Positions 1 to 64,000 of a DNA stretch of 64,000 nt are shown here, one piece after another. The notes under the pieces were generated by a model, which did no database searches, was not told the origin of the DNA, and worked only from the letters and a program-made list of their open reading frames with translations. The position numbers and the translations under genes are program-made. The DNA is from Anas platyrhynchos (lineage: Eukaryota; Chordata; Aves; Anseriformes; Anatidae), in contig NC_092606.1 of assembly GCF_047663525.1 (NCBI RefSeq), forward strand, positions 4,028,501-4,092,500. Reading direction: 5' to 3'. Numbering within the stretch: the stretch's first letter is position 1; every line of letters begins with the position of its first letter.

Positions 1-3000
1 TAGCGGCAGCTTTTCAGGTAGGACTCGTTGTCGGTTACCAGCACGTTCATCCTGCATGTGGGAAGAGGGGAAGCCATCTTGTGTCCCTCTTTGCTTGCCT
101 ACACAGCCTACACCCCCAAGGCTGCAGAGACAAAAGGTTTCTTCAGCATCCCACAAGCAGAACAGAAATGGCACCTTGCCACCAGCTATTCTTTTTTTTT
201 TTTTTGTCACCCTGTGAGCTTCTCTACTGCTGGCCTAGGGAAAGCAGTCGGCTCACACAAAAAGGCTAGCTGGGCACTGGGTCAGCTGAATCTGGGTTCA
301 AAGAAGGCCTTGCGTGGAGCAGGCTGATAGAGGACTCCAGGACCATTTGCTCTTCTTAAGTTAACAAATAAGGGTACTAGAAATGTCTAGCTGAGCCCAG
401 CAGAACAGCAAAACCACACTTCCTTCTACACCCTCTTTCCGTCTTATTGTAGCAAGAGTTGCAGCAGCAAACGCAAACAGATTCATTTTTATGGAAGAGG
501 AGGAATATCTGGGAGCAGAAGCAGCTCAGAAACCTGACTATGCACTGTCTGAGGAACAGCTCCGTTGCCTTAGGAGCATTCCCCAGCTGCATCCCATGCT
601 GTAGGAGCCACCACAGACCACGTTTGGTGATGGATAACCTTATCAACTTACTCTCACACAGTCTGTGCCTCAGAAGAGGAAACATTAACTTTCCCATCCT
701 ATCCCTCGTGCAGGAGAAGGACAATGGAGCAAATCAGGATTACTGGCTCTGTGATGGAGAGGATACGGGGACCTCCGAGCACCTGCACTTACTTGGAGAA
801 CTTGAACTTGGGGAACCGGATCGAGTTCTTGATATAAACAGTGAAGTTTTCTGCGCTGGCAAGAAGTGGTTTCCTGGAAGAGAAAGGTTTGTTCCACATT
901 AAATTTTGTACTCTGTGCACATGTTTAACTGGAACTGCCATTTAAGAAACAGCTAGGTACCATCCTGTGGTGCTTCTGCAGGGTGCATCCTCTGCTCAGA
1001 GCTTAGAGCTTCAGCAGCCAGATTCTGCACTTCCACAGCCAGATCCCAGCTCTGCCCTTTCCCTGGCAGACAAGCCACTCACCCCACACTGCCAGCAAGC
1101 TGTTAGTGAGGAGCATGCAGGCTGAGAGGGAGCACTGAGAGCTGGACACAGCCCTGGGATAGCCAGTGAGCAAAGCAGGGGGAGCAGAGGACCAGTCCCG
1201 CTGAGGGCCGAGCAGAGCTCCCTCCTGCACTGGAATAGCTGACATTCAAGCAGACATCCAAGCAGAGAGAACCCAGACACTGCCCTGAATGACACACAAG
1301 CCAAGCAACTTGAGCTTGGAAACAGCATAGGACAGCCACATACTTGGGCTTGGATCTTTTCTCCACTGGGCACCAGGCCAATATCTCGCAAGTCCCTCTG
1401 ATGCTGTCCCTTTCTTTCAAACAACGGCCAGTCTTAACTCCTGCAGCACAGACAGCACAGAAATGGTCACACAGAGCAGCCGCTGCCTCGCCTTGCCTAC
1501 AGGGTAAATGAAAATCATGCTTTTCACCGCCACCCTAAGCCCTCCTCCCTGCTGTGAAAGGGCCCCTCGGCTGGAACAACCACTCTCTTGTTGCTTCTCT
1601 GAGCAGCCTGGGGTTCTTTTGGTCTAGCCATCACAGAGCTGTAAACAAGGCAAAAATCGTAATGAAAGATAGTGAAGAAAATAAAGTTATAGCTGCTCTC
1701 TGAAATCAGAGATCTGTGGGGTTGTAAACCAGGCCGATGTCTCTGAAGAAACCTGCCTCTACCAGAAACAGTTCAGAAGGAGGTCCCCCTTCCTTACCGT
1801 TGCCAGCCACCACTGCTTGCCCGGCCGGGCAGTCCCCATCCTTGTAACACAGGGCATCAGGAATGCTGGCACTCTGCAAAGTGGAAGAGGACAGAAGTGA
1901 GACCTGTGACAGGACACAAGGCAGCAGCAGAGCTGCGCACATTTCACTGCACAAACAAGCTGAGGAAGCACCTGGGCAGGCAGGAGAGGAGAGGGCAGGC
2001 AGCCACACCGAAGGGCTGCATCCGACCTCGCACTGCTCATGCATAACCTGGCTGGGAGCAGGTGCTTGGTCAGTGAGCAAAGCATGGGGATGTTCTGCCC
2101 AGCACTGAGGGCATAAATCTACAAACTCCACGAAATCCCAGTCTCACTCTCCAGGCTAATTCAGTCCAGTGATGCTCCTGAGACTGACTCAGAGGGGTAA
2201 TTAAGTAACGCTGTTGTAGGGTGAATCATCTACAGGATGGTGAACAGCGAAAATGCGCAGCTGAAGCAGTAACTGCAGGCTGGGTGCAAATATCTTGGCA
2301 GTAGCACAGCGCCAGCAACACTACACTTTAGCTAAGACGTCCTGCTTTTGGCCTCTGCTCAATCTGGAGAGGAACAAGCTGTGGAAAAACCCAGGCATCA
2401 CTTCCTACCAGTCACCAAAAATAAGCAGGAGACCGCAGTACTTCACCTTAGGAGGTGACGGTATCTTTGATTTAAGCAACAAGTTCTGGGCGCCCAAACT
2501 TGCCCTTCTCTTGGCTGCATGCTGGGTTAATGCAGCCACTAGAGGACAGCCGTGTCCTTACCAAACAAGCTGTGCTCTTGGGCCTGGGTTACCCCTGTGC
2601 TTGTGATAAGGAAAATTAATCATTGCTGCATGCCGACAACACTCCTTGTATGGCCAGCATCCTCGTCCCCTCAGGCTCCAGCCCATTCTGAACCATGTGT
2701 CCAAAGAGGTCATTTAAATATGTCAGGGTTTAAAACCTTGTGCTTTTGGCCCATAAGACACATTCTGGAAGGTGCTAAGCACCTTCACAGTGTCCTGAAA
2801 GCACTGAAAGCCTGAATGTTCAGCCCTTTGCAGGATGGGGCTCTTAGAAAGTCTCCTTACCAGTAAACAGACTGAGTCACCTCTAAGTTGTTTTCCCATG
2901 GCCTTTTCTGACCCTAAATAATCCCTATTCTGGTCTCATCTCCAGCTGGGCAGACATCCAACACCTTCAACTAAAGTCAAGCGAGACTCTACATGACCAG

Positions 3001-6000
3001 TGCCTCTGGAAATTAAGAGGATTGAGCCTCCCAGGTTTGCAGTAACCAGTCCAACTTTCCCAACTGAGATATAATAGTACAGAGAAACAGCGTTCGCCTT
3101 TTATCCTTCCCGTGTTCACTGCTCCCCGAGTGTCCTCTGTCAGTTCTTATCCCCAGTTTTGTAGGGGTCGGGGGGCCAGGGGGCTCAGTTCTTCCTACCT
3201 CAGGACACGTAGCTTGCTTCTGGTTTGGGGTCACAATCAGATTCGTCATGACAAAGAAGACGTTTTCACCCTAGAATAAACAAAGCAAGGCAAGAAGGTT
3301 CAGAAAACCTATTTTAGAGAACCTCTTACAAGAAAAATGCAATTCTCTGCAGAACAGTAACACTTCCCTCTCTCCTGGTGCTTTTCAAGCTGCGATGCAA
3401 CAGAGCTCTGTCTGAGTAGTCTTTTGGATGAGTTTAGATATTGCCAGTCACTCACACAGCTGGGGAAGCTCTGGCACAGGGAGGTGCAGTGATCAGTCCG
3501 TTACAAAAAGCAGGTGAGGGCTGAAATCACAGCAAGCTGCAGCTGTCCCAGGTTACGGTGTGGCACTGGCACTCACAGCCCATGGAAGTTCCCGTGTTTC
3601 ACTGGGAGCCCAGGGTCTACCATCGCCATGGTTGTGCTGGATTCCATATTGCAGCCTTATTGCCCAGCCACATTGGAGTTCCTGGTGCTGTAGCCCAGAT
3701 ATCCGCGTTATTTGGGCACAGCAGCCCAGAGGCAGAGCTGGCTGTAGTTATGCAGCGTGCCCCACTACAAGGACTCCCAGTAAAAAGACCAGTGCTTGTG
3801 CCACAGAAGAAACATCTGGCAAGTTAAAATACCAGTCAACGCCAGCATTTAATTTCTGGGTACGCACAACCAGCTACTTGCTAAGGGTCCCACGGCTCCC
3901 TACAGCTTGCACAAGAGGCAGTGCAAGCCTGCTGCCTGGCCTTCCAGCTGCACGGCACATGTTGGTTGGAGATCAACAGCTGGCAGGAAGGCTGCATGCT
4001 AGAACTGGTGGAGATGCAGAGCACAAATCTACAGATCTGAGCAAACAAGGGATGCAGCAGAAAGAAGGTGAAGCCTTGTTCTTACGTACAGACACGTAAA
4101 TTGTTCAATTTACAGCTTTCTGCCCCGTCAGCACAGAATCACGATTTTCCCTCGTGCCCTTTCACGCACACGTGGCAGATGCTAGCAGGGGAAGCACACA
4201 AACAAGCAGCCCCTAGCAAGCACAGTTCAGCAGTTTCCAACATGATAGCAGGCCCCATCTGCTGGTCTCTTCTCCTTAAGCAGCAGCTATACAACTCACT
4301 GCCCAAGCCAATGAAGCGAGGCAGGTTTAGCCGGATGCACGTCAAGCATCACTCAATTTCCACCACATTTTTTTCCCCCCTATCTCCCACCTCTTCTGGG
4401 CTGCCCCGCACACATCTGCTCCAGCCCAAGAAAGGAGGTTCAGCTGAGCAGTCCCACTGAAATCCGTGGGACTTCTGCTGACGGGTTGTGTTTGCCAAGT
4501 ATTGTCCTTTGCGAGATAGACAAGGTTGCTCTCATATTTGTAGGGAAGACCTAAGAGTAGGCACAGAAGTACTCTCTTCTGGCCAATCTCCTGCTTATTC
4601 ACAGGAAAGACCTGGGCACATCATTTCAGCCTTTCCACCAGCACCCACACTGGAACATGCTTTTCTCCCTGATGGGTAGAAGCAGGGTGATGCCAACCTG
4701 TGGAGGGATAACATAGTCCGCAACATCCCACAGCCTCTCCCCCAGCTCCGAGGTGTTGGTGAAGGCCACCCCCTTCAGCTTGGTGATGACAGAGCTCTGG
4801 AGGGATGTGTCTGTGTCCTGATAGCCTTTCTTGACAACAAACACCCACCTGCAAAGAACACAGCAGGCAGCGGCATTAGTGAGTAACATCAGAAAACAGG
4901 TTAGCTCGAGGTTTACACTAAGGCCAAACACTGTTCAAGAGCAGATCAAAATATTTGAATAACACCAAACCCTCTGTAACTACTACTGTGGGTTCAGAAT
5001 GAAGTGGTCACAAGCTGCTCTTATCTACTGTATGCCAAGGACCAAGACCACCTGCACAGTGAAAGGTGTAGAAACTGGTTAGTGGGTGTAAAACCAAGCC
5101 TCCCGCCTCCACATCCTGTGCTATACTCAGTGACCTTGGTGGAAAGAGGGGAGAGCAGGGCTCTGTGCTCAAGGTGAAAAATAACAAAAGCTTTTGCAAG
5201 TTGCAGTGAAAAATGTGGTTGGTTTCACAAGTGAATGATTCAACCCCATTTTAACACCTTGCTGTTATGCTATGAGTCCACCAACAGGTCACAACTGGGG
5301 AGATGCTTTGCAAGCAGGAGAGCTGAGTGTTGCTAACTGAGATCTGCAGGGAGTGTTCTCAGCTGGATCCGGGATCTGTTGTAAGCCAGTGCAATGGTAA
5401 CAACGTGACTGCACCCAGGGTTGTGCTCTGGGCTTCTCAAAAGCACATCTGGAAGAGCTGCTTCCTCTCTGAACAGCCCGTGGAAGGGCTTCACTCCCTT
5501 CTTCCCACTGGAAGCAGCGAGAACTCCCTGTTACAGGGTGAACACCTCTCTGAGTTAAATGAAATGTCTCCTGCTTCTGCACAGTATTGTCAAAATCACC
5601 TACCAAGACAACGAATCACCAAGACCCTTGAAGAAGCTAACGGTGCTGGGGCAGGTTTTGAGGGAGGGACGCAGGCTGCAGCTGCTGGCACAGCTCCCCT
5701 TTGCAGTGCACAGCCCTGGGCTGCACCATCCCAGCAAGCACAAGCAGCCGTCTCCGGGGCTGAGCAGCACCAACACAGGCTGTGCCTGACAAGCCTGAGT
5801 AATAACATCCACCACCCTGTTTTTCCAACAACACTCTTCTTCTCTCCTAGGAAAGCTTAACGAGAGACTCTGGAGTGTCCCTCAGTGAGTCTGGGAGGGA
5901 ACAGCAGCCACATGCAATCAGTCCAGAGGGGCTGGATGAGCACAGCTCCTGAGCCAGCCTCCGAACAGGTACAGGTACAGAGCCGAGCAGCCAGGCAGCA

Positions 6001-7260
6001 GGCTAACACAAACCACCTCTGGGACAAAGCTGCAAGCCCCAGCCCCAGAGGAGGCACCGCAGGCACCAGCGGTGACAGTGCCAAAGGTCTGCAGAAGGCA
6101 ACGTGTGCCTGGGAAAGAAAACAGCCTGTATGGCCCAGGCAGTCTCTGAACATTCACAGTCTCTTCCTGCTCTGTCCCTCCTGAATGGAGGATGTGTGCT
6201 CAGCAACCTTATCTGCAGCACTCCTCCTTCAGCAGCTAATACATACCAGAGTGCTGAGGCTCCATCTCTGTCCTGCTAAGTAAAGCTCTGAAACTGTACA
6301 CCTTTCTATAAATAAAGCCAGCATGCCAAAATGACCCTGCTATATTTAATCGATGAAAACATGAGGTGAAAGAAAGGTGAGGGGACCCAAAAGCACAGAC
6401 AGTGAGGGTGAGGCTTATGAATCACATTCTGAAAAGCCTCAGAAATGCAAAAAGCAACATCAGAGGTTTCACGAAGGCTGGATAATCCCACATCACAGCC
6501 TGCAAGCTGCAAGGAGTACGGCTGTGTTTGTTACATGTCACTTCTCCGGCAGAACTGGGCCTTTTCTGAGTGATGGTGTAGCCATCTCCATGCCCAGCTC
6601 AGAAATAAATGCAAGGCAGCTGACATTCACACTGCCTCATCCTCCACAATCCTGGCTGCTGCAGCCCACTCCCACAAAGACATTTGCCACTTTGTGCTTG
6701 GTTCCCTCCCATTTAGACTTGAGCACGTCATGCAGCCGTGCAGACAAGCCAGGTTTGTCCCAAGACTCAGCAACCATGGCCCTGAATGCTATTGTCTCCA
6801 GTGAGTCAAGTATTAAGGTTTGGCAGCTTTCCTACCAAATACAGAAATAAAGGCTTAAATAATGCAGTACGGAGCCCCAGTGCCATTTGCTCTATTTTTA
6901 ACACTGCACTAATCGGGAAGGTAGAGATGAATCTAGCAATCCCTAGCAGGTGAAAAATCAGGTATGAGTTCATTAGACATTGCAAAACAGCAGTGTTATA
7001 AATAAACCTAACTATCCGCACTGCCACAGCGAGCTGTCGCTGTATGCAGAGCGCCCTACATCAATCTTCCTCCAGCAAGCAAAGGCAACCACAGCAGCAC
7101 ATCACACACAGAGCAATCCTTACCCCACCAGGTAAGCCAGGATGGAGAGCTGCACCACTCGGTAGAGAATCCCCACCTTCTTGTTCTTTGCAATGACGTA
7201 TTTCTCCGTTTTATAATCAAAAAGCGAGAGGAACAAACCCTTCCAAGCCACCTGCCCCAT
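1..7260 (-). CDS. P2RX5: P2X purinoceptor 5 (ATP-gated cation channel), 5' part, truncated at window edge
   Basis: Trimeric ATP-gated non-selective cation channel of the plasma membrane. Seven coding exons can be read on the minus strand: 7124-7260, 4698-4848, 3199-3270, 1798-1873, 1344-1440, 793-873 and 1-51 (cut by the window). They join in frame to about 221 residues. The start is at 7260: [20 protein letters not shown], with the conserved P2X PKC site T18-x-K20. TM1 is about residues 30-50. The ATP-binding lysines K69 and K71 lie in SVITKLKGV, and N77-T-S is a glycosylation sequon. Exons 3-7 carry the expected ectodomain cysteines. The sequence follows human P2RX5 throughout ([26 protein letters not shown]) and fits it better than other P2X members. 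The donor of exon 2 (CAG|GTTGGC) is weak. The second half of the gene lies to the left of the window. Confidence 0.95.
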
Positions 7261-10200
7261 CCTCCCAGCTCGCTCCCCACCGGTGGCTGAGGCAGGGAGC
7301 AGCGTTTGCCGCTTGCGTTACCCACACGTGCTCTGCATGGCAACCTGACACACCAACCCCTCCGAGCGAGAGGCTGATCTCCTCCCTCCTGTCAGCTGCT
7401 CGCTGGCAGCAGCGCTCAGGTTCGAAACTGGCAGCTGCACTAACACGATATCTTCCCCTGGCTGCTTTCCAGATGAGTTACTCTCTGGGGAAGCCCCCAC
7501 CTCGGTGTTGCTCCTGCGTTTCATTTCCCCCCCCCAGTCGGCAGGTGTTTATAATGACACGTTAATAGCATGAAGCCACGTTAAGGCATTCAAGGTGACA
7601 GAGCCACAGTGTCTCCCTGGTAAGAATTAAAGCCTGCCTTCAGCCTTCACATGGTGGCAAAACACCTGGTTAAGTTTTTAATTTCTTAAGCATTTGCATG
7701 AGCAATGAGAGCTTGGGTCCCTAACAGCCACCCAAAATACTTGCCTGGCTACTGCATCATCCCACAAAACAAACAAACAAACAAAACAATTTAAGAAACT
7801 AATAAATTCTGCATGTAATTAAGGGATCAATCACCATCGAGTCTCGTCCAAATGCACAGCGAGTGCTGAGCTAGGTGCATTTAGGTACAAAACATACCTT
7901 CTGATGCAATACCAAAGGGAGAGGAATGGATTTTGTCCTCACTGAGATGAGAGTTGTTTACTAGCCAGTAGTACAAGAGATGATTCCTAATCAAGGACAT
8001 GAAATGACTATTATTTAACCAAGGAGGGAGGATACAGAATGAGCTTTGAGAAGGAAAATGAAGTTAGCCAGCATCTTCCAGCATCTGAGCTAAAGGAGCT
8101 GGCCTTCCCCACCAAGAGAAGCTCCAGCAGCAAGCTGGGACCTGAAATGGAGTGTGCCCACTCCATGGGGATCCCACACACGTGCACTGGTGGGAGATGT
8201 CTCCCAGGGGCTGCTCCAGGTCGGGACTGCCCAGAGGCTGCATCTATTACATGGTGTTTGTCAGAGAGATGAGGTGTGTATCAGGCGTAAGCTGCAGGGC
8301 TTACTGCGTTCATGCACAAGCACCTAATTAGCTCACACCTGAGCACTCAATTAGCTCAGGGGGCTCGGTCAGGACCAGAAAGGCTCTTGAGATTTCACAG
8401 CACGCACCTGTGATACACACCTGGACAGAGGTCAGGAGAGGGGGTCACAGCCACCCGCTGGATGTGCAGAACTGCCACGTTATCGAGGCTGCGGACAGTG
8501 CAGCGAGCTGAGCTGCTCCAGCACACACACGTCCTCCCTGAGCAACTCTTTTCCTAGGGAAAAGCATTTCTCAAGATCCCAGGTTTTATGGAATTGTAGA
8601 AATTTTCCCTTTCATTCTCCTTAAATTCTGTATCAAACTTAAACAGATGGATCAGACGTTTAGTGAATGTGTGCCAAGATTGCTCCAAATCACAAGAGAA
8701 TCACGAACAGTTTAATAATGAATATCCTCAAAATACCTCGTTTTGTCCCTCATCCTACAGCCATCCCTAGAGTTTCCTACCACAAAGTGAAAGAAACCTT
8801 TCTCCAGCAACTGCAAAACTAGATCAGAAATCTGCCCGTGAGCTCTTTTTAACCCAGAGGCTGCTGCTCTCCTCTATTGCCAGCCCCATGGCACGAGATC
8901 ATTTCAGCACCCGGCTCTTCCCCAAGGAGTCTCCTGGGCAACACACAAGCTGCTGAGGGACACCCACGGGCACCCTCTGAACTCTGCCTTCTGGCTCAGG
9001 GTTAGCCCAAACCCCCCTCCCAAACTTTGCAGCCACCCTTCAGCCTCAGCAGAGGCAAGAGGCTGCTCTTGCTCACCTCCTGCTCACCCGGACCCCTCCT
9101 TTCCCTATCTGCTCCCTCCACATGGGCAGTATCTTTCTGCCTCGCACCACCAATCTCACAAAACATGTTTTTTGCTTCCCAAGCTCCTCCTGGAGCCCTC
9201 TTTCTCACTCAAGAGTTCATGGGTTCCCACTTCCTCAAATGGTGGTTGATGACCGTATCTACTCCTCTTTACCTGCAGACCAGACTGTCACTACTGGCAG
9301 TTTCAGAGATCCTCTCTGTGAAAGCCTGAAGCACAAACAAAAACTCTTCCAACATCTAATAACCCAAGGAAATAAAAATCTCCAAGAACACGCACTTCTG
9401 CAGGGAGGAAGGAGGCCACAGCAGTCACTGGGGCCAGAAACAAGTATGGAAGAAATGCAGGCTGAAGGAGCTGACCTTCTGCTCACCTGCTCCTAAATCA
9501 GACAAGTCCACAAGCACAAGCCACCCAGCAGCACACCCCGTGTCTCAGGGCTATGTGCCTCATGGCTCATGACTGCTTCCAGCACTGCTCCTGTTGCACT
9601 AAGAGTATTCAAAGTCATGAACAAAGAAAGTATTGGATCAGTGAAGACACGTCAGCCCTTGGTGCTGTCCAGAGACCGCTCTCTCCATCCTCATCTTCCC
9701 TGGAGGCACATCCTTATCTGTCTGGGTGAGCTAGCCTAGCTGCACAGGCTACAGTCAGACCAGGAACCATGCTAAGAGTTAAATAGTGTGTTGCCTCCTG
9801 GCCTGGTTTAACTCAGTGGAACAGACATAGGTCTGCTATGAGTTTTTGCAATTACTTTCCAGGTTAATTAATCTGAGAATGGATTTACACAGGTTAGAAA
9901 AAATGCTGCTTAGAGAGAAAAGTGTTCCTGTTACAGGCGTAACCTGAAGATGTCAACCACACTTGATCACTAATGAAAAAGAGCATGAAAAAATGACTTT
10001 TTTTCTTTTTTTTTTTTTTTAGAGCCATCAAGTAGAAGCAGAGTTGCAACTGCTCTTTTTGAACAAGAAGTTTCAATTTTTATCAGATGCACCTGATAAT
10101 ATTCTGAACGTTACTTGACACAGGAAAAGACTTCTGCTGACAACAGTGCTGCTGGCATGCTCTTGCAGTTATTGATTTCATCACCTTGTAGTTCTCACGA

Positions 10201-13200
10201 CCTTATTTTTTTGTTGCTTGGAAAGCAAGATGACTGGCGTGTTTCTCAAAGTATCCACGGGCTGTTCAAACAAGCAGCTTCATGAAGCAGGGAGTAAATA
10301 ACTTAAAATCTAACCATCAGTTACAGACAAAGAAAAGCAGTTTCTCTGTGTCCTTCTCAAGGGACTCAGGCTGGATCTCTTCTGCAAGATATCTCCCTTC
10401 TTGAGTCCAACATCTTGGACTCTATTGGACTTCCATTTCCCATGGAAAAACAAACAATTCTGCTCCTTTCCCATGAGGGCTATTTACTCAGTCTGGAGAT
10501 TCTCACCGGGAGGATTTATCCTCCACTGCTGAAACTCTCCCGTTCTCTCTCTTTTTATTCCTGACACACACCTGCACGTAACTCCTTGTACTGCTGTCAC
10601 TAATTATTCTCATTATTCACATGTAGGTATAAGATACATCTCTTGTCTGCCCAGACTGCTACTCATCTACATTTCTCTCCATCTGCCGGTAGCTCTTTGG
10701 TGTTAATCCAACCCACAGCTGATTTCAGTCCAGTCATGAGCCCGTAAAGGCCATGTAAAGGGACTGTGGAAATTAAACTTTAGACCCCTGCCCTGACATA
10801 GTGACATTCAAAACGTACCAAGGTCACATCTGTCTCTATGGCATTGTAGGTTAGAAACATTTCACATTCCACCCAGTAACATGGTCTAGTGCTACCTTTA
10901 AGTGATGCCCAACAGGGACCACACATTTTCCAAGCAATAGCAGACAACCCTGACCAGTACAGACCTCAAGTGGCTGTTGGAGGTACCCATTTTAGGCACT
11001 TGTCTTGTTCTCTTTCAGTTCCAAGTGATCATTCTCTAGGCATTACTGCTCTCTGCGATCCCCAATCCACCCTTTACTGGGCTATCAAGTGCAACAGAAA
11101 GCATCAGCTCCCAACTGAATGACAGCTGAGTCACAAAACACTCAGACATTTCTGAAGCACTGAATATGCTCCTGCAGCAAATGCCTGAGCAATGCAGATG
11201 CATCATCCAGAGAGGCGCCAGAGCAGCTACTGAAATAGAAAGGAGGCAAGGAGCAGAGGACGTAAATAAGAGATAAACTATTTTGGCAAGGAAATGAACA
11301 GTGGAAAAGGGAGAAGTCAGCTCTCCATTAACATTTTGTTTTTCTTTCTCACAGTAATCATACCTTTAGGTCAACATCTAAGGAAAACAAGGGCAAGAGT
11401 TCAGCAGGTTGAAAGAGGAAACTGCTTCTAAACCACAGCACATGCACACTGAAGCACAGGAAATCAGTAACATCAGCCTGCATTCTGAAAATGAGTTTGA
11501 GAATAAAGAAGCGTGCAACCTGCAGTGAAAAATGTTCCATTCAACTTCCTTTTTAATACTTGCTGTGACTTTGCAGTGTAAATAAGAAAGAGATTACTAC
11601 TTGCCAGTGAAAAATTGACAGAAATCAGCCTCAATATATGTCCTTGTAACTGGCACTTGTGCACACCCAAAATGAAATCTTTCAGGAGTTACTAGAAAAA
11701 CATACAGATCTTTTTTTTTTTTTTTTTTTTTCCCCTCCCCTCACCTTAGGAAGAATATTATTTGCCAGAGGCTTGTAGAAAGGTAATGTGTGGAAGAATC
11801 TTTCTGTCATTATCCACAGAAGAATCCAAACCTGTCTGTAGAGCTGAAAAATGGAAGCCTGATGGAGTTCTAGAATATATTGTCTCTTTCATTCAGCTCA
11901 TTGCTTCCAGAAGAAGAATTTTCCAGGTTGCTCTCCCAGCTCTTGAAAATCCTACATAGCGTACGGGAATTCTTGTTATCATCAGCTGTCATTTTCATTC
12001 ACTCCTCTCTCCCAGCCCGAGAAGTGAAAGTGCTTGAGGAATAGGACCAAAGAGAGAAAGAAAAATACACCATATCTAATGAAAGTAACCCATCATGCCC
12101 TGTCCTGTGAGACAGCTAGCACTCTCAGATAACAGAAATTCAGTAAAAATGCACATAAACCATTGGTGGGACATTGAGCGCAATGACAGCTGGAATGGCA
12201 GTGTTACACAGTGCTATGCTGTAATTTTTAGCTTCTAAAGTCAGCCCATAAAAGCATCATTAGGGAGTAAGAGGAGAATGTTAAATCGAAGGCCTGAAAG
12301 ACAAATGTTTTTAATGAAATGTGTACTCCTAAACATGCCTGACCGACCACCTTTTTGCTTCTTTGCCAAGGTGCATCATCCCTGGCCTGGCAGGGTAAGA
12401 ACAGGTCCTGGCTGGAGAGCTGTTAGCAGAGGCTGCCTGCCTTGCAGCCAGTGCTGAGGAGAAACCTTCATCCCCTTTGGCCAGCGGAGAATTTCATCAC
12501 GTAAACACCCAGAAAGCCAAGACTGAGGCCTCTGCCCTTCCCTCTCTGGAATTACCAACTGGCAATTCTTTCCAGCTGTAGGAAAACATTCGCGGTACTT
12601 AGACTTGACCCACATAGGAAAAGGTTCCAACAGCAACCCCCTCAGCCAACCAGCCCGGCACCTGAGCTTGCCTTAGCTCTGGAGGCTGATGGTGCTCTAA
12701 GCCCTTACCTGCACAGCTGATGTGTCCCACGCACACTCAAACAGAGCCACAGCACAGGGAGCAGCGGAGCACGGACGTACTGGAGCTGCTCTGGCCAAGC
12801 TGGCAGTGTCGAAGCAACCCGCTAGCAGCTGCACAGCTCCATTCCAGCTTATCCATCCTGTTATAATAAGAGACAGGAAATTTCTTTTTTGAGAGAGTGT
12901 AATCCAATTAACCTCCAAGTAAATCTGCCCCAACAGGCTCTCAGGCCTAACAAAGCACTTCATTGCTCCTATCTGATGCTCTTTTACGTCAGCACCCAGC
13001 GCTTAATGAAGAACTACTTATGCCCTTTTTCTGATAAGCTTTCCTGAACAGCAGACTTCCATTTTACTTACTCCTGTTAACCACCACGCTGTCTACACTC
13101 CCAGAGTCCAATACACGAACCTGCCAGCTTCTGACCACATGGAAGGAATTATAACCCAAGGTTTGTGAATCTTCCTGGCATATGAGAAAGACATAAGCAG

Positions 13201-14160
13201 CTGTTATCACTCCTGATTAAAATAGCATTACGAAATGTATCCATCCTCCCCTTCAAGATAAAAAATAAAAAGCTACCTCAGATGCAGCAATTCTTGTCAG
13301 CCAACACCCACTGTCACACCTCCTACTCTTTGGCTATATATCACAGCAAAAAATAGCCAAAATCTGTCAGGCTGAGCTGACCTACTAGACGATAATGTTC
13401 AAACCTGGAATGATTTAGAGCCAGGACCAAAGCTAAGACAGATGGTGTGATGGGGATGGGTGATCAGCACTCTTCCTGTACATGTGTGTGATGTACAAAG
13501 GTCAGTCATTAATGACCCTCACAGCTCAGAGGCCTCCCAGTTGTCTGCAGCAGCTTCTCCACCCATCACACCTGGACCCCAAACATTCTGCTAATGCGTG
13601 AGGCTGGCAATTAATGACTCCAAAAGTGTCACCTGCAAATCTTCTGTCATCCAGGGAGATGGCATAACTGTGCCACTGTCAGAGTGTACTAAAGTCAGGC
13701 CTATGCAGCAGGGCCACAATGTTGACAAGGCTTTTGCACAGGGGATTTTATTCAAAACGCAAATCACAAATAAATTTAGAAGCAGACACAGCAAGACTTC
13801 CATGGAAACAACACAAAAACCCAGCTGTGGCTTGGATGACTGAAAAATCTTGGCCGTCTTCACTAATCCCTTAAGTGCCATCCAATTACTGCAAATGTGT
13901 TTGGCATCTACTACAGCAATTGTGAAGAATTAAATGATCGAATGGCACTCATCGGAAATTACAAGTCACAGAACACTGTAATGCATTTACGAAAAAACAT
14001 CTAAAAAGGAAAATAGCATAACCCACTGCAAGAACTGACCTCTTTGAGAGCCTTAAGGGACAACAAAAGGAATCTGAGTAATGAGGGATAGTTAATTCAG
14101 AGAAAAACCTAGAAGAAGAAGAAGAAAAAAAAAAAAACGAAGAAGAGAGAGTATAACAAG

Positions 14161-14214
14161 ATTGGCTGAAGGAGCTGGGCTTGTTTAGCCTCAAGAAGAG
14201 AAAAGTCTTCTCGC
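14161..14214 (+). mobile_element. Short diverged CR1 LINE fragment
   Basis: The segment reading roughly GGAGCTGGGCTTGTTTAGCC followed by TCAAGAAGAGAAAAG matches the conserved CR1 ORF2-tail stretch (GAGCTGGG-TTGTTTAGCCTGGAGAAGAG) in the plus orientation. Flanking sequence cannot be aligned further by eye, so the true limits are uncertain. Confidence 0.4.
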
Positions 14215-15762
14215 AACTCCTTATTCTTAGCACAAACTTATACAATTAACAATCTTTCCTAAGGGAAAGTAATGAAAAAACTACCAACAGCTTTTTTTTT
14301 TTTTTCTGTGCAAAATCTTATGAAGTGTGATCTGACTGTAGAGATCTCTAGGTGCTTCAGAACAGATAGGACTTTGGTATGGAACGGTGAAGGTCTGGTA
14401 GGGAGGATGGGCTAGATGGCTCCTAGGGAGACTGGCAGCAAAAGCACAGCTGCTGGTATATCGCAGTCCTTTCACAACAGCACAGCTATCTGTCCCAAGT
14501 GTTGCTCGGTACAAGACCTGTCTAGAGCTGTGGAAAAAAACAGACAACAAATTTTCTTCTCCTAAGCAAAGCCAACATGGCCCACAACTTAAAAACAAAT
14601 TAGTAAGTGAATAAATAAGGAAGCTATGAAAAAGTAGGTGGCTTCTTTATAATGCTGCCACCTCAGTCACTCAGCTGCTTGCTTGCCTGAAGCCCTTCAA
14701 AGGCATTCTCTCTCCAGTCAGCATATTCTGCTTTTCATGTACTTAATGCCTCATCAAAGTCCATTCACTCAGGAACATGCAAACTGTTCTACCAAAACAT
14801 AGACTGAAAGATGGACAGTAGCTCCAGAGACCTGCAATGCTACCTTTGAAATGAAGTGTTATACACAGGCAGGGGTCTTTTGAAATAATTTATTTTAAAA
14901 AAATAAAAATATTAAATTAAAAAAAAAAAAAGAGGAGTAACAGTTAGGGGGGCAGTAAAGCCATTCGGACCAGACAAAGCACATTCTTTCCAAATGGTAC
15001 AGAGCTGTTATCATAAAAAAACCTGCCATAAGTGGTTCTTTGATTCAGATGAGACTTTCTTTTCTGAACTCTCTCCTAGTTAGTCTCAATTCCTAACAGT
15101 TGTAAACAGATTTGGAGTGACTCACAGCTTGTATGCAGCTGCAAGGAACTCTACAATCAGCCAGAGAGAAAAAATCAGGAAAGAATGGCTGCTGCTGTTG
15201 ACTGAGCTGGATGACAGCACAAATTCTCACCACCTCTCTCTCTCCTGCACAGCTGAAACTGACATGGGGGCCTTACACTCCTCAGCTAATACCTTGCTCT
15301 GGTTGTTTTCTCTTTTGCACTAAGCAAGCAGGCCAGTGCACTTAGCACCTTTAACTTCCACCTGTTTGGCAGCCAAATTTAGAGGTGGGACATATCCAGA
15401 GTTGTACAGCCTGCAGAATGCCTAACACATCATGAAGGTGATCTCTGTAATAGCTTTGAAGAGATATATTAATAGTACTATCCAAGTACTAAACACAAAT
15501 TATACAAGGAAACTTAAAGGCAGACCACAGCTTGTTAACTTTAGCTTTCCATCAGGCAATACTGGTTAAGCCAAAAGAGATAGCAAACAGTTTGCCTTCT
15601 GAAGATCCGGACAAAAATCTGTGTTTATTCTACTGCTGTGTGTAAATACATATCAGATTTGTGAGGTTTTTGGTTAGCCAAACATGAGAGAAAAAGCCAA
15701 GAGGAGACCTTTCATACAGGAAGAGACTGTCTAAATTGGTAATAAGGCCCATAATGCAAATT

Positions 15763-15768
15763 TTTATT
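15763..15768 (-). terminator. Candidate ITGAE polyadenylation signal (AATAAA)
   Basis: On the minus strand this reads AATAAA, about 660 bases downstream of the ITGAE stop codon. A second AATAAA lies at 15624-15629. Neither can be confirmed from sequence alone. Confidence 0.3.
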
Positions 15769-16424
15769 TGTGACCATATCAGGATCTGAAAGCAACTGAA
15801 AATGCAAAACCAGAAACAACCCTGTAAAGTACAAAATTCAAATCACGACATATACACTTCTCATTCCAAGAACCAGAGATATCAAGGAACATACTCTACT
15901 GTATTAAAATAGACAAATTTTTATATATATTCTCATATATAAGTATATACACTTATATGCAAAATGCTTGTCTCTGCATTTTCATTAGCAATAGCAGAAT
16001 AGGAAGCTTCCACTAATCTATTTCTATTTTAATCTATTCAGAAGCTACTCAGTATTAAAATCATTTTAAGAACCACTCAGCATCACAATTAAGACTATAA
16101 TCCAATATAACAGGCTCCAAGCTGATTTTTTCCTAGCATTTCTACATTAAAGCAAAATATGTCATGGGGAGTCTAGTTTATCAACGCCAGACAGCCCTTC
16201 TATGATGAGTGGTGAGCTCAAATTAAACAAGCACGCAACTAGATTGCCCAAAAGTGCAGGGCCCCTATGGTCAGAACAGGAACTTGGAGGAGTCCCAAAG
16301 TCTGGAGTCCTATAGATCTACCCCAGCTCAGGGAACAAGAATCATTTTGCATCTTAGCCAGACTTTGACTCTGGTATTTCCAAAAAGATGGTGACAGAAT
16401 GCAGAGGGTTCTACTTTGGCCAGC

Positions 16425-16505
16425 TTAGTCTTGTGCAGGAAGCATCTTCTTGCTGCTATCTTCTTGCTCCATCATGATCTTGTATTTTCTTTTGAAAAAG
16501 CCAAA
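16425..16505 (-). CDS. ITGAE: ITGAE exon 36: cytoplasmic tail with GFFKR, stop codon
   Basis: The last coding exon encodes [18 protein letters not shown] plus eight residues and TAA. GFFKR (residues 1386-1390) is the universal integrin alpha membrane-proximal motif that clasps the beta tail. The tail beyond it is shorter than in human and its sequence differs. The acceptor (TCTCAG) is preceded by a TTTG microsatellite that serves as its pyrimidine tract. Confidence 0.93.
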   Translation of the reverse strand, partial: FGFFKRKYKIMMEQEDSSKKMLPAQD

Positions 16506-19500
16506 CTGAGAGAAAAAACAAACAAACAAACAAACAAACAAACAAAAACCTTAAGTCTTTGTGAATGCATTATTTTTTCCCTTTTCTTAAAAATAAAAAG
16601 AAAATTCCAAGTTTTTCCCTGTCAGAGTCACAGTAAGTGAATGAATAAATGCAGGATGCAACCCAGGTATGACTTCTGACAGAGTTATAAGCCTAAAGGC
16701 TGACATTGTTCAAAACTCTTCAGAACATCTATAAACACCTCAAAACATCCAAGCATTCGGTAAAGTACTTCAAAACAGGTCTTTAGAGGCTACACTGCAA
16801 TGCTCAAAATAGCTCAAAATGTAAGACTGAGGTCTTACAACAGTAAGTGGCAGAGGTCTTTCAATGAGCATTTGAAAAAAACTGTTTTCATACTTGGAGA
16901 AATCTTAAAAGCATGCATGCATCTTACAAAAAGATTTCTGTTTTGTTGTGTGTGCGTGAAGGATACCCACCTTCCAGAGAAGCAGAATAATGAACAACAG
17001 CACGAGAAGTCCACCAATAGAGCTTTGTATGACAATAGGTACAGGATCAAACACTTCCTCTTTCAGGAAGATAAGAGTTATCTGAAACAGAATCAAGGCC
17101 AAATTATCACATACTGAAGCCCGGTTATCTTTTTCTCATCAGCTTTTAACTGAGAAAGCTATTTAGTTTGAGCTAGCATTCAAACTTTAAACTCTATGCT
17201 AGATGCCCCATTAATCTACCTCTGCAGATACTTTGTAATGCAATATTAAAGTTTTTTTTGTTTTGTTTTGTTTTATGGTTTTTATTATTCCAAGACTAGT
17301 CAAGGGAATTAAATTTACTAAGTCTTCATTATGAGTTTACAGCGATTACAACAGTCACCAGTGACAATTTTCAGAATAAAAACCATGACTTTCCAAGGGA
17401 GAGAGGACGATTATTCATGTTGAAATCCTTGAGAAGACAAGAGGTCTCTGTATTAGCCAGACATGTTAGAGGATAAACAGAGTTCCACATAGAACTTCTC
17501 AGATTGTTGATCTGCACTAGCAAATATCCTCCCTTTGTTTTCATCCTATCATCAAAACCTGATTTTACTAAATTCAATAGCGGAAAAGCTATTTGCTTTA
17601 AAGGGCCCAGGATCTAATTCTGGAGACATCATTGGTTCTCTGGGTTCAGCAAAACCATCTGGATTTGTCACTTGTTACTGCCCCTAAAAAAGGAACAAGC
17701 TGCCTGCACAATGCTCAGATACCTCAGTATTATGTTCCTCTTCTCTCAGCCCCTGATATAGTTGCCTGTCGAAGGTGATTTTTGCAGGGATCAGGAGGTC
17801 AATTCTTCTTTTCAAGAACTATGGAGTAAGAAGTAGAAGGCACAAAACATGAGTTACTTTTCAGTCTTGTCTGGAGGGAAAAAAAAAGTGTCACATGTTG
17901 CAACAGCAAATCCTTCTTCAGACTGCAAGAACTACCCTGTGTAGTGCTGCCACCAAGCTGAATACTGCGTACATCTCCTTCCATGCGACTATCAGTAATG
18001 AGAAATTGTCTAGACCAAACCTTGTGGTATTGGAACAATCATTTCACGGGCAGCAATTTCTGAAGGAAGTAAGGAGAATGCAGCAGCTCTTCTAAGAGCC
18101 AAGTGCCCCCTGGGAGGCTCTGCCATGAATAAAACATCACTTTTGCTCCACAGGGTCAGAAAATAGCATCATACGCAGAAGAGCAAAATCTCTGCTGGGA
18201 TGCAGAATAAATCCTTGCATGAAACCTCTGGCAGCTAGCAGATTTTAGCAAACAAACCCAGAGAAGTGTGGTCTTTCGCATATACCTGGTCTGCGTTAAT
18301 TAAGGACAATTCAGCTGCCACGGTGATGTTTTCATTATCTGCTTGGATGGAACAATACACACACTGATACTTCACGTCCTGAGTGACCTGCAACGAGAGG
18401 GATGTCAACCACGGGTAAACTCCCTGGATGACACGGGTACCCACCCTGTCACCTTGTGGTAAACTGCTGCAACAGCAGCAAGGACCAACCTGGCTCACCT
18501 CTAGTTCTGTGCTGTTGGAATAGTCCCTTAGATGAAGCACCAGTTCATCGCTGATTCTGCACTCTGTTGTACCCTGAAATTGAACAGTTACAGCTCAGTG
18601 CCTTGACCACGATGCCAATGCATGTACAGAGCGGTGTGGTAGCGCTGCAAAGGCCGGGACAGCCCCAGCCCAGAGGAAAGCCCCAACCCAGAGGAATCAT
18701 GGAATCATTAAGGTTGGAAAAGACCTTCAAGATCATCTGGTCCAACCATTCCCCTTATCACCAATACCACCCACTGAACCACGTCCCCAAGCACCACGTC
18801 CAACCTTTCCATATACACCCCCAGGGCTGGTGACCCAACACCTCCCTGGGCAACCTATTCCAATGCCTGACTGCTCTTTCTGAGAAGAAACGTCTCCTAA
18901 TTTCCAACTTGAACCTCTCCTGATGCAACTTGAGGCCATTCCCTCTAGTCCTATCACTGATTATCTCAGCCCCGATGAGGCCACACGTGGAGTGCTGTGT
19001 CCAGTTGTGGGCTTCCCGGTACAAGAGGGCCATGGGACTACTGGAGTGAGCTCAGATGAGAGCTAAAATGATTAGATGACTGGAGCACCTGTTGTACAAG
19101 AACAGGCTGTTGTACCAGGCCTGTTTAGCCTGGGAAAGGGAAGACTGAGTGGAGACCACATTCATATACATAAAGATCTGAGGGGAGTGTGTTGAGAGGA
19201 TGCATCCAGACTCCTTTCAGTCGTGCCCAGTGACAGGACGAGATGCAAGAGGCACAAACAGGAGGTTCTGGCTCAATATGAGGGAGTACTTCTTTGCTGT
19301 GAGGGGGACAGAGCGCTGGGACAGGCTGCCCACAGAGGCTGCGGATTCTCCTCTAGAGAAATACAAGCCCCGCTGGACACCGCCCTGCCCAAGGCGCTCG
19401 GGGCAACCCCTCTCACAACATGGGGATGGGACCACTTCCTCTCCCCGCCTCCCTTCCACCGTCGGCCATTTTGAGCCCGTGCCCGCCCCGCCCCGCTCCC

Positions 19501-22500
19501 GCCCGCCGCAGTCTCGCGAGGCCCCGTTTGAAACGGCGGCGGGCGGGCGGGCTCGGCGGCTCCCCTCAGGCAGGCCCGGCCCGGCCATGCCGCTGCAGCC
19601 GCGGCTCCTCCGCACGTACTCGCGGCGCGGCGGCCACCTCCGCCCGCTGCCTCAGCCCTCCCGCTGGATTTCGCCGCCTCAGGACCGCAGGCGGCTCTTC
19701 AGCTCCACCTCGGCCGGCTCCAGCTCCGCTTGCTCCAGCGCCCTCTCCGCCGCTTCGGACGACCCCGATTTCTCTCCGCCCGGCAAGCGCCGCCGGCAGC
19801 CGCTGGGTGAGCGCCCCGCCCGGGCTCGGTGTCTGCGGAGCCGGCGCGGCGCCGCCACTCAGGAGAAGGATGGGAAGGAGAACCGGCCGCCCGCCCTCAG
19901 CTCCCCGTCGCCTTCCCCGCTGCCTCCCCGCGCCGCCCGCCGCCGCCAGGGGCCGTCCCGCGGGGCTCGGCGCCCCCTGCTCTGCAGCACCCCGCAGTGG
20001 GCGCCCCGCCGGAGCCGCCGCACGCCGCCGGCCGAGCTGAGACTGGAGGGGGGCGGCTCGGGGCTGCAGGGCAGCCTGGAGCTCTTCTCGTCGCCCGGAG
20101 GGGGGCAGGACGCCTCGCTCGGCAGCGAGCCCGGCACGCCCGAGTCGTTGAGGGGAGAGGCGGAGGTGGAGGCGTCGCCACAAAGGGTCGGCAGGGTTCT
20201 GAGGGCGTCCGTGCGGGGAGCCCTGTTCCTGCAGCAAAGCACAAGTGTTCCTCCCGCTCGCGGTGAGCCCCTGCACTCCACCCCCTGTGGTGGTGGCAGG
20301 GCCGAAGAGCCAGGCGATGAGGTAAAGGGAGGTTCAGCAGAAGGAAGCCTGAGCGCTCAGGGAGGGAAAACCAAGCTCCAGTCAACGCCGGTGGTGGTCT
20401 TGAACCGTCAGGAAGTGCCGCTGTGGCTGACGAGCATGAAAGCTGACAAGAAGGCAGGTGCTCAGCCTTCCTGCCAGAAGCCAGCGTCACCTTTAGGCCC
20501 TCAAGGAACGGTGGAGTATAAAAACAAACGCACCAAGGTCGGTTCTGCAGAGGGAAGTGCCTGTAGAAGAGCTTGCATCAGTGGCTTCAGTGCCAAGCGG
20601 TGGGATAGACAACTGAGGCTCTGTCCCCAAAGACTCAAAAATAAGAGACAGCAGCAGGCTAATAACTCCTCTTTCAGACCCCAACTAAGACCAAAAGGAA
20701 GGAAGAAGGGTGGTCGGGAAATATCTGTAGATACAAGAGACAACGATTGTTCATTCCTCAATAACTCCTATGCCTGGGGTAGACTTCGAGCATCTTTGTA
20801 CTTCCATAAGAAAAAGAAAGTTACTGCAGACGAGTGTTCCTACAATAGCATCCTTTGTACCCCTTCTGTGAATTCCGAGGTTACAGGGCACCAAGCAACC
20901 CCAAATTCTAGTATGGCTCAGTACTGTGCTTTATCTGCTTCCTCCATGATACTGCTGGTTCCCAGGAATGCCTGTTCAGGCCTGGAGGTAATGCTTACAG
21001 ATGCAGAGAAGGTTTTGGGGGAATGCCAGCAGGAGAGACCTATCACTTTTGAGGAATGCATTCCTTTAGATAAGATGAAAGATTGCAAGAAAATTGGAGA
21101 AGGGGTGTTCGGAGAGGTTTTCCAGATTGACAGTAATAGAGGACCTGTGGCCTTAAAAATAATTCCCATTGAGGGGACTGAAAGAGTGAATGGTGAAGCT
21201 CAAAAAAGCTTTGGAGAGATTCTACCAGAGATAATAATTTCAAAGGAACTCAGTCTTCTGTCTGAAGAGTCTGTGAACAGGACTGTAGGGTTTGTTAGCT
21301 TGTACTCTGTGCACTGTGTTCAAGGGGCCTATCCTAAGTATCTCTTAGAAGCTTGGGACAAATATGATAAAGTAACAGGATCAGAAAATGATCGGCCAGA
21401 CCTTTTTGGGAAAGAGCAACTCTTCATGGTTCTGGAGTTTGAATTTGGAGGCAGTGACTTGGAGAACATGAGAAAAAGATTGAATTCGGTGGCTTCAGCA
21501 AAAAGCATTTTGCACCAGGTGACTGCTTCCCTGGCTGTGGCAGAACAGGAACTGCACTTTGAGCACAGAGACTTACACTGGGGGAATGTGCTGGTAAAGA
21601 AAACAGATGTCAAAGAGCTTAATTATGTGTTAAATGGGACGACGTGCACAATCCCCACACGTGGGATCCATGTCAACATCATAGATTATACCTTGTCTCG
21701 TCTGGAGAAAGATGGGTTAACTGTATTTTGTGACCTTTCCACTGACGAAGAGCTGTTCCAAGGCACGGGAGACTACCAGTTTGATATCTACAGGCAAATG
21801 AAAGCAGAGAACTCCAACAGCTGGACTGACTATCATCCACACAGCAATGTCCTCTGGTTGCACTATTTGTCAGATAAACTTTTGAAAGATGTGGTTTACA
21901 AGAAAAAAGAATCAAATTCTGTCTTGAGAAAAATAAAGCAGCAGCTCATTAAGTTCCGTAAAGAAGTATTGACCTTTGGGTCTGCCAGTGAAGTTTTGCA
22001 TAGCAGCAGCCTCTTCCAGTGAGTAAAGGGGCACAATGCTTCCAAGAACTAAGTCACTGATGCCCCTTTCTCCTTTGTCTTTTTTCTCTATGGTCTTTTT
22101 AAATGTTGACATGATGAAGAAATGTTACAATCAGTTACCAGTATGAAAAATGTGTAAAAATGCACAAAAAAAGCCACCTGCTTTAAGATGTTTCCATATG
22201 TACTTTTTTGAGGGGTGAGGGTGAAAGGGAACAGACTTGACATTGGAGGTGGGGGGAAGAGATCTCTTCAGGCTTATTAGTTCATGTCCTGAATTCCACT
22301 TAGATTATTAGAAGCTCTTCCCTTACTATATTTATTTCTTACAAATTCAAACAAACAAACAAAAAGATAGACAAAGGTAAATATTGTTAGCCCAGTTAGG
22401 GATAGAAAGGGAGAGAACACCTACCTTTTGACTTAGTTTTTAAAACGAACTTTTGCTCAGTTTGGCCCAACATGTACTTGGAATAATGCTATAAAATTTC

Positions 22501-25500
22501 CTGAAGTTTCTGTAGTGTAGTTTTTAAAAAAAAATCTTAATCTGCAATAATACAACCTTTTTTCCTCTGTAAGGGCCAGCGAAGAGGTATTGTGTTATGG
22601 GGAAAAAAACAAAAACAAAAAAACAAAACACAAACAGGAAGTACCTGTGTTCCTGATGCATTTTTCACAGTTGCTATGTTCTGACCTTGTACAATGACAG
22701 GAACCCAAATCTGTAACTTGATGGTAGCATTAAAGCGATTTTCTCCATTTATCTACGGAAGAAAATGCACAAGGTAAGTGTTCTTTAGTCCTGATTGCAG
22801 ACAGATGAGATGAACTAAATTTGAAGCTATACTTACATTAAATTTAAATTCCTTGTTTTCAAGTAGTCCTTGGCGAACGTTCATGTACATTAAAGACACT
22901 GGCCTGCAGAGGAAGATAAATTAAAACTAAGTGAACATTGAATTTAATTATTATTGAACATCAGTACATCCAGTGATCCACATGCATTAAGTAATAAGGA
23001 GGTAGCATGATCAAATTTGTTAAAGAGGAATGTTAGTTACAGTCTGTATATGGGCATATATGCAGTCTATCAATTAGATGCATCCTTGAAGCAATCTTGA
23101 AGGTATTTTTAAATCAGTTAAATAGTTAAGGGTTTATATTTGACCCTAGTTATCTCCCTGCCTATGATGTTTTGTTGTTCCATCTTCCAGACTCTTTACT
23201 TTTGCTGTCTTATACCACAGAAAGCAACTTGACAACCTGCAATGCTTGAAACTATTAAGATGGAAATTGTGCTGGAATCCTACCAGGCATCCTCTCAACC
23301 CTTTTTTCCTCTAATTGACTAAAGTAATATAATGTAATTGAATATTCTTAAAACTTACTTGGTAAGAACTGCAGTGAACACATATCTGACATCAAGGACA
23401 TGTTTTTCAGTCAGAATGGTGGTATTTTCATTTATGCTTTAAAAGAAAAAAAAAATAATTTGATGAAACAGCTTTATTATCTGCCTGCCTTGGTTTTCTA
23501 TTTCTATGGTTGCCAGATTGTGGATATTTGCTATACAAGAGGGATGGAAACACGGAATGGCAGTAACTTATGAAAGAAGGGGTGCCATCCTGCTCTCCTG
23601 TGGGTTAACATACTGCAGTAATGTTGGAGTAGCCCTTCATTACTATGGATTTTGGAAGCTGCCATTGCCTTGGAATATTTCTCCACATATTCCCATTTGT
23701 GAATACGTAATAATGCCTTAATTAATCAAAATTTAAAAGCTTCTCACCCTTCAAAAAATCTGGACATTAAACTCATGTATAAACCTTTGCCTTAAAGTGT
23801 ACTTGCAGTGAAGTTGCCAGAGATGAGTCCTCATTTCCTTTTTAAAAATGCTTTTTAATAAAGTGCTGTGTGCTAATCAGTCCCATTCAAGTTAATGAGA
23901 GGAATGTGACAAGAAAGGAATAGTAACTTCCCTGTATTAGAAAGCCCTGATCGAGAAAAATAACTTGAATACATCCTCATCCTGACTATTTGGAATAATA
24001 GTTCTACTTGGAACAGAGCTGGATTATGTTACTCATCTGTTTTCTCTGATAACGAAGGAGGATGTCAGAACCAAGTTTTCCAGTTTAGGAAACACAAGGT
24101 TTTAAATACATACTATACTTAAATTAGGAACTTAAGGGATATTCTATCTTTTACTGAAATAATGAAGTAAGAGCAAAGCTAAAATAATAAAGGAAAGATT
24201 TTTTATATGGGTCCAAATGCTTTAGGAGATTGAAAAGGACAAGTACAATTTTGTGAAACTAGTGACAGATAAATAGTATGGATACTGAATAGGAATTACA
24301 GAATTTCTTTTACAGTGTATTTTGTGTTGAAAATAGCAATACTCACTTGGTGATATTAACAGTGATTGCAGATTTATTTGGGAATACACTTTCATCTAAT
24401 TGCCAAATCACGGAGAACGTTGCCTATTTTGAGGAAAGAGAAAGATATAACAAAATATTGATTACCTGTAAATACAGTCTTTAACTCACCAGGATACTGT
24501 TAAAACATGATAGCTAATGTATTTTCTGCTCAGCATTCCTTTCTGGAAGAGTTAAAGTGCAGGAATTTGGAAACTATCACTTGTCTTGAGAAAATGCATG
24601 TGGGTAATAAGCTGAATTTGAAAGAAGAGATGCTATGGCTTAACTGTAAAGGTGGGGGATGCCAGCACAGCTACTCAAAGTACCATTTAGAGGAAGGGAA
24701 AAATGAAAATTATCATCTCCACTTACTGTTGTCTTCTTGAATACTGGATGCCCAATTCTGCAGTTCAAGGATATCTCCACAGAAGTGAATTGTATTGGCA
24801 GGCCACAGTGAACAGCAGGAGAGGATGGCTGCCAACAGAACAAGGATGCTCTTCAATAGCAATAAAAATAAACTGGGAAATTCAATTCTGTCTGCTCCCA
24901 TAAAATGAATTAGGTGCAAGTAGCCCAATAAAACCTTGGGAGTCTTAGATAAATCTAGTAATTCAGGCTGTATTTCTGACAACTAAAATACTGTCCCTCC
25001 CCCAACCTTTATTCAAGATTCACTTAGGTAGTAAATGAATGGGAGGCAGAGTTGTGTTTTCTTTCAGCACTGTTTTCTTTCTGCAACTAGCTGAACAGTT
25101 GTTTTGTGATCTTACCTCAGCTGTCACCTTCTTAAAATGGAGATTTTTAGGATAGTACAAGACCATAGTTGTCATGTATGAGTCATCTCCACTGTTATTT
25201 AGTAAAAAATTCATGGACACTTCTTTAGTGTAGCCCACCACTAATTCGTTTCTAGAAGCAGAGAGAAAAATATTAGGCTTCATGTAAAAGAAGTTACATG
25301 TAATTTCTTGAAGTTTGTTTTTAAATAAGAGACCTATTTTGGTTCTGGTAATAACTCCCTTGAAGTACTTTCACACACAGGATAATGCAACAGCTCAATT
25401 AATTATTCATTATTGTTCAGGGTGTGTAGGAAAATGCTTTCTTCTTAATATTGAAAGCAGTTATCTCCAAACTTTAGGTAACATTTTTTTTGTTTCTCTT

Positions 25501-28500
25501 TTACATCAACAGCTTTTAAACATTGTTCCAGCTGATTAATTTTCCAGTGAGTCTCCAGGGTGACTTTTTACAATGAAGTAAACAAAATGCCTTATGCACA
25601 AAGATGGCCTGTTATATGAATGCTAAATAAAAAAAAATCCAAGTAATACAACTACTTTGACTCACTGAATCTGACTTGTCAAAGTTAAATGAGCAGTACA
25701 GATGGTCTTGTTGCAGTCCTTCTTGTAAGGCAACTGAAAGCAAACACAGATCAAGTTAAAATTTAACAGTCCTGATTTTTCCAAGGTAGCAGGTTTAACA
25801 TATCTTTACGTATACACATACATACAGGGGTCCTTCTCTGAAAATCAAAATTCCCTTGACCTCAGTTAAGGAGAAGTTGGACAAAAAGGACCCTCTAGTG
25901 ATGCAGTAAGTAGTGCAGTTTGTAATTTAACTCCCAGGAAAAGTTCTGATTTCATTAGGACATAAAGTCTTCAGCGGCGGTAAGGTCTTGTTAAACAATT
26001 GCCAGTTGTTTATACCTAGATTGCCACAGGACAATAATGTTAATTTTCAGGGACAATGTGTTTTTCTTGAATAAACATTTTCATATGATATATGTATGCC
26101 ATTTTATAGGCTCACTATTTTGTAGCGATGAGGTTACTTCCTTTAGCAATAGTTTTATTCAACAATAAAAATCTGTCTGTGGCTGATGTTTCTGCAGAAG
26201 TTCAGTGAAAATTAATAGTTAGCTTTGGGGTGCACAAGTAATAAGCAAAACTGACCAACAGTCAAGAATCTCATGAATTATTCTTAGGATATAAATGTAT
26301 CATCATAATGTCTAAGACTATGGCAACTATGGTAATTAGTGTTCATTATCACTCAGTGCTAAGTGTGATACTAACTTTTCTGTCCTACGCTTTATTGACT
26401 GCTAATTAAATATTGAATTGTGGTTTAAGACACCTATTAAGCAGCCAAAGATGCCTCTGTAAAGAGCTTTGTGATTTGGATTTTAGAGTAACTGTGAAAA
26501 AGGGCCAGATTAACGTGTCCTGAACTGCAAGTGCGGAAACAGGATCTCAAACTTAGAGGTTCAGTTCATTGGGAGTTTGCAGCGTTACAACTATTGCTTT
26601 GAAACGAGTAAATCTAAACAAATTATATATGTATACCTAATTTTAATTATTTTTAAAATCCATTCACTCAAAAATTTTGTAGGTATTACTACTAAGTACA
26701 CCGTTCAAATGATGAAAAGTACTTCACAAAACATAAAACCAATCTGCCTTCTTCACATGTAGCATCTAATCTCATCTTAAACAGAGACCCAGGAGGAATG
26801 TGGTCAAAAGTAAAAGGTTGGATCCTAGAGAGGAGATTCTCTTAATAGGGTAATAGTATCTGTTTGGGGGAAACCTGGGCCTAAAGTCTACCTGGAATAC
26901 AATAATGATAACTAGAAAAGCTAGCAGAGGGGAGAAGGCAACATACAAAGGCTAAGAAAAACATGATTATTATTCTTTTTAATAGTAAAGGCTTTGCATT
27001 GTGGAAAGAGAAGAGCTCTTCAGTATTTTATTACCTGAAAATGCATTTCTGATGGCTGATATTTATCAAGCACAGGAACAGCAAACTCCGTCCTATCATT
27101 TTTCTCACAGAGCTCATATTTAACTCTCAGATAAACATTGGAAAAACAGTCGAAGTCACATGGCTACAAGAAAGGAAGAACATGAAACTGATAAAATATC
27201 TGGATATTAAAATGCAAAACAGTCTTCACACATTACATGTTACAGCTTCTGTCATGTGGCATATTTAGGGACCTTCTGACTTAGATGTTACCTTTAGGCC
27301 ACTGATTTTAATAGCCATCAGTGGACCATAAATTTGCCAAATGTTTTTTGAGGGATTTTATACATTTGGCTCCCATGACATCCACTGGGTAATGCATTCA
27401 CCAATTCAGTTATACATTGTAAAAAATGGTTTCCCTTATGTTTGTTTAAATCCTTTAGAGTTTCATGACTCTCTGACAACTCTTGCATTATAAATACTTC
27501 ACACAAACCCAACAGGATGACAGTTTGATTTATAGGAATACAAATCAAGATGGTACACATTCCCCTCAGCTATAAAACATGCTTAGCAAGTCTAACACCC
27601 AGAAAAAACACCCAATTATAGTAATTTTGCATTTCAAGGGAGATTAATCATCATGCAGATTCCGTTAAAAATCCTCTCCTCTTAACCCTTCTTTCTGTAG
27701 TGAGTCTGACCAACATCACCTACCAGCGTGAAAAGCTGCAGCTCAGAGCATGTGTGCTCTCTGACTAAGAGCTTTCCACTTGTTGTGGTGTTCTGATCCT
27801 TAAACTGTAATCTCTTCTTTGCCTTTTTCACATCTAAGTCCACCGTGTAGAGAATATGTAACTGTGAAAACACTGGAAACACAGACAGGAATTTCTTGTG
27901 TGCTCAGAACAAAGCAATTGCAAAGCATCAGTGAATGAAGGGGAACAGAGTTCTGATCTGTAGCTCCAACATTCACAGAAGAGGAAAAAAACATGGTGAT
28001 ATATTTCCAACATCTTCCCATAAGCCAAGCAAAATGGAAAAGCTTTTCCAATGACCCCTACATTGCCTGCTCATGCACCCTACAAAGGATCTGAAAGTTT
28101 AGGCTGAGATACAATATGCAAGATTTTCAAAATTCTTTTCAGATGTACCAGAAATTGTCCACAATGCCAAGTTTCTAATATGGTGTAGGACCATAGATTT
28201 TAGTCTGATCACAATTCCCATTTATTACCTTGTTGAGACACTGGTAAAGCTGAGGTTATATTGAAACACAGTTTTGCTGTAACAATGCTGCTGCTGTTCT
28301 GGAAAATTACTATTCTCTCAGGGTTGAATCTCATGCTGGTGAGAAAGTGAACAACTGGTCTCGAGCTAGCCAGTGGAGAGCAAATAAGAAACAGAATTAA
28401 ATTTTTGAAACATTCAGGAAAAAATATTTTAAGAAATCCTGGCAGCAAGCTTAACAAGTGCTCAGCTTTTCCATGATATTTCACCTGGACCAAGCTAGCC

Positions 28501-31500
28501 TATTTACAGAAGTTCCAGTTTCTGCTGGGAACACTGAGAATGTACAAAATCCCATGAGCCTGAAGGAACAGACAGCCAAAATATACCAATATAGCTAGAG
28601 TTTCAGAATTAAACTCACTGTTTATGTTTCCATTAGATGAACTCATTATCTAGTGGTAAAAATTCTCTATTTATCTACAATTTGTTTCCAAATACAAAAT
28701 GCAAGAACAAAATCAAATCTGCTCATCATGTCTTAGCCCTTGTGAACTCCACAAGTCATTCAGCTACCAGACATCTGATTGGAAATAAGGCAAGGTTTGT
28801 CAAGAAGATTTTTTGTCTAAATGACTAAAACCATCAGTGCTGAATTATAGACGTTAACCAATTAACATACATCTTAATGTTCATTATCTCATACTTGCAT
28901 TCAAAGGCAAAAGCCTTTGCAACTTGAGCTAATAGCTTTACATTTTATAGGATTTCTTCTAGCACTGGGAAAGATTTTTTTAATGTCTGTCCAATGCCAA
29001 ATTAAAAATAGAATCATTACACAGTGCTTGGAACACAGATTCTAAATTTGTCTTTGAAACATTTCCCCAACACACTAAAATGTAGCACTCATTACCTACC
29101 GGAGCACAACCACATTCTCCAGTGATCCTACTGTAATATCATGGAGACCATCATTAGTGAAATCAAAACCACCATCAATGGATTGTCCAAAATACTGGAG
29201 TCCTGCTGATATTTCAGAGGCTTTTACTCTCTAATAGGAAAGACACAACAGCAAATATAAGTCAGGATCTCCCTCCTGTCCTTTGAAAAATACACTTCTT
29301 TTCATGAGGCTGTTGTGAGGTTGATTTTGTAACACTCCTGACACACAAAATATTGGCTATTAACTTATTATAGATGGTCAGGCTTACAAAATAATACATT
29401 TTTCTATAGGCAGCACATGAATCCAGCTCCCTTGCCTAAGCAGACAAGCGAATAACTGCAAGTAAGGAGCAGGTCTGCTGCAGAAGCCTGTGGACTCATA
29501 TAAACCATCCAACACCTGCAAATTTCTCACTCATCAACAGAAATGTGATGTGAAAGTCCTTCCTCCCATCCTCTTGCTACAAAAACACAAGCTTTTCCCT
29601 CCCATAGTGGACTGGAGACAAGTCCCAACAAGACACGTACTTGAGAATAAGAGCTCCTGATCTTGTCCTTTTCACCATTGAAGATGTAAATGCTCCCAAA
29701 AGAGGAACTGTTTGAAAGATGACCTTCAAGGGGGGCTCCAACTGCAATATCCTCATATCCATCCCCGTTGATGTCTCCAATGCTGGCCATGGTAAACCCA
29801 AACCTTGCAAACTGAGTGGTCACCTGCACATTTAAATGTCCTTCCAAGGTGAATGAACCAGTCTGAAATACACCCGAGAAAGAAATCCCTTTAGACAACT
29901 GTAACTCTTACATAAGGGAAAAAAAAAAAAAAAAAAAAAAAAAAAGACCTCACTACACATTGGTAGTACTTAAAATGTGAACAATAAAGCCCTAAACCAT
30001 AAGAGATTCAAGATAACAGCTAATTTTCAGACCAAAAGCTTGATCCAACTCCATGCAAATTCTCCCACAGAAGCAGTGTCCCTGGACAGCCCTATGCAAG
30101 CAGACACACTTACAGTACTATCAGTTTTTAAATCATGAGCAGATTGAGTTGATCCCCTGCTTGTTTCAAGCACTACGTTACAGAAATAAGCCACAAGAGG
30201 GTGCAAGTTGTTTGAATTCGAATGGATGCCCAGACCGTTTTCTGCTTCCAACAATTTGGTATGTGCCCTGAGCAAATTTTAGCAGTGCACCACTGAGAGC
30301 TTATCCTGGTTTGCATGTTCAGTTCTCACTCACAATGATGCAATTAACATATATCCTGGATATATGCATCTGGTATACTGGATCCAGTAGCTGGGCCCAC
30401 AAAACGTTTTGTTTTCTTCAGTCCTGGGAAGTAAAGTTTTAGCAGCTACCAATGTATACATTTAGTGCAAACATTGAGAAAAAAAAAAAAAAAAACAAAA
30501 ACATTGTTTGGCAGAGCAAACTATACACCAAAAAATGCCTAGGTACAGGCAAAAGACACAATTTTATCACACCGTGATATCTGTGTACCTTAGGTACAGA
30601 ATGGTTTTATTTCTATTTTTTTTTCTCTTTCATATTCTAATGACTAAGACAGGACTGCTGGCTTCATCCTGCAGTCCTCTACCATACAGGGAGAGCACTC
30701 TCAGTGAGAGCACAAAGGAGGAATGTTTTATTTGTCACTACTTAGGCATGGTTGGAAAATCCCCAACATGGAGTGTTTACGCTACCAGTGTTTTTACCTC
30801 TGTCTCCAGGCGATAGACGTAAACCCTTCCTTCTTCCCCTTGGATGTGATAAAATGGAGCTCCAACAAGGAGAAGATCTGTCTCCCCATCACGGTTCACA
30901 TCAAGCGGGCAGAGCTCAGAGCCAAAATAAGATCCGACCTGGGCTCCAGAAAAAGACAAGCAGCTCTTTCACTGGAATTCTCTATATATAGCTTTGTAGA
31001 ATTAGCGTCCTTTGCAACAGTAAGGCAATTTTTAGAACAAAACATCACATATCTACTTATATGTGGATCACTTCACTATTATTTATTACATTACTGCCAT
31101 CCTCGGGGACAGATCCTGTAACCAGCATAACAGTACCAAAATCATTATTCAACAATGTGACAGAATAAAAAGCAAAATAACACAGTTGATGACGTCTTTC
31201 CCCATGAGCCATGAGAACAGAACATAAATATAGTACACCCCACTTAGTTAAATGTCTTCCCACTCTTTTTCCAAATTTCATGATTTCTTCTGGTGTTCCC
31301 AAAGTATTATGGAGTGAACTAAGACTGTATAATCCACATCTAGCTAAATCAGATGCTCGGCAGTTCTCTGATTCCTACTTGTGAGACCTCTAACCAATGA
31401 AAATATGGTGAGGTAAGTGTGCCAGTACCCTCCAGCAGCCTGCTGCGAGCAGTTCAACTTTGATAATTTCCCCCAGCTGAGCAACTTGTCCCAGAAACTT

Positions 31501-34500
31501 AGACTTCAACAAATCTCATCTAAAAAAATGAGGCTGCATGACCATAGTGGGTTTAACAGTAATAATAAGGCTAATGGATTTATTCAAACATTTATAATGG
31601 CTTTACTCTTGCTTCAAAGGGTGTAAATTTGTCTGGAGAAAATGAGGCTGTTGCTTGAGCAATCTAGATGTATGCAGCACCCCTGACCCCTACTGACCTG
31701 CTTGCCCCTGCGTGAGTGAAGCACCGTACCTGTTCTCCTTGCAGGGTTTGTTTCAAGTGGCCATCCTGAAACACCAATACCTTCCCTGTCATGCTGTGCC
31801 GTGGAGCTCCAGCCACGTACAAGGGTCCATATCCTGTGCGCACCACTGCCACGCTGTATCCTGGTGCATTCACACAAGGAGCAAAAAGATCATACGTGTC
31901 AGTACCATACTCTAGGCCTGAAGGAAGAAGCCCACAGAGCTTGGACTGAGGTAATTGACTAAACTGCTGCTCTGAAAAACCTGCTTGAACTCTTGACGAC
32001 TTTTCTTAGCATTTGTCACAGTTCCTGAATGCTTATCAAATATACAAACCTTTTTTTAAAAAAAAAAATTATTAAATTAATTATTAATTAATTATCTCTG
32101 CAAGCTAGCGGGCTTAGAATCCTTCATAGAAGTGAGGGAAACATTATATTCCATATAAAATGCAAAAATAGATATGTTATGGGGCTTTTGTAACAGGAAG
32201 GTAATGAGAGAAGGATTATCCTGACACAACCAGTCCACAGCACCTCATATGACCTGGAAGAACTGCAAGACCAAGGCTACAGTCAGAATACAGGGATCAT
32301 AAGGGTACAAAGCACTGGGGTGAATAAGCAAGGCCTTATTTGTCACTACGCCAAGAACATTATTGATTCACAAACTGTTTCTTCTCCAGACACTCACAGC
32401 AAGTCAAACATTTATACTTATCAGCTCACAAAAATGCCCTTCACTGTGTTCTTATGCTGTGAAACCAAATGGATGCGTTAACAGAATAGCACCACAATAC
32501 ATCATAACTCGTAAGAGCAAATAGGCTGTACAAGGAGACAGTGTTTGCATTAGAATCTCTGTTCCTGTTATGGAAAATATTAAAAATTCAGCTAGAGCTG
32601 GAGATGGTCTCCACGTAAATGCTGTCAGTGCCAGCACACGCTGCACTACATATAAACAAACAGAACTGCAGTCAGGTTGTCACTGATCTCAAGAGAGGGG
32701 TAAGTTGCTTACCTAGGTAACTATACTTTGCTTTTTCGGCTTCTTCTTTTGATTCATTCAAGAAAACAGCTTTCTTGGCTGCCAGATCATACAGCAGAAT
32801 TCCACCAGACCAGTCAAAGGCACCCACAGCACCAAACATTAAGACTCGCTGCAGAAATAACATAGTGCAAATTAAAATGGAGGAAGAGAGGGCAATTGCC
32901 AGTGCTAGTGACCTCTATCAGTCTGCAAAGCTCCTTAGTAGGTTGCAATGTTTTCCGGATTACAACTCTGCACTGTTTCCTGGACCATGTAGCATGGGCA
33001 GTTTTACTGGCTCTTAGTATTGAAGGTGCAAGGTGACTGCCCAACACCAGAGAAGCAGCTGCACATCTCCCAGTTATCTACACGTCATTGTTTGCAAAAT
33101 CCAATCACTGTTATCCTTACAGCCAATGCTACTAAATGTTCATTAGCTTCCTCAGCTTCCACTGTCTTCCCCTCCTGACAAGGACAGAGATCATGCTTTT
33201 CTTGGATGGACCAGTGTTTTAAGCCAGAGGATTCTGAAAGAGCGGAATTATTTTATTTGCAACATGATGGAGTCCCTGGTCTTGTGCTCTGGAGACACAA
33301 ATGCCAACTAAATCAAAGCTGTCAACTGAAGTTAGCTCTTTCGTGCATTGGAATAAAAAGGATCCAGTAGTTATAACAGGGGTCATGTGAGACAGATCCC
33401 ATCCTAAAATAAAATTCACAACTGACATTTAAAAAGTGATATTTTTTCAAAGCAAGCAATGGCTTGCAAATGAGATTTGACTACATAGTTCTCAAACTTC
33501 TGTATCAGCATCATTTCTTGCATAAGACCTTCTGAATCCTTCCAAGTATTAAAACGGCAGCACAACATGCAACTATTTAGCAGGGTTAAATGCAGAATAC
33601 TTGCCTTATCCAAAATCTGCACACTGAAACCAGATTGTGCAAGTTCATATTCCAGAGCATCACCCTGAGTACCTGACAATGCAAAAGAAACAGGGTGAGC
33701 CACTTTTTCCTTATACCTCAGAAGTTACCAATGAAATAGAAAAACTTCTGTTTACCTTCTATCCCAATAATACTCTGCTGCAGGGTCGAAAGCAGCCCAT
33801 CTAATGCTGAATAATTGGTCACCTGAAATACATTAGTGTCATCTGGACCAGATGCAATCAGCCGCAACTCATTCAGGGCCTTTGGTTTTTTGAAGGCATC
33901 CCCTACCTGCAGAAGAGATGCAAATTAATCAGAAGAAGCAACCTTTAGAATCCTCTTATTCTCCCATGTACTTAAGGATGGAATCACTTGAGTTGGTGGT
34001 AAAAATTTCAGCTTCAACCACCCTACGTAAACCCAGAAATAGCAATTGATTTGGAAGCCAGTGAACTAGACAATTTGAATGTCTCCTGGAACCAGACCTT
34101 TACAAAACATTTACAGAACATCTTCATGTAACTGGCTGGTGCAGTATTTGGTGTATATAACTTTGTTGTACCCAACAACGAAGTTTGGAAATCAGTAAGT
34201 CACATGGAATCATAAAATCAAACATCTTCCTCTGTAAGAGAAAGGATGAGAAGAGATAGCTGAATGACATTACTAGAAGGCAAGGGTAATAGTGTGAGAA
34301 GAAACCTACCAGAGACTTGAACTGAGAAACCCTCACGCCTGACATAATTTTTGATCACATTTGTTTTTCTTTATCATTTATCAGTTCATATAATTTACTG
34401 GAGGCACACATGGTTCAGTTCTCCTTTTCTCCCCCTGCCTGGTGCCACCCAGAGATGGAAGGAAGATATGATCCAAGTAGGTTCCCAACTTACCCCAATA

Positions 34501-37500
34501 GCATAGCGCTCAATTCCTGCCATTTTGGGTGAACTTATCACTGTTGTCAAGTTCATTTCATCCAGAAGTATTTCCCCATCTGTAAGCACGATCATGATCT
34601 TGGCTGCATCCTTCTGGGATCCGTGACTTTCAATGAAGATAGAATCCCTGGTAAAACATAAAAATAAGTAAATAAATAAATAATATTTGCAGCTAACAGT
34701 CATAGCAAGGAGACAAGAAATTTTCTTTCACATTCATTTATCTTAAAATGGCCAAGAGCTGTCTCTTTCTATAACTTCCTGAGTCCCCTCATACCAGCAA
34801 TTTCACACTGACAGATGACTTTTACAACCTTCTAAAACATGGCACAGAAACTGCTGCCTGCCATTCAGCCTCTTCCAAATAAACAGGACTGCTTTCAGGA
34901 CCTGAATATTCATGGAAGTCCCTCTCCCTTACTCATGAAATGCCCCAGAAATCACCTTCATCATTTCTTGAGCTCCTTTTTTCTGTTACTTACAGGGCAT
35001 GTTGCATGGCAGATGCTGTTTTTGTCACATTGCACACCTGCACAATATCAAGTACTTTCTGGAGGGTGGCATTTGGATTCCAGCTTTCTCGCAGGTCAAA
35101 CTCAGTTTTGATTTCAAAGCCATACTGCACCACTGCAAAATCACACTGGAAGAAAGCAGCAAGTAAGCATCTGCTTGTGACAACTGTTGATTCAGAGAAT
35201 GAGAGCTCTCTACAACAACTAGCCCAGAAATCCCGAAAGAAAATGTTATCCAGACTGTGTAGAAATAACATATTCTTAATGAGCAAGTGGCTCTTAAATA
35301 TGTGTAATGCGGAAACAAGGATTGTTGTAAATATTTTATAGGTGAGGAAAATTAAAACACTGTCAGTACAGACAGAAAAAAATTGTTTTGGGAAACACAA
35401 ATTTGTTTTTAAGTACTTGCATTTTCCTGTTATGTTTTTGGCACATGTGCAGGTTTCAGAGAGGATTATCTGTAATATTAGTGCATCGTTCCTTCATTTT
35501 CCAGGATGATCTGATTATCGTTGCTTTTGTGCTTGTGGGTATAGATGTTACGATATGGGAACAGAGACAGAAAACAAGGAAGTCACGACCGTCACCTTGT
35601 ACGAAAGCAGAGATGGTGCTCACTGAGCTCCAAGCATAGCAGGGCTAGGGATTTCTATGCAAACAAACCACAGACTATTCTCTCTACAGTGTTGTTAGGA
35701 TCAAGACTGAGGACCTACTGCTATGTAAGCAAAATGACATCAAGAACACATGCAAGCTACAGAAGTGCCTTCCCATCCTAATGGAAATAAACCTGCACAG
35801 TCCCAAATTCTGGCAAAGAGGCAGGTTAAACGAAGCACAGCACACTTTGTACTTTTAGCCTGCCGAAGAGAGTAGGGAGTACCTCAAAGCACTTCTCATA
35901 CAGTGTTTTCATCATCTTGTGGATGAATGCTTTTGCTCTTTCAAAATCCTCTGGCTCAATGCTCCCTGATCCATCCAAAATAAAAGCAATCTCTGTCCCA
36001 GAGCCTGCCAGGATATGGAAAATAAAGGAGTAAGGAGAAGGCTCCCTGGAGCTCAGTAATGTTGGTCAGGACCAAGTTCTTTATCCAGTGTTATCAATCA
36101 ACACACAAATAATCTCACTCCAACAGCAACTGAATGGCACCAAGACCGCCCACTGTCATTTTAGTGTGAGCCACAGCTCAGCTCTGGAAGCTTACAGCAC
36201 AGCAACCCCCCCAGATTTCATCAGTTCATGACAGTCCACAGCATGATTCTGTTGAAAGATACTTCACCACGTACGCAAGCCATTTTCCTCCTCCTCCTCT
36301 TTGTCGCTCTCCATCCAGGAAGGAAGCGTGCTGCCACCATTGTCATTAATGTTTCTGCGTCCTGGTGTCTCAGTTGGCATACTTTCATCTGCAACAGAAA
36401 AAAAAAAATTGAATATAGGTGACAGGGAACAGGGAGAGAAAACAAAGAGTGAACTGAAACCTTGCATTATTGCCCATGCAGTGTTCCTGCACCTTGCTGC
36501 CTGGCAGCTGAACTCTTCCTCATCCCTGCAGTATATAGAGGATCATATTGCTTTCAGGTTCAAGAGTATGGGTGCTATGGAAAAAATTGTGAGTTTTGAA
36601 GGCTGTGGGGATCAGGTCTTCATCTTTAAAAAACAGCTACAGTTTAATAGAAATAAATTGCTCCCAGTACACCCAGAAGTGTAAGTATCATAATAGAAAC
36701 AGTGAAAGGAAGATGAATGTGTACATTTTAAAGCACCTATTGCAATCCATCTGTCTTTCCATACTAATGTTTTGGCTGCAGGTCACAGATACAGAATGTG
36801 ATCTCTTGTCCTCCTGGTTGGCTGGCTAAGGAGGACTGTTATGAACGTAACAGAAATAATTTTTATTTGTTTTACTGTTGCTGGGCAGGTGACTGCAAGA
36901 ACAGGCTAAGACCTGGATGGATGTATTTATGTTCCCTAAGCAATGAAGCCACCCACCATCACAGATCTACTCTATAAGTTACAGCTAAGAGAGATGTGTG
37001 AGGAGTGGAATTTCTTCTACCTGACTCAATCAGAGCGTCTCTCTGCAACTCTGAAAGGAAACCATCAAAATCTTCATATGCAGACAACGTGAGCCAGTCA
37101 CTTCTAGCCTTCTGCAGATCTTCTGGGACCCACTGGTTGCTAACAAACTCTCCAATCTAGGGAGAAAAGCCAACAGCCATGGAGACTGCATGTTTCATAC
37201 ACACACAGACAATTGCCTTAATTAAAAACTTGACAGCCTGAAAGGGAGGGAGTTTTCTGAAAGCTTGGTAAAGCAGCCCTGATCCTAGATTGCACAGAAA
37301 AACCTTATTTGCAAAGAAAAGGCTAAGAAAAGCTTTAGAGCCGTAAGAATTATACAAGTCAGACACTTCTATTTCTACAACTTATTCCTTGACACCCTCC
37401 AAAACAAGCTCTCTGGAATCAAGAAGACAGAGGCCTGGGAGAGTCAAGGGAGCCACAAGAGCATCTCATATTGCACATCCTGCATGTCTAATGCAACACT

Positions 37501-40500
37501 TTTTCTTCCATCCACTGCTAAAGCATAGAAGTAGACACATGGAGTGGATGGAAACATCTCTATCCAACACATGAGCTTACAAGCAAAAAAATGTGGCTTT
37601 GACGTTTCTTCCTACTCACCTTAGGAGCATAGAGTTTGACCTTAGCCATTTTGAGGGAGTTCATCACATTTCTCAGCTGATAGTCTTCTATAAACACTTG
37701 TCCAGATACCATGACAATGATTATCTTGTCAGTCTGTCTGGAGTCATGGCTTTCATTAAAGACTTCATCCCTGTAGAAAAACAAGCCTAGAGGTATTTTA
37801 TGGGACAAGCTATGTCTTCAGAGCCAGGAATCTCAGTGCTGCTGGCAGGGTGCTGATGTTCACTGAACTCTCAGCACACAGAAGTCTGGACAGTACAGAC
37901 ATGCAAAGCACATGCGCACATGATGCTTCCAGGGATGCTGGCTATCCACAACTGATAGCTCTGCCTTCACAAGCAACACACGGGACATTTTTACAATGAA
38001 GTTCAGTGTTGTCAGAGTCATGCTATTGGGATGAAAATGAAGTCAAGGAGGAAAGCAAGACTCCCAGGGAGACCCAGCAGATGAGTGAAAAATATGGGAA
38101 AGGCCTCTGATCTACAAGCACATGCTGAAAGCAAGACACAGGTGACTGCATTTTCATGCTGACGCCCCTATGTCAGCCAGGAAGGACTTCACACTTTGCC
38201 TCTTGGCAATTTCTCCTTGTGAAAGCCAGAATTTGACCTGAGAGACCCCCAGACAGATAGATTCACAGGCCTCTGTTGGCAAAGTCTGTCACTAACAGAA
38301 GCATTGGAAAAGTGATAGCTGTGAGGGTGTGAGAACAAGAAGAATAGAGAGGAGGTGCAGGAGGCTGTATTGATGTACATGAAATGCAACAAATCACTTG
38401 AGTGTCCCAGGGGCTTCCCGAGACACGTGAACTTACAATACATGCTGCAGTGAGGCTGCAATGTCAGTCTGTGAACTCTGCTGCTTCATATTTCGGACCT
38501 TGAAGAGAGCAGTTAATCTGTTGCAGCTTTCTTGCAGGCTCAGTTCAGTTCGGGTCTGTGCTCCATACTGCACCACAGCAAACCTGACCTGGAGAAAGAA
38601 GATGGCAAAGCCATCTTGGTCAGACAAGGATCTCTAAGTCTCTCAGAGCGTCAAGTTCAGTCCCAAACTTTACTGCACAAACACGGAAGGCCTACATTGC
38701 AAATAGTAGGCAGATCAACTATCTTTATCTCTCTGTCACACATTTGTATTCTGGTGTTCCCTTTTGGATCAGCTCCAGGAACTGACTTAATTTTCTTTGG
38801 CTTAAAATGATTTTTCTGTCTGAACTTGCTGTATTTATTTTACCTGTCTGGCCAGATCTTTCGCGACCACATGGCTCAGCCTCACTTTGTCCCCAAATAT
38901 CAGGCTTTATTTAAATCATTCAAAATAATGGTTTATAAGCCTCACTCATTTGTATGTCTACTGCTTCAAGGTGCCCTGAGAGATGTGCCTGGTAAAACAT
39001 GCTACTGGCGTGAAAACTCACTCCTAGCTCTTCCACTCCCATCTTCAGCTACTCCTCATCCTTGGATCACTAACATTTAACTCTTGCATTACAATATGTA
39101 GATTTATTACCAGCATCACTACAAGTAGTTTAAACAGCAGTATGAGAACTGGGGGACTCTTTTTTCCATTCTTCATTAGAGCTCTGGTCATCCTGCCTAC
39201 CAGAAAACAAGACTGAGCAGTTTCACACACCTTTGAGCATTTCTGCCACGTTGACTTCATCATATTGATGACTGAGTTCTTGGTGTTTTGAAAATCATCT
39301 GACTTGGCGTTCTCTGATCCACCCAGAATGACAGCAATCTCTGTTCCCAGTTCTGTCAATGCAGTTAAATATAAAAGAACATTTGAAAAGGCACCAAAAC
39401 ATCCTAACATTTAGCAAGAGTTCAAGAACATTGACATAAACAACAAACCAGAAACAAACAAACAAATATTTGACCACTTCCAGCCATTCTGAAAGCAGGT
39501 CTAGCTGATGATGTGATCTACATGGTAGTAACAAGTTTTATTTTTAAAAAATCTCAGTTAATGATGATGGTAATAGTGATTGAAGTTTACCATAACCTTC
39601 AAAACCTCAACCTTTTCCCTCCCCAGCTCTCTCCTGTCACACAAATACAAGCTGCTTTCAAGGAAGTAATGTTTGTTCATGTCCAGTACTTACCTTTGCA
39701 CATGTGGTTGCTCCATGCACCGCCAAAGTGCTCACCACAAGTAATTCTGACATTGTTTGTGCTAACAGAGCTGCTGGTGGCAGTAAACTTGTCTTTGCTG
39801 TTTCTGCTTTGAATGCCGTTTAATTTGGTCTCAACTTAAAAATAAAGAAAGCAAGAATAAAAAAGACAGTCTACATTTAAAAAATACTCTTCTAATTAAC
39901 ATAACTTAAAATCAGCATCTGTTTCCTAGCGAAGATGAAACGAGACCTTATAGGTGTCTAATGTAATCTTCTCAGATTCTTTGCAATGACTGCAAGTAGC
40001 AGAGCAAGGCCATACAACCAGCGCTCTGCTCCCTTGATTAAATGCCACAATAGCTCAGGCAAGTTGGAAAGAACAACCTTGACTGATCAAGCATTTTTAA
40101 AAATCCCAGCGGATGTCTGTCATATCCATTTGCTAAGAATATAAATGCTTTTCTAAATCCAGGCTTAAGGGCTGGATCTTTTGTATGCACGGGAGACCAC
40201 AACAGAAAATCCCTGGTGCTTTGTGCTGGTCTTCAGGGCTGAACCCTGTAACCCTGCTGAAGTCAGTATAATACATCATAAAATTCAACTCTTAAGTCTC
40301 TCCCAGCGGACCATAGACCTTCCTGCTTAGGAACTCAGAAGGGCCCCGCTGTTAGGTCACAGCCTCATGCTGCTATTTCTGGCCCTCTGCAAAGGCACGG
40401 TGCTGGCTCTGCTCCCATACCCATCCTGGTGAGGTTGAGGAAAGCTGTGCTGCGCAAGTCGGCGGTGAGCAGCGTACAGACTCCGTTCATGTCCTCTGTA

Positions 40501-43500
40501 GTGGTGAAGGCCCGGCGATGCTTCTTCTGCAGGCAAGCCTGTGGGGGTGGCAGGGAAGGCTAATGAATAACGAGCAGAGTCACAGAGGACGACTGAAGAT
40601 GCCATCTGGTGAAGGTTCAGTATCCCCTGCACAGCACTAAAGGCACCCTAGCAAGTGTAAAAAAGCAAGTGGTGACTCCCTTCCCTGATATGACCCCTGC
40701 TGCATCAGCTTAGCCAGGACCTGAGCTCCCACAAAGTGTGAGGCTGGGGTACCCCCAGGCTGAAGGTGGCAGCCTCCAAGTCAGTGGCTCTCAAGCCTTC
40801 TCTGCCAGTCCTCCCTTTTCCTCTGAGTGGGGCTGGCTGCAGGAAGGTAAGAGGTCCACTGCGGTCCCCAGCTGATGAAAATGAAAAGGGCCCTTCTGAG
40901 TTTTCTCTCTTGGCTGGCAAGGCACCAGCTGGCTTTTCCAACCAATCAGTGTCCAGCCAAGAGCTTTCGGTCTTTGTCCTTCTGTTATGTCTGCTCATTT
41001 GTATTTCCCTGCAAACATACACAGTGTTTTGGAAAAATCCAGTCATTCCCAGCCATGGGTGTTTTCAGTCCCTTACCAGGATCCAGTCGGAATTCCTGTC
41101 AATAGCTATGCCACCATCCTGGACGTTTTTGGAGCCTTTAATTTTTCCTGAAATTGAATGAACGATTGAATGAACAAGAGAGGGAAGGAGGGGAGAACAG
41201 TGCGGGTGAAAAAATATTGAAATGGATATGGTACTTATCAGCCTTGGGCAGATAGAATAAGAATCAGTGTTATCAGCAGCTACAGCAATAATTAATATGT
41301 TGGAAACAAAAAACTTTGCCTCTACTTCAACAAAGATTAGGTGAAGACCTAGCTGTGGCAGAAGAGGTCTTGCAGCCTCCAAAGACATCACTCCCAACCT
41401 CTGGGACAATGGGTTTGCATTTCCCTCCATGAAGTGCTGAGTTAAGGGACCTAGCAATGTGCTCAGTACTCTCTGAAACACCTTCCTTCCTCACATCCTC
41501 ATGCCCATGTCAAATCAAGTGTTGGGAAGTAGGACTGTACCTTGCAGAGGTATCTCCTGGCACTGGATCTTGTCCTGCAAAAGAGTGCACTTCCTCAGCC
41601 TGCCCAACCCCTTGTCTATTGAGGAAGTAACCAAAATCCTGTGGAACAAGAGAAAAAGCGGAAAAGAGGGAAGGTGGCACAATCAGGAAGAGTTGTTTGA
41701 TACTGAAGAGTGCTAAAAAAAATCTGTGGGTTAGGATGCCACACCATATCCTGACAACATCTCTCAATTAATTGGACACCGGTGTGGTTTTGAGCTGAAC
41801 AAGCTACTAAGAAAACATTTATTTTCTCCTACAAATCTTCAACCTTCACATTTGTTCCCCTAAAGCCTCTGAACTGGTAGTGCTCCAGGCTGGTTGCACA
41901 CCCAGCCATCACTAGAAGACACCAGTAGCAAATTGCATCTTTGGAAATCGGAACATACAATATCCACACCACCGAGTTTGTTCAGTTTCTCTTTCAGATC
42001 CTTGAGGAAGGGAAGAATGAGGTTCTCCCTCACCACACTGCTGTCCCAAACGGGTTCTGTCTGGGCTGTTGGCAGGGAAAGTTTCCAGCACGCAGCCAGC
42101 AGCTCTTCTGCAGCAGTCTCTGGTCACAGCAGACAGGAGTTTTGCCACTGACTGAACTGGGTTAAAGAAGGGGATTTACTCTCATCCCCCACTTCTCTGT
42201 CACTGCAAGTAGGACTTGATCTGAACAACGAATTCAGGAAAGCTATCCCAGACCAAGGAAGAGGTCTGGAAGTGACTTGCCCATAAAATACTGGAGATAA
42301 AAGGAGGCTAGAATGCAGTAAGGAAGTCCAAACCCCATCCTAGGAAATGGCAGCACTGTCATATGAAATGGAGACTGCTCTGTGAGTCAGCCGCTTTGTG
42401 CTGACAGGATAGGAAAGGTTTCTTTACTCCAGAGCTATCTGCTGCACAGCCTTACTACTTTGCTAAGTGTAATATAGGTTATCTCTATAGCAACCACTTG
42501 TGGTTGGCTTCTATTCACCAGCCTAGCTATCCTTTTCTGTTCCCCTACAAACCCAACAGTCAAAATATAGCAGTTTCTAGCTCTTTATGGTCTTCAGACC
42601 AAGCTCACAACGTAACTTTTGGCAGCTGGTGGGTAGACACGACTGCTGCAGCCCTAAAAACCACATGATATACCAGGGAGCTCTGCAGAAAACCAGTTGC
42701 TTGCTTCTGCCATCTAGTTAAAAGAGCAGACAGCCTTTTTTGCACAGTGCTATGACTTAGCAGAGGGTGAGGGGAGAAGCATCATGAAGGCTAACAAGCT
42801 GACAATGGACACGTAATGATTAAACATTAATATCAGCCCCTAAGAACCAAAGAACAATTCTGGGTCCCAGGCAGAGGAACCTGTAATAACAGTTGTAGAA
42901 AATGAGAAGCTACATGAGCTCAGACCACGATCATTCACAAAGACCTGGGAAGCCTGGATATGTTTTTCTTTCTTCTGTTCCTTACATGGTTTTATTCCCA
43001 TCTGAGTGCTGAAGAACCTTGGGCCACAACGGAGAGTCTGAGTGTGGTGTGATCCACTTCTTGCCAGTGTCAACATTAAAGCTCCTCAAGGACTTGATCA
43101 CTGAAAACAAAAATAAATGAGCACAGAGGGTGACCTGCAGAGTCCTCATTACCAGGACAGGCTCTTGAGCCAGCCGTCCCTGAACCCTACCCACCATGAT
43201 GGCACAGAGACAGCTGGTGGGAAGGAGAGTTACCAAGCTATGGAGATTTCATTCATTTAGATTAACAAATACTTTTCTTGCCCAACCTAACGGAAGATAA
43301 AGAAATGCAAGTCCTGTTTTGGCATCCACAGTCGAGCTTTATAACAGAACAAAACATTCCTGAAGAGAGGTGAACATAGATTTTGCAGGATGTTAAATAA
43401 AAGGAATAATAAAATAAAAAAAGCTCAAAACTTTGCAGCAAGAGAATAAATTCATGCCCCAAATGTTATGGATATTCTGCTGGGGGTGCAGCTCTGCTAA

Positions 43501-43539
43501 AAGTCCAATAACTTCTCAAAACTGGTACAAAATGGCCAT

Positions 43540-43575
<36 letters not shown>

Positions 43576-46255
43576 AGAGAAACTTCTCATTCACAGAGTT
43601 GTAACTGACCTGGCACCCTAAAGGCTAAAGGTAATTTATTATTATTTTATTATTATTATTATTTTTATGAACTTACTTTCTTTGTGCAAGGCAACCCACA
43701 AAAACAGGGTTGATATTGGTGTTTTAACTGTCAGATTCTGTGGCAAGACAACCTTTGTTGCTGTTCACATCTCAGCTCTTGATTTCTTGCACAGGCTGGG
43801 AGCACGGTGCTATGACAAACGCTGTGAGTTCCAGCTCTGAGCTGTGCTGTATGACCAAATCCCTGTCAATGATGTGACAGCTTCAAAAACCTCATACTAA
43901 CCTCAGATGACTGTGGCCACAAACTCCATGCCTGACTGAAACTAGTAAAGAACAAAATGTGAATTTTATCCATCTAGAATCTCTGCTGATTTTAACTTCA
44001 CTCAGAGCTGAATATGAGGTGATTCAATTAATTCCATATCATTTCCCAGGCTGGCTACGAATGCACCGGTGGAAGAAGTAAAACACCACAGTCAGGGCAA
44101 AGACATGCAACGTGCCCTGACTGCGGTGAATTTTCAGTCTGCTTCTGCTTCCTGAAACATCCCATACTTAGGGACATGACATGCATCCCTTTCAGAGTGT
44201 AGGCACACCATCCTGAACTACCTCCTTATTTTGCTTATCTCCTTTCACCAACTAAAAGGCCTAAATTAACTCAGAGATGCTTCTAGGCATCTGTATATGC
44301 TTTCACTGTAGTAGTCTAAAAATTCCATACATTTACAAAGGCTTCCAGTAAAACTCCTTCAAAGCAAAACAGAAACAGAGCTCCAGATATGCTGGAATGA
44401 GTTCAGCTGTCTTTGAAGTAAGGGGCAACTCTCAAGCAGACAACATAAAAAAAAAAAATGCTTGCCACAGATGATCTCACTCGTGAATATTCCTGTGCTC
44501 ACATGGTATTTGGCCTGGGAACAGGACTCTTCAAGTCTGCACCTAGTTGTGCTGCTGTCATGCTGCAAAGCCACATTATTTAAACTTTGTGCTCCTGACT
44601 CCCTGTTCACAGGGATTTCCAACACAAATGACTCAGCTTTTAGCCATTCAGGTATTCGAATTAAGTGAAGTGTACTGTACTTAACCTGAGGGGAAAAATT
44701 GCGTGTAATAAATTAACCAACTATACCAGCAAATTATTTGTAGTTTACATGCTTACACCCCCAGCACAGATCTTTTAGATAAGTTCCAGGAACCTAACCA
44801 TGACCCACCAAGACAGACAACTGCACTTTGCTGCAGTGCCACTTTGAACAGCAAAACCCACAAATGCTAAAAAGCTTGCTAAAGGAGAGCGATAGAAAAG
44901 AACAACTGAAGCACACACAGAGAGAAGGCTCCACCAGTTACTCCCCCTTACTTTTGCATAACCCAAATCAAGACAGATCAAAATTTGAAAAAAAAATATT
45001 AATAAGTTCTCTGGGCACCTCTCTTAATAACTTACAAGTTTAACGAAGCTGGGAGCTACCTAAGCTCCTTACGATAAGCACAATAACAGAAGTATTAGCA
45101 GAAATAAAACATCATCATCTAACATGTAGAAGTCAAATGCAAATAAGGAAAATAGTAGAGCATCAACCCTGATATTAACTCTGTACTCACAGTAAAACAA
45201 GTTACAGAGAACTTTGACTGACATCTCATTAAACAAATAAAATTAATAGCATTTTTTTCCCAAACACATTGGAATTACAAAGCTTGCCAGAAAGTCTGTG
45301 ATGCTGATCAGGGCATGAAATGAATACTTAAACAATATTCTTTCTGTACAGATGGAGTAGATCTATACAGTATTGGATCTTTTGCAAAAGAAACCAGACA
45401 AACAAGAATTGTGTCGTACAGAATCAATCTAGCATTTATTGGTGCTGTTGCTGGAAGCGAGGCCAGTAACATGCCAAGTGCAGTTGTCAATTGCTGGAGC
45501 TATCGGAGCAGCACCAGAAGGGTGTCACCCATCCTGGGACAAGCAGCTAGAGACGACTTCATGACAGAATTGTCCCCCCAGGGTTATAGGACAGAACACT
45601 GTGGATACTGACTCTGGCTCAGGAAATATTCCTAATTCATGCCTATACCTTACTTTATGCATTCTTATTCTCACAGAAAGGTTCTGAATTTTCTTGTAAA
45701 AAAAAATCCTATTCTAGAGCACTTATTAAGGAGATTGGTAAGCCAAAAACTCATAGGAAGTCTCTCTGATAGCACACACTGCTTAATCCACAGTGCACCA
45801 ACCTACTTCATGATGAGCAAACAGCCAAAGAAATAAAAAAATTATAGAAGGCTAAAGATTGCTTCTTGTTTTGAATTTGAGTGGAATTTCACCCCGCAGC
45901 CACTTTTCTCCCACTAAGGATGAGCACTATAAAACTCTCTCCAACCAAACACATGGATTTATGCGAAAAAGTAGAAACCCACATTACAAACTAAGGACTT
46001 TTATTCCATACAAGTCCCAAACATCCTGAACTTCCTACGTAAGAATTGTTTTATTGGCTCACACAAAGGGAGTGATCCAAGTCTCCAGAAATTACTTTGT
46101 TTCCAGACTAATATTTTTCTTTTTCTAATAAAGACTTATTAAGACTTTTATTTTCTAATTAAGACTTTTTAAGACTTTTATTTTCTAATGCATGGAAAAT
46201 AAATGCAGAGATAAGACTCACTCATTAGGAAGAGCAGGTACAAGAACAACCTCAT
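16425..46255 (-). CDS. ITGAE: Integrin alpha-E (CD103-like) with two tandem I-domains, 36 coding exons, 1410 aa
   Basis: Alpha subunit of a cell-surface integrin. In mammals alpha-E pairs with beta-7 and binds E-cadherin to retain intraepithelial lymphocytes. The reconstructed coding sequence of 4233 bases runs from ATG at 46255 to TAA at 16425-16427 with all 36 exons in compatible phase. Order: short signal peptide (exon 1), N-terminal propeller (2-6), first I-domain (7-10), acidic X exon (11), second I-domain (12-15), rest of the propeller with three calcium loops (16-21), thigh/calf leg (22-34), transmembrane helix (35), GFFKR tail (36). It aligns with human ITGAE over its whole length (FNVD near the N-terminus, [25 protein letters not shown]). 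The human protein is 1179 residues with one I-domain, and the extra length here is mostly the added I-domain. Exon blocks are listed separately. Intron 31 hosts haspin. Confidence 0.93.
16513..16548 (+). repeat. (AAAC)n microsatellite
   Basis: About seven AAAC units with A-rich ends lie in ITGAE intron 35, only about 8 bases from the exon 36 acceptor on the minus strand. Read on the gene strand it is (GTTT)n. Confidence 0.9.
16971..17081 (-). CDS. ITGAE: ITGAE exon 35: transmembrane segment
   Basis: The 111-bp exon encodes residues 1348-1384. It comprises a short juxtamembrane stretch ([17 protein letters not shown]) and a hydrophobic helix [16 protein letters not shown]. The human counterpart is SVGGLLVLIVILVILFKC. 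Both splice sites are canonical (TTTCAG and AAG|GTGGGT). Confidence 0.92.
17723..28365 (-). CDS. ITGAE: ITGAE exons 22-34: thigh and calf (leg) region
   Basis: Exons 28229-28365, 27724-27872, 27035-27163, 25666-25733, 25116-25251, 24727-24828, 24347-24423, 23359-23436, 22837-22903, 22645-22752, 18499-18573, 18286-18387 and 17723-17818 encode about residues 906-1347. Matches to human alpha-E include [16 protein letters not shown] with the SGDDSYMT-M stretch, NCRIGHPV, and [10 protein letters not shown] (human DKENVTVAAE). The acceptors of exons 22, 23 and 34 were fixed by phase and by these matches. The 4.07-kb intron between 18574 and 22644 holds haspin and two CR1 tails. Confidence 0.88.
18690..18962 (-). 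mobile_element. CR1 LINE 3' tail, 5'-truncated, minus orientation
   Basis: This is a typical chicken-type CR1 end. On the minus strand it reads AGTGATAGGACTAGAGGGAA into GGCCTCAAGTTGCA, then GTTGCCCAGGGAGGTG, and ends with TTCCAACCTTAATGATTCCA near 18690. The minus frame still reads the ORF2 C-terminus ([15 protein letters not shown]). It lies in ITGAE intron 31 and abuts a second CR1 in the opposite orientation at about 18962. Confidence 0.92.
18963..19375 (+). mobile_element. Second CR1 LINE 3' part, older, plus orientation
   Basis: This segment matches the CR1 ORF2 tail: GATGAGGCCACACGTGGAGT, CTGTTTAGCCTGGGAAAGG, GTGACAGGACGAGATGCAAG, and GACAGGCTGCCCACAGAGG. The plus frame reads [20 protein letters not shown], a CR1 C-terminal signature. 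It is more diverged than its minus-strand neighbour. It ends about 210 bases before the haspin start codon, where the CpG island begins. Exact limits are estimated by eye. Confidence 0.85.
19440..20310 (+). promoter_or_regulatory. CpG island covering haspin promoter and 5' coding region
   Basis: From about 19440 the base composition changes abruptly to GC-rich with dense CpG, for example in 19480-19570 and 19790-20050, and returns to AT-richer sequence after about 20310. Such an island at the start of an intronless housekeeping gene is its probable promoter. In mammals the haspin promoter is also reported to drive an ITGAE-derived transcript. Limits are estimated by eye. Confidence 0.8.
19587..22022 (+). 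CDS. HASPIN: Serine/threonine-protein kinase haspin, intronless, 811 aa
   Basis: Phosphorylates histone H3 on Thr3 at mitosis and thereby recruits the chromosomal passenger complex to centromeres. The single open frame has an N-terminal Arg/Ser/Pro-rich region of about 480 residues ([27 protein letters not shown] as in human PPQDRRRFFNS) followed by the C-terminal kinase domain. Visible kinase motifs are the glycine loop G504-E-G-V-F-G-E-V, K524 in VALKI, and the catalytic HRDLHWGNV with D662. The DFG position is D700-Y-T, the atypical form known from haspin. The C-terminus SSLFQ matches human HSLFK. I chose the ATG at 19587 because the homology begins there. The frame is open further upstream to 19200, but that part is CR1 and GC-rich leader. 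It is nested antisense in ITGAE intron 31, as in mammals. Confidence 0.96.
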   Translation: MPLQPRLLRTYSRRGGHLRPLPQPSRWISPPQDRRRLFSSTSAGSSSACSSALSAASDDPDFSPPGKRRRQPLGERPARARCLRSRRGAATQEKDGKENRPPALSSPSPSPLPPRAARRRQGPSRGARRPLLCSTPQWAPRRSRRTPPAELRLEGGGSGLQGSLELFSSPGGGQDASLGSEPGTPESLRGEAEVEASPQRVGRVLRASVRGALFLQQSTSVPPARGEPLHSTPCGGGRAEEPGDEVKGGSAEGSLSAQGGKTKLQSTPVVVLNRQEVPLWLTSMKADKKAGAQPSCQKPASPLGPQGTVEYKNKRTKVGSAEGSACRRACISGFSAKRWDRQLRLCPQRLKNKRQQQANNSSFRPQLRPKGRKKGGREISVDTRDNDCSFLNNSYAWGRLRASLYFHKKKKVTADECSYNSILCTPSVNSEVTGHQATPNSSMAQYCALSASSMILLVPRNACSGLEVMLTDAEKVLGECQQERPITFEECIPLDKMKDCKKIGEGVFGEVFQIDSNRGPVALKIIPIEGTERVNGEAQKSFGEILPEIIISKELSLLSEESVNRTVGFVSLYSVHCVQGAYPKYLLEAWDKYDKVTGSENDRPDLFGKEQLFMVLEFEFGGSDLENMRKRLNSVASAKSILHQVTASLAVAEQELHFEHRDLHWGNVLVKKTDVKELNYVLNGTTCTIPTRGIHVNIIDYTLSRLEKDGLTVFCDLSTDEELFQGTGDYQFDIYRQMKAENSNSWTDYHPHSNVLWLHYLSDKLLKDVVYKKKESNSVLRKIKQQLIKFRKEVLTFGSASEVLHSSSLFQ
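23857..23862 (+). terminator. Candidate distal haspin polyadenylation signal (AATAAA)
   Basis: This is the first canonical AATAAA I find on the plus strand after the haspin stop, and it is followed by the GT-rich GTGCTGTGTGCT. Closer to the stop there are only weak variants, such as TATAAA near 22491. If used, the transcript would overlap ITGAE exons 29-31 in antisense. Confidence 0.3.
27258..27490 (-). mobile_element. Ancient CR1-type LINE remnant
   Basis: On the minus strand the sequence follows the old amniote CR1 tail: AAACAAACATAAGGGAAACC, then an acid/neutral frame [20 protein letters not shown], then TGATGGCTATTAAAATCAGT and GGTCCCTAAATATGC. The peptide resembles the CR1 ORF2 C-terminus (LVN-LPSG...KTF-KFM). 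It lies in ITGAE intron 23 and is much more diverged than the pair near haspin. Confidence 0.75.
29100..33672 (-). CDS. ITGAE: ITGAE exons 16-21: remaining beta-propeller blades with calcium loops
   Basis: Exons 33605-33672, 32713-32848, 31730-31917, 30798-30938, 29641-29862 and 29100-29230 encode about residues 611-906. Three calcium-binding loops of the D-x-N/T-x-D-G-x-x-D type are visible: [18 protein letters not shown] and [14 protein letters not shown] motifs accompany them ([22 protein letters not shown]). The intron after exon 16 has a GC donor (AAG|GCAAGT). For exon 18 I chose the acceptor with the better pyrimidine tract (exon end 31917), which adds Gly-Leu compared with the alternative. 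Confidence 0.9.
29919..29945 (+). repeat. Poly-A tract (A27)
   Basis: An uninterrupted run of 27 A in ITGAE intron 19. On the gene strand it is a T tract about 57-83 bases upstream of the exon 20 acceptor. Confidence 0.95.
33756..36004 (-). CDS. ITGAE: ITGAE exons 12-15: second I-domain copy, complete MIDAS
   Basis: Exons 35883-36004 (122 bp), 34994-35145 (152 bp), 34494-34647 (154 bp) and 33756-33906 (151 bp) encode residues 418-610. The MIDAS is intact: D428-G-S430-G-S432, T499 in [10 protein letters not shown], and D532 in VLTDGE. Residues are very close to human alpha-E ([36 protein letters not shown]). The last residue, E610, is followed by GT and matches the invariant glutamate that acts as intrinsic ligand in I-domain integrins. 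This copy is the likely ligand-binding I-domain, in place of the human one. Confidence 0.93.
36275..36388 (-). CDS. ITGAE: ITGAE exon 11: acidic X-domain linker between the two I-domains
   Basis: The 114-bp exon encodes residues 380-417. It contains a dibasic GRR at 389-391 and ends in [11 protein letters not shown]. Human alpha-E has an X-domain of about 55 residues directly before its I-domain, with a glutamate-rich run and a proteolytic cleavage site near basic residues. This exon is the obvious equivalent, but here it sits between two I-domains. The exon is phase 1 at both ends, so it could be skipped without a frameshift. Confidence 0.85.
37021..39352 (-). CDS. ITGAE: ITGAE exons 7-10: first (N-terminal) I-domain copy, degenerate MIDAS
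   Basis: Exons 39231-39352 (122 bp), 38437-38588 (152 bp), 37620-37770 (151 bp) and 37021-37156 (136 bp) encode residues 193-379, a whole von Willebrand A fold. Landmarks are GTEIAVIL (strand 1), [15 protein letters not shown] and the helix at [11 protein letters not shown]. The MIDAS residues D-x-S-x-S are replaced by G203-G-S205-E-N207. The MIDAS Thr appears retained (T274), and the Asp of the VLTDG loop is Ser (VMVSG, S306). All splice sites are canonical and the frame is open. The cassette enters and leaves in phase 1. It is homologous to exons 12-15 of the same gene and to the single I-domain of human ITGAE. Confidence 0.9.
39694..43100 (-). CDS. ITGAE: ITGAE exons 2-6: N-terminal beta-propeller blades before the I-domains
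   Basis: Exons 42986-43100, 41541-41638, 41077-41147, 40421-40538 and 39694-39834 encode about residues 12-192. Recognisable pieces are [13 protein letters not shown] (human FNVDVARPWLTP), NKTMILVTS (human NQTWLLVTS), [10 protein letters not shown] (human CSLVQDEILC), and [10 protein letters not shown] (human TCSLLGPDLR). The exon 5 acceptor is placed at 40538, because including Ala-Cys-Leu-Gln restores the match to human ICIQ. Exon 6 ([13 protein letters not shown]) is the least conserved. It lacks the acidic run that directly precedes the I-domain in human. In this gene that run is on exon 11. Confidence 0.82.
43541..43572 (+). repeat. Poly-A tract (A32) followed by GA repeat
   Basis: An uninterrupted run of 32 A followed by a short GAGAGAGA in ITGAE intron 1. 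No recognisable retroposon body lies directly upstream. Confidence 0.95.
46131..46190. repeat. Two-and-a-half-copy 30-bp tandem repeat
   Basis: The unit AAGACTTTTATTTTCTAAT occurs at 46141-46159 and again at 46171-46189, with a partial copy starting at 46131. It is in the 5' part of ITGAE intron 1, next to exon 1. Confidence 0.85.
46222..46255 (-). CDS. ITGAE: ITGAE exon 1: start codon and signal peptide
   Basis: Thirty-four coding bases from the ATG at 46255, encoding [11 protein letters not shown] and ending at the donor A|GTGAGT. Joined to exon 2 it gives a hydrophobic leader that continues into the conserved alpha-E N-terminus FNVD. This matches the human arrangement of a very short leader exon (MWLFHTLLC...). 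The ATG is the first in frame and directly precedes the hydrophobic run. Confidence 0.85.
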
Positions 46256-46464
46256 CGTTCCCAGCTTTAAGATGAAGTGAGGAGGAGGAGTGGAGGTACC
46301 AGGCAAAAGCAGCTTTCTTCCTCTGATGATTCTCCAGGTCTACACGTCTCATTGTGCTCGCTGAGACAAAGTGACTCTACTGTAGATTGCCTAACCGAGG
46401 TTTCAAGGCGTACACTAGTGACATTTTAATAAAACTGCAGATGCAAAGAGCTACAGAAAGGCAA

Positions 46465-46515
46465 ACTGCATGGTAATTTTTAGCATTATGTTACTGCATG
46501 GTAATTTTTAGCATT
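46465..46515. repeat. Exact 23-bp direct duplication upstream of ITGAE
   Basis: The same 23 bases (beginning ACTGCATGGTAATTTTTAGC) occur at 46465-46487 and 46493-46515. They start about 210 bases upstream of the ITGAE start codon, so they may fall in its promoter. Confidence 0.9.
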
Positions 46516-48391
46516 TCTATTTGTCTCTATCAGCACCCTTAGTATACCTAGCATGATAGGATACATCTGGAAAAGCCTCTAGGGCTTTTGTACTGTCCAC
46601 CTTCTCCTTTGGTGCTTGCCACGTGGACATGCCACATCAAATAGAAATTTGCAGACAGATCCACTTGAGTGAGCTCACAGCAGCAATTTAAGAAAGATAT
46701 CAGCTCTCAGATGCCCCTCATCATAGTAATTTTTTAATGCAGAGGTTGAGTTCCCCCCATCACACACACACACAGAGCACTGGTGTTCCCTTTTTATTTA
46801 ATATATTATTATTAACAGAAATATTGACACCTTGTGGCAGGATGCCCAGGGTATGTTAAGGGATCCTGCACATTTCTACTCCCTGTACCAACAATTCTTT
46901 GGCTTCTATTAATCCCTCATCTCTCTGTATTGTTGCCCCTAGTTTGGAGCAGACTAGTCCAAAATTAATCCCAGATAGTTCAGGCTATCAGGGTACTGCA
47001 CAGCAAGCAGTGTTTGTATGCAGGGGGTTGTTATTGCAAGTGCAATGATGAATGCTATTCACTGGTGAAGTAATAAATAGTAAATACACATTAGTGAAAT
47101 GGAAATAGTAAAAGTTAAGCAATCAGAAGAGTTAACTGCAGAAAAAATCCTTTGCAAAGGTTGGACCAGGGAAGAGAAGAAAGCCATTCCAGAGACATGG
47201 TGCTCTTTGCTCAGAAAGTGTAAATTCTCCAAATATTCTTAGAAAATAGTGCAATATGTACTTTTTCTAGCTACCTCCAACTCCCTTCCTTTAAGGACTC
47301 ACTGTGTTTAACACACATGCAACAACCACCAGAGCCTCGCAGTCCAGAAGGGCCATTAGTATTCCATATTTCACATACCTAAACTGAAAAAGATTACACC
47401 AAAACAAGCAAAGAAAACACTCCTTGCACTCCGATTTTAATAACAGTTAGGTGCCAGCCATGAGGCAGCCACAGCCACACCTTTCTGATGCTTTGCTGCA
47501 GAAGCAGCCAGGAGGTGGCAAAAGTGAACAGTTTTCTTTAAAATGTCTTTTTTTTTTTTTTTTTTTTTAATTTATTATTTATTTATTTTTTTAGTCCCAG
47601 AGCGACAAATGATATTTCTTTAAGTAGAGCAAAGAACAAAACTGATTACTAATAACAAGAACAGCCCAGCTGAGAAATCTGCCAGCCACCTTGCTTTGGA
47701 AATAGCTCTTTGTGGCTGATGTAGACAATATATAAAGCATCTGTTCTTTGTCTTAGCCCTTTTGCTTGTCACATTGTAAAGGCTCCTTTAGCCAGCTACA
47801 GAGGCAATGGAAAGTATGCTCAGTTGCACGTCAGGTCATGAAGAGATGAAGAGAGAAGGAATCAGCCAGACAGATACACACACCTCCTCGTACTGGCTGC
47901 AGCCTCAGAGCATGCTTTGAAAAAACAGGGAAAGGAACAGCGATAAAACATGCACAGCATTTGAGTGACAAGGAAAAACTGCTTGAAACCTTACCCCTGA
48001 GGAAAACAGCCTTATGGGGAGTTAGGAACCATACAAACTGGGCATGGAGCTTGTTTTAAGAAAATTACACAGATAAGCAGTGAGATGGATCACTGTGCAG
48101 TGGGAGATGTTTGAAGCTTGGTAGAGAGGCCACAGGAAGCAATGACCTGGCAAAGTGTGACTGAGAAGTAGTTTGGAAGCAATACAGTCTTGCATTCATC
48201 TCCCAACCGTACCAGGCAACTTAGACCAAATCACACGGGAGGATTTGAGCATCCATGACCCTGCAGGGAAGGTAATGAGAGCTGCTGGTGTCTTTTCTCC
48301 GTGGCATAGCTTGGTTTTCAGTGCCTTTATGGCTCATACATAGAGGAGAGAGGGGAGAAACTGCAGGTATTCATTCACATAGGTTTGATAT

Positions 48392-48409
48392 TATATATAT
48401 ATATATATT
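48392..48409. repeat. (TA)n microsatellite
   Basis: About nine TA units, followed by a T-rich stretch, in the ITGAE-TRPV2 intergenic region. Confidence 0.9.
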
Positions 48410-50137
48410 ATTTTTTTAATGAGAATGTTGCAAAGCCTCCCACTTAGCATAGGGATGGATTGAAGATAGGTTCCATGTAGGTGAGTAGGTAAATACCAGA
48501 AGCAGAAGGGAAAGGACGCTTCACCATTTGATAATTTCTTGTATAATGGACTGAAGAGTTTCTTGACAAAACATTATGATCTCTTAGGAGTGGATCCCAG
48601 AATCCTGTTGGGCCATCAAATCCACGAAGTTGCTTGTCATTCCTTCCTCTTCCAAGCAACAGCAGACGTCCCACAGAGTAAACCCCAGACAGCCTACCTG
48701 TTTGTTACGTGACCAAAATGGGAAGTGGCTTAGATGGTGAAGCCAAAGAGGAGCCTTGTGCATTGATTGAGGATACAAAAAACCTAGGAGGTTACTGATG
48801 TTGATCTCAGTAGTACTGACTCACCTCAGCTTTATAGGAGGACCCCACTGCAGAAAGGGAACTCCTCAAAAATCTTTTTTTCCATGAACACAAATAACTG
48901 TACAACAGTCTGGGCATTGCTAAACCTTCTGATCAATTTGATGTAGTTGTTTGTTGCATCTGCCTGTCCCTGTCTACTGTTCATCTTCCTTCACGTGTGA
49001 GCTTCAGAGGGCTGGGACTGGTGTTCTGTGCGTGACTGTGAAACACAAGGAATAGCAAGGGCCTGTTTCACAGTAAGCACCAAAATTATAGGATTTTTTT
49101 TTTTTGATGCAGATCAAAATATTAGCAAGCTTAAGAAAGTGATTTAAAAAGAAGCAGGTCTAAGGAAAAATTGAAGAAGCAGGTAATTTTGAAAGCAAGC
49201 TGTCACAGCCCACAGCTACCAAAGCCACTGCCGACAAGCCCAATTTCTCTTTTGTTGTATTAAGACTCCAAGCACAGATGTCATATCTGATTCTGCATTT
49301 CTTGAGAATCTCAAAGTGTCCCTACTACAGCAAAGCACCATGCACAGCAATAGATTACCATGTCAGATGATCCTTTTGTGCAATATGAGCACCTTGCCAA
49401 ATCTTGGGAACACTTAGGACAAAGCCATAGATGGAAAAAGCAGCTGAAGGTTTTACAAAGCAAGAAGACAGCAGAGGCTGGAGTGAGAAATGTTCGTTAC
49501 AATTCAGATACCCAACAGAGGGAAGCTGCAGAGGGAATTGCCCAGCACAGGGGAAGAATCTGTTTGAAGTGACAGGGAATAAATTGTAAAAGCAATGCTT
49601 TTGCTGCCAGTCATGTAGGTGTAAGTAAGCAACAGGATTAAAATGGTTGTCTCCAAGAGAGAAACCTCCCAGGTTCGCTTGCTCAGAGTAGAAATGATAG
49701 ACAGGAGATCTTGACTTGCTTAGTTTATCTTACTGAAGGAAAGGCGCTGCCAGCATTTGTAGTCTGCAGCGTTTTCAGGTTTATCATTACCCATTCCTCT
49801 ACAAAGCATGCATCCAATGCAACATAGTCTGTTACAGATGTGGCTGCATAAACTGGCATGAGGCATGGAAAACAAGAGTTAATTTGCATGGCAGCGAAGT
49901 CATCACAATACTGGGTGAAATGTAACAAGGAATTTGGTAACGCCTAACAGTCCACGCTGATCACATCTTCTATTTCTTTTTGGAAGAGGCTGAGGCTCTG
50001 AGAATACATTCAAGGATGAACACTTTCAATTAAGTAAACTTGTAATACTGATAGTTTACAGAAATACTACATTATTTTTAAATATAGGCTGGAAGTGAGA
50101 CAGTTTCATTATTTTTACTCCTCTTCAGAGTTTAAGA

Positions 50138-50166
50138 TGTTTCCCACCATGAAGTGGTGGGAAACA
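50138..50166. repeat. Perfect 12-bp inverted repeat with 5-base loop
   Basis: TGTTTCCCACCA, then loop TGAAG, then TGGTGGGAAACA. It could form a hairpin, about 850 bases downstream of the TRPV2 stop codon. Confidence 0.85.
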
Positions 50167-50633
50167 ATTAAGTTCTGGTAGCCATTTACAGCAAGGTAAG
50201 AAACCCACTAAGACTGACAGGAAATGTTAACCACATGAAGCATTTTGGCCCCTCTCTCTCTCAGAAGTGATGTGCAGGATTCTACTGCTGTTTTCTACAG
50301 AGACAAAGCAATCTCTTAAGGGCACATGTTTCAGAAATTCACCTTATGAGGTTACAGTTCCAGAAGATTCACATCACTTCTGTGTTTTTAAGTGATGTGC
50401 ACATCGTGCAAATGCTTTCATTACCGTAGCATAAAACAGGAAATCAGATGTGGTCTAAACACCCAGCTCTGCAGACACTAAGACAAAGACTTTTAGTAGG
50501 TATTAAGACAAAGATTTAGTATGGCTCTTGATGACTGAAGCTAGAGTATTTGTCCACTCACATCTCACACCAGTAGTGTTTTGCACAGAAACCAGCTACA
50601 TCGTTGGTAACTCTTTATGCCTCTAAAATACTT

Positions 50634-50639
50634 TTTATT
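50634..50639 (-). terminator. Candidate TRPV2 polyadenylation signal (AATAAA)
   Basis: AATAAA on the minus strand about 370 bases downstream of the TRPV2 stop codon. This is a plausible 3' UTR length, but it is not confirmed by sequence alone. Confidence 0.35.
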
Positions 50640-51010
50640 CCAAAGCACTTCAGTGCAGTCTCTTGTGACAAAAGAAAAAATCAACCTGTTCTTAGGCAGG
50701 TCAACTCCATCCTTCACTTGTTTATGGCAAACAGCATTATTTCTATGCAGCTGACAAAGCACTGCCCTCCCAAAGGCCACTCCCCACTGCCACTATGATC
50801 TTGCTCTTGCACCTTTAAACATAGTAATAAGAAAGTGTCAGGCAGAGAAGGTTGAGATAAAATGGCTTCTTCAGAGGAAATTCATAATTAAAGTGCTTGA
50901 AAACACTTAAAGCCACAGGCTGAACCACAGTCTTCGGTGAAATGCACTTTAATACTGGCAATGCCTTCAATTCTTCAAGCTGCTATAGGAAGACTACTCC
51001 TTTGAAGACG

Positions 51011-52684
51011 CTAAAGATTTCTGGTTTGTCCCTCTAGAGGCATCATCTCAGTTGCTGATAGCTGGGGCTGCAGTAGTGACTGCTCCTCTGAAACAGCTGA
51101 TCTCAGTTGTTTCTGTGTCACCTGTTTCCTTGATCTTGTCTCTATATCAGGAGACATAAAAACAGCAGCCCTTTGTCAGCAGGAAGCTGGCAAAGGAATC
51201 CAGTTTTTAGAAGAGCGCAGGTTTAGGGAAAATCCAACATATACCAGATAAATTAAGTGCTGTAACCTCCCCATTCCTAGAATACCAGCATCAAGGAAGA
51301 ACTTTTGCTGAAAGAGCAGAAGGCTGTGTTTAACTCCAGTAGAGATTCTGACCAAGTTCCACCACGGAGTAAAATATTTCTAGTGAAATTAACAACTGTC
51401 CACAGAGAGCTGCTTCCCAGGTATAAGGAGGGAAGCAAACACAATGATCTAAGGCAGAATTTGTGAAAGTTGCCAGTGTTAGTTCCCTGACTTATGTCGT
51501 AAAAGCTTTGATTTTTAACACTTGTGGTATGAGCGGACCTATATTTTACCTTTCATACAAAAAGCAACATTTTGGCTGCTGATCTGAGTCAAAGGGAAGA
51601 AAAGCTCTTGCTGGCCTGCCTAAAATTTATTACTGAAGACATAACATGTAAAGAATAGCCACTGAGCAAGAAGCCAAAAGGATACTGAAGAACTTTCTTA
51701 ATGATTTGATTTACCTTCTGGATTTATTTCTGAATCACTGGTGTTTCCAGGGTCCTCCTTAAGAACTCCCACCTCCTTTGCCCAATTTGTCCATTTAATT
51801 TCCTCTACTCTGGAGAAACAAAATGCAACAGACACTGATGCATGAAACACAGCATTTCATCCTAGATCTCATTGTTCCGCAGCATCCCATCCCAATCCCA
51901 ATCCCAGCTCCTTCCTGCCAACACAATCCTAGTGTAGCAATGGCACCCACGGAGCTTTTCCTTGAGTAAAGATCTTCTGTAGTCTAAGCTCTGGGAGGTC
52001 AGTATCTATCTCCCTGCACGTGGTATGCAGGTCTATGTAATTTGCTTGTTTTAAGGTATTCCAGTTCCTCCCAGGGAATATACTTAATACAAAGGAGCAT
52101 CTTAAATTCCACTTTCTATACTCGTTTCACAGCACATAATGCCCTCAAGTTACAGAAGTGGTGCTAGCACTTGTTTTGCTGGGTGGAAAAAAAGTTCATC
52201 TGCACTTCCAGCCCCCGTGCGAGGGGAGGGGTGCTGCCCCCTCGTGTTGCTCTCGTGTTGCATACTCCTGAGCTAAGGGGCTACCAGCCTCCAGACTTCC
52301 CACCACAGCTTTACTGGCAGCAGAGAAGAAAGCTTCGTTGCAGACAGCCTGCCACCAGAACCACCTGCACAGATGCAGGTTCGGCAGCACACGTCTTGGT
52401 GACTTGCTTTTGAACTTCCAGCACTGCAGTCACCAGCCAATTTCCATGCACCCAGGAACATGTGATTGGGTCCCTCTGCCAAGTCAGCCCTGACATTCAC
52501 TGGGGTGGTTCAGGGGAATCTGTTACTAGGCTGGAGTTCAAGGGGTACTGGTACATCTGGCTTACCTGAAGCACCACCTCTCATCTTTCTTATTGAGGCC
52601 CACTGACATAAAGCAGCCAGATCTCCTCTTCCCACCTTGGCGCCACAACCAGGCCTTCTCTATTTCCAGAATAGCAATAGCCCT
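51011..52684 (-). CDS. TRPV2: TRPV2 exons 13-15: cytoplasmic C-terminus
   Basis: Exons 52566-52684, 51715-51809 and 51011-51141 encode residues 672-785. DERWCFRVEE followed by [11 protein letters not shown] matches human DERWCFRVEEVNWASW. The last exon, ending in PLEGQTRNL and TAG, has no clear counterpart in human TRPV2. I place it by a consensus-like acceptor (GATATAG), the phase match and the open frame, so it is less certain than the other two. Confidence 0.82.
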
Positions 52685-55600
52685 CTGAAAGAAGAAACCC
52701 ATGTCAGGGAGAAAACAGGGCATACAGACCCCAGAGCCTCATTTTGATTAAACCTTCCTGAATCAGCAAGTACTTTGACTTGGAAAATCACTTTGGAGCT
52801 CAATTCCAAGGTGTTCCTTAGCTTAACATTATCAGACCAAAAAAAAAAATACAATTCTCTCAAGTTAATTATGCATGTGGATCTGAACAGGCTAGTAGTC
52901 AAGCAAACAGCGTGAGCTTTAAATACACCTAAAAATGATGTTAGGGTTTATCCTCTGAGTGTAAATTTATATAAAAAAAGAGAATTTTACAACTGAGGTT
53001 CAGGACAAGGTGCTGTCATCTCTGATTTTATGAGACTCAAGTAGGAGTTGGGACCATGACATAACTGCTGAGCAGCACTGTCTCTCACCTGCAGCTTCCA
53101 GACACTTTTGCTATCACCAGAAATATCAGTGACAGTCTCACTCATGAGCGCAATCAGCATGTTGAGCAAAAGAACATAAGTGAGGATCACGAAAAGCAGC
53201 AGCAGAAGCATGACGAAGTATCTGAATCTGGCATGTTCCTGGAAATCCAGGTCACCCATCCCAATGGTGATCTTGAAGAGCTCCAGGGAGACGCTGAGCA
53301 GCCCCCCATACATAGCATGGCTTCCAGCATTCTCCATCTGAGCAACAGACTTGTTCTGAGACAGTGAAGGAGCATCCCCCATCAGGGTAACCAAAGCTAT
53401 GAGAAAAATAGAAAAAAAAAAAAAGAATCCTCCTTAGAAAAACATTACTTCTTGCAGCCCAGCCTATAACATGATGTTGATTTAAATTGCTACCTGCAGC
53501 AAAGCCAAAGAGGAAGATCATATAAACCAAGAGGAAACGCAGCAGATCTCTCAGGATAGTCTGAAATAAATCAGAAGGAAACGCCATTCTTTATCTCACA
53601 TGAAATCACCACGAGTATCTCCTGTTCTCACAAGTCATAAAACAAACCCCTGTAACAATGCCAACACAAAAAGCAAGCAGAAAATGCCTTTATCCAGTTT
53701 AAGAAACTACTAGTGCATGTTAAGGTACTTCCTCATGTAAGTTACAGTTTTGAGAATTTAACCTGAGAGCACTACAATAACATATTTGTTTCTATATTTG
53801 TATGAATAGGCTCTTTGAAACTAATAAATAATTCTGTCATTTCCCCAGTATGACTGTTTCCAAATCACTTCAACGCACATGGCTCTTTCTTTTCTATTTC
53901 CATTGGGTTTCACACAAGTGGTGATTAGAATCCTTCTCTGGCACCTCATTTCTACCTTGCCTTTCTAATCCCAGACTCCCATATGGATCTGAAAACACTT
54001 CTCAGCCCAAGCATAACAGTTCCAGGGAACTCATGCTGACTTTGACTGTTAGTTTTGAGTTGCTTTCTGACCAACAGGTGTCAGCTGCTCTAACTTGCTA
54101 TAATTAAAGATAATCAAACTAATGGTTTGCCACCATTACGCTTCCTTGAAGAAATCAATCTAATCTCCTTCTGCAACTTCTTTATTTCCAGGCTCAATAT
54201 ATCAATTCTATGATGGTTTTCATGGTCCTAAGAGAATAAACATAATTGAAGGACTTCTATTAGTTCCCCACACCTAAAAGTTTTTCACACTAAGTTTCTT
54301 CCAAGTACTGACCTTCTGTATCATGACACTGTAAATCCCGGTGCGCTGAAAGCCCCGAGTGTAATACAGCATGTTCACCCATCCCAAAAGCAGGGAGAAC
54401 ACCATCACTGCCACGTAGTTTTCTGAGCTTGCACCGTACAGGACTGCTGACAACAGCAAGGAGAAAGCCTGGATGAAGCTGGAAAGAAATATGATGAGTG
54501 ACGAACTGACTTACTTCAACAAAAAGGCCCACTTGCAGATCTGTTCTGTTATGCAAGGAAAAGCAAACACATTTTTCCAGGCTACGTGGAGCATATAAAG
54601 TCACAGCTAATCAGACTCATAGTTTATATAAGCAAATCCTGTTATAACCAAACCCATACGCTGTTGCAGTTTTGTTATGAACTGGTTAATCTCACTGTGT
54701 GGAAACTCTTAACTGTTTTCTATAACAAATGCAACTAATATGAAATGCAAAAGCATTTTCACGTATGAATACATGCACATATACATGCAAACACATGCAT
54801 CTGAACATTTCTCTTCAGGAAAATGAGAAATTATCTCCTTTTGACAAAATCTGAGCCATAGAGGCTGTGTGATTAAAAACTTTGAGTTCTTTTTCAGCAA
54901 GTAACTTTTTTTAACTGTCAAATAATTGAAGACCTGGCCTTTACTATGTTCTGACCAAATCCAAAGACAAACCCTACCCAGCAAAGTCCATTACAACAAA
55001 GGGTTATGACAAGATGCAGCAGGTAGGAAAAACAAGCAGGGTAGGGATGGAAAGAGGAGACAGTGGCAGAGAATCAATCTTTCCTGCTCACCATCTCTCT
55101 AGTAATGTTAGGGCAACTTAGCTGCACACAGCAGAGAACCAATTTCACCCGTGCTTTCATTGCACTAAAAACCTCAAGAGACATACATCAAGATCTCAAT
55201 ACAGCTGTCAGAACACATAGTCTTCAGGGACTGGCGTCTCCTCCGCAGGTACAGACTCTAAGAGAGAAAAATCAATGGTAGCCATTCATTAGAACAACAG
55301 AGCACGTTCGAGGCTGATTGCTGCCTGGCATAGCCTATTGCACAGGAGAGAGGTTTGTTCCATAAGCTTCTCCTCCAGCTTTCATTTTCAAGATCCCAAA
55401 TTTCAGCTAGTCACTCTTCCAAGATGAAAACAAGGCCATAATTTATAAAAGATCAAGAACAAACAAGGGCTAACAACTCAGCTCTATAGCTTTATCAAAA
55501 GCATTAATAGCACTAAACGCTAAGCATGCATTTTAGTATCATAAATCACAAAAACCCCTCCTAATGATTTACTGTTGTGAGCCTATTCTTCCTCTTGTGC

Positions 55601-58600
55601 AGGAACCTGGCTTATGCCACCCTGTCATTGCCAGATCACACTGATACTATGTCTCAGAGCAGGATTCTCTCCTGCCACCCACTCGCACATCCTAATGTCA
55701 GGAGAACCAAATCCGTTGCCTTTATGTCAGTAATGTTTTGTTTTGTGTTTTCTTTCATGCAGTGAAACTAGATGAGAGATGCCAATACCTGAGCAAAAAT
55801 TAGATAAATGCCTCCTAGCAAGATAATGATCAGTCCAGAGACCCACAGGAAGCCTCCGGCTGTGAACTCCACTGGAAATGAAGGCTGCAAGAAAATAAAA
55901 GAAAAAAATAACATTGAAGACAGACAGCAGTAGTGGTGATAACCACCCCAAGCCTTTTAAAACACATCTCCATTCATTCAGGCCTTGCTAGATGAAAAAA
56001 CACCAGGCTTACCTTTACCCGTAAGGGCTGATAGTAGGCAATGGCTGTAAATATGATCATGAATGACAAGTATGAGATAAAACTGAAGTAGAATCTCTTG
56101 GAAGCAAATGTTTCCCACTTTTGCTGGAGCAATTTGTTCAGTGGCTCCAAAACCACCATCTTGTACCGATTCTATGAGGAAAAAAAAAAAATCAAACCAG
56201 AAAAACACCACCAACAATAAATGTATCTATGTGTCAACAGGAATGCAAATTCACCAGAGGATTGTCTTTTTCAGAGTTAGAGTTCAGTGGCTGCAATTAT
56301 GGAATCACTAAGAGTTTATTCAATCAGGCCTTGAAAAAAATTAACCATCCCATAGGAAATTAATTCTGCTTGGCTTCACCATGGTATTTGAACAAACCTC
56401 AGCTTAGGACAACCAAAGGATCAAAAACACCTCTCATTTTATAGATTATCCAAGGCATTCTAAGCAAATTACAAACAGTAATGTATGCAAATACTTCACC
56501 ATGCATTTATTTTCCAGAGAAATGATCGTATAAAAGATCACATTAACTTGAAATTTGCATAATTAAATAACAACAATATAAACAGGCAGGAAAAAACATT
56601 GCTATCTTCAACTTTTAGTAAAAAGCACTCACTGGCGTGTCACTGCTGTATGCCAGAATCTCCAGCACAGAGTTTTCCTCAAAGCTGTCTAGAGAGGACA
56701 AGTCATAGAGGGAGACGTGGATGGGCCCATATGTCCATTCGGTGAACTTGCGTGACAGGTGCCTGTACACTGGGTCTTTGATCTCTCTTTGAATGATGTG
56801 TTTGAAGATCTGAAGAGAAACCAGACTCATACCAGAAAAAAGGTGTATTTGAGGAAGCTACAGACTGACCCAAGCATACACAAATCACCTTCAAACAATG
56901 TCTTGCTTTCTGCATTGTATACTTTGTTGTATCCATACACCAGACTGGCTAAAAGCAGACAACGTAACTACATGTTGTATCAGCTCTTCCAGGAGCAGAA
57001 CCAATTTCAGACCAGACCAGCTACCTTGGCTGGGACACAGCAGCAGCAGCCAGCTGGGGCTCAGCAGGACACTGACTGGAGCAGCCAGGAGGAGGCCTCC
57101 TTTGTGTCTCCTGTGGCACTGCCACTATCAGCAGCTTTACTACAGGTTGGATACAAGACACTGCTCCATCACACCCCACTGCTAGGCAGAGGATGTATGC
57201 TGCAGTCACCCTTGTTTCTCAGCAACCCCAGGAATTCCCTTTACTCATCTTTACCTCCACTTTGCCTGTCTTGGCAGCAAGCTGTAGAGGATTTAATCCA
57301 TCATAATTCACTATCTCTTCCAGTTTCCATGTTGGGTCAAGCTTCACACCTGCCTTCAAGATCTCAACGTATACTGTGCTCACAAACTTGGTGTTCTCCT
57401 CGGTGTCATCTGCAATCATCACCAGGGCATGCAGGACTGTATTGCCCAGTGTGTCTTGCTCCTGGAGCCTGGCTTTTTGGTGAGGGTTGTTTAGAAGATA
57501 TTCCACCACATCAAGCTGGTTGGTACAAGCAGCCAAGGAGAGGGGAAGTTCACCTGAAGAGATTAGGACAGTAGTTAGAGGGGAAGCAGGAATGACAAAA
57601 AAAAAAAAAAAAAAAATTTAAGCAATAAAAAAAGCAATTCTGGGAAAATATAGCCTGCAGTTTTACCACTGGACCACAGAACAAATTATTTTCCAGTGTC
57701 TCTAGATTCAGTAAGGATTCTACAGTAAACAGTTACTCCTTATTTTTGGGATCATTTTTCTAGACACTTAATTTGACTGCACTAACCTTGCATTTGTCTC
57801 TGCGTGAAGCCCCCTGGATGGGGTTAAATACATAAAACCAAAAATGATGTCAAGTGCTCATTGGACACCTTGGTCTGTGAAGTCCAGCCATTCAAATAAG
57901 AGAAGAGCTCCTTGATTACAGGACAGTGAAGATGGTAATTCAAACCCAGCTAGAACTAGTGTCATTGAATAAGGCATTAAAAAAACAAAGGAATGTGTTC
58001 CACACTGACTCACCAAAATAAAAGCAAACTCCCTCTTTCTTCTTCCTGAAGAATTCGCCATGGGCTCTGGCATGGACATCAGCTCCATTCTCTACCAGAA
58101 GTTTCACTAAGTCCAGGCTCCTTTTCTCTATTGCAATATGGAGTGCTGTCTGGCCTACGGAAACAAGCAAAACCTGTAACTCATTGCCAATACCCGAGGG
58201 AACAGGCAAAGGACTCTTCAGTAAAACACTGTTTCCACAGCTGCTTTATGTTCTGCACAGCAATCCTACAGTATTAGTGCTGGGAAGGGGATGGGTGACA
58301 ACTGATAACTTTCAACAACTTTATTGGAAAAGCACACTGTGAACAATGAGCTAGAAAACAAGCCCCAAGACTATCAGGAATTCAGTGCAAAACCAGACAA
58401 TTCCCCCTGTCTGGTACTAAAATTCCAAAGAGCTATGAGAGGAGGATAAAGACAACCATACATGTACATGACTGTTGCATATCTGCTATTAAAAGGATAA
58501 CCTAGCAAGCAGAACTCATTCTTTAACAGCTATACAGTATTCCTTTTTCACTTTTAGAAATGCATTCTAAACTTCCCTATTTCCTAAGCAAATTCTCTCA

Positions 58601-60387
58601 TATTTGTGGGTTCATTAAACATGTATCATTTTTGTTTTATAGACTAAAAACAAACTTGTAGAAATGAAGTGTATAATTCAAGGCTGAAAAGGACAGTACC
58701 AGAACCACAAATCAGATCTAAAAAAGGGTGAGCAGGCTGTTACTGTAATTGCACCAGAACTCTGGAATGGCAGTGCACATAAACACCAGTTCCCTTTCCT
58801 TTTGTTGGACCTGCACACCTCACCTGCCTGATGGGGAGACTCATCTGACACGGCATCAGCAAAACCTTACCTCTGTAGTAGCAGTCAGAGCATGCCACAT
58901 TGACGAGTGGCCTGGGATTCTGTGTCTTTTGGTCTATTTCCAGCAACAGTGGGATTGTGTCATTTTTTCCATTTTTTAAATTCAGCAGGGCTTTCATTAA
59001 GCAGGTCTTCCCCGTCTTTGCATCTAGCAGGAAAAAAAACCAAACAGTTTATGGACGTGCTTCACACACACCTATATTACCTGATTCAGTGTGCCCTGGA
59101 CTTAACTGTCACGGTAGGAGCAAACACAATAGTTACTTTAAGGGCCTCAGTATTTTCAGTCTGCAGTACAGCTGTAGGAAATACTTAATTAATGGCATTC
59201 TCTGACCTCAGATGGACTTTAAGGGAATAAAAGAATAGACAGAAAACTGGAGAAAGTAAAAAGACAAGAGCAAATTGCCCTGCTTCCCACTCATACATAA
59301 ATAAGTGCTACCTCTGCTCACCCAGTTTATGAAGTACTGAGTAGGAATCTACCTGTGTATTCAGAATTGGTGAGAAATTTTGAGGTCCTCCTCAAGTACT
59401 CAAGTAAGCCGTTCAGTGCCTCGGGGCTGCCCCTGGAGACTGCGCTGAACAGCCTGTCTCTGTCAAAGCGATTGGGGTCCTTCTGGCTGCAGGAGAAATG
59501 AAAAGTGTTAATAAATTCTGGAGAGCATAATACAAGCAACAAGTTTTAGAGGGCTGGTATAAGAAAGGATGGAGGCAAAAGGGTTTGACAGAAAAACAAC
59601 TATTTTATTTTTGCGTTAAAGGAAAAATAGAGACAGTTATTTCCCACAATGCTTTTAAGTGACTGCTGTTTCCATCAGCTGGAGCTCGTCCCAGATCCAG
59701 TCTGATGTGCAACCCTGGAACATATCCAGAGCACAGAAAAAGAAGCTCAAGATAGCTACAGGATCAGAATCAGTCCCATCACAGGGTGTGAAGCTCTCTA
59801 TAAGCTAGCTAGTTTACATCCCTCCTCGGCAAGAACAGTTCAGTTGCATAGGGCTCCATGCTAAGTTGCTCTTACACTCAACTTAGCTTACTTGGTGCTA
59901 TTTGGTTCAGATAAACCCCAAATACACAACACACACCATACACTTACCTTCCAGGTGCAGAGGGAAAAGGCTAATATGTTCCCTTCTACCTTTTACTACC
60001 TCCCACAAGACGCCCATAATATTCCTGAATTGGCATTTTTACTTTCAACTTCGGTAAAGCTTATTGGCAAGGGACAGGATATCAGCACAGGTCAGTACAG
60101 ATCAACAGGGATCCCACCCTTGTGAAATAACCAACAGTCACTCACTTGCTGACAAGTCCAGGCCGATAGTTCAGATTAATCATGACTTTAGGAGGGAAGT
60201 CACTGCTTTCCTTCTGATAAGGTGTCTCCAAGGGCTGTGGCTCTCCTTTCTTTCCATGTAGCCCTGATCTTTCATCCTTTTTACTCGATGTAGGTTTATC
60301 TTCAGGGATACTGTCATCTGTTTCTAGCAATCCCATCAGCCTGTTCCGCTGACCCGGGCCTGGCTGCCCATTTGTGAAGTTATCCAT
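51011..60387 (-). CDS. TRPV2: TRPV2 cation channel, 15 coding exons, 785 aa
   Basis: Tetrameric non-selective, calcium-permeable TRP channel of the vanilloid group. The coding sequence of 2358 bases runs from ATG at 60387 to TAG at 51011-51013 and all phases close. It matches human TRPV2 (764 residues) better than TRPV1: [46 protein letters not shown], and RDLLRFLL. Order: variable N-terminus, ankyrin repeats (about residues 82-325), S1-S4 (about 405-530), S5, pore and S6 (547-655), TRP box (WKLQ, 668-671), and a C-terminal tail. The tail after the TRP box is poorly conserved. The frame ends in a short basic and glutamine-rich exon. Exon blocks are listed separately. Confidence 0.95.
53089..53396 (-). 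CDS. TRPV2: TRPV2 exon 12: pore loop, S6 and TRP box
   Basis: The 308-bp exon encodes residues 569-671. The pore helix ELFKITI leads to the selectivity filter G614-M-G-D617. Human TRPV2 has GMGE here and TRPV1 has GMGD. N583-K-S in the turret is a possible glycosylation sequon. S6 contains [14 protein letters not shown], and the exon ends at the TRP-box sequence VWKLQ. Confidence 0.94.
53494..56171 (-). CDS. TRPV2: TRPV2 exons 7-11: S1 to S5
   Basis: Exons 56013-56171, 55789-55884, 55187-55257, 54313-54478 and 53494-53560 encode residues 383-568. S1 lies in exon 7 ([15 protein letters not shown]), S2 in exon 8 ([15 protein letters not shown]), S3 across exons 9-10, and S4 in exon 10 ending [18 protein letters not shown]. 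The S4-S5 linker and S5 are in exon 11 ([18 protein letters not shown]). Exon 9 has an unusually basic run (LRRRRQSLK). Confidence 0.92.
56633..59486 (-). CDS. TRPV2: TRPV2 exons 2-6: ankyrin-repeat domain and linker
   Basis: Exons 59353-59486, 58871-59023, 58014-58154, 57255-57553 and 56633-56809 encode residues 81-382. The six ankyrin repeats of TRPV channels are covered. Visible repeats include [59 protein letters not shown] and [12 protein letters not shown]. The KFTEW motif and [10 protein letters not shown] belong to the linker after the repeats. A plus-strand open frame of 271 codons overlaps this region but is only its antisense shadow. Confidence 0.93.
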
Positions 60388-60442
60388 TTCTAGCAGAGAT
60401 GGTCTTGCAGATCACCAGACGTTCCCCACAGGGAGACTAAAC
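60146..60442 (-). CDS. TRPV2: TRPV2 exon with start codon and part of 5' UTR
   Basis: The coding part is 60146-60387 (242 bp, residues 1-80). It begins [12 protein letters not shown] and ends in the conserved [11 protein letters not shown] consensus acceptor (CCCTTACAG) at 60443-60444 shows that the exon continues 55 bases upstream of the ATG, so at least one non-coding leader exon lies further upstream. Confidence 0.85.
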
Positions 60443-63400
60443 CTGTAAGGGAGTGGGAGAATTTACACAATTTGTTCACAAACCTAGAATGTGTACTGTG
60501 TGGCACAGAGATACAGAAAACCATGTTTCCACATCCAGTGTTCCTACAATTGACTATGTGTCTCTTGAGAGATATTCAGTAAAACTCTGCATGATTGGGA
60601 GTATTTGAGTAAAGGATCAAGATCTTAAACGAGGTACCCCTGAAGTAGCAGTCCAAAAGCAGTACACGAAATACAGGCTATTCATCTGCAGAACATCTGA
60701 ACCCCCTTTGTGAGATTACCTCACCTGTTGGCAACAGCACAGGTTCCTTACATAAAAGGCAAGGAGAGTGGATCTTTAGGAGACCATGATCGTTGTTCTT
60801 GTCTCAGTGCAGCCAATGCAGGCCAGTCACCAAGTGGCTAAAAAGATAAGACTAACCATAGGCTTTCTTTGCAACAGAGTACTAAGTTTGTTCATGTTTT
60901 CTGCTGGTAATAAACTGCAGTATTTCGACAGGGGAAACATGCACAAATTATGTTCCTCTCATGCACACTGCAACCTGGAGTAAAATGTGAGAGATCTTCG
61001 TGGTGTTGGCTATCACAGTGAGTGTGGGTTTGAACTTTCAGCTCCACAGCACAGGAGTATACACACCACAGGTGCTGCATGGACATTTGGAGCCTTAACA
61101 CAGCTCAGCACCCACAAGAGCAAAACTGGACCCAGATCTGCTGTACAGAGCACCCAGCCAGCCCACTTGTCTCATCTAATACGGCCTGAACTTCATTTTT
61201 ACCCTTTTGAAACATCTCATATTTATCTGGATACATCTCAGATCCACACCCAACTCAAGCTATCTGCAGTCAGGATATGACAGAATGTTCACACAGTTTG
61301 TGAGGCAGCAAGGAAACATCCACAGTTACCAACCTGAACCAGAGCTTAATAACTCCGTCTTATTCGCATGTACTCCCTCCAAATGGTTAACAGATTTTCT
61401 CTGAAGAGAAATCTCCCTTGCTGGGACTACAGCCAGACTCCATAGCCTATACCAGCAAAGAGGTAAACGGACACAGCATAAGCATTCTGGCTTAGATTAG
61501 GATGCAGGGAAGCATAGTTAGCTTTAGGCAGAAAACAGCAACAAAACATCTTTATGCAGCTCACAGCAAGAAATCCAAGGGCTGATTCCATGACGAACCG
61601 TTATAAGTCAGCCATTCAGTTTAGTCTGAACTCTAATGACAAACATTCCTCTGTACACACAAGCATACACCCTACAATCCCGTTTCAGTCTTATTTTCTC
61701 CCCCAAAACACTTACTGGTACATTCGTCAATCCTTCAGAGGGTTATTTGTACTTCCATAATAGTTTGCTTGTGGTTTTCTGTCTTCCTTTCCCCCAAATC
61801 ATTTCTCAGCTGCAGTTTCCATTTCTCCACAGCGCTCAAGAGAGTTATTTACTGTCAGTCTTTTACAGACAGAATGTCTGGTTTAAAAGCAAGAGCAAGA
61901 TGGTTCTTGAAAAAAAAGACCCTGAAATATATACATCCACTTTGTGTTTTCCTAGGAAACAGACAGCTCACTCTGTCAGCTCAACTTTCACTTCTCTACT
62001 CAAGAGCTGAGTTGTTTCCTTCTGCGACTTTACCAAGCCATTTTGAGTAGTGCAGCACAAAAAAAGCCCTGCTGTCAAAAGCGGAAGAGCACAGCACTTA
62101 CCCCAAGTTGCTGCAAGCTCCACCCAAGAACTGATCTGACGGGGGATCCCAACCGATCCTTCAGAGGTTAAATAATCTCTTCGTAGAAACCAAGTCAAGT
62201 AAGTGTTAATAAGCATGAAAGCAGACCCCAAATTATTTACATCCATGGGTGAGAGCCCTCTTCTTCTGCAGAGAAGACCACGCTCATATTAGCATTCTTC
62301 TGATGGTGCAGCATTGAACTTCTGGTTGGTGGTGGTCCATGAGAGAATCCAGGCTGCCTGTGAGAAGAGATAACTGCTGACTGTTATTATTTACTCAACT
62401 GTATAGCTTTTTGCAAAGTGAAGAAGGGCTTGCACAGGAAATGACTAGATAGATTTCTCAGTAAAAGAGAGAGCCAATGAGTGCGGTGCTCTTATATGGG
62501 AAAGCTGCCTGGCTATTGCAAATTCATAATGCTTAACCCCTGCCTGCACACACAGAGAGGCGACATCTTGTGGCTTTCAACAACAGCCCGCTTAGATCTC
62601 AAGGCAGGAGGCTGACTGGACCCTGACAGCTCCAGAGCCTGTGGTTTAGCTGTGAGGTTTGTCACAAGACCCTCAGCCCCAGGGCAAGAATGCAAAGAAA
62701 CATGTGAAGTCAACTGTTTCTGTGGGAAGTCAGTTCTCACACAGCTTCACACACCACAGTTACGAGGCAAAGAAAAACCATGGCAGACAAACTAGCCAGG
62801 ACGTTAGCCTAAGCATCAGCTGCTCATCACAAGGACAAGAGAATTCAAGAAGCAGCCCCACTTCCTAAACACTTCGGCTACTGGTTACTTAATTTGCCAC
62901 TGGTGCCCACTTCTTAATGTGCTGGTTCTCCAAAGGAAGGGGAGTTTTGGAGAGGCTGCTTCTGGGAAAACGGATGTACAACTGGTCGTAGTTGAGACCA
63001 CGCATGCACAACAGCACCCTTTCACTTATCACTCCCTATACAGGACCTCTGGGCACAGAAAACCTCAGACCACATGAAGTGTCTTGGCTCTTTTTGTCCT
63101 ACTTTTAACAGAAGTAAGGCGAAAAAACAATATGATCATTATTTCCAGCAGCATCAGTGCAGGATGACATTCAGCACCTTCTGTGGCCTTCCCCAGAACG
63201 AAACGGCTGAGGAGTGATTCTCACCCATACTCTGTAGAGGACTGGTGGTTTACAAAGCCATGTATGTGATTTAGAGCTCATCTAGAAAATCTCATTAACT
63301 ACCAGAATGGTACCGAGCTCTTTTAAGCGATAGCTTGATAGCAGGGGCACATCCCACAGGAAGTTTCAAAGCTTAGTCAACAATTGATCCAAAACCATTG

Positions 63401-64000
63401 AGAACGTATGTGCCACATCATGACATGCTGAACTCTGGCTATGGATCTCTCCTTCCAAAGCTGCCACAAGCCCAAACAGAACCCAAAGCAATTTTCTTTT
63501 GACAGGACTGCAGGAGGGTGTGGGGTCTCCTGGAATGTGGCCCTGTTGCACTTAATTTACTTAGGTACCAGACATAGAATCAGGCCTGGGAGTTTGGCTC
63601 AGACTTAATGGATTTCAATCCTCTTGGGCTTTTCCCCCAGCTTTCATGAGAGTCAGCCCACCATTCTAACTAAGGAACGAACTCAGCCCACAAAAGTGCA
63701 TCATAACAGACTTCTTTCTGCGCATCTGGTTTTAATAGCTTACACAGAGGAAGGGGAATGTGCAGCTTGCTGGGAAAGGAGTCACTGCCAGCTGAGAGGT
63801 CAATGCAGCAAAACAGAAACATGGAGCTGCTGGGAGAACACAGAAACCTTGGTATGCTTGCACACATGCGCACACGCTTTCACAGGGAGGACACCATGGT
63901 AAACACTCCCATTTCCATTTCAGAGGAGGGAGAAGCGAGGCACAAAAACCGCAAGGTCTGCCCTGATGCATACTTGCCAGCAACTGAGCATTCTGAGGCC
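60443..64000. other. Upstream flank of TRPV2, no coding gene recognised
   Basis: About 3.5 kb with only short open frames, none resembling a known protein. It should contain the TRPV2 promoter and leader exon(s). There is no CpG island and no repeat that I can name. Confidence 0.55.
62102..62250 (-). other. Possible non-coding leader exon of TRPV2
   Basis: A strong donor (TTGGG|GTAAGTGC) lies on the minus strand at 62101-62100, about 1.7 kb upstream of the TRPV2 acceptor at 60443. The upstream limit is a guess. The only support is the donor match and the need for a 5' leader. Confidence 0.25.

Follow-up and report, generated by a model that had tools for sequence, protein, structure and literature searches.

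The ITGAE locus of the mallard raises the question of whether an integrin alpha subunit can carry two consecutive I-domains and, if so, what the additional domain might do. To our knowledge, integrin alpha subunits have been described with none or one I-domain, and a literature search found no subunit with two among the matches listed. The phrase "two I domains" in PMC5811549 and PMC3726769 apparently refers, as judged by titles and the first lines of abstracts, to the I-domains of alpha-1 and alpha-2. In I-domain integrins the von Willebrand A (vWA) domain sits as an insert between blade 2 and blade 3 of the propeller, as described in PMC12422189. We analyzed a window of 64,000 nucleotides from Anas platyrhynchos (assembly GCF_047663525.1, contig NC_092606.1, positions 4,028,501 to 4,092,500), in which an initial annotation had placed an integrin alpha-E gene with two such domains.

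The ITGAE gene and its two I-domain modules

By its sequence, the gene in the window is ITGAE, which encodes integrin alpha-E, an adhesion receptor of immune cells. A human alpha-E sequence served as the query for tblastn and spliced alignment, and comparison with human alpha-E identified alpha-E sequence from the propeller through the I-domain and the Ig-like legs to the GFFKR tail. The downstream part also matches Pfam FG-GAP, Integrin_A_Ig_1 and Integrin_A_Ig_2. Furthermore, HASPIN is nested in a later ITGAE intron (940-aa Haspin ORF, 19200-22022, plus strand), as it is in human ITGAE, and this nesting supports orthology with the human gene. Both the sequence from propeller to tail and the nested HASPIN thus bear out the alpha-E identity given in the initial annotation. 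Exon 1 was not found in the window, and RNA families gave 0 matches at gathering score within it. The remaining exons are as follows.

Exons 2-5, 40421..43100, minus strand: N-terminal part of the propeller, placed by similarity and splice sites
Exon 6, 39694..39834, minus strand: residues leading into the first I-domain (I1), placed by frame-preserving splice sites, donor AAG/GTAAGT
Exon 7, 39231..39352, minus strand: I1, first strand and degenerate DXSXS (GGSEN); 122 nt, length and phases as exon 12
Exon 8, 38437..38588, minus strand: I1, FAVVQYG strand and QHVL helix; 152 nt, length and phases as exon 13
Exon 9, 37620..37770, minus strand: I1, KMA strand, VMVSGQ where I2 has VLTDGE; 151 nt, one codon fewer than the 154 nt of exon 14
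Exon 10, 37021..37156, minus strand: I1, C-terminal strand and helix without the I/LEGT motif; 136 nt against 151 nt in exon 15 (five codons fewer)
Exon 11, 36275..36388, minus strand: acidic linker, positioned like the X-domain of human alpha-E, with RR and EEEEE; phase 1-1, weak donor (score 1.0)
Exon 12, 35883..36004, minus strand: second I-domain (I2), DGSGS intact
Exon 13, 34994..35145, minus strand: I2
Exon 14, 34494..34647, minus strand: I2, LTDG intact; NLT sequon equivalent to human N303
Exon 15, 33756..33906, minus strand: I2, helix 7 and the IEG part of the internal ligand, whose T is supplied by exon 16
Exon 16, 33605..33672, minus strand: start of propeller blade 3; the following intron begins with GC (AAG/GCAAGT)
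Exons 17-35, 16425..32848, minus strand: remaining propeller, Ig-like legs, transmembrane segment, GFFKR tail and stop; spliced alignment and Pfam

Exons 2 and 5 gave tblastn matches to the human sequence (E 0.018 and 0.068) and exons 3-5 align with solved human alpha-E at 25.9 bits; no similarity to human alpha-E was detected for exon 6. A single open frame of 583 aa runs from exon 3 to exon 16 through both I-domain modules, and spliced alignment with human alpha-E shows exons 16-35 to be open down to the GFFKR tail and stop, with an uncertain border between exons 31 and 32 (donor score -7.2).

Analysis of the sequence confirmed that this gene carries two tandem I-domain modules, I1 (exons 7-10) and I2 (exons 12-15), separated by the exon 11 linker. 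The modules have common exon phases, 1-0-2-0-1, and GT-AG splice sites. A profile search proposed in the initial annotation found Pfam VWA (PF00092, cut-off 23.8 bits) in two stretches of the 583-aa protein; alone, I1 scored 76.1 bits (E 5e-21), covering positions 2-143 of the 174 in the profile, while the score of I2 was 117.1 bits (E 1e-33). The landmarks GTEIA, FAVVQYG, Q-H-L and KMA occur in both, and the annotated limits are exact, with exon 7 starting at 39352 and exon 15 ending at 33756 on the minus strand. Two consecutive modules therefore stand as annotated, on one frame, matching phases and two VWA scores. The estimate of about 40% identity between them was slightly high, since BLASTP gave 68 identical residues in 188 (36%, E 7e-38), distributed as 17/41, 22/51 and 19/50 for exons 7, 8 and 9 and 10/46 for the poorly conserved exon 10. 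In blastn of the genomic modules only two exon pairs align (96 and 62 nt), all other pieces being of 33 nt or less. Such limited alignment speaks clearly against both a recent copy and an assembly duplication. Outside the two modules, the best tblastn match to an I-domain in the window had an E of 0.56.

Functional residues and core of I1

I2 keeps DXSXS, the MIDAS threonine and aspartate, the I/LEGT motif and the N303-equivalent sequon. Where an intact MIDAS reads D, S, S, T and D, I1 reads G, S, N, T and S. It has lost three of the five residues, namely D190 (now G), D294 (now S) and S194 (now N), and with them both aspartates and one serine. Nor does I1 have the glycan site at N303 or the I/LEGT motif of the internal ligand; it ends in IESD, with S in the E372 column and E one place before; a one-residue gap would bring this glutamate into the E372 register, followed by ESD rather than EGT. 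The five MIDAS residues and E372 are intact in all seven other I-domains compared. Because three of five MIDAS residues and the I/LEGT motif are lost, I1 probably does not function in the canonical way of an I-domain. The initial annotation had called both I-domains complete; I1 does have the full number of exons and the fold profile, yet functionally it is incomplete.

The core of I1 is maintained: it is hydrophobic in 38 of the 45 columns that are hydrophobic throughout the seven other I-domains, with an overall hydrophobic fraction of 0.41. Of the 23 columns invariant in those seven, it keeps just 7. The sequence profiles indicate that I1 retains the vWA fold.

Origin and constraint of I1

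Among solved structures, I1 is matched best by human alpha-E (109.5 bits; 69/188 identical, 37%), with the next integrin at 37.8 bits; I2 scores 259 bits against human alpha-E. In a tree of eight I-domains, I1 and I2 group with human alpha-E in a single clade (support 98/99). Since the human alpha-E match far exceeds that to the next solved integrin, I1 is, as judged by sequence, an old internal alpha-E duplicate. Derivation from another integrin was rejected on the same bit scores and on the alpha-E clade.

The description of the duplication as ancient and retained is supported by the protein identity, the single open frame and the excess of synonymous over nonsynonymous difference. For the I1-I2 pair dS is about 1.29 and dN about 0.58, a ratio that includes the constrained I2 branch, and the synonymous difference was larger than the nonsynonymous one in all 1000 bootstraps. 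When evolution without constraint was simulated at 0.5 and 0.75 substitutions per site (2000 runs each), 0.4% and 0.15% of the runs, respectively, ended with no stop in the module. Length differences between the modules are whole codons.

Identities, site counts and the tree do not date the duplication relative to the split from mammals. I1 is equally distant from I2 and human alpha-E, and of the 66 sites where these two differ it shares the I2 residue at 11 and the human residue at 12. The best tree pairs I1 with human alpha-E (support 43/0), and forcing I1 with I2, or I2 with human, leaves the log-likelihood unchanged (difference 0.00; AU p 0.507 and 0.485, respectively).

Alternative readings and a possible role for I1

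The working protein could be mammal-like, with exon 6 joined to the X segment and I2, and I1 a relic whose exons are usually skipped or whose domain is decaying. Exon 6 ends and exon 11 starts in phase 1; skipping I1 would thus preserve the frame, and the domain may be optional. Loss of the MIDAS, divergence of C-terminal exon 10, the long terminal branch of I1 (2.24 against 0.43 for I2) and the few invariant columns kept would also fit a relaxed or decaying domain. However, exons 7-10 run for 561 nt without stop or frameshift despite a dS of about 1.3, the hydrophobic core is maintained, and the donors of exons 7-10 (scores 9.3, 6.9, 12.3 and 4.6) lie in the range spanned by the other GT donors of this gene, and we consider a relic rather unlikely. 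The exon 7 acceptor is pyrimidine-poor (5/10; the 34 listed exons range from 4 to 10).

It is very unlikely that I1 and X plus I2 are alternative cassettes, with an exon 10-16 splice exchanging I2 for the dead I1 to give a silent decoy integrin. Exon 10 ends and exon 16 starts in phase 1, as such a splice would need, yet the same borders fit constitutive inclusion equally, and an I1-only subunit would be without the IEGT internal ligand that an excerpt of PMC12422189 implies is needed for signalling. We found nothing in support of an assembly artefact or of a model fusing two genes, which is barely credible given modules 36% identical as protein, no intron similarity above 33 nt, phases that fit one gene, and propeller and leg exons present once around the modules; the initial annotation had rightly set aside an assembly duplication or recent copy on the basis of the identity between the copies.

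We therefore favor, at a probability of roughly 0.7, a blade 2-3 loop in alpha-E in which a MIDAS-less I1 is followed first by a short acidic linker and then by a canonical I2, with I1 a likely metal-independent accessory domain. I1 would have arisen by duplication of a four-exon, phase 1-to-1 module within the alpha-E gene. I2 would perform the known work, namely ligand binding via the metal site, the helix 7 shift and docking of the IEGT glutamate in the beta subunit. I1, with a vWA fold and neither metal site nor internal ligand, might add an adhesive surface, shield, space or prop up I2, or both. We infer that the main transcript includes I1 and that the domain folds stably and has a role of this kind.

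Human integrin alpha-E (ITGAE/CD103; PDB 9p97, 8zjf) has the propeller and leg domains and, less certainly, an acidic stretch before the I-domain in common with the duck protein, and duck I2 is identical to its I-domain at 125 of 194 residues (64%), with MIDAS, N303 sequon and IEGT in both. Human alpha-E has one I-domain, whereas duck alpha-E has an additional MIDAS-less one ahead of the acidic linker. This putative X-type segment sits between I1 and I2, directly before I2. The acidic tail of exon 11 aligns with that of human alpha-E, mostly through composition, since 22 of 500 shuffled sequences reach an equal score, and beyond composition the resemblance is weak. Exon 6 gave no signal of a human X counterpart, with 260 of 500 shuffles scoring equally well. 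Speculatively, and with low probability, the two-I-domain form could be ancestral to amniotes, mammals having deleted the in-frame exon 7-10 cassette to leave the X-domain as a linker remnant, while a kept I1 would offer a metal-free ligand surface and two ligand modes.

If true, a two-I-domain alpha-E would suggest a possible origin for the alpha-E-specific X-domain, and CD103 in the duck lineage would be predicted to engage epithelium unlike human CD103. A metal-dead I-domain before a working one would further show tandem insertions in the blade 2-3 loop to be compatible with intact allosteric activation.

The leukocyte integrins alpha-M, alpha-X and alpha-L and the collagen-binding alpha-1 and alpha-2 have one I-domain each, and all five keep the MIDAS residues and terminal Glu lost from I1. 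Tandem vWA domains occur in the collagen VI arrays and around von Willebrand factor A1, which are not integrins; several of these domains are without a working MIDAS, and A1 needs no metal to bind GPIb. Among solved structures, the alpha-3 chain of collagen VI ranks third as a match to I1 (106.6 bits summed over repeats), its best single domain among the matches listed scoring 18.4 bits against 108.7 for human alpha-E.

I-domain modules within ITGAE

ITGAE lies on the minus strand, and most of its exons were matched between about 43.1 and 16.4 kb by tblastn with a human alpha-E query, residues 54-141 and 182-413 of which also appear in alignments to solved structures. Exons 2-35 were modelled manually and by spliced alignment; exon 1 was not found within the window in this modelling. 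The gene is intact from exon 2 on. Exons 3-16 form a single open frame of 583 aa, with exons 3 and 4 supported by their splice sites, their reading frame and an alignment with solved human alpha-E that scores 25.9 bits. Exons 16-35 encode 775 aa that remain open to the GFFKR tail and stop and match the FG-GAP and integrin Ig-like families, with an uncertain border between exons 31 and 32. Two modules within this frame encode I-domains.

I-domain modules of ITGAE
39352-37021, minus strand: I1, the upstream module, exons 7-10 (122, 152, 151 and 136 nt)
36004-33756, minus strand: I2, the downstream module, exons 12-15 (122, 152, 154 and 151 nt)

The exon-length differences between I1 and I2 are all whole codons and the intron phases agree (1-0-2-0-1). 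Exon 11, a 114-nt, phase 1-1 exon encoding RR and EEEEE, lies between them. Pfam VWA matched two stretches, and the two modules are identical at 68 of 188 protein positions (E 7e-38). When the genomic modules were aligned by blastn, two pairs of exons matched over 96 and 62 nt, and no other matching piece exceeded 33 nt. Based on these results, the initial annotation was right to describe two consecutive I-domains, and chance or assembly duplication is a very unlikely source of the second module. An internal I-domain duplication in ITGAE is real and old. Among the papers listed by text searches of the open-access literature, none was seen to describe an integrin alpha subunit bearing a pair of I-domains; the architecture may already be present, uncommented, in automated gene models.

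Descent and probable translation of I1

Among 177635 distinct solved-structure sequences, the best matches to I1 were two human alpha-E sequences (109.5 bits). Collagen VI alpha-3 chain ranked third at 106.6 bits, a score summed over many repeats, its best single domain among those displayed reaching 18.4 bits; the next integrin was alpha-M (37.8 bits). One clade (support 98/99) united I1, I2 and human alpha-E in a tree of eight I-domains, of which six are human and two come from the window. Within this clade I1 joined human alpha-E at 43/0 support, leaving the branching order unresolved, and the AU test gave p values of 0.507 for I1 with I2 and 0.485 for I2 with human. The end branch of I1 is 2.24. 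Furthermore, I1 is equidistant from the other two (68/188 identical to I2, 69/188 to human alpha-E), and at the 66 sites where these differ it resembles I2 at 11 and human at 12. Together, the search scores, the clade and the equal distances argue that the duplication is alpha-E-specific and old; it may fall on either side of the mammal split.

Between I1 and I2, dS is about 1.29 and dN about 0.58, and the synonymous difference exceeded the nonsynonymous difference in 1000/1000 bootstraps; this pairwise ratio takes in the I2 branch, and constraint on I1 by itself may be considerably looser. Under simulated unconstrained drift, the module stayed stop-free in 0.4% of 2000 runs at 0.5 substitutions per site and in 0.15% of 2000 at 0.75. 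I1 contains no frameshifts, and the donor scores of exons 7-10 (9.3, 6.9, 12.3 and 4.6) fall inside the range of the gene. We conclude that I1 was probably translated through most of its own history. The exon 7 acceptor is poor in pyrimidines (5/10). Inclusion of I1 may be constitutive or optional: skipping of exons 7-10 would preserve the frame, as would joining of exon 10 to exon 16.

Residues of I1 and its proposed role

Residues are numbered as in mature human alpha-E (precursor minus 18), and the alignment positions of D190, N303 and E372 agree with customary or published numbering. The residues of the metal site (MIDAS), D190, S192, S194, T261 and D294, are G, S, N, T and S in I1. The column of E372, the glutamate of the internal-ligand motif, holds S, and the residue just before it is E. 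Introducing a gap of one residue would align this E with E372, but the residues then read ESD, not EGT. All six positions are intact in the seven other I-domains compared, I2 included. Of the 23 columns that are invariant among these seven, I1 retains only 7, yet 38 of the 45 columns that are hydrophobic in every one of them stay hydrophobic in I1. Exon by exon, its identity to I2 is 41, 43, 38 and 22%. We thus read I1 as a domain that appears to have retained its core and given up the metal switch. This loss of the MIDAS in the first domain sharpens the two-I-domain finding.

In human alpha-E-beta-7, the I-domain MIDAS is described as completed by E31 of E-cadherin, and E372 as coordinating the beta-7 MIDAS after extension of the C-terminal helix (PMC12422189; preprint PMC10659397). 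The N303 glycan is reported to contact E-cadherin in the human complex (PMC12422189); its sequon is present in I2 and lost in I1. I2 has E372 and the MIDAS residues and joins blade 3 directly. I1 lacks these residues and, lying upstream of the acidic linker, would not be positioned for internal-ligand delivery in the usual geometry. On both grounds we infer an accessory role, in which I1 might provide a surface that needs no metal, or serve as a spacer or shield.

The human alpha-E I-domain has C39 and C42 (domain numbering). In I1, C39 is accompanied by a new C63, and in I2, C39 and C42 are accompanied by a new C79 (39231-38437 and 36004-34994, minus strand); this pattern hints at a disulfide rearrangement in I1.

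The human X-domain and neighbouring loci

The X-domain is described as an extra domain before the I-domain, unique to alpha-E (PMC12422189). Here the putatively corresponding acidic exon lies between two I-domains. In-frame removal of exons 7-10 would yield the human layout, so X could derive from a linker between the I-domains of a two-domain ancestor, an origin we consider improbable. The likeness of exon 11 to human X is chiefly the acidic run, and 22 of 500 shuffles score as well; exon 6 shows no similarity to human X, with 260 of 500 shuffles scoring equally high.

The intron that follows exon 16 starts with GC rather than GT (AAG/GCAAGT; 33603-33604, minus strand), a known, rare class. 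HASPIN, an intronless 940-aa Haspin kinase ORF (19200-22022, plus strand) that matches PF12330 at 258 bits, is nested in one of the late introns of ITGAE and runs opposite to it, an arrangement also present in human ITGAE and HASPIN. The strand of ITGAE also carries, farther upstream, exons at 52987-60411 (minus strand) that by eye resemble a TRPV-type channel gene. Ankyrin repeats score above their cut-off at 57222-57617, and at 52987-53394 an ion-transport match falls short of its own cut-off.
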